A stretch of 64,000 nucleotides of DNA, from the NCBI GenBank assembly GCA_031213475.1, contig JARUPZ010000016.1, positions 2,413,140-2,477,139 on the forward strand, in the 5' to 3' direction. The notes under the pieces are model-generated. The model saw only the letters and a program-made list of their open reading frames with translations, searched no databases and was not told the origin of the DNA. The position numbers and the translations under genes are program-made. The stretch comes from Nereocystis luetkeana (Eukaryota > Sar > Phaeophyceae > Laminariales > Laminariaceae). This document shows, one piece after another, positions 1 through 64,000 of this stretch; the first letter of the stretch is position 1, and every line of letters begins with the position of its first letter.

Positions 1-56
1 CCTTACGCTAGGGTAATTATACTATACTATTTGTGAGTCACCCAAAAAAATGAGTT

Positions 57-153
57 TTAACCCTTCTAGGACTGCGGTCCCGTTTTGGGGGCAAATTACT
101 TGGAATTTGAGTGGTCTGCCTCCAAAACGGGACTGCAGTTTTAAAGGGTTTAA
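57..153. mobile_element. MITE-2 hairpin
   Basis: Near-perfect palindrome: arms TTAACCCTTTTAG-ACCGCAG and TCCCGTTTTGGGGACAAA around a short AT loop. Confidence 0.85.
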
Positions 154-768
154 GACAGGTGAACGTGCAACCCGATGAATATTCTCAAGGCCTACGTTCG
201 AAAAAGTCCCATAATATTGCAAAACAAGAATGGCATTATTCCGACGATTTTGAGTTAATACCGAGCTCCGTCATTCAGAAAAAAAAACAAGAAAAAAGCG
301 AAGATGTGCTACCCCTCTCGTAGCACGCGTCGGACAGCGGTCAAGGTTTCTTGACGGACAGCCGTCAAGTAAATACCCACACTAAGACTAGCACATTGCG
401 TCTAATAAGTCTTTGACGGGTCAAAAACAGGCTGTCAACTGATGTATTAGCCGCATGCTGATTTTGAGTTTTGAGTGGGGGCAGGGTTAGGTTTTTCTTC
501 TCCAACTTTTTAACATGTGTTTCCGTCGATAGGTGCTCCATCCCTGGTCGGCGCAGCCGTGGGTATGTAGGGTGGGACACAAGGAGCGTCCGCTTCGTTT
601 CGAGGGTCGCCTACGTATATGCGAGTACTCGGGAATCGGAACGGCTTAGGTTTGTCAAAAAGAGAAACTACTGAATGTCGCGTTTCTTATGAAGGGAGGC
701 GCCATCAATGGTTATCCATAACTCACGGGAGGAGCTGGTGCAGCGGCCGACCGGTCTGAATTCGAGTC
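154..768. other. no gene seen
   Basis: Between two MITE-2 hairpins. No coding frame with support and no other repeat recognised. Confidence 0.5.
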
Positions 769-865
769 TTAACCCCTTTAGAACCGCAGTCCCGTTTTGG
801 GGACAAACTACTTGAAATTTGAATAGTTTGTCCCCAAAACGGGACTGCGGTTCTAAAAGGGTTAA
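769..865. mobile_element. MITE-2 hairpin
   Basis: Full copy, both arms well matched. Confidence 0.88.
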
Positions 866-1059
866 GGAGGAGGAACGGAGGCTAAGCGTGACGGTGTGGC
901 GTAAGAAGAGAGGTATGTACGGCTGTAAAGCTCGTGGGTTCCTATAAATAAAAAGTCACAGCAGCGGCCGCTGCGTGGTCGGGGGTATACGATAGAAGTT
1001 GGTGTCCGAGTGCGAATGGTTGACATCACCAAAAGTTATCAACTACTGTTATCATGGTC

Positions 1060-1862
1060 GCTTATCTCGGCGTGCGATGGACAATCTCATGCGTGGCCTC
1101 GATGATGAACTGTAGGCAAAGGCCGAATAATATCGTCGAACACGCAGAATGCTGGTCCTCCCAACGATAAGGCATGCCTGGTACGCCTTGTGGGGTAGTG
1201 CTTAAGTGCTGGAAGTGCCTTCAAGGACATACATGTTTTGGCCACAAAAAAGGTACAGTACGTCGGCGTGCGATGAACAATCTCATGGCCTTGGTCACAA
1301 AAAAGGTACAGGTGTCTCGACGTTCGATGAACAAACTCATGGCCTATACGTAGGCAAACGACGAATAATATCGTCCAACACGAACGAATGTTGGTCTTCC
1401 CAACGATCAGGCATATGCCTTATTGGGCAGTGCTTCAGTGCTGTCAGTGTGCCCTTAAGGACATAAATGTTGGGGTCACAAAAAAGGTACAGTACCTCGG
1501 CGTGTGACGAACAATATCATGTCTATACGTAGGCAAACGACGAATAACATCGTCCAACACGAACGAATGTTGGTCTTCCCAACGATCAGGCATATGCCTT
1601 ATTGGGCAGTGCCTCAGTGCTGTCAGTGTGCCCTTAAGGACATAAATGTTGGGGTCACAAAAAAGGTACAGTACCTCGGCATGTGACGAACAATCTCATG
1701 TCTATACGTGGGCAAACGACGAATAATATCGTCAAACACGAAGGAATGCTGGTGCTCCCAACGATAAGGCATACCTGGCATGCCTTATTGGGCAGTGCCT
1801 CAGTGTTGTCAGTGCCCTCAAGGACATAAATAAAATGTTTTGGTCACAAAAAAGGTACAGTA
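1060..1862 (+). repeat. satellite array, 179-bp unit
   Basis: GTAGGCAAACGACGAATAAT recurs at 1350, 1529 and (as GTGGGC) 1708, exactly 179 bp apart; a more diverged copy starts at 1112 and a partial one near 1265-1325. Each unit holds a near-palindrome around GGCATATGCC. No coding sense. Confidence 0.85.
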
Positions 1863-3482
1863 GAGTAGCACCTCAATCGCAGCACGCGTCATGAACTAGA
1901 CGTTAACTTTACGTAAAAGCGAGCGACTCGAGGACTCGCCACCTCCGTCAAAGTCAGTACATACAGCTACCGACGGGCGCGGGTTGGCGGAGACCGCGAG
2001 TTGATGGTGTGGGGAAATAGATTGATCATACGCCTCCACGAAACCTTACGCCGGCACCGTAATGCCTCCTACTAAGTTATACCGCCCAAGGGGTGCAAGC
2101 TACCGTAGCAGCCAGGTAAAAGCTCTCCGAAGATGTGTACCACCCCGAGGGTCAGAACGAGTAGCAGTCACGGTGCGGGCAAACTCGGGGACTGTATTTT
2201 GCCACGCACGCACCGCACGCGCGCGGTGACTACACAGCATGCACAATACCTAACAATACCTACCACACCCTCACCATCGCCAGTTTGGCTTGCGCTGCGG
2301 GAGAGGAAATTGGATCAACGCAAATAGCCTCCTTGTTCTACAAAATAAACATGATGGTTGTATATAATATATGAAGAAAGAAAGAAGAGAAAGAGAGAGA
2401 AAAAAAACACACACACACACAAAAAACGACGCCACGCGATCGAGCGGGAATGAAAAAAAAAACAAAAAAAATCCTCACGACATCACACCCACGACACCAC
2501 TGATTGCAGCTGTTATACCCAAAGAGACAGCTGAGACAGCCCGCGGCTAAAGCTGTACGAGGCAGCGGCACTTGTAGTACTGGCATCGCACTTTAAATCC
2601 GTCGGCGAGGAGCCCCACATCGCAGAGAATACGACCATCGACCACGGCGCGAGCAAGGCAAACGACTCCCCATACTGCCAAACTAAATTTAGGGGAAAGG
2701 CACCGCACCTGCTGCAACAGCGGAACCTCAGCTATATAGGGCGCCCCCAGGAGTCAATGCCGACGCACGCACAACACACACACAATACACCCAGGCCGCC
2801 CGTTTCGTGTACAAGATGGAAAAATGTGAAAAATGATACAAACGGCGGAAATAGAGACGCTCGCTGCAGCAGATGGCAAAGGGTGTGTATAGGCTAGGCT
2901 ACTCCTCCACGCCAAAGAAGGCGTTGTAATAAAATGCGGCATACTTTTTCACACACACTTACAACATGCAATACATCGTGCGGCCGTCCTCGTCACACCG
3001 CCCTCTATCGTGCAAAACACAAGATCCCGTAGCCTACCCCCCCTATCCCCCCCCCTCCCCAATCCCCTTATTCACCAGCAAGCAAAACACACACGAAAGC
3101 ACGAAAGAAGCCTTATTACGAGCAAGAAAAAAAAAAACGCACGAGAAATAACACGCGAAAAAAGTTATTTTGCAAAAAACAAAAACCCACACATACACAA
3201 ACCAAGCAAGAAAAAAAAACAAATACAATATGGGGCAACAAGAAATACTAGAGCGCACGGTATATATCTATGTATGCAGGTGTGTACGCGCGCACGTAAC
3301 CACGCCTCGCTCGATCGCTAAGAGGTACGAGCAAAAAAAAAAAAAAAAAACTAAACAAAAGGATTTGTTCCGCGGCGTGGAACTCGGCGCGACCATCACG
3401 ACCACCTCTGCTATAGCGCAAGATAAAAGGGCTGCGATTACCCGCGGGTGGGTACCCATCGCGGCGCTAGTCCCCCTTCAAC
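1863..3482. other. RCBTB 3' flank, low complexity
   Basis: A-rich and CA/GA-rich stretches (2380-2470, 3120-3360). May include the RCBTB 3' UTR. No supported gene. Confidence 0.45.
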
Positions 3483-3536
3483 TCATCGGCTGCTTAGCAC
3501 GTCGAAAATCAGTTCTCTGCTGAGCACCTTGAAGCC
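3483..3536 (-). CDS. RCBTB: RCBTB terminal exon
   Basis: 17 codons GFKVLSRELIFDVLSSR and a TGA at 3485-3483. The acceptor gcag is preceded directly by a 12-nt C-run that forms the pyrimidine tract. The 3' UTR lies below 3483; I see no clear polyadenylation signal that I would defend. Confidence 0.87.
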   Translation of the reverse strand, partial: GFKVLSRELIFDVLSSR

Positions 3537-6500
3537 CTGCGGGGGGGGGGGAGACAGGTTAACCAAACACACAATACGAGGGGAAAAGAAAAAGAAAAAA
3601 AAGAGAGTCAAGGTCATGCCAAACAAACAGCGGAGGCAACACAAAAAACGGAAAAGTGGTGTGAGAGTCATCGTCAACGCGCGGTAGAGGGGGTATGCTA
3701 TACCGTAATTACTTCAGCTTCCTAACACGTGTCTGTTTGTTTTTCAACCCCATTCACTATCTTCGCTCATCTTCTTCTCTCTCCCTTCTGATAATAGTCG
3801 TAGCTCCCATCCAGGGTCACTATTCGTAAGTAGGCTTTTCTCCCTCCCTCCCCACTACGGTTCGAGCCTTGCATTATAATCGCGGGGAGAGTTCAAGCCC
3901 CTTTTCTTACTTGCCGACTCGCTTCGAATTGCGCCCTACCCACGCGCTCTCAGCGGTTGATGCTCTACTCGCATCACACTGGTACAAACAACCCTTCACC
4001 CATAAAACCGATTTTTGATCCGAAAAAACAAATGTGCGCGCGCAAGGGACGCACACGAGATATCAAGCGCGAGAGAGAAGCGCAGATTCATCCACACGAA
4101 TGACCGAGGCAAAAACGGGTTCACTCTTTTAGTACCGCAGTCCCGTTCTGGGGACAATTTTCGTAGAGTTTGACTGGTTTCGTCCCCAAAACGGGACTGC
4201 GGTCCTAAAAGGGTCAACGCATGTGAAGGTGACATAATTTTATTGAATTTTGCTTTTTTTTCAAAAGCCGATTACACAGTAATGGTCCCTGCATAGTGCC
4301 GGTTGCGTAGTGCCAGCTGCCCTGTACACATAGTGCCTGTGTAATCGCTTGACACAGACGGGGATTAACCGGTGTGGTACGTAGTGTGCGGAGCATATAG
4401 TGCCGGTTGGCGCTATTATAGTGACGGTCTTGTTGGTTGGCGCGCATACACCGGCACTACGGTACGACATGGATAGCGTACCTCCGATTTGGAGACGGTG
4501 TCGAAGTGCCTTACTACGAAGCGCATGCAGATGTCGCGCAAGCGGGACGCGCGGAGATCGTCGCTCGTGTGCAGAAGCGCAGCCGAGTTGTCCGTGGTGA
4601 TCCCCTTCTGTACCGCCAGTTCGCACAGCCACTGGAGACGGTGGGGGGGAGGGGCAACAAAATGAGAAGAAAGAAGGACGCCAAAAAAGAGCAGTGGAAA
4701 ACCTGAGCCCGTGTATACTATAATACGGAATATGCGTATTAATAGACCCCTCTACACGCGCCCTTGTCAAGAATAAAAATGGGAGATCGACCCTCGAAAC
4801 TCAAAAGCATTGAGCGAGCGAGAAATGCATGGGTATCCCGCCTGACTCAAGCCCAGCACGCTAGTCTAAGCAAACGCTTAGAACCTTATTGCGACCCCAT
4901 CCGTGCACAAAACCTGGAGCAAAAAGCGCTTCCCGCTGACCACGATGTCGTCCTGCCTCCAAAGAGTGAAACCTCACGTTTTTATCAGAACGGGTTATTA
5001 TTACGGGGGACCATAGTTAACAGGACCTATGGTACACATAAAAACCTATATGTTTAACCATTTTTACTAACAATATTTGGTCCTGTTAACTATGGCCCCC
5101 CGTAATAGTTTCTTGTCCTTCGGGCTATATGCTGTTATGCGTGTGACCTGTATACTGTAGACTGTATATACGTACCACCTGGGCCGTGTAAAGGGCCGCT
5201 TGACGAAAAACATGAACGCCCCGAACCAACTACGGCTGGACTTAAGGCTACCTGGTAAATATATTTGTCCCAAAGACTAGGGATCCTTTGCATAATAATG
5301 ATGTCCAATCCAAAAACGGTCCGAATATTTCGGAACGGTATTAATTGGGTGGCGCAAAGGCACATATCTTGACCCTTTTAGGACCGCAGCCCCGTTTGGG
5401 GGACAAAACCACTCACATTCTGAGTACTTCATACCCAAAAAAACGGGACTGCGGTCCTAAAAGGGTTATAAAGAGAGGAAACAAAAAAAAGCGCTGTACG
5501 CAAAGCCATCGTATCATACCTCCTCCGTGCGGCCTCAACGCCATTTATCTACGATTTGACGGTACAGCGCCTACCGCAGGTGTATTTTTTTCTGGGTGCA
5601 AATACAAGAACCGCTTGGTCTTCATACTAAAGTGTAAATTGTGCTTATATTTTCGGCCAGAGTGGTAAACACTTTAACAAGGACCGCATTCTCATTCTGG
5701 GAGGAAATGAATGACCTGGGACTATTATTTCGGGGGACCATAGTTAATAGGACCACATATTGTTAGTAAATACGGTTAAATATATAGTTTTTTATGTATA
5801 CCATAGGTCCTATTTACTATCGTCCGCCGTAATAATAGTGTTATATGTATACGTGTGTTTGTCAATTTTTCGTACTTGTGACAATTTTTCGGCAAAACAG
5901 TTATTACGGAGGGCCATAGTTAACAGGACCAAATATTGTTAGTAAAAATGATTAAACATATAGGTTTTTATGTGTACCATAGGTCCTGTTAACTATGGTC
6001 CCCCGTAATAGTACTCGGGCAGGGGAAACCCGGCCGAACACATTGGTCTAGGTCTCGGCGCGATCCGTGCACTCTGAAGAGCGTGGCGAGCGCTCAAAGA
6101 TTTTTTTTTCCGGCGGGAGTGGATAAGACGATTTCCCTGGTTTCAGTACGAGAGGCCTTATTTTGTACGTGCGTAACGCTGAAATGTCGTCATATTTTTG
6201 GTGTTTCATGTGTGACGCACTGCTGTACGTACCGGTATCATTTTTTTTTGCGTCTGAACACAACACAGACAACAGACAATACGGCAGCAAAGCAGAAAGC
6301 GTGGTTAACCCCTTTAGACCGCAGTCCCGATTTGGGGACAAACAGGTCTAATTCCAAGTGATTTGTCCCCAAAACGGGCCTGGGGTTCTAAAATTAACCC
6401 CTTTAGTACCGCAGTCCCGATTTGGGGACAAACAGGTCTAATTCCAAGTGATTTGTCCCCGAAACGGGCCTGGGGTTCTAAAAGGATTAACCCCAGCTGC

Positions 6501-9500
6501 CTACAACACTACAACCCTGCCGTCCAGCAGCAGCAGTACAGTGGGCAGCCACAAGCGCGTGTGGCACAGGCCTACATGCGCGAAGGTCACCGCTGTACTG
6601 CTGTGGTTATATAGCTGCGTTTTTCTAAGCCTGAGATCGATCATCCCGCAACACGCACACTATTAAATACCTTTCTCCGTGACGCTGTGCACGATCTTGC
6701 GAGTGCGATCGTACAACACGTTGGGGCCGACGCACTCAGTACTGCGACTCCGGTAACAGACATCGACACCAGCAAGCGCAGAGAGCGTGTTGACCCCCAG
6801 CAACTACAGCATCAACAGTAGGCAGCACCATGCACGTGTGGTAGAGCCGCGCTGTACGGCGGATGGTTTACATCAGAGGGTGTGTGCGAGCAATCAAATG
6901 ACTCCCTGCTTGCTGTGTGACAAAGATGTCAGGAGACAGAATTTTTACCCCGTGACAGAAAGCAACCTTGCCTTGACATGCCTCCACTGACACCAAACTA
7001 CTAGGTTTTAGTATGGAACACTCGGTCCTACACCCTTGACAGCTCAGGTTTTGCCTTGACTGACATGTCTCCTGACATTTTCGGTGCGTGACGGTACAAA
7101 TTGATTTATACTGCTGCTGGCGCGCTCTTCTTCTGCTTGCGATAGACAGACAGCAGCAGAGCAGCAGCAACAGTGAAGCAGTCGTGCGATGCTCGCAAGC
7201 AGCGGAGAGGCCGGCAGTCAGCAAGCCTGTGCCTACGAGTACCTGTTGCTCGTTGCTGTTGTCATGCTGGCCGCTACGCACCAGGCACACACCGCTACGC
7301 ACCAGGCACACACCGCTACGCACCAGTCTGGAGCCTTTTTTATATATTTTTTTCTTGGAACCCAAGAAGTGTGGAACCTAACCCTACACACCCGTTTATT
7401 TTTTTGGGTACCAGATACCGGTATGTGCTGGATTTTACTCAGCCGGTCACAAAGTATTACGCCGCAACCTCGACCTCACGCAACTTTTTTGTATTCACGC
7501 CGCAAGCATTGAGTTGATCGCCGCGAGTCATCTCTGTTCAGGATCAACATCCATTTACCGGTACCCTCTTTTATATTATTGTAGAAATGATCCCACACGA
7601 TTCCAACAAACAGTAACAGTCTGTGCTCAAGAACATGCGTATGTGTTTTTCACATTAATGACGGGTGGATGCAGTTGTAGTTCTAAAGAGGTGCGAAGAT
7701 ATTTCACACCGTACGAGTGTTCATTTCGCTCTTGCGCCACTCCCCTAGGCACCTCCCGGAGGGGAACCTTGTACAGATAATTATACATATAGAACTACAT
7801 ACTTAGATCACAACCCCTGAGCGTGCTCGGTTGGTGCATCCCTGGCCTCTCAGAGCTCCCACTTCCAAACCGCCTCCTTTCATTACTTGCCGGACCTTTC
7901 CAGCAGTTCTTCGTTTTCTCAGCCATTTCTTCCTTTTTTCTTCTTTCGTTTCGTGTGCGTGCGTGTTCTCCGAGCACGGCATCGCGGGAGGACCCGGCAC
8001 CGTCGCGGGTGCCAGCGGGTGCTGGCGGGTAAAGGGGGGGTTGCAAGGAGCGCGGTCGCCGCGTTCGTGCCTAGGCGTCGCGTGTGCCTCGAGACACGAG
8101 GGATGCATGAACGGGCTTTGTCTGGCTTCGATTTATGATTGTTGATATAGTATGCACGAGTTTATAAGGGTCGTTCGGGACGGCAAGATAATATTCAAGC
8201 GGTGCTTATTTTTGCGACCACGCTGAAGTTGAAAGAGGGAGGTGTGCAGTTTGAACACCAACGTTATCGAGCTGGCGAACGACGGCCACGGAGAGCACCG
8301 GGCTTCACGCGGGGCGGGCGACGGGGCTGATTGTGGCAGAGAGTGATAAAAGCTTTACCCGGACCGAATCGGTAGCGAGGTGGTCGCGAGAGGGGCGGGC
8401 GGCGTACGAGGCTGAGAGAGAAGCTCTTCTGTGCGATTTGTTTCTTTTCTTCTTTTTTCGACCGGGTGTAAGGTGTTCCAATCAAGCAGAAAAGTATTAC
8501 ACGAGAGGGGACGGGGATTTTTTTTCCTTTCCGAGTTTTCGGTTTCATTTTCCTTGTTTTTGCTGCTGTGCCGTGCTGTGCTTTCGCTTTCTTCGTACAT
8601 ACAGTACAGACATAGAGCATATCGAAATAAGAAAATAAGTACAGACAGTAGTACCCTGCCTGGGGTGTATGTACGTACGTACGACATCCGCGACGCGAAG
8701 CGTATATGTGGCATCCAAGCTGACATCGGAGCTGTTTTTTCCTGAAGCATGGCGGCGGGACTCTTGGCATTATCGAGTCGCCGGTTTGCAATTACGATCC
8801 TTGAAAACACTAAACTCAATCGTGGACCTCTGTTCGCTTCGCATAATTTGATGTACTTTTTCCCTTCCTGAGCGAGCGTAGCGGGCGGCGAAGGCCGCCC
8901 GCGGAGCGAAGCGCCTTGTATACATATATATATATATATGTCATACTCGTACGTGTTCTGTACAGCGCAGTACTAGAAAAGGGCCGACAAGCCGGATACA
9001 CATTGTGAGCATGGATTTTATAAGTATCTGTTAATAGACGAGGGATGCTGAAAACTGGGTAGGTTGATAAGTGGCACTGGTCGAGCGAGGCAAAACGTTC
9101 GGGCTCAAACGCGCAAACCCCGAAACACCTGCATGTAGCACTAACATCACCACTCAAGCGGTCCTTTCATTTTTCCGACGCATACGACGGTGGTGGGTGG
9201 TTCATAACGAGCAATCCAGAGAAAAGAGAGGTGGTAGAGCCGGACCCTTGTACCTGGTAACGTATAATCGAGCATTTCATCGTATGTACGTACAACTACC
9301 CTTGGGGATGTGGTTGACTCGAAAATACACCCTGGCTGTAGGATGTTGTGGTGATATATTGATAATAGATGTATTTTTTGTTTTTTGTTTTTTGGGCCTT
9401 CTCTGTCTCGCGGTCTAGGACCGCAGAATTGATTGATCTCTAGGAGAGGGAATCAGGACGGACACCAACTGGGTGTGGTACTGAAGAAGCTGGGTAGAAA

Positions 9501-12500
9501 AGGGCGATGTAACGTGGAGGACAACACAACACAAAACACAAACCTTGAGGCGATCCAACGTGTAGAGGTCGGCGGCGATGAAGAGCTCGACCGCATCTTC
9601 GAGCGAGACGTCGACGCTGTCCGCACAAAGAAAAAGGGATGGGGGGGGGGGGGGGGGAGGAAGTACGCACGCGGGACAAACGATGAGAAAAGTAGACCTA
9701 CGACAAGAGACTTCAGAGTGAATGAACTAACAAAATACACAAGGAAACCCCTTTGCTTTTTTTTTTTCGAAGAAACAAAAAAAACAGCAGACTCCACCAG
9801 CAGTTCCACCGCTCGCTCGACACCAATGGTTGGCACACACCGTGTACGAGACAAAGAGGCTGAATTGATGCCAACCGATCGATGCCTGATTGCAGGAGTC
9901 GGCTCGGCTTTTAGGGTTTTGGGTTGTCAGCTATGTTCGTATCGTTCACAATGCCCGTCGACTATCACGGGGGAGGCATAGTAATCAGGACCCATCGTCT
10001 ACCCAAAAACCTACAGATTCCAGTATTTTTACGATCACGGGGGACCATAGTTAATAGGGCCTATGGTATACATGAAAAACTATATATTTAACAATTTTTA
10101 CTAACACTATTTGGTCCTATTAACTATGGTCCCCCGTAACAAGCATAATTGGTTCTGAATACTACTTTATGTTCTCCCGTATTAGATTTATCGAAAAGTG
10201 GCGAAAAACTCCCCGCTCACACCATTCAGGCTCAATCTTATCGGAGAGCGTTTTTTTCCATAATTTCCAGAGTTTGGATTTAATAGGAGGTAAGTACTGT
10301 ATCAATATACGGAGGCATTCTGTCACGATTCGTGAAATTCTGCACAAGCAAAAAAATCAAGTGCGTTACATTTCACACATTATCATAGGAAAAAAAAAAA
10401 TCAGGAAAATAGGGAAGATTGAAAAATTGCGCGAAACAAAAGCGATCCTAATTTACCAGGTAGGTAGTCGAGAAAGAGAAAAGTTGGAGCATGGCAAAGA
10501 GACCTCACTACCAAACGACAACTTATAACGCCTCCCATTGCGATTTTTAGAAGAAAAAAAAATACAACAATGGCCGTCATACGCGCCAACCAACAATACC
10601 GGCACTATATATAGCGGCAACCGGCAAAATATACTCTGCACACTACTACGTACCACATTGGTGAAAATCCCATCTGTGCCGAAAAATCTCATCGGCACTA
10701 TATATAGGGTAGCCGGCACTATTACGGGGGACCATAGTAAATAGGACCTACGGCACACACAAACCTATATGTTTACCTACTTTTGCTAACAAGATTTGGT
10801 CCTTTTTACCATGGTCCCCCGTTATAGTCGATCGGCATATAAAGAGGGACCAAATACTTCCAGTCGGAAACACAAAGCAGGCGGTGTGCAAGGTATGGAG
10901 GCATTGCATACAAGGGCTCCTATGCCGGCACCCACGCTCCGGGCGATCGTCGAGTGAAAGCGTCTAGGCCGCACGCAAGCTGCACACCTCGTCTCACCTG
11001 TCGGCGTAAACGTACTCCAGGAGCACCTTGAACACGCGCAGGCGTATATGCGGAATGTTCACCTCCCCCTCATGGCTCTCTCGCATGCCGGACGTGAACA
11101 TCGCGCGGAAGTGCTGGCAACGCGCAGCAAGGAGAGCCTGCACCCGCCCCGACCGGGGTGTGGTGACGGGTTTCCGCAAACGTGAGAAGAGGCAATGTTC
11201 AGAGGGGGGGAGGGGGGTCAGACCTCGGCGAGGCGACAGCACTAGAAAAAAATCACCGTCGTATATACTACAACCCTTTGATGTAATAGTACTGCAGTAT
11301 ACATGAACATGTACCTGAGTCTAATTCCGAGTATTTTTGTTTCTCCTGCACAGGGATTACACACCGAAGGCGGGGTTGCTCTCGCTAGGGAATACCGTAA
11401 CTCACGCTGGTGGATATTTGCAGGGTTCTTCACGGCTCATGACCCGACCCGCGCGGGTCGGGTCAGGAATTTTTTCAAATCTCACGGGTCGGGTCGGGTC
11501 GGGTCAGGAGATTTTCAAACTCTCACGGACCGGGTCGGGACACCCTTATCCGAACCGACCGGATACGATCCGGCCCGACCCACGAGGTTTCACCCGACTT
11601 GTGAACAGCCCCTGGACATTTGTAACTATCGTCGACAGTGTGCGCTGGCGAAAGGCAAAACCAAAACAGGTAAAAAGCGGAGGGATTTCCGGTAGGACGG
11701 CACGGATCTGTCAAAAGCCTTCCACTTTCTATGGGGTGCCCGGCTTCATTTCCCCAGCTCAAAAGTACATCATGTCCTATTTTCATGGTCGGACACTACA
11801 GTATATACTATTACGGGGGACCATAGTTAATAGGACCTATGGTATACATAAAACACCTATATATTTAACCGTTTTTACCAACAATATTTGGTCTTATTAA
11901 CTATGGCCCCCCGTAATATCTATACCTATGCAATAATATATATAAAACGATATCCGGCTTTCACCCAGTAAAGCATGCCCTATTTTCGTGGTCAGACGCT
12001 CTATTGGATATCCGGCTTCACCCAGCTCGAAAGAAAGACCTTAAGACATACCCCTACATTTATGGCCAGATACTCTTATATCTTGGATATACGGCTTTCA
12101 CCCAGCTCAAAAGTAAGTCATTCACGCATGCCCTGTACCAGGTACCCTGGCGTATATCATAGGCGGCCGTATGTGTAAAAAAAAAGCAAAACTCGCTACG
12201 ACCCTTTAACTCGTTGCTTTGGCAGTACTATTAATAGTCAAATTCGAATCGATCGTGCGCTCCAGGGGCTGACCACCTGGAAGTAGAGCTGCGTCAATTT
12301 TGCAGTACATTGCTGGCTGAGCAGTGCTGGTTGCCCGCTACATTATATAGCGCCTGTGCAATCGCTTGACACAAATGGGATTAACCAGTGTTGTTGCCTG
12401 GCGCATATTACACCGGCACCATAAACGGACCTCCACGACTTTTATTTGTAAAAATGGGAAAAATTGATAAAAAAAAAACTAACCCCGAACGGATGGAAAA

Positions 12501-15500
12501 TCAACAAACAGGAACCAAAATCGACACAATAAATAAAAATCAACCCAAGAAATGAAAATTCACCGCCTTCGTGTCTTCCCCTTCAATCTTCAGCCTCATG
12601 AATGCTCTTTTCCCTTTACTTACCAATGTTCGCCTTCATGCCTGCCTCCCTCTCTGCCTTTCTTGGTTTTCTGAGGCTTTGCCTTTAAGTCTTTGCCTCT
12701 CTGCCTTGGAGTATATTGGCCTCGAGTCTCTTTCCTCGAGAGTCTAATCTTCGCCTCACAACGTTGCCTCCAGTTCTTAGCTCGCCAGTAACACACACAC
12801 TCAAACCACACGGCTGCCCCCTCCCCTCCGCAAGACAACAACCTATCGGGTAGCATCGCTATTACGGGGGACCATAGTTAATAGGACCAAATATTTTTAG
12901 TAAAAATGGGTAAATATATAGGTTTTTATATATACCATAGGTCCTATTAACTATGGTCCCCCGTACCACCCACCCACCCACCCACGCTTTACCTTGTGCG
13001 CGTAGACCGGGGTACCCTCGACGATAAACGTCACGTCCGAGAGCTCCTCGTTGTTTAGCAGCGACCGTATGTCCGACATAAATGACGACGACATTGAGCT
13101 CAGAGGCGGAGAAGACATGCTCGCTCCCGCCAAGGCAGCCGTGTGCTCGTTGTACGATGCCACCTGCCATTTCAGACGCGGCCCGAAACCGCACCATACG
13201 CCAAGCGCACGGGGGGGGCGGCATAATTTGTCAGGCGGGGCGGGGACGGGGGGCTGGGGTGGGGGTGTATTCATCATCTCAATATCGTGCATGGCCGTAG
13301 TCGTATGACCATAGACCCTCCTCGATTCCCTACAATGCCGGGACGGAGCACGTCGGGTTTTCAACGACCAAGCAAACATTGCTTGCACTAAGCGCAAAGC
13401 GAAACGTGGGGAGCATACAAACAGGGAGACGAACGCCTCCCATCCCTTGCCAAGGCAGCCGTGTGCTCCTTGTACGAGAACTACGGGTCATGTCCGGTGC
13501 GACCCGAACATGTCCGGTGCGACCCGAACCGAGAGCGGACGTGTCGGCACGTGCCTACCAAAATAAGCAACTCTCTACCATGTGAAGAAGGTACTGTACG
13601 GTGTGACCGGCTGCGGCTCTCTTATGAATGTGTTTTCCAAGCCAGACAGGGGTTTCTGGGTGCCGTTTCTCGCACAGCATGATACGAGCGCAGAAAAAAT
13701 TGGCGTTATCTCTCCACCGTTAGTCCGTTCGCTTGCTTGTAGGCTTCCACCTATCGCGCTCGATTTTTGTTTTTTGTTCATTATTTTTACTGGAAAATTA
13801 GTCCAGTTTACAAAAAATACGGCATGCTCTTACGCTCTCTAGTTTCCCCCCCCCACTACGCGACGTACAATAGCGCCGAATCAGGCGACACTATTGCTCC
13901 GGTGGTCTACAGTAGAGGTCTGTACCTCGAATACTACCAGAGTTGACGTCATGGGTTCGATGTCTTCGTACGGAGTTTTTAGTTAATCAAAAAATACACC
14001 AAACTGTCGAGAGCGCCTACCATCAGAGTGTTTAGGCACGGCGATTTAGACGCGAGCCAACGAGGGAAGAGGTGAATCCTTCTCGTGGCTGAAATGCAAG
14101 GCACGTACAGCAGTGCTAAAGTGGGGAGGGGACGCAAGAGTCTACTACACGACCCCAGGTCTGAGTTACTACTATTACGGGGGACCATAGTTAACAGGAC
14201 CTATGGTACACATAAAAACCTACTGGTATATGTTTAACCATTTTTACTAACAATATTTGGTCCTGTTAGCTATGCCCCCTCCGTAATTTTACGGGGGACC
14301 ATAGTAAATAGGACCTACGGTACACGCAACAACCTATATATTTACCTATTTTTACTAACAATATTTGGTCTCATCTACTCTGGTCCCCCGTAAATAGTAG
14401 GAGGGAGCAGGAGCAAAAGGAGGGCGAATCATATAGATGGGATGTGGAAAAAAGTTGCTCGAAAAAATAAAGTTCCCAAAAAAAAAAAAAGCCTGAATTA
14501 TGCTATTAATACTACAAGTCAAAGCTCGTAAAAACGCCGAATGACATGCAGAAGGAACAGCGAGAGAGAACGGATAGACTGCGAGCCTTTCGCTCGCCCA
14601 GCTAGCTTTACTTACGGCCCGGGCCGTACCTTGATGACGTGCATATTGACCAGCCCGGCGACGAGGGTGGGCACCGACACTTTTCTCACGTCGCCGTGGC
14701 CCAGCTTGCCATGGTCTCCGTTTCCGAACGTGTACACCTGGAAAAAGCCGAGCAACATATATACGACATAAAAAAAACTTGTGAGCGCCTGTCACGCGCT
14801 CCAGAGTACACGGATCGCACCGAGACCTCGACCGATGTGTCCGGCCGGGCTTCATGTGTCCGAGTACGTGCAGTTTTGCCGAAAAAGCGCCCGTACGAAG
14901 AGAGAAAAGTTGGCAAAAGTACGAAAATTTAACAAACATACGTACATACAGATAACAGACACAAAATACACCTCGTAGATGTTTTAATGTTTTTCAACAT
15001 TGAAAAAAGGCAAGGCAGGTTAACCCCGTTGAGACACCCGAGATAGCGACGACTACAGCTGCATCTTCGGTTTTGTCGACCGCCTATGATAAACTGAGTG
15101 AGCAGTGTGAGCTACAGAAGCTCCCAGCAGTACGAGCAGGATCAACTATACGCCCTTTTGCCGTACGGACTCTTCGCGTTGCAAAACTCGGGACACCGAT
15201 TTCTATCATCGCCCGCCAATCGCGCGTCATTCGTAGGTAGCTCCGACAACCATTGTTACGCATCGTCAAATGGTTGGGCGACAACGAATCTTCAGCTATT
15301 AATACTTATTTGTCTGGCGCGTGCGTGTGTGTGGTTTTATTGACAACAAAAAAAAGAAAAAGTAACCGTGTCTTAGGACCGCCGTCCCGTTTCGGGGACA
15401 AATTACTTGGAATTTGAGTGGTGTGTCCCCAAAACGGGACTGCAGTCCTAAAAGGGTTCATGTTAAGACACCACACCCCTTTGGGGGCGAATTTCAAAGC

Positions 15501-18500
15501 AGATTCCCCCCCCCCCCACGCGCCTGCATACATGTAACGAAAATGACTGACGGGTTTTGGAAAGCTTTCGGCCCAAAACATTTCGATGCACTCTCCCTGC
15601 TGTCGAGAAAAGAACAGCTTTGAGATTCGTCCGAGGGATAGGGGTATGTTGTCTTGTCACCCTATTACGGGGGACCATAGTAAATAGGACCTACAGTACA
15701 CACAAAAACATACCTGGTATATATTTACCTATTGTTACTAACAATATTTGGTCCTCTTCACTATGCCCCCCCCCCCGTAATAGTGTGATATACACCACTC
15801 TGGACGGAAATATAAGCACCGCTTCGTCTTTCTATTTATGTCTGAACCCTCCTTACGTTGCTGATCATACCCGATCAGAACCCACGATCGGCCCAAAAAA
15901 ACATGCATCCCTCTAGGCTTTATTCCCCGTGTTGGGATCTGACTATCATTGTGTTTCTTCCGTCACATAAACAGCAGCGAAGTCCAGCTGAGTCACAAAG
16001 CCCCACCAGCTACGCGTGCTACCTACAGAGAGGGGAACCACCCCACACCCTCAATAAATCTCATTTCTGTTCACATGATTATTCGAACAACACACACCCA
16101 AAAGAGAAAGGCGGAGGGAGGTTGAGACTTCGTTTTTTTCTGAAAAATCATTTATGATGGAGTTTTCCTCAAGTTAGTTGGCAGCCTAGAAAACAGCCCA
16201 GAAAAAAATAGGGACTTTTTGTTGTTACCTCTGCCCGACGCACTTTGGGGGGAAACTGAGAAACCGCAAAAGCTTTTTGACAACCATTGTCTGGGTCAAA
16301 ATCGACATGCAGTAGTGGCTGCTCCCTCTGTAGTGCCCGCAGGCGCCAGCCAACAATATCGGCACTATACAGCGGCAACCGGCACCATATACTCCGCACG
16401 CTACGCCACACTGCCGGGAATCCCATGCGATATGTGCCAAGCGCTTCCACAGGCACTATTTCGGGGGACCATAGTAAATAGGACCAAATATTGTTGGTAA
16501 AAAAAGGCAAGTATATAGTTTTTTGTGTGTACCGTAGGTCCTATTTACTATGGTCCCCCGTAATAGATGCAGCGGACAACCGACACTATTTAGGGACCAC
16601 TACTCTATACCGGTAGTCAACAAAGTTCAATTCATCATTACGTACGTACTACGTCTCGGGTAAGGGGGGGGCGACAGAAACCTCTTGACAACCATTGTCT
16701 GATCAAAAGCGATATACTTGGAATACCTACTGTACATACAGTAGACAACCACAAATCAACTACAACTTGGATAAACAATCTGACCGGCCGTTAGAAAGAT
16801 GTGACACCCATTCTTCCGCTGACAACCTTTGTCTGGTCCCACAGCAGGCAGACACAAACTGCCAACCACGTACGCTACGCTTTGGGGAAGAGCTTGGGCA
16901 ACCATTGACAACCGATAGGCAGCAAGACTTCAACTACGCGTCGGGGGGGTGGGTGGGAGGGGTACTCAATTTCGTGCATGGCCGTAGTCGTACGTACGAC
17001 CATAGACCATAGACCCTCGCGTCCTTACATTGCTTTTATGGCTTTTGCTAGCCTTAGACATTTGGTAATTGATCACGCATCCCTTTCAAGATGAAGCACC
17101 GTTCCAACTCCTCATAGAAACTCTCTCTCTCTCTCTCTCTCCCTCTCTTCTTACCTTGCCGGTGGCCGTAAGCCCCACGGTGTGGCTCCAACCGCACGTG
17201 ATCTGTACAAGGGGGTGCGGCAGCAGGCCTTCCACGAGCGTCGGTGCCGTCTTGTTAACCTTGTCACCGTGTCCGAGCTGCTCCGGCAGCGCCAACACGT
17301 TTGACGCGGCGCGGAAAATAGAGGGGAGCACCGTTGGCCGAGGGCGGCGGCTAAAACAAGGGACCACTCTGGTCGTAAATAGAAAGGAGCATTTGTACAC
17401 CAACATGAAGACCAAGCGGTTCTTACATTCATGCCGAGAGTAAGACAGACGCTTGGCACGGTAGGGGCACAGCGGTGTACCCAGTTTAAGATCATCCGGT
17501 TTACGCCCATACTCAGCAGAAATAAACAAGACCAGGAGGTGAGTATATCGGCTCGCCACGTTTTGGGCCGAAGGTTTCTGAAAACTTGAAGTTCCTCAAG
17601 TGAGGAATTAATTCCCAGTGTAGGATGAAATTTTACTCGTACATTCGTTTTATTAATATTACGGGGGGCCATAGTTAACAGGACCAAATATTGTTAGTAA
17701 AAATTGTTAAACATATACCTGGTAGGTTTTTATGTATACCATAGGTCCTGTTAACTAGGGCCCCCCGTAATAGGACTAGCGCATACAAGTGCCGGTCGGG
17801 TGGCACGAACGAATTTCTTCCAAGTTCTGTATCGGGTGAGATATTGAGCTCCTGATGTGACGGGCTCAGGAACATCTGGTGCCCTCCCACTGTGGGATGG
17901 CTTCCAGGTGAGTAAATCGGCTTGCCACGAGAAAAAAAATACTTGAAAGTAGTGTGGGTAGAGGCGAAACAGAACCAGGTGAAATAAATCGGCTTTGGCA
18001 CGAGAAAAAACTACTTGGCACTAACTAGTATAGGTACAGGTGAAACAAAAGCCAGGTCAATAAAATCGGATTTGTCGCGACAAAAACTACGTGGAATTAG
18101 TATGGGAACATTTTTTTATCAGCACTGTATTACGGGGGACCATTCTAAATAGGGCCAGCGGTACACACAAAAACCCATATATTTCGCTATTTTTTACCAA
18201 AATACTTGGTTCTATTCACTATGGTCCCCCGTAAATAGTAGTAAAAAAGAAAAATATCCCACGCAACCTGGACTGGCTTGTAAACGGGGTGAGTTTGAAA
18301 TGGGTACACCAACACTACCTGGTACTGCTGTATCACTTTTTGCCCTATAAGGCAATATTTTTTATACCTGGGACGGAGGTCCTCAACCGAGGAACTACCC
18401 AACAAGGCATGTCTAACAAGCAGACAGTAGACAGCAGACGTGTTACGATCGAGCTACCGCAGGGCATACCTTACAGCGCTTTTTGCCCTCGAAGGCAGTA

Positions 18501-21500
18501 TTTGTCACTGGGACGGAGGCTCTCAACCGAAAACTACTACTGTATCCCACAAGGCATGCCTTAATCCCATCTGCGCTGCATTCATTTATTATTCGGTAAT
18601 ATCCCACAAGGCATGCCTTATCCCATCCGCGCTGCATTCATATGTTATTCGTTATACCAGGTACAACATATGAATGCAACGCCTGACGAAGACATTGGTC
18701 AAGGAAGTTTGGGTGAGACAATGCAGCACCCGGCAGGTGGCCAATGAGAACCTCAAGGAGCACGTCGGAGTTTGGGTAGAGGACCGCCGACCGGGGCAGC
18801 AGGCCTCACCCAATCCAAAACTGCCGTTGATTGATCGCGACGGCAGCGTAAAACAATAACTCAGGGTAAAATCGGCAACCCATCAACCGAAACTCAGGTT
18901 GGAAACCTCGTACCAAAATGTGGTTTACGGCGTTTCGTGCGATGGTCCGGGTCAACACAAGAGCCCGCCGTTCATTCGGGGGCCTAAACAAGCTTCGCAG
19001 CGAGAATAAGGAAGTAGGTGCAGGGAAAGATACAGACCTTCCCCAACCCCCCCCTACAAGCTTAGCATGTTATGGTTCTGTACACGGTAATTTATTTAAT
19101 TTCGATTTCAGGGAGGGACACCTCGCTGGGAGCGCACTCAGCGCGGAGATTAACCCTTTTAGTACCGCAGTCCCACGTTGGGGACAAACCGCTCAATTTT
19201 CAAGTACTTTGTCCCCCAACCGGGACTGCGGTGCTAACAGGGTTAACCACCCCCGTCTCGGTGCAGGAGGCCTCATCCAACCCAACACTTACATTGGGTG
19301 GCAGCACGAAGAAAGAGCGACAAAACACACACACACACACGCGCGCGCGCACGCACGCTCGCACACCCCCACCCCCCCCCCCAAAAAAAAAACGCACGGT
19401 ATCGCCCTCCGAACACAACGGTTCACGGAAAGACCGAAACAAAAGAAAAGACAGGACGACGAAAAAAGCGTACGCGTCGCCCTGCCAGACTGTGTACCAC
19501 ATCCCTCCCGGGAAGCAAAACAAAACAAGAACACACACAATACACACACAACCAAATGGGGCGCACGCACCTGTCCGTGCTCCCCACCACCCCAAGTATA
19601 CAGCTCCCCCGACTCGAGGATAGCTGCCGAATGAAACCCTCCGCACGCCACGTGCGAGACCATTTTCCCGACTAACGCCTGTCAGGGTGTTGTAGCGTCC
19701 GAAGTCGAAGTCAACGCAAGCGCGGCCAACGGAGGCAAGGGGGGGGGGGGGGGGGGAGCGCACTCGATAGGAGAGATGTACTCGATATCATGCATGGCCG
19801 TAGTCGTATGACCATATACCCCCGCATCCCTACAAGGGGGGGAAGGGGGGGGGAGACAGCTAAGACGGCGGGTGGGGGGGGGGGGAAGGAGGGGGCGGCA
19901 CATGATCGGAAAAGGCAGAAAACACGTATACACGTTTACCTGCGAAACACAGACCGGAAACAAGCGAAAAAATCGTTGGACCTTTGTCGTCCAACGCAAA
20001 CGAACGAGCCGGTGCCGCAAGTATGTTGCAACACGTTTGTGGGAGCGGCCCAGGGGAGGGGGGGGTGCCAAGCTACGAGACGTACGTGCGTGCCGGGGTG
20101 GTTCTGAGCTAAGAGACACATTGATACATGCGGGGATTTGGCTTCTCCCGACTAACGTCTGCCGGGGTATCGAGGCGTCCGAAGTCGAAATCAACGCAAG
20201 CGTGGCCAGCGGGGGCAGAGCGGGAGGTACTTACTGGTTGCTTGCCTTAGTCATTTTGACCATAACCACGCATCCCTTTCGAGACGGAGCACCGTTCCTG
20301 CACTTGGGGCGCTTACTACCTTTTTTTCGTTATCCTCCGGCCGATCGGCCAAAATACAGCCCAAGCTCACCACACCTATTACGTGGTTTCCATATAAGTA
20401 GTACATACCCGGAAAAAGTGTTGGGTTGGTACTATAAATAGGCCAAAAGGCATACGGGTTGGCGTGGCGCTAATAAATACATTAAAAGGCGTTTTACTTT
20501 ACACGCCGGGGTCGTGCTACGGACTTTACATGCCGGGGTCGTGTCGTGCTACGCAAGCTACACCAGGTACACGAGGCATACGTGCGGCACGGTCGCAGAA
20601 ATGTTTCAAGCTGTACGCTGTGCTTGTCATGGGGTGCATGAAGCATTGGTCGGTGCCCGGAGCCAACTCCACTCACGCTGCCGACGCCTGTTCCCCGTCT
20701 GGTGCGCAGCAGCTAAAAAACAAACAAAGAAACAAACACACACCACACACACGAACACACACGGACATGCGGGTATACACAAGCCGGCGAATCACACACA
20801 GCACACAGCCACGCACGATTGCCCCATCCCCAAACCACCCTATCGACGTAGTAGGAGGAGAAACTATGACCGCTTCCATCCTTCGCGCGGGCCAATCAAT
20901 CGTCTCGCCGCGAGCGAACGCCTCCAGCGAACGCGCCCACTCACCCAACCCCGCCCGCGCGTCCACAGTAACCAGAAATCAACATGGGCCCAAACAACCA
21001 TGTATCCCCCTTTGTATGTGTACACACCACAATTGTCCCGCTATGATTAATAATTATACGTTCCCCCGAAATAGCAGGAGAGAATGAAAAATAAATAGCA
21101 GAAGATAATAAAAAAAAAAAAACACGAAAAACCCCCCGAAACGAATATCGGAAGAAATCGATTGTCGCGCGCAAACTCTCGCGTACCTCCACCAATCTCG
21201 GCACCAACTGATTTCTCTCCATGCAGTGGCCCAACCGCCCGAATTTTCCTGAGGATGCGGAAAATCGCAAGTCGGAGAAGCAGCAGCAGCAGCAGCAGTA
21301 GCAGCAGCAACCGCAAGAAGGGTCGTGCGGAGGGAGGGAGGGAGGGAGGGAGGGAGGGAGGGAGGGAGGGAGGGAGGGAGGGAGGGAGGAAGGGAGGGAA
21401 GATGGCGGGGAGAGTCGTGAATAAAATCGTTTTTCGCTGACTTGCGAGACACCACTCCCCCATTAACCGTAGACTATACTCGTATACTCTTCTAAAAAAT

Positions 21501-21678
21501 GAAACGAAACAGGTCCTTGTAATGTCGGCCGAATGGAGTCTTTCGGTTTCGGCCTCGGTCCTTGCTATATGCAGTGCGTGAAGGCTACCGTTAACCACGG
21601 ACGAGGCTACGGCGACGAGCTAATATGACAGCAGCAGCAACAACAACAATACCAGCAACAAATAACAGCAACAACAAG

Positions 21679-21709
<31 letters not shown>

Positions 21710-24700
21710 ACGAACAACAGCAACGACAACGAGAGTCGCAACAACAACTGCACAGAGTAGCAACACCAACAAAGCAACAACAACAACAACACAGGTCCTA
21801 CCGCCTTACCGCCGTGTCCAACAACAAAAAAAAGAAGCTTGACCCCAGCCCTCACCTTCCCCCCAAGTGAATATCTCTCCGGCGTCCGTTAGGGCAGCCG
21901 TGTGAAAGCCGCAGGCCGCCACCTGCTTGACCGTCTTGGCCTGCAGAGACTCCAGCATCCGCGGAAGGTACTGGTGACCGTCGGCGTTCGTATGACCGAC
22001 GACACCGTTCTCCTTGTCCCCCCATGTATACACCTCGAACAAGACAAACAAACAAACAAACAAAATGAACAAAAAGAACGAACGAACGAAAAAATTAGGA
22101 AGATACGACGAGAAAATTAGGAAAATACGACGAAAAAACGAAAAGGGAACAAAAAACAAAAAAACGAACGAACGATCGAACGAACGAACAAACGAAAAAA
22201 TTAGGAAAATACGACGAAAAACAAAACCGATGAAAAAACGAAAAGGAAAAAAAAACAAAAAAACGAACGAACGAACGAACGAACGAAAACATTAGGAAAA
22301 TACGACGAAAAACAAAACCGATGAAAAAACGAAAAGGAAAAAAAAACAAAAAAACGAACGAACGAACGAACGAACGAACGAAAACATTAGGAAAATACGA
22401 CGAAAAACAAAACCGCTGAAAAAACGAAAAGGAAACAAAAAACAAAAACAAAAAACCAAGAATGAGTTTTTTTTTTCAGCTGGATGTACCCAAAACAAAC
22501 AAAACAAGAGAGGGAGAAAAAAAAAGAAAAAGACACATGTCATCCGTGAGAGATCGATTTTTTCCGTCGGAACTCACCTTTTGCAAGCTGCGCGTGATAC
22601 GTACGTACCAGGCATACACTTCGTACTGTACACAATGAACGGCAACTCGTCCGAAAGAATGGAAAGGTGGATCGTTGAAGCAGCAGACAGCCCACGGTAG
22701 TATTCCGAGCTTTCGGCCGAATGTACGCTCCGTCTAGAAAGAAGTAGCACTCATCTGGGAAAAAAATAAAAAGGTGGACAGGCAGGCGACGATCGCCGAC
22801 GCACCAAACACACGATCCACCCCGGCTCCGGCAGCAACACTTTGTCCCGTCCCCTAAAACCTGTCTCCCCTCTCGACCCACAGGCGGCGGGCGGCTACCG
22901 TTCGCAGAACTCCCGCTGACCTCCATCATTTAGTTGGAGCACGAAAACTCGAGGCACAAAGCGCCAGACGTAAAGCCCAAGGCATAAGGCACAAGACACC
23001 AGACACGCGTCTGCCCCCCCCTGATATCGAGTACACCCCCCCCCCCCCCATGCTCTGCCCCGGCATTGTAGGGATGCGAGGGTCTACGGCCATACGACTA
23101 CGGCCATGTATGATATCGAGTGCACCTCCCCCCCCCGCCCTCCCCCCATAGGCCCACCGAAACACAAATGGAACCCAAAAAAGCAAAAGTAGGCAACACC
23201 ACGCCGCAAAACACGGTGTACACGGATGGATTCGGAAATCTGTCGCGCCCTCAACTCCCTTCTCTTTTCTCCTTCAACCGTCCGCGCCACGCCAAGCTCC
23301 ATCCCACCCAATCCCACGCGCTTGGTGCAAACAAGCAAAGCCTGCCTGGTCGATGGAAACCCGACGTGCTCCGTCCCCGCATTGCAGGGATGCCAGGGGT
23401 CTATGGGCATACGACTACGGGCCACGGCAACGGCCATGCAGAACATGAGTGCATCCTCCCACCCCGCCCCACGCCACCCCATGCCACCCCATCCTACCTC
23501 TCTACAAATCCACACAATACGATGTTGTCACGTGTCAACAAACTCGTCCGTCCCACAGCGAAAACTACGAACAACGACGATTATCATAAGAGATACCTTG
23601 CCCAGGTCTGTGAGCACCACGGTATGGCGGCTGCCGCAGGCGATCTGGGTGACCCTCGCGCCCGCGTCCCTGAGGTGCTTGACCATGCAGGGCGTCGGGT
23701 GGCCGCTCTCATTCCCATGCCCGAGCTGTGTCGTCCGGAGGGGGAAAAAAAAATGAAGTCGGGAGCCCAGGACAGCACCACGCCACGCCACGCCACGCCA
23801 GCGCAGAAAACAACGGGGTGGAAGCGTACGAGCAAAAAACATGTGCCGCACGGCAAAGAAAAAAATGGATGTGCGTGCGCCGAAGCAGGGGGGGGGGGGG
23901 GGGGGGGGGGCGGGGGGGGGGGGTACTCATGTCATGCATGACCGTAGAGCATTATGACCATAGACCCTACCTCAAAATCCCTGTATACAATGCCGGGACG
24001 GATCACATCGGGTTTTTACCGACCAGGCAAGACATTCACTGCACTGTCTTGCACCAAGCAGAGCGCGAGGCGAAACGTGAGGTGTTCGGCGAGTCGCACG
24101 AAGGGTGAGTGAGCCGTAATCCTCCGCTTGAGAAGCGCTTGTGAGGCGGACTTTCTAGCGTATCGATGACAGCAGAGTCGAGTTCATAGTTTAGCTTTCT
24201 GGTATGCGGCGGGGGGAGGGGGGGGGGGGGCGATTGAACAAGTCACACCTCGGACAGATAATGTACAGATCATGTACAGATCATGTACAGATTATGTACA
24301 GATCATTCCCAGTTCATGATCTATAATAATTCGAGGCAGATAGATAGATCAGCTACTCCCGATCTTGAACGATCTAGCTCGTGCTGCCGGGTGATACCCT
24401 TATAGTCTGCATGATCTGCAGCACGTGTTTTTTGGGTTGGATCTGCACTACACAGATAGATCCTGCACAGCCTCTCACAACGGCAGCTGAGGATCTAGAT
24501 CATCTACAGTAGATATAGATAGATCATGCTCTGTCTCATCTGTCCGAGGTGGGTGCTATATTTACGAGGCTCCTTTCTCACCCGGGGGAGCTTAATGATA
24601 CCAAAAGTACTACTAGTACCTCACCAAATCAACGGCTTTAAGGAAACATGTATAGTATCGCAAGCTGAGCCCGATACGAAGTACTCAACTAAATCTTACT

Positions 24701-27700
24701 GCAAAATACGAATCGGACCCGATTTACATCGGGTACCCCCTCGGTTACAATGGTTGGGGAGCCCCCCCACCCCCCCTCCCCCTCCCCCCCCCCCCCGTCA
24801 ATGACAAATACTTGGGCTTAAGAGTGTCACTCCCTTACATATGGTTTCCCATCCCATTTATTGTCTTCGCCCGTCTTTTTCTCTTTTCCTCAGATCCGGG
24901 GCTACATACATGGCAGGCTTTTACCCCCCCCCCACTACAGTTCGTGCCTTGCGTTTTTAACGCGTGAAGACTTCAGTCCTTTCTTCCCTCGGCAACTCGC
25001 GTCTGATCCGCCCTCGCCGCGGCACACCTCCGACCGCGGATCCGTAAACAGTAATGCCGGTCCCTCCATAGTGCCGGTATACTATGCGCCGGGCAACAAG
25101 ACCAGCACTATATATATATATCGCCAACCGGTACTATATACTCCGCACACTAAGCCACACTGACCAATCCCATCTGTGCCAAACGGTTCCACAGGCACTA
25201 TATATAGGGTAGCCGGCACTAAATATGCTCAACCGGCACTACAGAGGGAACACTGCTGTAGACAGACCCAGGAATCGGGTATTGCCGGTCCAATGATGGT
25301 GTATGCCCTCAAAGCAGTATTATAAATAGTTGTACTTACGCCTTCTTCTCGGCCGCACCTGCTTGCGCAGTCACCCGTCTGTTGCCGTTTCTTATCCCGT
25401 CTGCCCTGCCTCATCGAGACAACGACGGACCAATCCGAGAAGCAAGCGCATTACATCAGAGGCTCGACCCGCTTGTTCGCCGGTGAAACACGGCGATACC
25501 GACCGCTGCCTTCATCCCTCCTTCTCTCCTTCCCCTCATTCCTTTCCCTCCCTCCCTCATTCACTCTCTCCCTCCCTCCCACATTTTCTCCCCCCCTCCC
25601 TCCCACATTTCCTCCCCCCCTCCCTCCCTGTCTCCCCTCCTTCCTCCTTCCCTCCTCCGCTCCCTCCCTCTCTTCTCCCACCCCCACCCCTTATCTCCCC
25701 CTCTCCCTCCCTTCTTCCCCCCCCCTCGCCCTCCCCCCCCTCCCTGCCACGCGCGAGGGCAAAGCTCACCTTCCCGTACATCCCTCCTCCCCAAGTGTAA
25801 AGCTCGCCCATGTCCGTCACAGCAGCTGTGTGGTAACTTCCGCACGTCGCCTGAGCCGAGACGAGACACGACGCGAGCGAGAAGCCAATCTGTCACATAT
25901 CCGAATCCGTCACATCTCCGAATCCGTCACACATCCGAATCCATTATATATACCCGAATCCATGAACATAAGCCGAAAATAGAAAGAAGTGATAGACGAG
26001 GGGAGGCGCGTTCAATCGCACAGAAAAGATGCAATAAAAAACACGAAATCAAAACACGAACGAACCCGAATGCGTCACGCGCCCGACTAATCCGTCACAC
26101 ATCCAAACCCGTCATAAGCAAACGCCAGTGGCTGACGACCAACAAGGGCTAAGGTTCAATGGGCTGCGCGTCGGAAAAATCAACTCCCGGCCCCTACTAC
26201 TACAGTTATCAGAGTAAATGGGACCAAATATTGTTAGTAAAATTAGCAATACACATAGGTTTTTGTGTGTACCGTAGGTCCTATTTAATATGGTCCCCCG
26301 TAATACCACGGTTACCACACTACAGCAGTACGTCCACCCTTTCCGAATCTCGAGCAGCCCGTGGACGATACACCGCAGCAAAAAGCTCAAAAGGCCTCTT
26401 TCCGCACGGTGGAGTTCGGCTGTGCTTTTTTTGTTTTTACTCGATTCCCTGCTTTCTGACCGCTTGAGCCTCAAGTGAGCGACTGCCTAGTCATCTAGTA
26501 TGATGCACGCAATAGCATTGACAAAAGCTGCAACTACAACAGCTATGGCAATACCACCACCACCACCGCCGCCAAAATACCACCAAGTCTCGACACCCCC
26601 CAAATCAAAGCCTCATTCTAGACGAAAGCAGCAGCCTTCTCGCCTGAACGATGCGCTGCCCCTCCAGCGCTTCCACGACGCGCGGCACGTACTTCCAGCC
26701 GTTATCGCCGTGGCCCAGGCGCCCATCGTCTCCTCGCCCCCACGTGTACACAGCGCCATCATCTATAAGGGGGTGCACGACGAAAGAAAAATATGTCAGG
26801 ACGACACCAGCACTCCCAATCAGGTCCATCATGGCAAAAAACAAAACCAGTGGGGTTGGGGGGGGAATCCCGGATGGATTTACAGTACAAAGAAAAATGC
26901 TGATAGGGATCGGGAACCGATGGACCAATAATCTGCAGATTGTTGTTGTAAAGATAATTAGGCGTTATGGTTCATGTTCTTTGGCTGGGTACGTACAATA
27001 ATTAATGGTACGTAGATCAAGTGTTTTTTTTCCGCCAGTATTGCTTTTACTTGGTTTTAACATACCTCCCTCCCCCTGCCTCGGTCTCAAAATTGAGTAC
27101 AAAATGGGGAGTGTTCGTTTTTTTGTTTCTTTACGTGCACCCCTGTTTACGCATGTGCTTATAGAGCTGGGGGTCTGCACTACGACGTAAGCCACCAACT
27201 AGTTATTAGTCGGACGAAAAGTTGGTCGTTTCCCGGAGTTTTGTGGGTCGGCACTACGACTTGAGTCGCCAACTAGTTATTAGTCGGACGAATGGTTGGT
27301 CGTTTCCCGGAGTTCTGTGGGTCTGCACTACGACTTGAGTCGCCAACTACTGTAGTTATTAGTCGGACGAATAATTGGTAATTTCCCGGAGTTCTGTGGG
27401 TCGGCACTACGACTGAAGTCACCAACCAGTTACTATTTAATAGTCGGACGAATAGTTGGTCGTTTCCCGGGGTTGCCGACTATCCGACTTGTTGGGTTTC
27501 CATATTTGTAGGAACGATTTGTTGACTGCGGGATGCATTTTTCATTTTTAGACGGATTGTGGAAAAAGCTGTGGGAAATAGGGATCAGAGGAAAGATGTG
27601 CAGAATGATGAAAAGTACGACGGAATGTGCGAGAAGTGTTCTGATGCTGGACGGGGAAACACCGAACTATGTAGAAATTTTACAAGGAGTTGCACAGGGA

Positions 27701-30700
27701 CGTACCTCATTACCTAATCCGTCCGAGGCATGAACTAACGACTTGATAGTAGCAGTCGAAGCAGCAAAGCAGGGAGTCACGGTGGGCAATGATACGGTGT
27801 CGGGATTGATGTTTACTGATGACTTCGTGGGGGTATCAGAAACAACCGAAGCATTGCAAAAGTAACTCGAAAGGCGCTACAGTAGGAATTGGAGGGTGAC
27901 GGCGTACGCCTAAAAGTGCGCAGTAGTTGTACGTAACGAAACACGATGCGAACCCGGTAAATTTCAGTTGGAAGTGGGGAGAAAGGTGAATTACCGATCG
28001 TAGACCAGTACACGTACCTTGGCGTAAACACATCAAAATACTGCTCTTGGGATAGACACACAGCATATGTAAGGGGGAACGGTAAGGCACACGTACGCAA
28101 GATGGATGCGATCCTAACGAACTCGCACCTTGACACCAGGATTAAGGTATGTATCCTGATGAATGTGATCGTACCGAAAGCTAGAATGCGCAGTAGAAAT
28201 AAGGGAAGAGGATGCGAAGCCCGTAAAACAGCTGGCAATAGTACAGATGACAGCAGCCAAAAGAATAGTAGGATGCTCAAGTTCGACGAGTAATACACAG
28301 TACTCATAACAGAACTGGTAACAGAACTGGGACCGTACCCACTAGAGGCAAACAGAGAGAGGACCCCTAACAATCTGGGAGAAGGGATCTTTGGGTTGGT
28401 AGGCTGTTCAGGTGTTTTGGTTCCTGTTGGGATCAAGGTACGGGCGAAGACCCAACCCAACCCAACCCCAGACTCTAACCTAACCCTAACCCTAACCCTA
28501 ACCCCAAACCGCAGCCAAAACGGGCCAAAACTCGCCATAAACGCGGCTGCGCCGCGTTTGCGTCGAACCAGGAAATTTCTCAGTTGCGGACGACGATTCC
28601 GAAGTGCAGACCACGCTACACATTTTTCAACTCAAAAACATCCCTAAAGATCCCTTCTCCCAGATTGCTAAACGGGGAAAGTTGAAACGGCAACATAAAT
28701 AAAGTAAGGAACGTGCCAAAAAAGAGGTCGCCAGCCATAGTTGATAGAGCTGTACCTGGTATGGGAGAAAGCAACAAAAGGGCGAGCTGGAATACTGTGG
28801 GATAGCGTAGTCGATAAAGCACGGACGGATATAGGAGCATACCAAGAAGGGCTGATGTCCGTAGACACGTTTGGGAGGTACAGGACAGAAGTAGAAAACA
28901 TTATGGGAGAGGAGGCAAAGGCTAGCGCTGAGAAATACGGTTAAATCGGAGAACTACTTGAGAGATATTCGGGGGGTTGAGCGAAGGGATAGGAATGAAA
29001 ACGTATTTGCACAGCCCAGCGGACTTCGCGAAAACGCCGAAACTGCGATTTCGTGTAGGTGACCTTGGACCTGCCAGATGTAGGAAAGAGATACGCCAGT
29101 AGCCAGGAGGAAGAAGAAGGTGCCCAGATGTGCCCGTGTGGCGAAGCAATAGAGAGTAGAACTCACATATTAATAGTAGGAAAATGTGAAATGTACAAGG
29201 AGGGACGGGATGCGTTAGAAGAGATGAGGAAAATAGACGAATGTGACACGGAGGGGTTTGGTACACTAGATAGCAGCGAGAAAAGGATCTCTATCCTAGG
29301 AGATAGCTTCCGCTCCAGAGTAATTGAAGCCTGTCCTGCGACCACGGACTGCATCGTATTGTGAGTTAATGTGAGAACAACAACAATAGATGGTGGCCAC
29401 AGGCGGCCAAACAGGAAGGGGATAAGATGAGCAAAACAATGTAATGAGCGCCCAACTGTTGGAAGTGTCTCTATTCGGATAGGGACGGTGCTGCGTCTCG
29501 AAAGGGATGCGTGGTCAACGGTCAAATGGCTACGGCAAGCAACATATGAGTATCCCCCCCCCCCCCCCATCCCCCCTCACTCCGCATAAAGGGAATGATC
29601 GTATAACGTACTGCAGTGTGTATATGGTGAGGCACCCACGAGGCAGTTGCATAGTAAAACCATTGCTGTCTCTGGAAGTAGTCACAACAGAAAACAAATC
29701 GATTCATTGACGCTGTCAGCCATATGCAAGAAACTCCGCCCCACAAGCGGTTCTTAATGTACAGGATGCAGTTCACCCTTCGTGCCACTCGCCCTACACC
29801 TCACGGTGCTTCGCGCTTGGTGCAAGCAATATCTGGTCGGTGAAAATCCATCGTGCTCCGTTCCCGCATTTAGGCATGCGAGGGTCTATGGTCATACGAC
29901 TTCGGCCGTGCATGAGATCGAGTACATCTCTCCTATCGAATACCCCCCCCCCTCCGCCTGCGGCCATGCATGAGATCGAGTACATCTCTCCTATCGAGTA
30001 CACCCCCCTCCGCCGTCGGCCGGTTTGCCTCGCATTTTGCCTGCGAGTACCTGATTGAAGTCGGCAAGTCGGCTCGCCATCAGTTGGCTTCGCCAACCAA
30101 CTTGCCGACTAAAGCGACTTATTCGGCTACCGGCATCTACCGATTAATTATTATACTAGTCTCTGATGACACCATCGAGTGTCTCGGAGGTAGAAATTAC
30201 CCCTGTGTCCGGAAATATAGGAAGCGTTGTCACAGTAATATTCAATACAAAATGTCCATATATCTCGGGGCAGAGTGGAAAAAACTTGACACTGATTAAT
30301 ACCTTGAACATCATTGATGGAGCCTTTTCGGCACTTCAAAGGGGGGGAAAAAAGGACTCTTTAACCCTTTTAGGACTGCAGTCTCGTTTACGGAACAATT
30401 GGGGACAAATTACTTGGAATATGAGTGCCTTGCCCCCAAAACGGGACTGACTGGAGTTCTCAAGGGGTTAAGAAGTGACGACGACCGCACCGGTCACTGC
30501 GTCGTGGGGGGGGGAGAGATACCAACTGGTGTCCGAGTTAGAAGGCGTCAGACGGCACGGCCGCGACCAAAACAGTGAGCGGTAGCCCCAAGAATCAGCC
30601 CTGCTTGGTCGCCGATGCTGGTCTGTGGCAAGGTGTCTCATTCGGGTACCCACAGGATGCAGCTTGTACGATACTCCGCTCAGATTAGACTCCACCGTAG

Positions 30701-32326
30701 GCCGAAAACGGCGATCGGTCGCCCTTCTCCCAGCAAAAGAAAGCTAGCCAACGAGTAGGTGGCGCTTATCCTTGAGGAAAGTACGAGCGCATCGCTTGTC
30801 CGTCAGGCTCGACGCCTAACGCCGCGGCTCCACTTTTTTCTAATTTCGGCTTTTTTTCAGAGGGGCGCAGCAACGAAGCAGGTACACGTCATAAAAAATA
30901 CGAGTGTCATATGTACCTGGTACGCTTTGCAACTAGTCTTCACGTATACCGTGCGATCTCAATTTTTTTTTTTACGAACATATTCTACTTTTAGCAGTGT
31001 GTACAGCAATACAACATGAAACCACGTGGTTAAAAATGTGTATCGTACTCGTGCTCGAAACTCGCGGAACAGTCTTGATGTGCTATTGTAGTACGTACTA
31101 TTAATAGTAGAAGGCACGAGAGTACCACATCCCTCCCTGCAGTCTCCCTACCGTGCCTCCTACAGTATGGTTCTGAGGGTGTGGCGGTTTTGGTGAGGCT
31201 CCAGTTGCCCCGGTATAGCTACACACGGGTACAGCAGCATATTTGTGTGCTCACCACATGCATGCTTGGTACCTGGTACCTGGGAATATTCACAGGCTGT
31301 GAGGACTGATCTTTGCTTTCCTCAAAGACGTTTCACAAATCTCAGTCGAACTCACAGCTGACCTATTTCATAATTTTATAAAATCTCAGCGGAGTTATCC
31401 CGTGAATTACACCAAGAGAGACAACAAAAAGAGGTTAAAATATAAAAAAATAGGTGCCCTGTTTCATACGTACCGAGACTGCTCCCTTAACCCCTTTAGA
31501 ACCGCAGTCCCGTTTTGGGGACAAACTACTTAAAATTTGACTGGGTTGTCCCCAAAATGGGACTGCGGTTCAAAAGGGGTTAACGCCACCCGTTCCAAGA
31601 CTGTTCGGGAGATAAGGCCAGGTAAATCGGCTTGTTATATTCTAGGAAAATAAGAATTGGAATTAGTGTCGTCAGTAGTAAAGGATAAGACCCATGGTGC
31701 GTACTATTCATTCAGGTAAGACTGCGTTTTTTGGTGTGTCACGGGGTGGTCTTAAAAATGGGTACCCCGCTGTATACACACATACACACAACTCCGCAAA
31801 AACTTTCGAACGCAGCCAACTGTACACTGCTGTCTGTACCTACAGCACCGGTATCCAACTCAGCAACTAGTCGGTAAAATGTAACCAGCCGATTGACTGT
31901 AGCATACCTGGTATTCATCCATCCATCTAGCCATCTATTTACCTACAAGAATATAGATGTCTATCTATCTATCCATCTATCTATCTATCTATCTATCGTT
32001 GGCCAACTATTACGGCGGACCATAGTAAATAGGACCTGCGGTACACACAAAAACATATATATTTACCTACTTTTACTAACAATATTTGGTCCTATTTACT
32101 ATGGCCCCCCGTAGTAGCAACCACAACAGAATCAGCAGACCCACAGCCCGACCCTTCCGGCTATGGTGAAGCCTCCGCTCACCGCTTAGAACGACGGTGT
32201 GTCCGCTACCGCAAGCAACCTGCACGACACCCTTCGACTTCAGGGCGTCAACTAGCACCGGCTTGTCTTGGTCGTTTGTGTCCCCCAGCCCAAGCTGCCC
32301 GTCCTCGCCCCGACCCCAGGAGTAAA
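3483..32326 (-). CDS. RCBTB: RCC1 propeller + BTB/BACK protein, 14 exons (first exon missing)
   Basis: RCBTB-type protein rebuilt from 14 minus-strand exons (coding 32183-32326, 26644-26762, 25770-25850, 23597-23725, 21856-22033, 21187-21248, 19571-19678, 17155-17277, 14630-14737, 12993-13163, 10998-11137, 9544-9616, 4482-4631, 3483-3536). The joined frame is 546 residues to a TGA; animal RCBTB1 is about 531. Residues 1-365 hold seven RCC1 blades with repeated YTWG, LGHGD and ACGxxHT motifs; about 382-475 is a BTB fold (SDVTFIVEG, HFRAMF, LLEYVYAD); 480-546 resembles the BACK-like tail of RCBTB1. Family members are cytosolic or nuclear and BTB parts often bind cullin-3; that role here is inferred. 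All introns are AG-ended, all donors GT except one GC. The gene lacks only a short 5' exon ending in phase 1, which I could not find. Introns total about 27 kb and are full of transposable elements. Confidence 0.93.
3745..3990 (-). mobile_element. tRNA-derived SINE, truncated copy
   Basis: Aligns to the body of the SINE at 63585-63903 (TCTTCTTCTCTCTCCCTTCT, CTACGGT, ACTCGC-TCGAATTG blocks). The tRNA-like head is lost. Confidence 0.6.
4121..4217. mobile_element. MITE-2 hairpin
   Basis: Full copy in RCBTB intron 13. Confidence 0.85.
4268..4465. mobile_element. MITE-3
   Basis: GTGCCGGTTG-rich repeat with ACAGTAATGGTCCCT end; contacts the RCBTB exon 13 donor side. Confidence 0.75.
4482..4631 (-). 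CDS. RCBTB: RCBTB exon 13 (BACK-like region)
   Basis: 50 codons, WLCELAVQKGITTDNSAALL through RFVVRHFDTVSKSE; the segment matches [20 protein letters not shown] of animal RCBTB1. Acceptor ctccag, donor GTACGC, phase 0 both sides. The downstream intron begins directly against a MITE-3 copy. Confidence 0.92.
5001..5105. mobile_element. MITE-1
   Basis: Reference copy: inverted ends TTACGGGGGACCATAG, interior GGTACACATAAAAACCTATA and CTAACAATATTTGGTCC; TA on both sides. No coding capacity. Confidence 0.9.
5370..5467. mobile_element. MITE-2 hairpin
   Basis: Full copy. Confidence 0.85.
5590..5668 (+). repeat. short dispersed repeat (family I)
   Basis: AAGAACCGCTTGGTCTTCAT and CCAGAGTGGT; found in reverse at 17358-17435. 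Confidence 0.6.
5728..5833. mobile_element. MITE-1
   Basis: Copy in opposite orientation to 5001-5105. Confidence 0.85.
5903..6009. mobile_element. MITE-1
   Basis: Full copy, same orientation as 5728-5833. Confidence 0.88.
6305..6392. mobile_element. MITE-2 hairpin, first of a direct pair
   Basis: Shares unusual GGGCCTGGGGTTC changes with its neighbour, so the pair arose by tandem duplication. Confidence 0.8.
6394..6492. mobile_element. MITE-2 hairpin, second of a direct pair
   Basis: As above. Confidence 0.8.
7272..7327. repeat. minisatellite, 20-bp unit
   Basis: GCTACGCACCAGGCACACAC in almost three copies. Confidence 0.8.
8870..8920. repeat. GC-rich hairpin
   Basis: GGGCGGC and GCCGCCC flank GAAG, with related GCGAGCGTAGCG / GCGGAGCGAAGCG shoulders. 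Confidence 0.5.
9544..9616 (-). CDS. RCBTB: RCBTB exon 12 (end of BTB)
   Basis: 73 nt giving S then VDVSLEDAVELFIAADLYTL and DRLK; matches the VDLPPEDAIGLLDLAT segment of animal RCBTB1. Phase 2 in, phase 0 out; acceptor gacag, donor GTTTGT. A 17-nt C-run precedes the acceptor by about 24 nt. Confidence 0.9.
9963..10033. mobile_element. MITE-1, degenerate fragment
   Basis: CACGGGGGAGGCATAGTAAT then AACCTACAG; directly before a full copy. Confidence 0.5.
10034..10139. mobile_element. MITE-1
   Basis: Full copy with GGTATACATGAAAAAC interior. Confidence 0.88.
10570..10860. mobile_element. MITE-3, split by MITE-1
   Basis: CCGGCACTATATATAG blocks; interrupted at 10722-10825. Confidence 0.78.
10722..10825. 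mobile_element. MITE-1 nested in MITE-3
   Basis: Inserted at a TA of the MITE-3 copy 10570-10860; comparing with the empty site at 25.2 kb shows a TA duplication. Confidence 0.88.
10998..11137 (-). CDS. RCBTB: RCBTB exon 11 (second half of BTB)
   Basis: Encodes ALLAARCQHFRAMFTSGMRE through LRVFKVLLEYVYAD, the BTB helices. Acceptor tgcag, donor GTGAGA, phase 0 in and phase 2 out. Confidence 0.93.
11425..11615. repeat. GGGTC-rich family G, copy 1
   Basis: Runs of GGGTC/GACCC with TTTTTCAAA-CTCTCACGG spacers; ends CGAGGTTTCACCCGAC. Confidence 0.7.
11735..12135. repeat. tandem repeat, about 85-bp units
   Basis: GGCTTTCACCCAGCTCAAAA recurs four times; MITE-1 splits one unit. Confidence 0.75.
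11811..11915. mobile_element. MITE-1
   Basis: Inserted in a tandem repeat array (11735-12135). Confidence 0.88.
12305..12425. mobile_element. MITE-3, decayed
   Basis: CAATCGCTTGACACAAATGG and CACCGGCACCATAA remain. Confidence 0.65.
12862..12965. mobile_element. MITE-1
   Basis: Full copy ending 28 bp from the RCBTB exon 10 donor. Confidence 0.88.
12993..13163 (-). CDS. RCBTB: RCBTB exon 10 (propeller closure and first half of BTB)
   Basis: 57 codons: VASYNEHTAALAG closes the propeller, a Ser-rich linker follows, then LLNNEELSDVTFIVEG and VYAHK open the BTB fold. The usual Cys-Gly of the ACGxxHT motif is replaced by Ser-Tyr. Acceptor tggcag, donor GTAAAG, phase 0 both sides. A decayed copy of its 5' edge lies at 13446-13480. 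Confidence 0.92.
13238..13415 (-). mobile_element. family A poly(C)-ended repeat
   Basis: Core CATGCATGGCC/GTATGACCATAG/TACAATGCCGGGACGGAG in reverse orientation, next to G-rich runs at 13209-13268. Inside RCBTB intron 9. Confidence 0.75.
13446..13480 (-). pseudogene. decayed duplicate of RCBTB exon 10 5' edge
   Basis: GCCAAGGCAGCCGTGTGCTC then TTGTACGA repeats 13131-13158 of exon 10; no acceptor or frame kept. Confidence 0.75.
14175..14286. mobile_element. MITE-1 (first of a pair)
   Basis: Interior has a CTGGTA insert at a TA. A second copy starts within 2 bp. Confidence 0.85.
14288..14393. mobile_element. MITE-1 (second of a pair)
   Basis: Same orientation as its neighbour. Confidence 0.85.
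14630..14737 (-). CDS. RCBTB: RCBTB exon 9 (blade 7)
   Basis: 36 codons (VYTFGNGDHGKLGHGDVRK ... NMHVIK). Acceptor ttccag, donor GTACGG, phase 0 both sides. Confidence 0.93.
15369..15459. mobile_element. MITE-2 hairpin
   Basis: Left tip shortened, hairpin otherwise intact. Confidence 0.8.
15664..15780. mobile_element. MITE-1
   Basis: Interior has a CCTGGTA insert at a TA; right end has an expanded C-run. Confidence 0.85.
16307..16615. mobile_element. MITE-3, split by MITE-1
   Basis: Ends GCAGTAGTGGCTGCTCCCT and AGGGACCACTACTC; interrupted at 16459-16563. Confidence 0.8.
16459..16563. mobile_element. MITE-1 nested in MITE-3
   Basis: Splits MITE-3 16307-16615 at a TA. Confidence 0.88.
16941..17040 (-). 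mobile_element. family A poly(C)-ended repeat, fragment
   Basis: G-run then GTACTCAATTTCGTGCATGG and the GACCATAGACCCTCGCG core. Confidence 0.7.
17068..17122 (-). mobile_element. LINE 3' end fragment
   Basis: Contains the reverse of the CACGCATCCCTTT / GGAGCACCGTTCC segment; next to a CT microsatellite. Confidence 0.55.
17127..17152. repeat. CT microsatellite
   Basis: CTCTCT run ending at the RCBTB exon 8 donor. Confidence 0.85.
17155..17277 (-). CDS. RCBTB: RCBTB exon 8 (blade 6)
   Basis: 41 codons (LGHGDKVNKTAPTLVEGLL ... GWSHTVGLTATGK). Acceptor gagcag, donor GTAAGA, phase 0 both sides. A CT microsatellite lies just inside the downstream intron. Confidence 0.93.
17355..17440 (-). repeat. 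short dispersed repeat (family I)
   Basis: Reverse copy of 5590-5668; a weaker copy is at 15785-15840. Confidence 0.6.
17659..17770. mobile_element. MITE-1
   Basis: Interior has a CCTGGTA insert; left flank is TATTAATA. Confidence 0.88.
17880..18110. repeat. tandem repeat, about 75-bp units
   Basis: AAATCGGCTT-GCACGAGAAAAA recurs three times; a related unit is at 31620. Confidence 0.65.
18130..18234. mobile_element. MITE-1
   Basis: Full but diverged copy. Confidence 0.8.
18305..18660. repeat. local duplications
   Basis: CTTTTTGCCCT-AAGGCA-TATT block at 18326 and 18478; a 57-bp ATCCCACAAGGCATGCCTTA unit repeated at 18543 and 18600. Confidence 0.7.
19150..19246. mobile_element. MITE-2 hairpin
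   Basis: Full copy. Confidence 0.85.
19571..19678 (-). CDS. RCBTB: RCBTB exon 7 (end of blade 5, start of blade 6)
   Basis: 36 codons (ALVGKMVSHVACGGFHSAAI ... ELYTWGGGEHGQ). Acceptor tgacag, donor GTGCGT, phase 0 both sides. The acceptor end is part of a segment duplicated at 20150-20218. Confidence 0.93.
19738..19840 (-). mobile_element. family A poly(C)-ended repeat, fragment
   Basis: G19 run then ACTCGATAGGAGAGATGTAC and the core; ends in a second G-run. Confidence 0.75.
20150..20218 (-). repeat. duplicate of RCBTB exon 7 acceptor region
   Basis: CGACTAACGTCTGCCGGGGT and AACGCAAGCGTGGCCA repeat 19673-19740, about 80% identical by eye. Confidence 0.75.
20222..20400 (-). mobile_element. 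LINE 3' end fragment
   Basis: Minus-strand copy of the LINE end (TTGCTTGCCTTAGTCATTTTGACC, shown here in part as GCTTGCCTTAGTCAT, then CTTTCGAGACGGAGCACCG). Confidence 0.7.
21187..21248 (-). CDS. RCBTB: RCBTB exon 6 (blade 5)
   Basis: 62 nt giving GKFGRLGHCMERNQLVPRLV and a final E; phase 1 in, phase 0 out. Acceptor cctcag, donor GTACGC. Confidence 0.9.
21283..21405. repeat. AGC and GGGA microsatellites
   Basis: CAG units at 21283-21310 then GGGAGGGA from 21330 to 21405, in RCBTB intron 5. Confidence 0.85.
21630..21800. repeat. CAA/CAG-rich tract
   Basis: Imperfect CAA and CAG triplets in RCBTB intron 5. Confidence 0.8.
21856..22033 (-). CDS. RCBTB: RCBTB exon 5 (blades 4-5)
   Basis: Encodes residues 159-217 (VYTWGDKENGVVGHTN ... 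CGFHTAALTDAGEIFTWGE). Acceptor ttcgag, donor GTGAGG, phase 0 in and phase 1 out. It corresponds to exon 9 plus the start of exon 10 without the intervening intron. Confidence 0.93.
22060..22455. repeat. minisatellite in RCBTB intron 4
   Basis: A-rich unit of about 90 bp (AAAATACGACGAAAAAC, AACGAACGAACG) in four copies. Confidence 0.8.
23015..23138 (+). mobile_element. two chained family A ends
   Basis: GATATCGAGTACA with C15, then immediately GCTCTGCCCCGGCATTGTAG through GATATCGAGTGCAC and a second C-run. Both fragments face the same way. Confidence 0.7.
23345..23475 (+). mobile_element. family A poly(C)-ended repeat, fragment
   Basis: CCCGACGTGCTCCGTCC core; the end is C-rich but interrupted. 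Confidence 0.65.
23597..23725 (-). CDS. RCBTB: RCBTB exon 4 (blade 3 core)
   Basis: 43 codons from LGHGNESGHPTPCMVK to HTVVLTDLGK. Acceptor acacag, donor GTATCT, phase 0 both sides. Same module type as exon 8. Confidence 0.93.
23889..24200 (-). mobile_element. family A poly(C)-ended repeat, long copy
   Basis: Starts at a long G-run (23887-23922) and continues past the core into GCGAGTCGCACGAAGGGTGA and GAGGCGGACTT, matching the 29.7-kb copy. Confidence 0.75.
24246..24551. mobile_element. family E inverted-repeat element, 306 bp
   Basis: Perfect 14-bp inverted ends CACCTCGGACAGAT. Interior rich in AGATCAT words. Confidence 0.8.
24845..25040 (-). mobile_element. tRNA-derived SINE, truncated copy
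   Basis: Same body blocks as the 63.6-kb copy (CAGATCCGGGG, GCAGGCTTTT, CTTCCCTCGGCAACTCGC). Head absent. Confidence 0.6.
25047..25260. mobile_element. MITE-3
   Basis: Uninterrupted copy used as the empty-site reference. Confidence 0.8.
25500..25745. repeat. CCCT-rich polypyrimidine tract
   Basis: Almost only C and T on plus; in RCBTB intron 3, where the minus strand is G/A. Confidence 0.85.
25770..25850 (-). CDS. RCBTB: RCBTB exon 3 (end of blade 2, start of blade 3)
   Basis: 27 codons, ATCGSYHTAAVTDMGELYTW followed by GGGMYGK. Acceptor gctcag, donor GTGAGC, phase 0 both sides. Same module type as exon 7. Confidence 0.93.
26205..26306. mobile_element. MITE-1, one end decayed
   Basis: Left end degenerate, right end CCCCCGTAA intact. 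Confidence 0.7.
26644..26762 (-). CDS. RCBTB: RCBTB exon 2 (RCC1 blade 2)
   Basis: Encodes residues 49-88 (AVYTWGRGDDGRLGHGDN ... GQRIVQ). Acceptor tatag; phase 1 in, phase 0 out. The donor reads CAG|GCGAGA, a GC donor; the frame continues correctly into the next exon only with this junction. Confidence 0.9.
27165..27475. repeat. tandem repeat, four 74-79-bp units
   Basis: Unit GGGTCGGCACTACGACTTGA ... TTATTAGTCGGACGAAT. Each unit has CCAACTA and TAGTTGG in inverted order. Lies just upstream of the LINE. Confidence 0.85.
27525..29573 (+). mobile_element. 5'-truncated LINE with poly(C) tail
   Basis: Non-LTR retrotransposon. The RT part reads LWKKLWEIGIRGKMCRMMKS, QGVAQG and the catalytic FTDD; further on come QYTYLGVNTS, a HVRKMDAILTNSHLDTRIKV thumb-like stretch, and a zinc-knuckle-like CPCGEAIESRTHI...C. 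The 5' end is lost within RT. Several stops break the frame. A 297-bp element sits at 28371-28667 and about 70 bp of extra sequence near 29310-29380. The 3' end passes through the segment shared with copies at 44, 49.9 and 51.6 kb and stops in C13 at 29559-29571. Confidence 0.85.
28371..28667. mobile_element. 297-bp inverted-repeat element holding telomere-like repeats
   Basis: Perfect 22-bp inverted ends starting CAATCTGGGAGA, flanked by CTAA on both sides (28367-28370 and 28668-28671), inserted in the LINE coding region. Its interior has CCAACCCAAC then four CCTAAC/CCTAACC units at about 28470-28505. No coding capacity, so it must be moved by another element. Confidence 0.85.
29575..29957 (+). 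mobile_element. family A poly(C)-ended repeat, longest copy
   Basis: About 380 bp, aligned end to end with 58870-59260 (TTGCTGTCTCTGGAAGTAG, GACGCTGTCAGCCATA, core, GAGATCGAGTACATCTCTCC). It follows the LINE C-run without a gap and ends in C9. No A/B boxes and no coding frame. Confidence 0.8.
29958..30013 (+). mobile_element. family A end fragment
   Basis: GGCCATGCATGAGATCGAG to GAGTACACC, starting within a few bases of the previous C-run. Confidence 0.7.
30361..30471. mobile_element. MITE-2 hairpin with small insertion
   Basis: Extra about 12 bp in the left arm. Confidence 0.8.
31487..31583. mobile_element. MITE-2 hairpin
   Basis: Full copy. Confidence 0.88.
31955..31998. repeat. TCTA microsatellite
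   Basis: ATCT units next to a MITE-1. Confidence 0.85.
32010..32114. mobile_element. MITE-1
   Basis: Full copy following a TCTA microsatellite, just upstream of the RCBTB exon 1 donor region. Confidence 0.85.
32183..32326 (-). CDS. RCBTB: RCBTB exon 1 of those recognised (RCC1 blade 1)
   Basis: Encodes residues 1-48, starting VYSWGRGEDGQLGLGD and ending ACGSGHTVVLS. Acceptor gcag before 32326 and donor GTGAGC at 32182 give phase 1 at both sides, so an upstream exon must supply the first base of the valine codon. A 30-nt run of mostly C on this strand lies about 40 nt upstream of the acceptor. Confidence 0.92.
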
Positions 32327-33118
32327 CTGCGGGGTTCCAGTGGTGCGCGGAAGGCGTCGACGACAGAGCGGGAGGGGGGGGGCGGGGGGGGGGGGGGGTG
32401 CAAGGGCTCATTACCTGTGTAAAGGGAAACCCCTTCGTGACTCGTGACTGCTCGTCTACTCGTCGATGAAACATCGAATAGGGTTTGCTGTAAGGGTTAC
32501 CCTGGGCTGGGTAATTGATCGATCTTTTACCCCTATACACATTCACATCAGACGTCGTCGAGGACACGGTTTCGAATCTCACTTCGAGCATTTCTGTCCA
32601 AGAAACGCTTGCGCTTGCGTCCCTAAAGACATATATCCCTGGTTCCCCAGGTGTTGAAACAAAGCCGGTAGATCAACGTACGGTCGTATACGGTACCGAC
32701 GTCCCAAAGATCCCGCCCTTCAGAGAGGGGGAGACTGTCACAAGGATTACGCATTTCCCTGGTCTGGGAAATTGATCGATCTTTCACCCCTACGCATGTA
32801 GCTCAGTAGGTAACACCTTCACATTACCATGTCTATGTACGTACTATTAATACGATACTACTGCTGTATTTTCGTACAACTTCTGTACGCCCGTGCTGTA
32901 TGCGCTGGTCTACACTCGCCGCTTGTTTCAACACTCGTATCTGCCACTCTCGTAGTCTTTACAGCTAATTGCCATACTACAGCTAGTTGCCACACTACAG
33001 CAACCACTGTATCTCCTGCTGCAGTCCGGATCGCACGATACGAGGATCGTCCGATACCAACTACTATAGTGCTAACAGTCTACTGATAGCTGTATGCTCA
33101 GATCAGAATTACGGTCGA

Positions 33119-33218
33119 TCAGCCCTTTTTAGTGCTGCAGTGCACAAGCACACCTATTCCCCTCTAAGTCCAAGTGAGTTGCGCGCCAAACGGGAGTGCA
33201 GTCCTAAAGGGGCTAACT
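33119..33218. mobile_element. MITE-2 hairpin, degenerate
   Basis: Only TTTTTAGTGCTGCAGTGC and CAGTCCTAAAGGGGCTAA remain clear. Confidence 0.55.
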
Positions 33219-33321
33219 ATTAATAGCTAAAATCAGCAGTTACAAACCACGGCTCAATCTTAACCCTGATACGCAGCATTTTCGAGGTTTCTGCACTGTT
33301 TACCAGGTACCAGGTAGCTTT

Positions 33322-33416
33322 TTAACCCTTTTAGGACCGCACTTCCGTTTTGGGGACAAACCAGTCAAATTCCAAGTAGTTTGTCCCCAAAACGGGACTG
33401 CAGTCCTAAAAGGGCC
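33322..33416. mobile_element. MITE-2 hairpin
   Basis: Full copy next to a doubled CCAGGTA word. Confidence 0.85.
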
Positions 33417-33448
33417 AAGAGCGGGCACGCTAAGAGCATAGCACAGCT

Positions 33449-33543
33449 AACCAATTTACACCGCAGTTCTGGGGACAACCTGCTCAGAATTTGAGCGTTT
33501 TTTGCGCAAAACGGGACCGCAGACCTACCCACTGCAAAAGGGC
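33449..33543. mobile_element. MITE-2 hairpin, degenerate
   Basis: Diverged arms, still AACGGGACCGCAG. Confidence 0.6.
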
Positions 33544-33729
33544 CATGAGAGGCCAGATCGGCTGTTGCCCGCCTACACTAAAAATCTACGCAAAATTTCC
33601 CACAGACGAGAGTACTCAAGTCAAGAGAGGCGTTTTCGGCCTGTACCACACCTCTCCGAAGGTTGGGTTACCCCCTCGTTCCCTGGTTCAACAATAAAAC
33701 AGCAGTGACTGCTGTACGAGTACGTGCTA

Positions 33730-33834
33730 TTACGGGGGACCACAGTTAATGGGACCTATGGTATACATAAAAGCCTATATATTTAACAGTTTTTACTAAC
33801 AATATTTGGTCCTATTAACTATGATCCCCCGTAA
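33730..33834. mobile_element. MITE-1 (first of a pair)
   Basis: Separated from the next copy by five bases (TAGTA). Confidence 0.88.
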
Positions 33835-33839
33835 TAGTA

Positions 33840-33944
33840 TTACGGGGGACCATAGTTAATAGGACCTATGGTTTACATAAAAACCTATATATTTAACCAT
33901 TTTTACTAACAATATTTGGTCCTATTAACTATGATCCCCCGTAA
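33840..33944. mobile_element. MITE-1 (second of a pair)
   Basis: Nearly identical to its neighbour, same orientation. Confidence 0.88.
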
Positions 33945-34513
33945 TAGTAGTGCTCCTGGACCCTGGCAGTCGGTAAACAGGCCCCCATGGCTGTTGCCTG
34001 TTGCCTCCACTGCCGTCCAGAGAGGGGACACGTTTCACGTTTCACGTCAAGGTACGTATCACTGCTGCTGTAGAGTATTAATAGTAATACTTACGTCAAG
34101 GACGGCGGGACTCGCATGATACATACCTGGTACATAAAACGTACTTACGTTTGTCTTCGTCTTTTCTTCACTTGCATTACAGGGACCTGCCTCGCGCTCA
34201 GAGAGCCTATGCGAAAAATCGTCGCTTCTAGATACCTGGTACGATATTTGCTTTCTTTGCGTTTTTTGGTTTCCTTGCGTGCTTTTGTTTTGCTTATTCG
34301 TGCCACGCTCTTTTTTTCTCTGGGAAAAACAACAGTTTTTTTTTTTGCGTTTTTTTGGTCTCTTTTCTCCCTCACACTAACCTCAAGATAAAATTCCCTA
34401 CACTAAATCCAAGATGACAAAAATCCCACACTAGATTCTCAAGTTACATGCACGCATACATACATACAGATTAAAGAGCGCTGCTCGACAACGGTAAAGG
34501 CTGCTTGCTACTA

Positions 34514-34643
34514 TTACGGGGGACCATAGTTAATAGGACCAAATATTGTTACTAGAAATGGTCAAATATATACCGGTACCTGGTAGGTTTTTTATGTATA
34601 CCACAGGTCCTATTAACTGGTACCAGGTATGGTCCCCCGTAAT
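34514..34643. mobile_element. MITE-1 with several micro-inserts
   Basis: Longer than consensus because of CCGGTA+CCTGGTA in the interior and a GGTACCAGG insert near the right end. Confidence 0.88.
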
Positions 34644-34833
34644 AAAAAGACAACGGTAAAGGCTGCTTGCTACAAAAAAGACTGTGGCAAGGCTGCTTGC
34701 TACTGGTACTGAGAGATAACGGACGGTAAGGCTGCTTGCTACTGCTACTGCTACTGTAAAGTCGAGCAACGTATTTTCGGAAGGCTCTCTTCCGGCCAGT
34801 TTTCTTTTGTTTTTTGTTTTCCCCGAAAACACC

Positions 34834-34930
34834 GTAACCCCTTTAGAACCGCAGTCCCGTTTTGGGGGCAAACTACTTGAAATTTGAGCGGTTTGTCCCC
34901 ACATATGGGACTGCGGTTCTAAAAGGGTTA
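34834..34930. mobile_element. MITE-2 hairpin
   Basis: Full copy. Confidence 0.88.
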
Positions 34931-34949
34931 ATGTCGTTCGGCAGTGGCA

Positions 34950-35764
34950 AACCTCCCCTTCCGTTCTGGAGAAAAACGGGCGCTGAGAAACGATAGCACT
35001 CCTGCGCGGACTCAACGATCTGTCTCAAAATTCAAGGACCGTTTTTACATTCAAGATTTATTACGAACCGGGTTTATGTCTAAGAGCAAAGTCGTTTACC
35101 AGTATATTTCTGTTTCAGCTCTAAGCACTGACTAACTGGGTATTGCGACCTACTGCTGTACCTGGTGCTTCGTTATACACTTCGGCAAAGCTTGCCGCTT
35201 CAGCATTTGTGTTTTATAAAATACTGCTGTGCCTGGTGCCTCGTCAAGTCGGTAAAGCTTCGCGGCGCTTCAGCATGGGTTTTCTGAACCATCCATACTG
35301 CTGCTTCGCGGCGCGTTCAACAAGTCACCCTTTTTTCTCTGGTAGATTTAGGTCATGATACAGGCAGTCAAATACCATACGTACAGCGATCTGGAAAGGA
35401 GTTCACCCCCTGTTAGTTAGCTCGGCGTACAAGGTAAAAGAGAAAGTCGCACTACGGAATGAAAAGCAAGCTGTTCATAGTGACGTAAATAAGTATCGTA
35501 ACACGAATTGCGCGCAGGCACGGCACACACTACAGCAGCAACAACAGCAGCGAGCGGTACAACAGCAGTATAACAGCACCAGCGCTCCACACTTTGCAAT
35601 TTGTGACAGCCACAGCGGTACCTTTTGTGTTTTCTATGTGTTTGCAGTGTTTGTTTCACCATGAGATCGAACATGCAAAACTTGTGCTCAAATTTCCTGT
35701 ACAAAACAAAAAAAAAACATGCATACGTCGTCGGTTCTCATCGCGCCGAACAGCAGCAGCAGAT

Positions 35765-35799
<35 letters not shown>

Positions 35800-36120
35800 C
35801 GGAGCAAATAGGGAAGCCTGATGATGATGATGGCGCTCCCCCCTATCCACACGCGACACCTCTGGGATTTCGAGTCAACCGCACCCCAAAGGGGGACTTT
35901 GGATGTATATGAATATATGTATGTACGTATCACAGCTATATACGCGTACGTCCTTGCTCCGTCCCCCTCGCTGCCAACGCAAGGCATACTGCTAGGCATG
36001 CCCTATCAGGCTCATAGCGAATGGGGTAGGTCTTTTTGGCGGGTGCAAGGCCGGACTCAACCTCAAGGAGTGATACCTTCTCGCTGTTGCGTGTGGCCGC
36101 GAGGCTTACTCGAACAATTA
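34950..36120. other. intergenic, no gene seen
   Basis: Low-complexity and CAG tract only. May hold the RCBTB promoter or first exon, but I cannot point to it. Confidence 0.4.
35755..35800. repeat. CAG microsatellite
   Basis: About 14 CAG units, two interrupted. Confidence 0.85.
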
Positions 36121-36134
36121 AGTTTTGTTTTTCA

Positions 36135-36210
36135 CGGCTGCCTTGACGGATTCCTTGACAGCTGCCTTGACGGCTTCCTTGCCGGCTTCCTTGACGGCTG
36201 TCCGTCATGG
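36135..36210. repeat. minisatellite, 12-bp unit
   Basis: CCTTGACGGCTT repeated with small changes. Confidence 0.75.
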
Positions 36211-36379
36211 GGCAAGAGTGCCGTCAACCGATACATTTCCATACAGCTTAATAGTATTTGCCGCACAAAGCACACCGCACACCGCACACCCGAATGGTAA
36301 TCGTCTGTTTGATTCTGTTATCGCGATAGACCGCCAAGGGAAAATATGATCGCGTTTTACGGGCAGCAAGCGGTCCGCT

Positions 36380-37345
36380 TACGAGACAACCGTCACAAAA
36401 AAAAAATATTGACCCTGAAAAAAAATCAAAACCAGGGTCTGTGAGGTAAGAATGTCCAGAAGATTCGAGTATTTTCGTGAACATTGGATTGAAGATGGGC
36501 TCTCCATGTTGTCAGCGGAGGAACAGGAAACACAATGTTGGTAGCGTTGCCCCTGTAGTGCTTTACAGAGGGTTTCGGAGGCGTTTTTGCATTTCAAATA
36601 TTTTTATCGCGATTAGACCTATGCCAATGAAAAGGCAAAGTTCCGATAAAAAGTTTGGCCTCCAAAGGTACGCGCCAGAATTTTCAGGTACAGCTTGCGA
36701 TGAGCACGAATTTCAAGATGGAAATTTTCCAAGCTTTCCGGAAAACCCCGAAAAAAACAATTGTGGGGTCGATGTTCGGCCAAGATCGGCTTCAGAAACA
36801 CTCAGGCGGATGTTTAGTTCGAAGCGGCGAGATTCCGAGTCCTCGATAGACATCGATCGACAAAATTAAAAACTGCGTCATGAATTCTGAACGGAGTGCG
36901 CTCGTTGGCGGCTCCGACCCACACTAGGGTCACCGTGTTGACACAATGGCCGGTGACATGTGGCAGGCGGTGACCAGGAGTATGATAAAAAACAATTGGC
37001 CGCTGGTGTGCACAAATCCGATGACAAAATTTCTCCATCCGTCTCGAAAGGCAAAAAATACTTTTTTTTTTCAGGTTTGGGAGAAGACCGTAGGACGCCA
37101 CCGGCAAGCTCTCGCCCCCTAGACCATGGATCTACCTGATACATTCGAGGCCGTTACATACTCGATGGCCTTGCCCGACACCAAGCGGGTTGGCCGTGAG
37201 CTGAGCCTATGGAGAGATCGAGCGTCTATCGTCGCACGAGCAGCCGATTATTATCAGCGCGTTGACAATCTGCAACGAGAAAAAACAACTGCGCCGCCTG
37301 CAGCCGTTAGAAAAAAGGAAGGAAAAAACAATCATTTTTTTCCCC
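36380..37345 (+). repeat. family D exon-like dispersed repeat, copy 1
   Basis: Shares about 750 bp with 62325-63165 and its first 200 bp with 54285-54530 (reverse). It contains T-run+CAG acceptor-like sites and a frame starting MDLPDTFEAVTYSMALPDTK. Function not recognised. Confidence 0.65.
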
Positions 37346-38029
37346 CTTTGTTCCCACAGCGGCGGTACGAGAATGCCTTCGACTGTTCTTTGAAAGCAAT
37401 ATTATTTTAAAGAAAACTTCTCGACTTCGCGTTCCAGTTGTCATACTCGTAGGTCTTATGCGACTGATCCATGAAACGCGAGTTACAACACCGCGCACAC
37501 CCCACACCACCGCACACCTGACCAGGTGATCGAAACCACACCGTCCACATTCGAAAGGAAGACAGAACAGAAGACGGAAAACGGGAAACGGGTGACACGG
37601 CGGATTTCAATGTTCAAATCACAATTCTCAATTTTACTTCCATTTCTTTTTCGATTCACAAAAGACGATTTCTACACAGTTTCCTGCTCTGCTGTTTTTC
37701 GTATTTTATAGACACGTTGGCGTTTCCTGCTCAATACGTGTATCAGCGAAGGTCGAGAAAGGTTGCGTAACATTTTCGTATCAGATTAAAATTCCGAAAG
37801 CGATCAAAACCATTTCATATCACACGAGTACGCAGAAAAATATATTAGGGTTAATTTTGTGTTGTCAGTACCTGTTCCTTTTACCTGTATTATTATCATA
37901 ATATTCGTAGATCAAAATCTCCCGTCGGGGCGCATGGGCGTTTCTGCGTTTCTGCTCGCATTTGCAGCGTATACTACAGTAGTTGTACAGATGCTCCCAG
38001 TACCTATATACGGAAGAGCTTTGGAGTCA

Positions 38030-38400
38030 TGTAGAGTACAGTATTTTCGAGATGAAGCACTTCGCAAGTAGAGTCCAGTATTTTCGAGATGAAGTACTTC
38101 GCAAGTAGAGTACAGTATTTTCCAGATGAAGTACTTCATGTACCACTGATACAGTATTTCGGGTAAATGTACTGCTGTACCAGGTATGCAAGTACTCGCA
38201 GTATTCGAGGTTCAGTATTGCGAATACCGGGCTCGCGATTTCGGGGTTCGGTACAGTAGATACTCACGGCACTTCACACGTATTTCAGGATCATGTACCG
38301 CGAGTACATGCAGTACTCGCAGTATTTCGTCTGTTGGTACTGCGAGTACTCCGAGTATTCGCAGTATCAAAATACTCTCCATAAACACAGTACACTCGGA
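38030..38400. repeat. tandem GTAC/CAGTATT-rich repeats
   Basis: About 37-bp unit GTACAGTATTTTCGAGATGA in three copies, then GTACTCGCAGTATT units. Confidence 0.7.
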
Positions 38401-39494
38401 TCATGACGTCTAATATATACTTCGACCATTTATTCGTGCGCCGTTTCGACAAAGCCATCCCCATTTATTTTCTAAAACGTGAAAAACATTAGCGTGTTTG
38501 CGAAAGAACCGATTGTGGTTGGGTTGAGAGCCACAGGTTACTCACCAAACCAAAAAATAATCGGGTTTGAAACTGCTTGCGAGAACCCAAAACGATAATT
38601 CTAGTTTCGAACTGGAAATAAAATTCTACCAGGTAGGAATTTAGAATACAGCAACAAATGACAAATAACGAAATAAAAGTACGAAACATGGAACACCAAC
38701 GGCTTCGCACGAGATGCTGCTCCTTGCTGCTGCTGCGTGGCTCGCTGCGTTTGTGTGTGCTCTGTGTGCTCTATGGCAGTCATGCGAAGAGTGCCAATCG
38801 ATGCGTCCGGGGCCTGTTGTGCAGTGCGTGCGTAGGCGTGCTGTGGGTGTGCCTGTGGTGCGGTGACACGCCCCAGAGCCCACAGTACCGCCACTTTGTT
38901 GCCGCAGCAACAAGCGGCACAGCAGAGCAACAACTTCAGCAGCAGTCCACAACGCACACGGCGCCGTCAACGATGCTGAAGCTGCACCCTGCCAGCACTC
39001 CGCCGCATATTGCCGTATGCCTTTGCCGGCCATAACGAGGGCTTCGCGTCGACACGGACTCGCCGAATGGGCCGTGCACTTGTGGTTAGATAGCTTGGTG
39101 GTGAGAGGCAACCATGCATCATGCCTCCCTCCTTCTGGCTGCTGCTGTACGCTGTGCGATGAGTACCTGACATAGACGATTCTGATTTCTTGCCAAATAC
39201 GATGTTCTCATTCGTCCTGGGCGATTCCGGGTTGTCCTGGCCAATAGGGTGATGATCCTAATCGAAACCCAAGAAGTCAAACCTAACCCGATTTTTTTGC
39301 GAAGATATGGGCCACATGAGCCGATTTTGAGTCCTGATTTTGGGAAGTTGATTATTTTTTGGGATCGGGAGAATAGAAATAGGCCAAACCAAACCATAAT
39401 CTGAAGCTCGCAAACACCATATTCACAGAATGGTCCCACGTACCCACGAGTGGGAGTAGGAGCAAATAACGTTCGGGGGGGGGGGCTACGGGAG

Positions 39495-39860
39495 TACCAG
39501 GTATGTATCATAGAGTACTGGGCGTATTTCGGGAGTATACCTTGTACGATGCTGTGAGTACTCGCAGTATTTCGGGGTCCAATACTCCGGATACTCTTGA
39601 GTACTGCATCTGTTTCGGAGGTTTGTACTGCGGGTACCTTGTACTCGGGGTTTTGTACCGCCCATACTCCCCTTACTGGCAGTATGCGGGCCTTCAGTCC
39701 TGTTCATACTCCCAGTACTATTAATATCAATATTTAATACAAGGTATTAATAGCAGTATTTGGGCCTTCAGTTGTTCTGCTCCTAGTCCCAGTACTCGCA
39801 GTAATTAGGCCGCCAGCACTGCAAAAGCTCTCGGTACTCGGAGTACGAAATGTACTCGAT
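39495..39860. repeat. AGTACTCGCAGTATT-rich repeats
   Basis: Degenerate run of short GTACT/AGTAC units related to 38.2 kb. Confidence 0.6.
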
Positions 39861-41091
39861 GCTCCGAGAATACCTGGTACGTCGTGCAGAGAAAGGAGTG
39901 ATAACCCGTGAGCAGCGAGAGAGCGAGAGGGCGGCAGAGCCGACAGGCAGACAGGCAGGCTTACCGCCTCTGGTACGCCACAGATACGTAACAAAAACAA
40001 CGGCAGCGGTCGGGAATATAATACCCCTTTGATACACCCATCAGCTTAGAAACAGGGCCTATATTCTCGTTCAAAGTGGCATACCTATGCTATAGGACGC
40101 CTACTACTATGCCTCCTGCAGCACCAGCACCTCGTTCAAATCCTCTCTTCAGTGCAATAGTTCCACGGATATATGGTACGTACCTGGTACCTCTGGTACT
40201 GACCTGCTACAACTGGGACACATCCCGTACATACTCGAAGAAGCCCTTCGCGAGACTCGACAGGACGGGAAAGCAAGCAGTAGGTAGGTAGTGTAGGTAC
40301 GAGTAGCAGTATGAAAATTATGAAACGCAACAGACAGAGGATAGAGCAAGCACGCGAGTGCTACAAAATACCACCCTCTGCTGTGTAACCCCACGTGAAT
40401 GACCACAAACACGAGTACCCTGGCAAACGCGCCGCCGCAACAGGCTCAACGAGCTACTGCTGACCTGTAGATACGACGTGTTCGTATTGAAGTCAAAGTC
40501 CCCCCTGCATCCCAGAGGGTTCGGTGCTTCCCAGGCTTACCCTTCTCGTAACATAGGAGTAGAGGCAATCGTACAACAAATTGTTCACACATCATACCTG
40601 GTATCACGACACTGGAGTCAGTATCATACCAAGCAAAATATACGAGAAAAGGCTAGAGGCACTTGAGACATCGATCTACAGCTTTTCGGAGGATGTCCGG
40701 CCTCTTTTTCGGGCGGTGTAAGCACCGTGGACGCGTACAGAGCGCCCGAGACAGTGCTGTACATATGCAAGTAAATATTCCCTTGCTCCGTGTTCTTACC
40801 TAGGCCGGCAACCTCATGCATCCTCGCCGGCAAAGTGTGTCCCGAATCGAGTGCCTCTCTTGAGTACGAGTATAGTGCGGCTTTCTGGTATATATATCAT
40901 ATGGTGCACGAAAAAAGGAGGCTCTATATCTTGCGCAGGCCGTTACGCAAAGGGGATTATTTGTGGATTCCCACCGCCAAATACTGCATGGCGCCTCAAA
41001 GGGTTTTGTTTGTGTGCTGCTTCTCAGCGTGTCTGCTGTAGCGGGGCCAAGGGACGGGGGCACCTGCCTGGATTGCAACAGGCGGTAGTAA

Positions 41092-42071
41092 ATGCCCGCA
41101 GTAGTTGAGAGCTCCAAGGAAAGGGCCAAGCTATTCAGCACCTTGGACCGGTCTGGGGCGCACTTTATTTCTGTTGGATCGGGATCATCATCGGACTCGG
41201 AAGGCGACGACTCGCAGGAGGACGGCGAGCAGGGATCGGAGACGAAGGCTACGCAAGGTGCGGCCGTATGTGCGAGTAGCGACACTCGCGTGCGCTGCTC
41301 TTGGTGAATGCGAGACCGCCCGTACGGATATCTGGGTGTTGATATAACGGAGTGTGTCTGGTGTTGTTTGGGCGGGTCAGCTTGAGGATTTTGCCTCTTC
41401 AGCCAGTCGTGTGCCTATTAATAGTGCCTACGAGTACCGGTATTTAATCTGCCTGCACGAACGTCTTTACTCTCGACGAGTACCAGGTACAGCAATACAT
41501 ATGTACAAGTATGTCGTACGCACTCGGAGAGCGTACAACCGCCGCCCGTGTTGTGTCTTTGGAGTGCTCGCTGTAAAGGTAGGTGGTGAGGTGGTGATGT
41601 GGTGATATCCTTCGTAGAAGACGCTGAAGACCGACGGATCCCGTTTTGATCGAGATGTAGCAGAGGCATACCGGTACACACGAACTTCGATGTAAAAGTG
41701 ACGCCCACCCCATGCATGCATATACGTACGTAACCTCGGCCTGGTCAGGAACAAACACAACAAATCGCCCATCTAAAATTGGTGTTCCAAGCAGCCGCGC
41801 TGCTGTCCTGTACATTTGCACATCTGCACGCGTGCCCGAGTGTTTGCTTTACCCATATCATCCGTCGACCGTAAAATCCCGTCTCTCGAGAGACCTCACA
41901 TTTGGAGTGATTGCCCAGAACACAGCAGTCCCGCTGTTCTACGAGTACTACAACGCCACCCTGGACGATAAATTCCTCGCTAGCGTGGCATTTGAACAGG
42001 GCGACTGCCGGTATGTGCTGGCCGATCGTTCTCTCACCGGAGACGTGATCATGGTCGAAGGCTTTTCGTAA
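41092..42071 (+). CDS. possible two-exon gene, unrecognised
   Basis: Candidate exons 41092-41257 and 41893-42071. The first starts at an ATG (MPAVVESSKERAKLFSTLDR) and turns Ser/Asp/Glu-rich; its possible donor is GTGCGG in phase 1. The second begins after gagag in the matching phase and reads DLTFGVIAQNTAVPLFYEYY and SVAFEQGDCRYVLADRS before TAA. The result would be 114 residues. The splice sites are weak and no family is recognised; it could also be the tail of a longer gene or chance. Confidence 0.33.
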
Positions 42072-42649
42072 TGGGTAGAGTAAACGCTTGGTCGCGCGTG
42101 CAGGCAGACAACAGATCAGCTGCTTGGGCTACCGACTTGGTTTTTTTAGTTGGTCTTATTACAAGCAGCTGGTCTGCTCTCTGCACCCGCGACAGATTTT
42201 GATTGTGGGGAGTGATAGTCACGACCACGTTATTGGTTACCAGGTATTATGTACCTGGGTAGGCGAGACTTGAATCGCGACTACGGGGGCATTTATAATC
42301 CATCCCCGGGTTTCAGGCCTTCTGTTTCGCATTTTCCCGCCGCATCCGTCCTCTCCAACAACCAGCAACATGCCGGCTAACCCCCACAGACCAGTGGGCA
42401 TCGACATCGAAGCCCCTGCAACAGGGTCTTCGCGTCGATTAAGCCCTACACCTGCTCGTACTGCTGCTGTTGTAGCTGTACATGACGCGAACAACCACTC
42501 TCGCAGCCCTCAAGACTGACACCTGTACGTAGCAGTCCCACCTCGACAAAGTAAGGCCTGGATGAAAGCCGGGGATAGCTCCTAAACTTCCCTGTAGTCG
42601 GGAGTTAACTATCACCCCGTATATTACGTCCAGTCGTCGTGATCGTCAG

Positions 42650-42836
42650 TTACAGCAGTAGTGGTCCCTTTATATATGCCGATATGTGCCGGTATATAGG
42701 CCAACACACCGGCATTATAACGGCAACCGGCATTATTCCGCACACCGCCACACTGGTTAATGCGATCTGCCAACCGATATGACCGGCATTATATCGGGCA
42801 CCGGCATTAAACCTGTAGAGAGGCCCCTACTGCTCT
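42650..42836. mobile_element. MITE-3
   Basis: CAGTAGTGGTCCCTTTATAT to GGCCCCTACTGCTCTG. Confidence 0.78.
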
Positions 42837-43443
42837 GTACCTTGGTATAGTTATTTTCCTGGAAAAGAAGGTACTTGGACTACTCTACACAGTAGGTAGC
42901 ACACGTACATCCTGCAGTATAGGCCGACCAGTAAGAAATAAGAAACAAACTACCAAGGGCGTTATAATAAGAAGCTTGAGACTCACTTTTTGGATGACGC
43001 CATTTGAGAATTACCAGGTGTGGATGAAGAATTCGTGCATAGCGGTGAGCGCTTCGCTGGTTCGTATCAATACCAGGCATGACTCTGTCTCTTTATATGA
43101 GGATCGTTTGTACACTAATGTTCATATAAAAACTCCTTCACGTCCAGGGACAGAGCGGTAGATAAAATATTACCGCATCAGAGAAACCACAACAGAAACC
43201 ACAACAGTAGGCCTAGCCTCTAGGCCTGTCAATCGGCAGCGAGCAGTGCCGTGCTGTACTCGTGCACCTATCACGAGAAGCTAAGAGGGGGCACGGCGCG
43301 AGCATGGTCGTTCTTCTCTTCTCTCTGCCTCCGAAGACATTAAACCATTTAGTTTCCGTCGGTAGAGCCCATGGCTGTTTACAATCAATTCGGTGGGTTG
43401 TAAACAAAACAGGCATCCCACGTGAAGTTAGAGATACTACGAA

Positions 43444-43549
43444 TTACGGGGGACCATAGTAAATAGGACCAAATATTGTTACTAAAAGTAGATAAGGCAT
43501 AGGTGTTTGTGTGTACCCTTTAGGTCCTATTTAATACGCTCCCAGGTAA
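43444..43549. mobile_element. MITE-1, one end decayed
   Basis: Left end intact, right end diverged. Confidence 0.75.
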
Positions 43550-43975
43550 TAGTCTGGGCAAGGTTCTTCAAGGATGGTGCCACAATAAGGTTAGTAAGAT
43601 AATTACAAAAAACGGTGGGAACGACGGGCGTTACAGACGGCTCGAACTGCATCAAGCTACTGCTTTAGCGGTTCTTCTATTAATAGCTTAACTGCGTTCC
43701 AACAACAATTTTGGGATCGTATTCGTTATTTAAGCGATGCGCGTCAGCGCAGAAACCTTTTGGCGGTGGCTGGCGCTTGGACGTGTGTACATCATAGGTG
43801 GGTGTGGGTTGGTGGGTACGTGGGTGGGTCGCTGGGTGCGTCGATTGTTCCGTGGGATGGTTGGTCCCACCATCACCAACACCAAACCACCCTCATCAAC
43901 ATTTCGATGTTAAGCGATGCGCGTCAGCTCCAAAACCTTGCATGGTGAAAACGGTTGGCGGGCGGGGCGGTAGGG

Positions 43976-44127
43976 GCGGAGGGGGGGGGCGTACTCCTTT
44001 GTTGCTTGCCTTAGTCATTTGACCATTGACCACGCATCCCTTTCGAGACGGAGCACCGTTCCTACTCCTAATAGAGACACCTCCAACAATTGGGCGCACA
44101 TTACGTTGTTTCCATACCATAGAAACG
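43976..44127 (-). mobile_element. LINE 3' end fragment, poly(C) ended (inner of a tandem pair)
   Basis: Reverse-strand LINE end with its C-run at 43976-43989. Its upstream edge abuts the C-run of the next copy. Confidence 0.8.
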
Positions 44128-44347
44128 GGGGGGGGGGTGGGGCGTACGCATTTGTTGCTTGCCTCAGTACTTTGACCATTGACCGAGCATCCTTTTCGAG
44201 ACGAAGCACCATTTCCTACTGCGAATAGAGCCACCTCCAACGGTTGGGCGCTCATTACGCTGTTTCCACATATTACGTAGAAATGTTTTGCTTCTCTTGT
44301 CCCCTTCCTGTCTCGCCTCCCATGACCACCATCTATCTCCTGGGGAT
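44128..44347 (-). mobile_element. LINE 3' end fragment, poly(C) ended (outer of a tandem pair)
   Basis: Longer copy of the same end, back to the GATAGATGGTGGTCAT codons; C-run at 44128-44143. Confidence 0.8.
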
Positions 44348-44419
44348 AGCGATCGTTTTCTCGATACTATCTGTTGTACCCAAACTCCGGTATGTTATGT
44401 GTGTATGTGCATAGGCATA

Positions 44420-44475
44420 TATCTGTTGCTGTTGTTGTTGCTGTTGTTGTTGTTGTTGTTGTTGTTGTTGGTTGT
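44420..44475. repeat. GTT microsatellite
   Basis: GTTGTTGTT run upstream of TMEM128. Confidence 0.85.
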
Positions 44476-44791
44476 TGGTTGTCACGTGAGTTCGTCGCCA
44501 AAAATCTGGTCCGTGGTCACAGCAGCTTTACAGGCAGGCTCCAAGAACTCTGGAGTACAAAAAAAAAACGCAGGAAAAAATAACAACCACATGTATCACA
44601 CGAAGGACGGTGGTGTTTAGGTTGTTCCGTTGGTGTTTGGCCACGCAGGGGGCGGAAAGAAAGGCAAGGCGAAGCACGACAGATCGCGCCAGAAGCCCAA
44701 GCGAAATCAGCACCAGGTAAAGCAGTCGACGCCCCTTCATAGCCTCTGCGACGGGGAGGAGGTGCCGAGGAGCGAGCAGGGAGGCAGCATC

Positions 44792-44838
44792 ATGAGCGTG
44801 CGCTACAGCAGGGTCACATCCGGCGACGGCCCCAGCAG
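44792..44838 (+). CDS. TMEM128: TMEM128 exon 1 (coding part)
   Basis: 15 codons from ATG (MSVRYSRVTSGDGPS) plus two bases; donor GTGAGA. The start was chosen because it is the first ATG in the frame and gives the family length. A possible acceptor at 44648 would extend the exon upstream. Confidence 0.75.
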
Positions 44839-47800
44839 GTGAGAACCGTGCTTCCGCAGGACGGTACGGGGCTGTTGCACTTCAGCGCGCAGTTGTTTTA
44901 GCTCTCGCGGACGGAGCGGAGCTCCTCCTCGATTGAGGAGGCCAGCCCAATATCTTTGAACCCGTTGAAAACAATCACGAAAATGTTCGTTGGGTAACCA
45001 GCCAGTGGGATTTGTACGTCGGGCTTAGCTTACAACGTTTCGTACCTCGGACAGATCATACAGATCATGATCTATTTATCTATATATCTACAGTAGATCA
45101 TCTATTACGGGGGACCGTAGTAAATAGGATTAAATATTGTTAGTAGAAATAGCGAAATACATAAGTTTTTGTGTGTACCATTGGTCCTATTTAATATGGT
45201 CCCCGGTAGTAGTTCCTCACCCGCCGTTGTGCAAGATCTGCATAGTACATATCCAACCCAGGAAACATGTGATTAACCCTGTTCTTAATAGTACGTACCG
45301 CAGTCTCGTTGTGGGGACAAACCAGGCGATTTTTAAGTAGTTTGTCCCCAAAACGGGACGGCGGTTCGAAAAGGGTTGAGTGGATCGTGCGGATTATATA
45401 CGGAATCCATCCGGCAATACGAGCCACTGTAGATCATACGAGAGATTGTTAATATATCTGCCTTGGAAGATCAGATGATGAAGTCGGAACCGATCGCCTC
45501 TCCGAAGTGTGCGCAGCGTTTCCCACGGATGTTGGGGTGGGGCATGGAACCCTCCTCAAGTTAGATGAACAAACAAAAAAACTCACACAATTTATGGGGC
45601 TACGCACCCCTAGAAGTCAAGCACGTCAGGCCAGGCTCTTACCATGGCCACTTTGAGAATAAGACTGCTGTAAGTCGTCGGCTTTTGCTACGGGGGGGCA
45701 TAGTAATACATGGCAATACGTACGTAGTAATAGCAAAACCAACTTTTATGGGAAATTATTCCTGGGCCTCCAGGAACTGAGATTTTAGGCCGAACATACG
45801 CACGCGTTTCACTCGGCGGACAGTCGAAAACACCGGTAGACTCCTCAGAATGCTCCCCGGAGTTTTTCGAGGGTTTTCTGGAATAATTTCCCGTTTCTCC
45901 AGAGTCCTAGAATAGCTTGATTTTCGGAGCATCCAATCAGTTTTCTCTGCAGGGTCAAGAATAAAAGATAACACTACTGCTGTCACAGCTGGGGCCAGAA
46001 ATTATGGGTCTTTTTTGTGAAAAATCATGATGTCCTCAAAACTGGCAATTGGCGATGTAGACGAACAGTCCAACCACGATGCCGGAGAAACGGAGAAGTG
46101 TTCAAGAAACCTCTCGGAATTTCGAGGGGAGCATCCTGAGGAGTCCATCGGTGTTTTTTGACAGTCCCGCCGAGTATTATGGGAAAAAAATGTGGGGCTC
46201 TAGAACAACTGTTTTTTTTTGCCGAAAACCCGCGATTGACTCGGCGGGACTGCCACAAACACCGATGGACTCCTCAGGATGCTCCCCTTATTAATAGTAT
46301 TCCGAGAAGTTTCTTGGATAGTTTTCCGTTTCTCCAGAGTCGTGGTTGGACTGTTCGTCCATCCTGCCAGTTCTGAGGACATCATGATTTTTCACCGAAA
46401 AATCTCGAAGATCCTTCATTTCTGGCCCCGGTTGTGACAAAACGAGCTTCCTTCTGACCCCCCAGAGAAAACTGATTCGCTGCTCCAAAAGTCAAAACTA
46501 GGACTCCGGAGGTGCGGAAAGCTATTCCAGAAAGCTCTCAGAAAGCTCCGGGGAGCATTCTGAGGAGTCTACCGGTGTTTTTGACTGTCCCGCCCAGGAT
46601 AACGCGGATGTTCCTGGAGCCCCAGAAATATCTTCCCATAGTAGTCGTTGGTCTATTAATAATACATACTAGTGGGTACCAAGTACCATGTATGCACCTG
46701 TCTGTACCTGGTACGTATTACTACCGTGCTTCCCTCTATTAACGTATCGAAATTACGCAACCACGATCGGTTATTTTTCTCTCCCTCGAGTACAGCAGCA
46801 AGCTTTGCGGTCTATGATCTACAAGCACGACGATGGTAAGATATACATAGGGAGGGTTGGGGCTGGGTGCCTAGAGGAGTCTATTAATAGTCTAGCCCCA
46901 ACGGTCAACGGCCCCAGCAAGGTGAGGCGAGGCCACACTCCTAATCCAACGAGCGGACTGTGAATTGTCCGACTGCCGTGTGAGGAATGCGGGTTATCGC
47001 GCAGGGGTGCGCGGTCGTTTCTCAGCGATCCTTTTTTTTTTTTTTACGATCGTTTTCGCGATAACGGGAAGGTTTTGCCGATTACCGAACAAGCGCGTTC
47101 TTCGGAAAAACATCTGGTCGGGCAGAGCCATCCGAAAATACCAGGGCGTTTTCGCGGGGTCATGATCCGATCGCGGATCGGGTCAGGAAGGTTTAGAAAT
47201 ATCACAGGTTGGGTCGGATCGGCTGGGGTCGGGTCAGGAAGTTTTTGAAACTCTCAAGGGTCGGGTCGGGTCGGGTCGGGTCGGATTTTTGAACTCTCAC
47301 GGGTCGGGTCGGGTCGGATCGCATCGTGTTTTTGAACTCCCACGGGTCGGGTCGGGTCGGGTCGGGTCGGGTCACCCTTACCTGACCAGACCCGACCTGA
47401 CCCGCGAGGTTTGACCCGACCCGTAAACAGCGCTGGGAAAATACCATGTTCTTTTAGTATTTTTTAGTATTAGTACTACAGTAGAACCCTTACCGTTACT
47501 GAGAGAAAACGAGCAGCGCTGGAAAACGATCGTGTACCAATACCCCTGTGCGATAACCCACATCCTTACTGTTTACGTCGCCGACTAGTTATTGTTTGGC
47601 TGGGCACTGCAGATTGGTTGCGGCGGCGCCAACTATTCGACTGTTCGGATGTTCTTATTCTCAGGAAGGCTTGATAGGTTTGGTTTCAGCGTAACTTTGT
47701 GTGTGTGCTCAAGTACGCCGAACACCACGTAGCGTCGGCGTGTCCTCCTGGGGAGCTGGGGCGCCTTCAGCGGACCCTCCGGCGTCGCTTGCCTCGGGCG

Positions 47801-50800
47801 TCTCTCGGTCGGGCGGGGGGGGGGGGGGGGGGGGGGTTGACTCGCTTTGCTCGTCTAATGTCGGGTAGTGGGCTGGTATCGTCAAGGCTTGGTTACGCCC
47901 TAGAATTCCCTCCAGACACAACTAAAGTTCAAGCACAGCCAGTAGTACGCGTGTGCATCGACCGCACCTTTTTTCCTGAACCCGCGAGCTTCATGTTCTT
48001 CCGTTTTTTTTGTGTCCCCCATCCCCTCCTTCCCGCGCGTACGCTTGGCGCGGAAACAGCAGCAGCAGTAGCCCCGTGTCAGAAGCGGAGCACTCCAAGC
48101 GACGCCGATCCCAGCTGGCGGAGAGGATATCCAACAAGCTGCACGCGCTGCTGTGGATAGTTGTTGGGATCGCGGTCGCTTACCGCACAGACTTCGTTCG
48201 AGTGTTGCTGGAAGACGACCGGGTCAATCGGTGAGCTCTATGATATGATGGTCAGCACTGCAGCGGCAGCAGCAGCAGCAGCAACGAGACGCAATCACAG
48301 CTGCCTGCGCGCTGTGCTGCAACCATTGTATGGGGGAGGACGCTCGTGTCTCTTGTCATTCTTCTGTGCCCATGCCATTATTATCGGTTTTGCGCGGATT
48401 TCGTTCGAGCGTTATTGGAAGACGACCGGGTTGATCGGCGAGCTCTGTGATACGATGGTCAGCACTACAGCGGCAGCAGCAGCAGCAGCCGCAGCATGCA
48501 TGCCCAGCTGCCCGCGCGCGCTGTGCTGTGCTGTGCTGTAACCATCGTTCAGGGCGCGCCGGTGTCTCTTCTCTTCATGGTTGTGTGCTCGCACCCGTGC
48601 AACATGTACAGCACTCACTGCTGTAAAATATATTTTGGTGCAGTTCTACTGTACTGTGGGTAGTTCGGGTGGGCAAATGTGGTAAGAATCAGGACCCACG
48701 ATGGACGGACCCGAACTCCAGGCATCTCCCCTGTGTTGACCCACCATGCTTTGGTTCTGATTGCTGCTATGTTCCCGTAATTGCTGCACTTGAGGTTGCG
48801 ATGGTTGGTGTTGCGATGGTTGGTGCGCTTGTCTTTGTCGCCGTAGCCCAGGGGGCAGCGAGTAGCTCGAGGCGGCACGGCCCCGAACAAAACCGAGTCA
48901 GCCCTTCTCTGCTCTCCGATCGTTCTCGGTTTCTGTGGTCGTCGGCTTTAGCGCTGCAGGGACACATGGTATTCAAAGAACGAGAGAATGGAACGTTTGC
49001 TGGGTTTTTTTGTTGGGTCACGATCTCTGCCCCCCTTGTGGGCCGTATGTCGGCAGGCAGAGAGGGGCGTCGTTGTTCGTCGGACTACTTACTGTTTTCA
49101 TGTTTTCGTGGCGCTCGTTCTTGGTGTTGATAGTGCCCCCCGCGAAACTACTGCGGGACCGCACGGCATTGCAAATCGTCTCGTCATTGGAGATATCGCG
49201 ACTTGCTTGATTGTCTCCTTCCCCCCCCTCCCTCCCTCCCTCCCTCCCTCTCTCCATCGCGCGCTGCCTTGCTCGTGATCAACGTCACGTGCAGGTTTTG
49301 GTTCAACCTCGGGGCTGTGTGCTTCAGCGTGAACGTCGTGATTTTGGCGTACCTGACCGTGTGGCTGCCGCATGTCCGAGGCGTGAAGGTGTCTTGGAAC
49401 GTGTACTGCCCCAGGGCCATCCCGACCGCCACCGTTGTCGGCCTGATCTGCGCGTTAGCGTGAGTGCTTCCCCTCCCGCCCCCTCCTCCCGCCCCCTCCT
49501 GCCCCAGGTAGATAATAACCCGACGTGCTCTGTCCGGGCGTTGCAGGAAGGCGAATGCCTATGGTCATATACGGTCATACGACTACGGCCATGCACGATA
49601 TCGAGTACCACCCCCCCCCCCCCCCGCTCCATCTGGAAAGGGATGCGTGGTCAATGGTCAAGTGACCTAAGGCAAGAAACGAATGAGTGCCCCCCCCCCC
49701 CTCTGCAAGCAATGTCTGCCTGGTCGGTGAAAACCCGACATGCTCCGTCCCGGCATTGTAGGGATGCGAGGGTCTATGGTCATACGACTACGGCCATGCA
49801 TGAGATCGAGCACATCTCTCCTATCGAGTACACCCCCCCCCCCTCGCCCCCCCCCCTCCCCTATTAATAGGAGATAGATGGTGGTCACAAAGGGTGAAAC
49901 AGGAAGGGAATACATGCGTAAGCATTTTTTTGTTTGTGTGTACCATTCTGTCCCGAAGTATGAGAGACGTTTGGATCATCTATCGATATATGAACGGTGT
50001 CATGTTTAGGAGCTGAGTGGTACGATGCACCACGTGAATGGATTGAAGATAATGAGCGCCCGAATGTTGTGGAGGTGACTCTTTTTGGAGTGGGATCGGT
50101 GCTCCGCCTCGAAAGGGAACGCGTGGTCGATGGTCAAATGACGAAGGCAAGCAATAAAATGAGTACGCCCCCCCCCCTGCGCCTCCCGGACTGCTCGTTC
50201 CGTTCCAGACTAAGTGCACATATGATGAAATTTCACACGTCGAACAGATCATCTACGTCATGTACAGATATATTGTCTACAGATAGATCATCTACATTCT
50301 AACCTGCCGTTAGAAACGTTGTGCAGGATCTGATGTTGTGTAGGATCTGTAACATGTTGTGGAGGGTCTATAATGTTGTGCAAGATCTGTAGAATGTGTA
50401 GGATCTGTAGAGTACAGATCCAACCCGGGAAGCACGTTCTGGATCACGCAGATTATGCGGGTCCCACCCGGCAACATAAGCTAGATCATACAAATCATAC
50501 AGATCAGGAATCTATCTTCACTGAACTTTCCTAATCATTGAGTGGGATGATATGTGGATGATCTGGCTGAGGAGTGTAAACTTGTCTATTGATAGGATGG
50601 GACCGGGGTGGGGTGCACGAATAGCGGACCTTTTTTTTCTCTTTGGTATCCAAAAGACGGACCCTGGGTGTGCGTGACGTTGTTTTTTGGGCAGATGATG
50701 ATCTACTCTAGATCATACAGATCATACAGATCATCTGCCTGCCGTGATCACCTGTTGTGCAGACATTATCTGTAACGTTTAGGTCCAACCCAGGAAACAG

Positions 50801-52239
50801 GTGCCACTACTGTAGGTCATCCAGATGCACCCGGCTCCCATCCGACGCAACGTTATCTAGATCCTGCTGATCGGAAAGCTGATCGTGAATGTCAGGCGTT
50901 CGTCTCTCTCTTTGCCTTGAACTATCTGGATCATGACGGATGGGTGAAAAGCTTTTCCACCGTTCGGGTGGTGTCCATTTTGCAGAAGCACGCCACCCAT
51001 GGCGTCGTTTTTGTGTTTAGCTTCGCCTATGGAGGCGGGAAACGCTCGCCCCCGGGTGTTTTGCAGCTTTTGGGGGGGGGGCGCCAGTTATGGGTGGTTG
51101 GATGACGCAAAATCGGCGAGTATCATGTGTTGTACACGAATGCCGAGGATAGCGTTCTGTGATCATACTACAGTAATATAGTGCCGCTATTGTAGGGTTT
51201 CGACCGATCCTTCGAAGGGTCTTCACCGAGGGTACGGTGTGTTAACGGCTCGTATATGTTTCTTATATCTGCACCTCATGCGTTTCGTGATTCGAACGAA
51301 CTGACGAACTGTCAAATCGTAGTTAAGACCGCTCCGCCAGTCGGGCGGAGAAGCCGTTTCTGACCCCTGGACCAGAAACGACCCTACCGTTGATATGATG
51401 TCTAGTATCAGGTAGGGTTGTAGGGTGGTTCAGGGGAGACCTAAGATCTTTCTTCCTTGCCGTGTTTTTTCCCTGCAGCGAGCGCACCCCGCCGCAGACG
51501 CTTCGGACTTTGCACTGTCTCCTTACCCGAGCTGAAAGCCCCAGGGGGGCAAACAGGAAGGGGATAAGACTAGCCAAAAAAAGTCCATGTAATATATGGA
51601 AACGACGTAATGAGTGCCCAATTGTTGTAGGTGTCTCTATTAGGAGTAGGAACGGTGCTCCGTCTCGAAAGGGACGCGTGGTCAATGGTCAAATGACTAA
51701 GGCAAGCAATAAATGAGTACCCCCCCCCCCCCCCCCCCCCGACCGCCGTATCAGCCATGCGACGCCGTAACAGCAACACCCTTTGTCTTCGTCCCTGGCG
51801 GACCCATGCTTTTCGTTCGTGCTTTGCGCCGATTAATGCTTTGGTAATGCGTTGCCCTCATGCCGTGCTTCGACCTCTTTGAGTGTCGAGGTTTGCATTC
51901 ATGTTTTTGCGCCCATGCTTTGCATCCATGCCGTTGCGATGGTACCGTGCGCTCATGCGTTTGCGTTCGTGCTTTTGCATCCATGCGTTGCAAAATGGTA
52001 TCTTGCGTGCATAGTTTCTCTTAACATTTTTGCACTTACGCTTCGCGTCCATGCTTCGCACGCTTTTGCGTCCATACATGCCTACACGCTTCTGGCTTCC
52101 ACTTGCGCCACGCATACATTCACGGAGCAGGCTGAACGTGGCCTTGTGGGGCGTGTGGGGCTTCCTGACGCCGCTGATTCTCTTCGCGGTGTTCATCGGA
52201 TGCTTATTCAGCCTTCACTTCGTGCCATGGCCATGTTGA
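44792..52239 (+). CDS. TMEM128: TMEM128-family four-helix membrane protein, 4 exons
   Basis: Coding exons 44792-44838, 48060-48230, 49295-49459 and 52131-52239, all joined in phase 2 with GT donors and AG acceptors. Starting at ATG 44792 the product is 163 residues; human TMEM128 is 165. Four hydrophobic helices lie near residues 43-62, 74-96, 112-135 and 139-160. Key matches to the family are KLHALLWIVVGIAVAY-TDF, FWFNLGAVCFSVNVVILAYL, YCPRAIPTATVVGLIC and ALNVALWGVWGFLTPLILF. The N-terminus is polar with a KRRR patch. The human family member is an ER-type membrane protein of unclear role; no catalytic residues are seen. The same frame is open upstream to 44621 and reads Lys-rich, so a longer N-terminus from an upstream exon is possible. 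Introns are 1.1-3.2 kb and repeat-filled. Confidence 0.9.
45105..45211. mobile_element. MITE-1 nested in family E
   Basis: Splits the family E copy 45040-45450. Confidence 0.85.
45273..45378. mobile_element. MITE-2 hairpin nested in family E
   Basis: Splits the distal part of the family E copy 45040-45450. Confidence 0.82.
45747..46640. mobile_element. 894-bp foldback element
   Basis: Two arms of about 440 bp pair around 46210. Outer ends TATGGGAAATTATTCCTGG and its imperfect reverse at 46620-46640; inner pairs include ACACCGATGGACTCCTCAGG. No coding capacity. Confidence 0.8.
47155..47430. repeat. GGGTC-rich family G, copy 2
   Basis: Same organisation with more units; ends CGAGGTTTGACCCGACCC. 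In TMEM128 intron 1. Confidence 0.7.
48060..48230 (+). CDS. TMEM128: TMEM128 exon 2 (N-terminal linker and TM1)
   Basis: Acceptor aacag, donor GTGAGC, phase 2 at both sides. Starts with a Ser run encoded by an AGC repeat, then SEAEHSKRRRSQLAERISNK and TM1. Its 3' end and donor are duplicated in the next intron. Confidence 0.9.
48185..48545. repeat. tandem duplication of TMEM128 exon 2 edge
   Basis: 48185-48330 recurs at 48398-48545 (GAAGACGACCGGGT, GGTCAGCACT, CAG run, GCGCGCTGTGCTG). The second copy has GCGAGC where the first has donor GTGAGC. Confidence 0.85.
49295..49459 (+). CDS. TMEM128: TMEM128 exon 3 (TM2 and loop, start of TM3)
   Basis: 55 codons between acceptor gtgcag and donor GTGAGT, phase 2 at both sides. 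Encodes FWFNLGAVCFSVNVVILAYL, the loop and PTATVVGLICAL. Confidence 0.92.
49503..49618 (+). mobile_element. family A poly(C)-ended repeat, fragment
   Basis: ACCCGACGTGCTCTGTCCGG core to CGAGTACCAC and C15; first member of a four-part chain. Confidence 0.75.
49619..49691 (+). mobile_element. LINE 3' end fragment, poly(C) ended
   Basis: Last about 60 bp of the LINE (AAAGGGATGCGTGGTCAATG) and a C-run. It begins directly after the C-run of the preceding family A copy. Confidence 0.75.
49692..49850 (+). mobile_element. family A poly(C)-ended repeat
   Basis: CAAGCAATGTCTGCCTGGTC through CTATCGAGTACAC and C-runs; third member of the chain. Confidence 0.8.
49864..50174 (+). mobile_element. LINE 3' end fragment, poly(C) ended
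   Basis: Starts AGGAGATAGATGGTGGTCAC, matching the LINE C-terminal GDRWW codons, and ends GAGTACG then C9. Confidence 0.75.
50235..50512. mobile_element. family E
   Basis: CACACGTCGAACAGATCATC start, GTGCAGGATCTG, CAGATCCAACCCGGGAAGC. Internally duplicated. Confidence 0.7.
50695..50895. mobile_element. family E, partial
   Basis: CAGATCATCTGCCTGCCGTG and GTCCAACCCAGGAAACAG. Confidence 0.65.
51541..51740 (+). mobile_element. LINE 3' end fragment, poly(C) ended
   Basis: Begins near GGGCAAACAGGAAGGGGAT and runs to AAATGAGTAC then about C20. Translated it keeps RNGAPSRKGRVVNGQMTKAS. Confidence 0.8.
52131..52239 (+). CDS. TMEM128: TMEM128 terminal exon (TM3-TM4)
   Basis: Acceptor gagcag; encodes LNVALWGVWGFLTPLILFAV and FIGCLFSLHFVPWPC, then TGA. 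The NVALWGVWGFLTPL stretch is the strongest family signature. Confidence 0.92.
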
Positions 52240-52334
52240 GAATGTTCAAGCACGGCGACAGTAAGCAGCAGTAGAGGAAGCAGGAGCGGGAGAGGAGGAA
52301 TCAGATTTGCATCGAAATCACGAGGAGGACGGGC

Positions 52335-52460
52335 GGGGAGGGGGCTCCTCTATCTCATGCATGGTCATTGGCGTATGACCATAGACCCTGGGACCCCTAC
52401 AATGCCGGGGCGGAGCACGTCGGGTTTCCGCCGATCAGGCGGGGGGGGGGGGGGGGGGGA
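52335..52460 (-). mobile_element. family A poly(C)-ended repeat, fragment
   Basis: Core with CATGCATGGTCATTGGCG and ACAATGCCGGGGCGGAGCA, G-runs at both ends. It follows the TMEM128 stop by about 100 bp. Confidence 0.7.
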
Positions 52461-52469
52461 GGGGTATAG

Positions 52470-54280
52470 ACCTTGGTGCAGCTTCAACTAAATGGTTAGC
52501 GGACGCTTTACTTCAAGCGCTTAACTTGTAACCCTAGCCCCAATCGCCTGGGAAATTTCTCGGGAAATTTCGTGGGAATATTTTCGGGATGAATAGGTTG
52601 TGAGGAGTTAGTGTGGTCTATCAACTATCAACCAGGTTGCTGAAGCTGGGCCGAGTCGTGAACATTACCGGGGGGGGGGGGGGCTCTTGGCCTTTGCTGA
52701 TGTTGTTGGTCGGATGTTGATCTTGCTCAATCCTTACGAGGGGTTGTGCATACAGCCCGGTGGTGCGTAGCAGTTATAATAAGGGTGCGTGGATAACTGG
52801 GACGCGGCGTTTGCTCCAACAAGCCTTCGGTTGCTGACCTGCTCTTGGCCGTTGAACCGTTGAACTATCGAGTTGCTGTTTGCCGTTGAACTGCTACTGG
52901 CCGTTGACCGGCTGCTGGTCGTAGAAAAGCTGCTGTTGGCCGTTGACCGACTGCTGGTCGTTGAAAAGCTGTTGTTGGCCGTTGACTGGCTGCTGGCCGT
53001 TGAACAACGGCTGGTCTTGTTGTTGAAGTGCTGAGGGAGAGAGAGGGCGCTGTACTCGCTCGTTTTCGGCAAGAGATGATGGCGGCGGCGACGACCGGCC
53101 GAGGAAGCGCCCTTCTGATTTTCGTCAGTAGGGTGCGCTCTCCTTCCAAAGTCAATTTACCACTCTGACCCAAACAGTAAGAAAGGGTTGGATTAACTAT
53201 TTATATGCTACCGATCCGTATAGTTCGGGTCAGAGCGGTACCTGGTACCACCTGGTACGGGTACACCGTAGTATTTTTTTAGTTGAATGCGGTGATGGCT
53301 CTTTTTTTTTCATCCAAAGAAGTCGGCTTACTCAGGTACGCAGTGCTCAAAATGCACAGACACCACCTGATACATTGCCTCTACACCGTATTCTCTGTTT
53401 CAGCGGATGATGTATTCAGCTATTTTTATTTTCGAAGATCAAAAGGAGCCGACTTTATTCGAGGGTGGTGTAGTTCTGGGTGAATTTTCCTGGGCTGAAG
53501 CAGCATGGAGGCGTTTTTTCTTGGTGTCCTAACATGAATTGTGTTGGCGTTCGTCTGCTATCGTCGCCACTTTTTTTCAGTTTTCTGTATTTACTGTAAC
53601 TACAGTAGGGTAGACATAGGTCCGTGGACAAGGGGGATATATGGTACGGACGACTGGGTTGTAGCCGCCGTACACGAACAACTGGTATTGTTGTAATTGT
53701 TTTTTTTTTCCCCAACATGAGGAACAATAGTACTTGGACCTCACTCGCTGTACAACAGGATGATGTACGTACGTGACGCACCATGGACTGCTGCTGTGGT
53801 TGGCGCCTTTCGAGAGTGTGTGCTTACGTAGGTACGTACGCACATGCCGTTTCGGGGCGACGCTTCCTACCGGCTGGCGGTGGCTGTGGCAGGTGGCCCA
53901 CATGCTTTTATTTTAATTTTGTTCGTAAACGCCTCCGGAGGAAAAGGGTAAAAAATTAAAAACGCAGCTTCTCAACCCCTTTGGGAATTCACTTGATTAT
54001 AGTATAGAGGGAATAGAAGTATCCAAAAAAAAAAAAAAAAACTTCCAGTAAAAAAGAGTGACGAGTGCAATCCACACTACACGTCGGCCGCACGAAACAG
54101 CCCGCGAGGCTGCTGGGGTAGGGGAGGTGTGTCCACACTGCGATGAAACGGGGGTGGACGAGACGGCGCGCGGCGAGATCGATGCCTCGCACACCCTCTT
54201 CCTACAAATAGTACCAGGTGCCAGTAATTGAAGGTTGCGCACCTCGCGTCGGCTGTGAGTTCGATTGACTGATGGAATAG
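52470..54280. other. intergenic, no gene seen
   Basis: G-runs and a CTGTTGGCC-like degenerate tandem (52860-53010); no supported gene. Confidence 0.45.
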
Positions 54281-54284
54281 TCAA

Positions 54285-54530
54285 TACTCAACTTGAAAGG
54301 CTACAACGCCTCCGAAACCCTCTGTGTACCGCAGCAGCAAGCGACGTTACCCACATGGTTCCTGTTTCACGTCTTGCTTCCGAACATACGGAGCCCATCT
54401 TTCAATTCAATCCAATGTTCCACCAAGTACTCGCATCTCCTGGTACACTCTTACCTCACAGACCTCGGTTTTCAGATTTTTCAGGGTCGTTTTTTTTTTT
54501 TTTTTTGTGACGGTTGCCTCGCCGCGAGAG
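54285..54530 (-). repeat. family D, partial copy
   Basis: Reverse of 36395-36600: GGTCTGTGAGGTAAGA, GGGTTTCGGAGGCGTT. Confidence 0.65.
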
Positions 54531-54711
54531 CGCACCGCTTTTTGCCCGTTAATAATCGCGATGTGCCGGCGATGGTGGCCTTTATTGTTTGCGATCAGCC
54601 GCGATCCAATAAACAAGGAAAAAACGATTATAGACAGCGTCACATTAATCATCATCGCATATTTCTTGGCGCGATTTTACGACACTTCAACAGCTGTAGC
54701 TCTTTCACAGG

Positions 54712-54940
54712 GTAGATGATCTGTATGAGCTGTACATGATCTCTTCTGCATGATCTAGTTAATGTTGCCGGATGGGAGCCATATAATCTGCATGATCTAG
54801 TAGGACATGTTTCCTGGGGTTGGATCTGTCCTATACAGACCCCGAACAACGTCTCATCACGGCAGGTTAGGATCTATATGATATATCTGTAGATGGTCTG
54901 TAGATGATTTGTAGATGATCTGAGTCCGATGTGCGGAAGT
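54712..54940. mobile_element. family E
   Basis: GTTTCCTGGGGTTGGATCTG, opposite orientation to 50.2 kb. Confidence 0.7.
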
Positions 54941-54956
54941 TTGACAAGATAGCTAT

Positions 54957-55060
54957 TACGGGGGACCATAGTTAATATGACCTATGGTATACATGAAAAC
55001 CTATATATTAGACCATTTTTAGCTACAATATTGGGTCCTATTAACTATGGTCCCCCGTAT
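54957..55060. mobile_element. MITE-1
   Basis: Full copy beside a family E copy. Confidence 0.85.
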
Positions 55061-55812
55061 TACCGTAGCCCCGCATTTTTATTTTTGTCACATTTTTTTA
55101 GGTCGCTGTTATTCATAATATACCCAGTGGGGTCCCCAAAAGAGGCTTATCGAACGTAAAATACACTCAGGTACCTGGTGACACGCAAAACAACAACAAC
55201 CCCCCCCCCCCGCGTCCATCGGGACGAATTTCCAAGCTGGGTTTCTCGGCAACGGCGGATGGTGCAAACGCCCCCGCACACACGAACGTTCGAACCATCT
55301 ATGGAAACCTCTCGACGGGGTCTTTCCAAAGCCACCACTACATTTTCGTCTCGTGTGTGCCCAGCCTTACGGCATGTTTGGGAGGAGGGGCGAAATCGGC
55401 TCTGGCATTCGTTGTATTGCTGTAGGGGCGGGTGTGTTCGTTCTCTAGTCACCCATGTTGTTGCCAGCAGGTAGACAGTGACCCCACCCGCCTTCCACTC
55501 CTATCATACACCTGTGTCGTGTGTCAACCATTTATGTCCTCAATTGTAGAACAGAATGGTGGTGGTGGTGGTGGTGGTGGTGCTGCTGCTGCCGTGGTAT
55601 ACAAATCTGCATGTATAGACGGCAGCGTCAGTAAGCCGACGGCAGCGTCAGTAAGCCGACTCGCTCTGATCCTCTCACTGGGGTGCGTATCTATCCTAAA
55701 GAGCCTGCGGTGTACATAGAGAGAGAGATATCATAAGCCAGCCACCCGCCGGGAAGAGTAACTCTCTCCAAAAAATAACTTGCTTCTCTAGTACCAGGTG
55801 TATACACGTGCT

Positions 55813-55918
55813 ATTACGGGGGGCCATAGTTAACAGGACCAAATATTGTTGGTAAAAATGGTTAAACATATAGGTTTTTATGTGTACCATAGGTCCTGTT
55901 AACTATGGTCCCCCGTAA
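55813..55918. mobile_element. MITE-1
   Basis: Full copy. Confidence 0.88.
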
Positions 55919-55949
55919 TAGTGATATTAGTGATGTCCCCTTTGAAAAT

Positions 55950-57640
55950 CCCTCAACAACAGCCACCAAAACAATGATGATTATTGCGACATATATCAAT
56001 CGTCTACCGTATATACGAGCACAGCGTCAGCACCCAGCAGGAGTATGGACAGGAATCATGGGTGCGCCAAAGCCGTACGACTCCCATCGACTGGTACCAT
56101 CCTCCAATCGCGCAGCGGCCACAATGGCTCATTGCAACCGTTATTTTTTTTTTCTCTGAACTTCCTAGAGGGTTATAAGTTGGCCTTCCAGATGTCATGT
56201 ACAGGTACTATGTATTGCCAAGATCCCCGATTTGTTCACTCAACAAACACCAAGCCTCGGAACTGGGCGAGGAGAAGCCCAACCAGTTTTTTCTTTCTTT
56301 AATTTTTTTTTTCTTCATTTTTTTTTTTTTTGGGCAGCCAGCGAGGCTTCTCGCGGGGCTACGCGGCGGTGGCTGCAACAAGCTGGAAGGATGAGCCCGA
56401 CTCTAAAGATTCAACCTGCAGAAACATTCCCACGCAACAAATCTCAAATCTTGCCATCATGGCTTTAGCTACCGACTGTTACTGCTGTGTCAGACGGAAA
56501 CGACACGGACTGCACAAAACCATACCTGGTAGCAAACATGCCAGGAAAATAAATCTTTAATCTTGAAAACAGATCTTCTAGCTATTGTCACTGACGTAAC
56601 GGATACACTGCAACTGCACGCACACGGCCGGCCGACGATAGCCTTCGTCGGCGCTTTCCCTTCTTCGGACAACAAAACACACCACCACGCTCAAGACACC
56701 CCCGCCCCCCCCCCCCCTCCCTCTAGTAGACCCAACGGTTCGATTTTCGCCAGTCTGCGAGTGCTCGTTCGACCCGACTGCGTACTTGGAACCGTACCAA
56801 AGTCATACGAACCGCGTAATTTCATCGCCCCCCACGACACCTACGCTCGAAAGCGCCACACGCCACCGTGCCATTATTTCCTGTGCTCGCTCGGATCGAC
56901 CACGACCATGTTGGCCACGTCATTGCCGCCGTGACTGCCACCTTCCCAAGAGGGGGGGTACATACGCCATTGCTGAGTCCTCGCGCTTCACACCAACACC
57001 TACCGCGGCATACACCGCGCTACTACAGTACATCCCAACAGATACATACCGCATTACTACGTCCCAAAGGCAGGTTCACAAGCGCTACTACACGCCATCT
57101 CCTCTTTTCTGGGACACATATATCACCACCGCTGCCGCCTGCTTCCACCCCCCTCCCCCCTCCCCCCCCCTTTCCGCCTCTGCCCCCCCCCTCTCTCAAT
57201 CTCAGTCAGTGAAGCCAGAACGTCGGCCCCACCTTCCCCCCGCCAAAAAATGGCGCCGGGTTCGGGCTTAATGTCCAAAGGGGGGGGGGGGGGGGCGGCC
57301 GAGCCTCGAAGGTTAGCTCGCGATCGCCAACCGTCTGGCTCTTTTAACCGTTAGACACAACCCACTCCCGCTCCGCTCTACCCCCCCCCCCCCCCCCTCT
57401 CCCGCCTCTTTCCATCCTGCACGAGCGAAAAAGGAGGGCGCAGCAGTGGATACCAGAAGGGGCCGATGTTCAGCAAATAACAAGCGGCACGACTGAATAA
57501 AAAAGCATCCGTCATCCCAAACGCAACTACCGTTACAAAAACACGACGACGCAAGCGACGTACGTCCACAGGAATACCCGTACGAGACGAATGTAGCGGT
57601 AGATCCCTCGCGCTACATGTTTAGAAGCTCGCGCAAAGGC
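55950..57640. other. intergenic, no gene seen
   Basis: T-run and C-run tracts; one acceptor-like site at 56338 followed by an open frame that I do not call. Confidence 0.4.
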
Positions 57641-57643
57641 GAA

Positions 57644-57930
57644 CGGGGGGGGGGGGGGGGGGGGTACTCGATAGGAGAGATGTACTCGATCTCATGCATG
57701 GCCGTAGTCGTACGACCGTACCCTCGCATCCCTACAATGCCGGGACGGAGCATGTCGGGTTTTCACCGACCAGGCAGACATTGCTCGCACCAAGTGCGAA
57801 GCGCCGTGAGGTGTTTGGCGAGTCGCATGAAGGGTGAGGTGCATCCTACTAAGAACCGCTTGTGAGGTGGACTTGCGTATGGACGACAGCTTCAATGAGT
57901 TGATTTAATTTCCGGTGTAGGCATTTCCAA
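57644..57930 (-). mobile_element. family A poly(C)-ended repeat, long copy
   Basis: G19 run then TACTCGATAGGAGAGATGTA, core, and the distal GCGAGTCGCATGAAGGGTGA segment. Confidence 0.8.
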
Positions 57931-57934
57931 GGCG

Positions 57935-58770
57935 CGGGGGGGGTACTCTTAGCTGTCGTCTACCGGGCGCGCTGATGAAAAGCAGTAATAAAAAAACGAT
58001 ACCAGGTATATACCCCAAGGGAGGTCACGAACGAAAAAAAAAAATGGAGCGACTTCCTAGAAGAAGGGGAAAAAAACAAACACACACACATCGGAGAGTT
58101 GTGATTTCTGCTCCAGCAGTAGTATCTATCCCCTGTCTGGCTCTCTCGAAAAAAAAGGCGGGTTAGAAATTGATCATGTTTTCGTGCTCCCCTGATATAT
58201 CGGAGATTTTTTATGAGAGATGTTTCGGTCCGACGCCGCGGATCTCGTCCGGGTTCGCCTTATGTGTAAGGACCTCCGCGGCTTCAAAACGGAGCAGAGG
58301 AAGGCATGTTCTATCCCCTGTAATGGTACGAGTTGGCGGTCGCGGAAATCAATATGTCGCTTCGCTCGTAGTAAAAAAGGGTGGGCATCCGTCGCAACAC
58401 CCCGAGACTGTCGACGGGTTCAAGAGGAAAATAACAAAAGCTGACAAAAAAACTGCCTTGTGTAAGTAAAAGACCGGTTGGTTGCAGGACATCAGCGTCC
58501 CTCCAAACACTGTTTTCAATATTACACGATTACCCCCCAAGCATGGGGGGTGGGGTGGGGCGGGGGGGGGGGGGGGGTCCGAGTCAAACGCACCTCACGT
58601 CACCTCTTGATGCCGCAGACTGCTAGCGAACGTTGGCAGCGTTCCGCGAATACACACTAGCAGAACTGTGTCACAAAGCGCGCCCTACTCAGTTCTTAGC
58701 AGACACAAGGTGCATTCGACCGAGCAACGCACTTTGTCAGGGTCTCGCTTTTACGGTGGCCTGCTGATCT
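57935..58770. other. intergenic, no gene seen
   Basis: A short ATG frame at 58220 ends at a GTACGAG donor-like site but has no partner exon. Confidence 0.4.
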
Positions 58771-58774
58771 AGGT

Positions 58775-58834
58775 ACGACCCCCATGAGAACGAGTACATA
58801 TTTCCTATCGAGTACCCCCCCCCCCCCCCCCCCC
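58775..58834 (+). mobile_element. family A end fragment
   Basis: GAACGAGTACATATTTCCTA then CGAGTAC and about C22; directly precedes a full copy. Confidence 0.65.
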
Positions 58835-58869
58835 CTAAGAACATGCCTACACCCTCGGAGACCCTCCCC

Positions 58870-59260
58870 TCCCCATCAACACACGCATACCCTGGATGAT
58901 CGTGTCACGTACCCTGGTAGTGTACCTGGTATATGGTATGGCACTCACAAAGCAGTTACATAGTATGCCCGTTGCTGTCTCTGAAAGTGGCCCATTGCTG
59001 TCTCTAGGAGTGGCAACACCAGGAAATTAATCAATTCACCGACGCTGTCATCCATACGCAAGAAAATCTGCCTCGAAAGCGTACGTAGCGGTTTCTAGTA
59101 GGATACAGCTCACTCTGCATGAGACTCGCCCATCACCTCACGTTCCGCTTCGCGCCTGACCCGACGTGCTCCGTCCCGGCATTGCAGGGACGCGAGGATC
59201 TATGGTCATACGACGACGGCCATGCATGACAATGAGTTCACCCCCCCCCCCCCCTCCCCC
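58870..59260 (+). mobile_element. family A poly(C)-ended repeat, longest copy
   Basis: Aligned end to end with 29575-29957. Carries extra CCTGGTA-type inserts relative to that copy near 58914 and 58924. Confidence 0.8.
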
Positions 59261-59343
59261 TTCCCCTCCCCCGTCTTTCGCTCCAACCAGCACAGCATCT
59301 CACCGAAATGACGGAAGGCGGTGACGTCCAGCCATCACCCGCC

Positions 59344-60027
59344 TCACTTCCTCCTGCACTCTGCCTTGTGCCCCTCTTTCCAGTGCGACGCCTGGCAGAC
59401 CCCCGAGCAGTACATAGCCTTCTGACAGCGGCTGCACACCTTGAACTTCCCGTCCTCGCCGTTACCCTGGCGCTTTCCGCACGTCGGCCTCGAGCACTTG
59501 ATCGCCGCGACCCGGGAGGCCTCCTTGGTCTTCATCTTGTCCATGGCCATGCCCGCCATCCTCCGGTCCTTCTCCCGCTGCCCGCCCAGCCCCAGCAGGC
59601 GCGCCAGTTGCTCCCCGAAGCCGCGAGCGAACGTGCCGTCAGCCTCGCAGTCCCTCGCCGCGGCCACCGCCTGCGCGCGCAGCCTCACCGGAGCCTTCCC
59701 GGTGAACGCCCCCAGGAGTTCAGGGTGGGCCAAGGAGTTCACGAGGAGGTTGTTGATCGTCACCGGGGTCGGCGCCGCGTCTCCCCCGGAGAGGTCCGTG
59801 GGGGAGGCGTTCGCGGCCATGGCGAGGCTGCGGGCGACCCACTCGCGCCGCTCGGCAAGGAGGCGGAGGAACGCCTCCGCCAGGCGCTGCCGGGCAGCCC
59901 TGGCGGTCTTCTCGGCCTCGACCTTCTCGGCAGCGGCGGAGGCGGCGAGGGCCGCGGCCTTAGCCTTTTCTCCCTTTTTCGAGAGGGTGGACGTTCCTTT
60001 CGCCGGCGCTGCTGGTGGTGTCGCCGC

Positions 60028-60065
<38 letters not shown>

Positions 60066-60310
60066 GTGGTGCGGCTGCTGCTGCTTCCTTCGTTTTCTGC
60101 TGCTGCTGGTTTGCTCGCTGCTGAGCTTTGGCCTTATTGGTGAGGAGAGGCGTGGCGAGGCCGAAGAGCATGGCGGGGAGGACGTCTTCGTCTCCCCCCC
60201 CCTCGAACACTGAGTGCGCTTCGAGGGCCGACGTGATGGCCGACAGAGCATCCAGTTCCATCCAAACGTTGATCGTGTCCTCTCCCAGCCCTCCGCAGGA
60301 CACGAGAAGG
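59344..60310 (-). CDS. MYND zinc-finger protein, terminal exon (gene incomplete at 5' side)
   Basis: A single long exon of 321 full codons ends with a MYND zinc finger in the last 45 residues: C-x4-C, CSRC, YCSGVC, HWKEGHKAEC supply the metal ligands. Before it come a helical region (VARSLAMAANASPTDLSG, NNLLVNSLAHPELLGAFTG), a charged coiled-coil-like Ala/Glu/Lys stretch, and poly-Gln and poly-Ala runs written by CAG/GCA repeats near 60030-60125. The frame enters through acceptor caccag at 60311 in phase 2, so upstream exons lie above 60311; I could not identify them in the window. MYND domains usually bind peptide motifs. The rest is not a family I can name; ARM-like repeats are possible. 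Confidence 0.85.
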
Positions 60311-60494
60311 CTGGTGGGACAGGGGGGGCATGGGCGAGGGAGAACGTGGTTAGTAGAAGACTCGATACCAAATCGTTGCCAACCGCTTACCACACCGTTT
60401 TCAACGAACAGTTGCCCCACCCGTCACCGAACCGTCACCAGATCCGTTACCGAAACAGTCACGTGAGAGGGTTTCACAAAACGAAGGCTATTAA

Positions 60495-60601
60495 TATTGC
60501 GGGGGACCATAGTTAAGAGGACCTATGGTATACATAAAAACCTATATATTTCACCATTTTCACTCACAATATTTGGTCCTATTAACTATGGTCCCCCGTA
60601 T
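60495..60601. mobile_element. MITE-1
   Basis: Left flank is TATTAATA; otherwise a full copy. Confidence 0.85.
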
Positions 60602-60754
60602 TAGTTCATTGCGGGTTGAACACCGCTGACGGTTCTGGAAGCGTCCCATCTCAAATCGCTGAACGTCTACGAGACGGTCTTCGAAGAGTCTTATCTCGAT
60701 TGCTAGACAGCGCAGTCTCACTCTGGCCGGGGATATAGTGCCAGTCTGATAAGA

Positions 60755-60962
60755 GCAGTGGTCGCTCTATAGTGCCGGTTGAGCACATTTAGTGCCGGCT
60801 ACCCTATATATAGTGCCAGTGAAATCGCTCGGCACAGATGGGATTGGTCAGTGTGATAGTGTGCGGAGGGAATAATGCCGGTTGGCGATATATATAATAA
60901 ATAGTGCCGGTATTATTGGCTGGCGCGTAATATACCGGCACCATACAGGGGTCACCACTGCC
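60755..60962. mobile_element. MITE-3
   Basis: Ends GCAGTGGTCGCTCTATAGTG and CAGGGGTCACCACTGC form the inverted repeat. Confidence 0.8.
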
Positions 60963-60969
60963 GTATTCA

Positions 60970-62110
60970 CATCAGAGTCTACACGGGGGCTGCATTTCCG
61001 GTCGGAGGGGAACAGTATAACGGCCATGAATAGCATGTGTTGGGGAGCACCGCTGCTGTTGGATGAATCGGCCTTCGGTTCCAGCCTCTCGGCAACCGGA
61101 GAAAATCCCGGGCGAATCGTCGCTACTGTACGTTCCTACGATACCTACGTACGTACCAGCCGTATCTTTAGGCCGTGGAAAGTTATAACACCACGCCCTC
61201 GTACCACCGGGGTACATACATAGATACAAACTTACTCTCTGAATCTGAATGGCTACACCCGCATACTTTTCTGGTGTATAGGAGCATTGGCAACGGGCTT
61301 CAGATGTGTCACGTACTGAAGTATGGTAGTAGTGGTAGGGTATACTGTACAATAACTACCACATTAACAGTACACTACATCGGTACGAAGTGAATGGCCG
61401 GAGCGAACGCGAGTTTCTAGTTTACATCCCCTCCGAAAACCAGGAACTCCTTGGGAGCTCCGAATTCTCCAAACCTACCAACGTAGCAGACCAGTTGACG
61501 ACAGCTACGAAAATGCCCTGCTGGGCGAGTGAGTTCCTAAGCCCCAGCGACTGTATGTATACTTCGTATATATAATATATAATATATACCTGGTATGTAT
61601 ACTGGTATACATCTACCAGGTACATCGTATCTTATTGCTAGAGGAGTAAACAGCGGTCGTAGTGTGCAAAGCGCCGATGCTTTCAGCCTGTCGAGGGTCC
61701 CCGATATTTCGCGTTGTCCAGCCGGGGACAACAAGGGCAGAGCATAAAAACTCAAAAATACTCAAAAATACATACTTGCACCGTAGAAATTGTTGCCCTC
61801 AGCAAAGGGTTGTCAATCATTTCATGAGGTCATACAAAAGCTAGAAACACCTACCTAATGTGAGCAAGGCCAGTCACCAACCTCATCGCGACATGCATCC
61901 TTGGAAACATGCCTTGAACAATACGCTATCGTATGCCACTCTGTTGCGAAATATAAGCACGGTCTTGATTGAATATTACTGTACAGTCGGTCCCCTATAA
62001 ACTGGTACAGAGTGGTAGGATTTATATACCGTAGAGCAGCATAGCTCTCTTCGCTAAGCACGATTTTTCCATCAATTTGTCTTAGCGTCCCTCCCACAAG
62101 TGGGCCTTCA
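60970..62110. other. 5' side of the MYND gene, unassigned
   Basis: Probably intron or upstream region of the MYND gene. No exon recognised on the minus strand. Confidence 0.4.
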
Positions 62111-62112
62111 CT

Positions 62113-62228
62113 ATTACGGGGGACCACAGTAAATAGGACCTACGGTAAACAAAAAAACTACATATTTACGTATTTTACTATTAAATAACAACATTTGGTC
62201 CTACCGGTATTAACTTTGGTCCCCCGAA
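62113..62228. mobile_element. MITE-1 with micro-inserts
   Basis: Has CCGGTA and TTAAATA inserts at TA sites relative to consensus. Confidence 0.82.
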
Positions 62229-62324
62229 ATAGTTTATTTACTGGTACTACTCGTGGGCCTACACTGCAGAAGCACGCGCGATCCAAGTATCACACGCAGC
62301 TTGAAAAGATGAGTTGACGGAATC

Positions 62325-63165
62325 CTCGATCTTAAAACCGATGACAATGGAAACGCAAAAGTTTCCATAAAAAGTTTTGAATCTGAAAAACACATCCGCC
62401 AGAATTTTTCAGTACAGCAGTACCGCTTGCTATGAGCCAGCACGGTTTTTCAAAGCCAACTTTTTGGGGGAAAACAAAAAAAATCGAAAAGAAAAGTATG
62501 GGGTGTTTGTGGCGGCAAAGACCGGCTTGAGACAAACTCGGGGCGAAATTTCGAGTTCGAAGCGGCGAAATTTCTGGGTCATCCACAGACATCCATCGAT
62601 CGACAGAACAAACGACCGAGTCACGAACTCTGAACGGGGCGCGCTCGTTAAAGGCGCCGTCCGACCCACCCTAGGGTCAACGTGGTCACACACTGCGCGG
62701 ATCTATGTGGAGGGCGCTGGCCAGGTGTATGACAAAAAAAAAACGTGTGGCCGTCGGTGTGCAGAAAACGACTGACAAAAAAAAAACTCGATCCCTCTCG
62801 GATGGCGAAAAAAACTTGTTTTTTTTCCCAGCTTTGGGAGAAGAGCGTAGAACGCCACCGGCAAAATCTCGCTCCCGATAGACCATGGATGGATCCACCT
62901 GATATCTTCGAGGCCGTCATCTATATCCGTCAACATTCGATGGCCATGCCCGTAACCAACCGGGTTGGCCGTGGAAAGAGGCTGCTACTGTGTCGAGATC
63001 GAAGGTCTATTGTCGCACGAGCTGGTCTTTTATCACCGTGTTGACCCTTTACAACGAGAAAAAAACACAAATTGCGCCGCCTGCAGCCGCGTGAAATAAA
63101 GCAAAACAAAAGAACAAACATTTTTTCCCCTTTTTTCCCACAGCGGCGTTATGTATTTATAAAAT
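62325..63165 (+). repeat. family D exon-like dispersed repeat, copy 2
   Basis: After a T-run+CCCAG the frame reads LWEKSVERHRQNLAP, then MDPPDIFEAVIYIRQHSMAM. Same order as copy 1, with acceptor-like CCCACAG near the end. Confidence 0.65.
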
Positions 63166-63235
63166 ACTATTTTCAGGTGTTCCTTGGAAAGCGAAAACAA
63201 TGAAACTAAAACTTTGCAACATCGTGTTTCCATTA

Positions 63236-63339
63236 TTACCGGGTACCATAGTTAATAGGACCTACGGTATACATAAAAACCTATCTATTTAACCATTTTA
63301 CTAACAATATCTGGTCCTATTAAGTATGGTCCTCCGTAA
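63236..63339. mobile_element. MITE-1
   Basis: Full copy with diverged ends. Confidence 0.82.
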
Positions 63340-63470
63340 GAGTCATCGGTCTCATCACAGCAGTTGAACCTTATTTTTTTTGTCTTCATGTCTATACAAA
63401 ACAACGAGCGTACGAACGGGAACTCTTTGAGTGGCATCAGCTGATCGACAAGATAGCAGCACTCTGCCTT

Positions 63471-63502
63471 AATCCATTTAGGACCGCAGTCCAGAAAGGG
63501 TG
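63471..63502. mobile_element. MITE-2 fragment
   Basis: One arm tip only, CCATTTAGGACCGCAGTCC. Confidence 0.5.
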
Positions 63503-63584
63503 ACTGACTGCACTCACGTTGTGGAGACGAAACACTTGGAGTCAAGAGCTAAACTTACTGTATATAGGTACATGTTTTTTTTTC

Positions 63585-63903
63585 TCATCCCATTCATTAT
63601 CTTCGCACATCTTCTTCTCTCTCTCCTTCCAACTCGTAACTCAGATCCGGGGTCACATAGCAGGCTCTTCTCCCCCCATCCCGCTACGGTACGTTCCTTC
63701 ATTTTTATCGCGAGAAGATTTCAGCCTTTTCTTCCCTCGTGGACTCGCATCGAATTGTGCCTACCCACGCTGCAAGGCGCTCTCAACACTTGGATCCTTT
63801 TTTATTTTTGCAAATAAAGTCAAAGTCCGACCCACCTGGGACTCGAACCCAGGACTCAAACAAGTAGAATTCGAGGTTAACCACTTGAACCACCGGGGCG
63901 ACC
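63585..63903 (-). mobile_element. tRNA-derived SINE, near full length
   Basis: Read on the minus strand it starts with a tRNA-like head: A box TGGTTCAAGTGG, B box GGTTCGAGTCC, and a T-arm CTGGG/CCCAG. The acceptor and anticodon stems do not close properly, so it is not a working tRNA. A family body shared with two other copies follows, then an A-run at 63575-63584. GGTACA flanks both ends and may be the target duplication. Confidence 0.7.
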
Positions 63904-63926
63904 GGTACAGCAGTGCAGCGCTAACT

Positions 63927-64000
63927 ATTGCGGGGGTCCATTGTTAATAGGACCAAGTATTGTTGGTAAAAATAGCGAAATATATGGGTTTTTGTGTGCA
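63927..64000. mobile_element. MITE-1, cut by window end
   Basis: Left end and about 70 bp of interior visible. Confidence 0.8.

Follow-up and report, generated by a model that had tools for sequence, protein, structure and literature searches.

MITE-1 copies and short insertions at their TA sites

The window, by which we mean the whole 64,000-nt stretch analysed (C16:2413140-2477139 of a 465-Mb assembly in 1,987 contigs), contains no fewer than 24 full-length copies of MITE-1, a 109-bp element of the form TA-TTACGGGGGACC...GGTCCCCCGTAA-TA with perfect 17-bp terminal repeats. The copy under study is longer than this because it carries a tandem insertion and a messier 10-base insert at another TA (Table 1). 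The latter looks like a double scar minus four bases, since at the matching site of two other MITE-1 copies (in L002 and L008) both scars are complete. Clean insertions at TA were present in five of the 24 copies aligned, and all five cases named in a preliminary description of this DNA proved real (TACTGG at 14221, TACCTGG at 15711 and 17716, TACCGG plus TACCTGG at 34571, and TACCGG at 62202), with two of its coordinates moved, from 17714 to 17716 and from 62207 to 62202. That description had made its reading depend on empty counterparts of the insertions; these were found among the aligned MITE-1 copies, indicating that the words are not mere motif bias.

Table 1. Insertions and words read as excision scars in the window, in order of position
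Feature	Position	Strand	Basis or remark
TACCTGGTA	5249..5257	.	word count
TACCGGTA (2+2 form)	6230..6237	.	others at 7416, 7556, 16608, 41435, 41669, besides 34571, 62202
TACCTGGTA	9251..9259	.	word count
TACCAGGTA	10454..10462	.	word count
TACCAGGTA	12136..12144	.	word count
Scar TA-CTGG-TA in MITE-1 copy	14221..14228	.	6-bp insertion, hot TA
Scar TA-CCTGG-TA in MITE-1 copy	15711..15719	.	7-bp insertion, hot TA
Scar TA-CCTGG-TA in minus-strand MITE-1 copy	17716..17724	.	7-bp insertion, hot TA
TACCTGGTA	18316..18324	.	word count
TACCAGGTA	18655..18663	.	word count
TACCTGGTA	28753..28761	.	word count
TACCTGGTA	30914..30922	.	word count
TACCTGGTA, then a second TACCTGG	31270..31278	.	word count
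TACCTGGTA	31905..31913	.	word count
Tandem scar TA-CCAGG-TA-CCAGG-TA	33301..33316	.	word count
TACCTGGTA	34124..34132	.	word count
TACCTGGTA	34233..34241	.	word count
MITE-1 copy with scars	34512..34644	-	133 bp versus 109; aligned with 23 other full copies
Tandem scar TA-CCGG-TA-CCTGG-TA at the MITE-1 hot TA	34571..34585	.	13-bp insertion versus empty copies
10 extra bases at another MITE-1 TA, interpreted as a double scar with a partial deletion	34617..34629	.	alignment
TACCAGGTA	38178..38186	.	word count
TACCAGGTA	38627..38635	.	word count
TACCAGGTA	39495..39503	.	word count
TACCTGGTA	39871..39879	.	word count
TACCTGGTA	40181..40189	.	word count
TACCTGGTA	40595..40603	.	word count
TACCAGGTA	41481..41489	.	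word count
TACCAGGTA	42238..42246	.	word count
TACCTGGTA	46705..46713	.	word count
TACCTGGTA	53239..53247	.	word count
TACCTGGTA	56523..56531	.	word count
TACCAGGTA	58000..58008	.	word count
TACCTGGTA	58923..58931	.	word count
TACCTGGTA at 61587 and TACCAGGTA at 61614, with TACTGGTA at 61600 between	61587..61622	.	
TA-TTAAA-TA insertion in the MITE-1 copy of the 62202 scar	62179..62187	.	form of a 3+2 MITE-1 scar
Scar TA-CCGG-TA in MITE-1 copy	62202..62209	.	6-bp insertion, 13 alignments

Across the genome, the hot MITE-1 TA with exact flanks was empty in 2,891 copies and carried a 3-30 bp insert in 586, a figure that includes MITE-1 copies already scarred and is thus not a count of events; the reversed pattern at the hot site yielded no inserts. 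Counts within MITE-1 also lack independence, because a copy may multiply after it has been scarred. Among the first 100 of the 586 inserts, 97 began with TA and were followed by TA, 83 began with TACC, and 73 contained TACCWGG, with 56 being exactly TACCAGG (33) or TACCTGG (23). The others were CCGG (3), CCAG (3), CTGG (2), CCATGG (2), CCAGGG (2), CCCTGG (2), CCTAGG (1), arrays of at least two CC units (11), CTTCGAAG (3, with a single variant besides) and 14 singletons. CC-type inserts were also present in 11 of 69 MITE-1 copies that had not been selected by the query (from 97 aligned copies, minus the L001 copies and the query hits themselves), an alignment limited to copies that large inserts had not split in BLAST (as they had in, e.g., L002, L008, L023 and L026). 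Further MITE-1 inserts in L006, L038 and L002 differed or aligned unclearly, and IMG/VR gave no match to the MITE-1 end in a search from which the organism's own genome was maybe left out.

Outside MITE-1, an all-against-all alignment of repeats placed the TA form in 2 of 35 seven-base inserts (one of the two at a MITE edge) and 3 of 54 six-base inserts, which is no excess, and gave about one clear CC scar with an empty counterpart (L013 2622). Empty-site proof beyond MITE-1 is therefore thin.

Abundance of TACCWGGTA

TACCWGGTA occurred 33 times in the window, compared to a mean of 0.34 and a maximum of 2 in 100 dinucleotide shuffles, in agreement with the earlier estimate by eye of more than 30 occurrences where fewer than one is expected of a 9-mer. 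CCWGG was the most enriched of all five-base cores between two TAs (33 versus 0.54 under a third-order Markov model of the window), while TACCGGTA occurred eight times and TACCSGGTA once. In the whole assembly we counted 182,395 TACCWGGTA words, not all of them independent excisions, versus 1,744 for the reversed-word control, a density of about one per 2.5 kb. TACCSGGTA numbered 10,882 (reversed control, 1,899), making a C/G centre 17-fold rarer than an A/T centre (W:S of 17:1). For comparison, 200 kb drawn from contigs C1-C8, as twenty 10-kb stretches placed at round coordinates, contained 62 TACCWGGTA words, so that the window is somewhat rich in them and not exceptional.

In the window, TACCTGG at 1772 and TACCAGG at 1183 lie inside a CAAGGCATGCCTT-like palindrome whose right side is without TA, a possible insertion at CA. 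Interstitial telomere-like CCCTAA repeats occupy 28450-28507, and a CCCTAA stretch also lies inside a MITE-1 copy in L051. The interstitial repeats in the window, a MYND-finger gene and the size of the genome point to a eukaryote.

Classes of probable scars, and target signatures

We then considered the bases on either side of the words. CCWGG flanks outside MITE-1 (n=140) bore a symmetric signature, with Y at +1 (p=1.8e-13) and T at +6 (p=1.8e-15, sides pooled for both), and CCGG words outside MITE-1 (n=25) had this target signature in common with them. As the signature is common to both classes and differs from that of MITE-1, CCWGG and CCGG probably come from one parent, which is not MITE-1.

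MITE-1 itself provided a positive control. Its insertion sites (38 copies, sides pooled) had G, T and A at +1 to +3 at frequencies of.61,.59 and.50, and the flanks of TATTAATA outside MITE-1 (n=81) had.53,.59 and.55, with a small departure at +6, where A stood at.41 for TATTAATA and.30 for MITE-1. As in footprints of the Tc1/mariner type, the core of TATTAATA matches the ends of a known element: between the two TAs stand TT, with which MITE-1 begins, and AA, with which it closes. Since its flanks match the target signature of MITE-1, MITE-1 appears to have left TT|AA excision scars, and the match suggests that scars can be assigned to parents via their target signature. Empty-site cases of TATTAA were seen at 46289 in the window and at L049 7096. 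It is doubtful that the TTAAA insertion at 62179 is a 3+2 scar of MITE-1, because the TTAAA/TTTAA words that such scars would produce (13 in number) have only T at +2 in common with the MITE-1 signature. TATTAATA occurs 19 times in the window (4737, 12229, 31099, 33218, 46882 and 14 others), with TAC-TA-GTA as its target.

Two other kinds of word were observed. TA-CWG-TA words number 38 in the window versus 11 expected and prefer C-TA-G flanks; besides 37 other TACAGTA/TACTGTA words, one is inserted in a 74-bp tandem array at 27348-27354. Their form is that of Sleeping Beauty-type scars, and a third element is perhaps their source. The perfect 8-base palindrome TA-CTTCGAAG-TA, found at the hot MITE-1 TA in the L024 1501 copy and at C3:7540884, C3:14161142 and C5:9371140, possibly represents a fourth scar family.

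Six-base cores bear on the ends of the CC element. TACCNNGGTA occurred 28,845 times genome-wide (reversed control, 4,918). Among the first 100 of these, CCAGGG/CCCTGG accounted for 34 (27 without seven words of a 528-bp tandem array) versus 4 for CCTGGG/CCCAGG, and CCATGG for 13 versus 1 for CCTAGG. Element ends CCAG...CTGG predict CCAGGG, CCCTGG and CCATGG, whereas ends CCTG...CAGG predict CCTGGG, CCCAGG and CCTAGG; because the first set prevails, the element would have ended in CCAG...CTGG, a refinement of the CC...GG ends first proposed. The remaining 48 (by NN: CG 14, TC 8, GA 8, GG 6, CC 3, AA 3, TT 2, GC 2, GT 2) are classes that the scar model does not predict and are partly background. 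The 528-bp array (C1:1304145-1308362) carries a scar-like word within its unit: TACCAGGGTA occurs there eight times, in seven cases at a spacing of exactly 528 bp.

Tandem scars and sequence decay were also quantified. At least two CC units were present in 11 of 100 scarred hot sites (first 100 of 586) versus 9 of 100 expected from independent re-insertion with 16.9% of hot sites scarred (p=0.48), a match that makes a special tandem process unnecessary. The centre base was C or G in 5.6% of words (10,882/193,277), TA beside scar words had often turned into TG or CA, and 69 MITE-1 copies had a mean divergence of 12.7% from their consensus, subfamilies included. The decay of the centre base and of TA fits scars that have diverged by several per cent, which does not amount to a dating.

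Search for a parent element

The preliminary description had proposed a search for a TA-flanked element with CC/GG termini. We found nothing fitting in the ~358 kb scanned for paired TACC or TACCAG ends (the window included; L001, a repeat of the window, left out), and among 94 pairs in which both ends read TACCAG, the best agreed in 7 of 12 further bases. One scan for terminal inverted repeats (TIRs) reported its best 25 pairs and another ran without TACCAGGTA starts, which the best-25 scan covers. Among the matches listed, TIR candidates with TACC or TACCAG leads were pieces of MITE-1, larger repeats or matches of chance quality; L042 2622-3209 and L002 129-923 and 93-1158 were rejected as parents because each is part of a longer repeat and has no TA boundary at its start. 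The DNA scanned holds 227 scar words and no recognised intact element, which fits the earlier statement that the family survives mainly as scars. By the rule of three, this sets a rough upper bound of ~3,900 intact copies, presuming recognisably alike ends and an element that fits the stretches scanned (mostly 3 or 10 kb).

In 136 cases TACCWGG was followed by something other than TA, with TG (28) and CA (22) in the lead as they would be for mutated TA, and these words had no common continuation beyond known repeats. At the hot site, 41 copies (14 + 27) did not continue with TA after TACCWGG; the 20 of these that were read contained no intact element, as 18 resumed MITE-1 at once, one ran into telomere-like repeats and one was not a MITE, in a test that is blind to a parent with a fifth base other than G and from which TACCWGGG copies were left out. 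Interrupted MITE-1 matches had no intact insert at the hot TA.

Profile searches for transposases gave a mixed result. DDE_3 (PF13358), searched exon by exon with only the best candidates scored, matched 0 of 30 scored candidates and 3 of 14 controls, and the mariner profile Transposase_1 (PF01359) matched neither this genome nor any control genome. A loosened Mos1-like ITR start (CCAGGTGTACAAGTA) had six matches on six contigs, with no inverted pair among them, compared to 0 for the reversed control and ~2 expected from mutated scars; these neither show nor exclude a mariner. DDE_1 (PF03184) produced 28 matches in the genome, several without stops and one (L065) confirmed with a Pfam E of 8.8e-30. 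Elements of this group are pogo/Tigger-like and target TA; any link between them and CC ends is putative. Together with the lack of mariner and DDE_3 matches, the DDE_1 matches make it conceivable, if somewhat doubtful, that the same scar model holds with a DDE_1 element as parent in place of a mariner with Mos1-like ends. However, L065, the one locus read of the 28, has no TIR pair in 2.4 kb, and a mariner is the better fit, by resemblance only, in that most of the Mos1-tribe 5' ends listed in PMC3419177 begin with CCAGG.

Proposed mechanism and alternatives

These data make it very probable that TACCWGGTA words mark the excision of a cut-and-paste DNA transposon, distinct from MITE-1, that targets TA. 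What was observed is that the words are inserted at TAs for which empty counterparts exist, that they fall into a spectrum of classes, that they have a target signature in common and that they are abundant genome-wide; cut geometry, element ends, mismatch step and the parent's identity belong to the model fitted to them. The earlier view of the words as scars of a TA-duplicating element is thus upheld by the empty sites, the TA duplication and the scar classes. Its description of the family as very active and cleanly excised fares less well: excision is not clean, with 4-6 bp plus TA left behind, and the activity is read from scar counts alone, because the parent was not found.

In the model, the element would insert at TA, duplicating it, and would later be cut out by a transposase that may cut the 5' strands ~3 nt inside the ends CCAG...CTGG, so that each flank keeps a short 3' overhang, CCA, and host end joining seals both flanks. 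Two CCA overhangs with a one-base overlap (A facing A) would yield the five bases CC-A-GG, and repair of the A:A mismatch would give CCAGG or CCTGG. Loss of the mismatch would leave CCGG, three bases kept from both ends CCATGG, and four plus two end bases CCAGGG or CCCTGG, while a hot TA hit again by later insertions would acquire tandem scars. Alternatively, the overhangs could be 5 nt long and read CCAGG, pairing with each other except for a mismatch at the centre, and would then lead to the same major products. Both overhang models predict equal shares of CCAGG and CCTGG, and the observed 33:23 is compatible with them (p=0.23).

Several known systems leave comparable traces. The footprints of Sleeping Beauty and Frog Prince are C(A/T)GTA and that of Hsmar1 is T(T/A)A, as given in Table 1 of PMC3878927. 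Like these Tc1/mariner elements, ours combines TA duplication with an odd-length core that has an A/T centre and would consist of the element's first and last bases; unlike the 3-nt CWG of Sleeping Beauty and Frog Prince, it has a 5-nt CCWGG core, an unseen parent and 182,395 words in one genome. Mos1-tribe mariners, with ends CCAGGTGTACAAGTA (PMC3419177), would resemble it in their terminal CCAGG, and the 3-nt stagger of the Mos1 cut, as stated in PMC4505599, would leave CCA overhangs. In contrast to that tribe, there is here no mariner transposase profile match and only six unpaired ITR-like words. In grasses, Stowaway and Osmar5 scars keep 1-4 bp of terminal repeat between TA duplications and allow re-insertion at the scarred site, as they would here, but those described in PMC1925063 are single loci, whereas ours form a genome-wide word.

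The remaining alternatives do away with the excised element or with ordinary excision. The 7-bp unit might itself have been inserted, as transposon-end fragments or templated repair filler joined into TA breaks made by a transposase, with the full element never present. The inserts are indeed very uniform, and no intact parent was seen in the scans and hot-site reads. Nevertheless we consider this improbable, given that ordinary excision of MITE-1 seems to have produced analogous scars in this genome, that the 2+2, 3+2, 3+3 and 4+2 series reads as two joined ends, and that the duplicated TA and the symmetry of the target signature are as after real integration. A domesticated transposase that removes TA-bounded segments in a programmed manner, as in ciliates, and leaves scars in the sequenced nucleus would account for the TA boundaries, but we regard this as very improbable: ciliate excision is precise to one TA, and scars in tandem are in keeping with heritable rounds of insertion and excision at one site. 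Least credible of all is a bias in sequence motifs, or a conserved palindrome that binds a protein and has drifted to high frequency. Although TACCWGGTA is near-palindromic and abundant, comparison with empty copies of a dispersed MITE shows it to be inserted (a contradiction found within MITE-1 and less well tested outside it), and it also occurs in tandem and has a tail of variants with TG or CA in place of TA.

Probable scars as a record of transposition

Scars of this kind are known from Tc1/mariner elements; what is new is the five-base CCWGG core, the ~180,000 copies and the lack of any parent in sight. A narrow literature search returned no paper on TACCTGGTA/TACCAGGTA as transposon words or on extinct-transposon scars, although one may still be published. 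Tentatively, in a reading that falls a little short of probable, this is a ghost transposon, absent or left in very few copies, with more than 180,000 excision scars as nearly its only trace. Were that true, the terminal bases of an element, its target preference and the end-joining habits of its host would be readable from scars alone; no copy of the element having been found, they are almost the only source for the history given here.

Repeat catalogues count elements and not scars. As scar words exceed intact parents by ~47:1 or more (182,395 versus the rough upper bound of ~3,900), a catalogue of elements would miss most past transposition in this genome. The match between TATTAATA and MITE-1 offers an example of assigning a scar to its parent by target signature, and because MITE-1 copies are targets with known empty states, rates of insertion and excision, target choice and the outcomes of end joining are measurable from one assembly.
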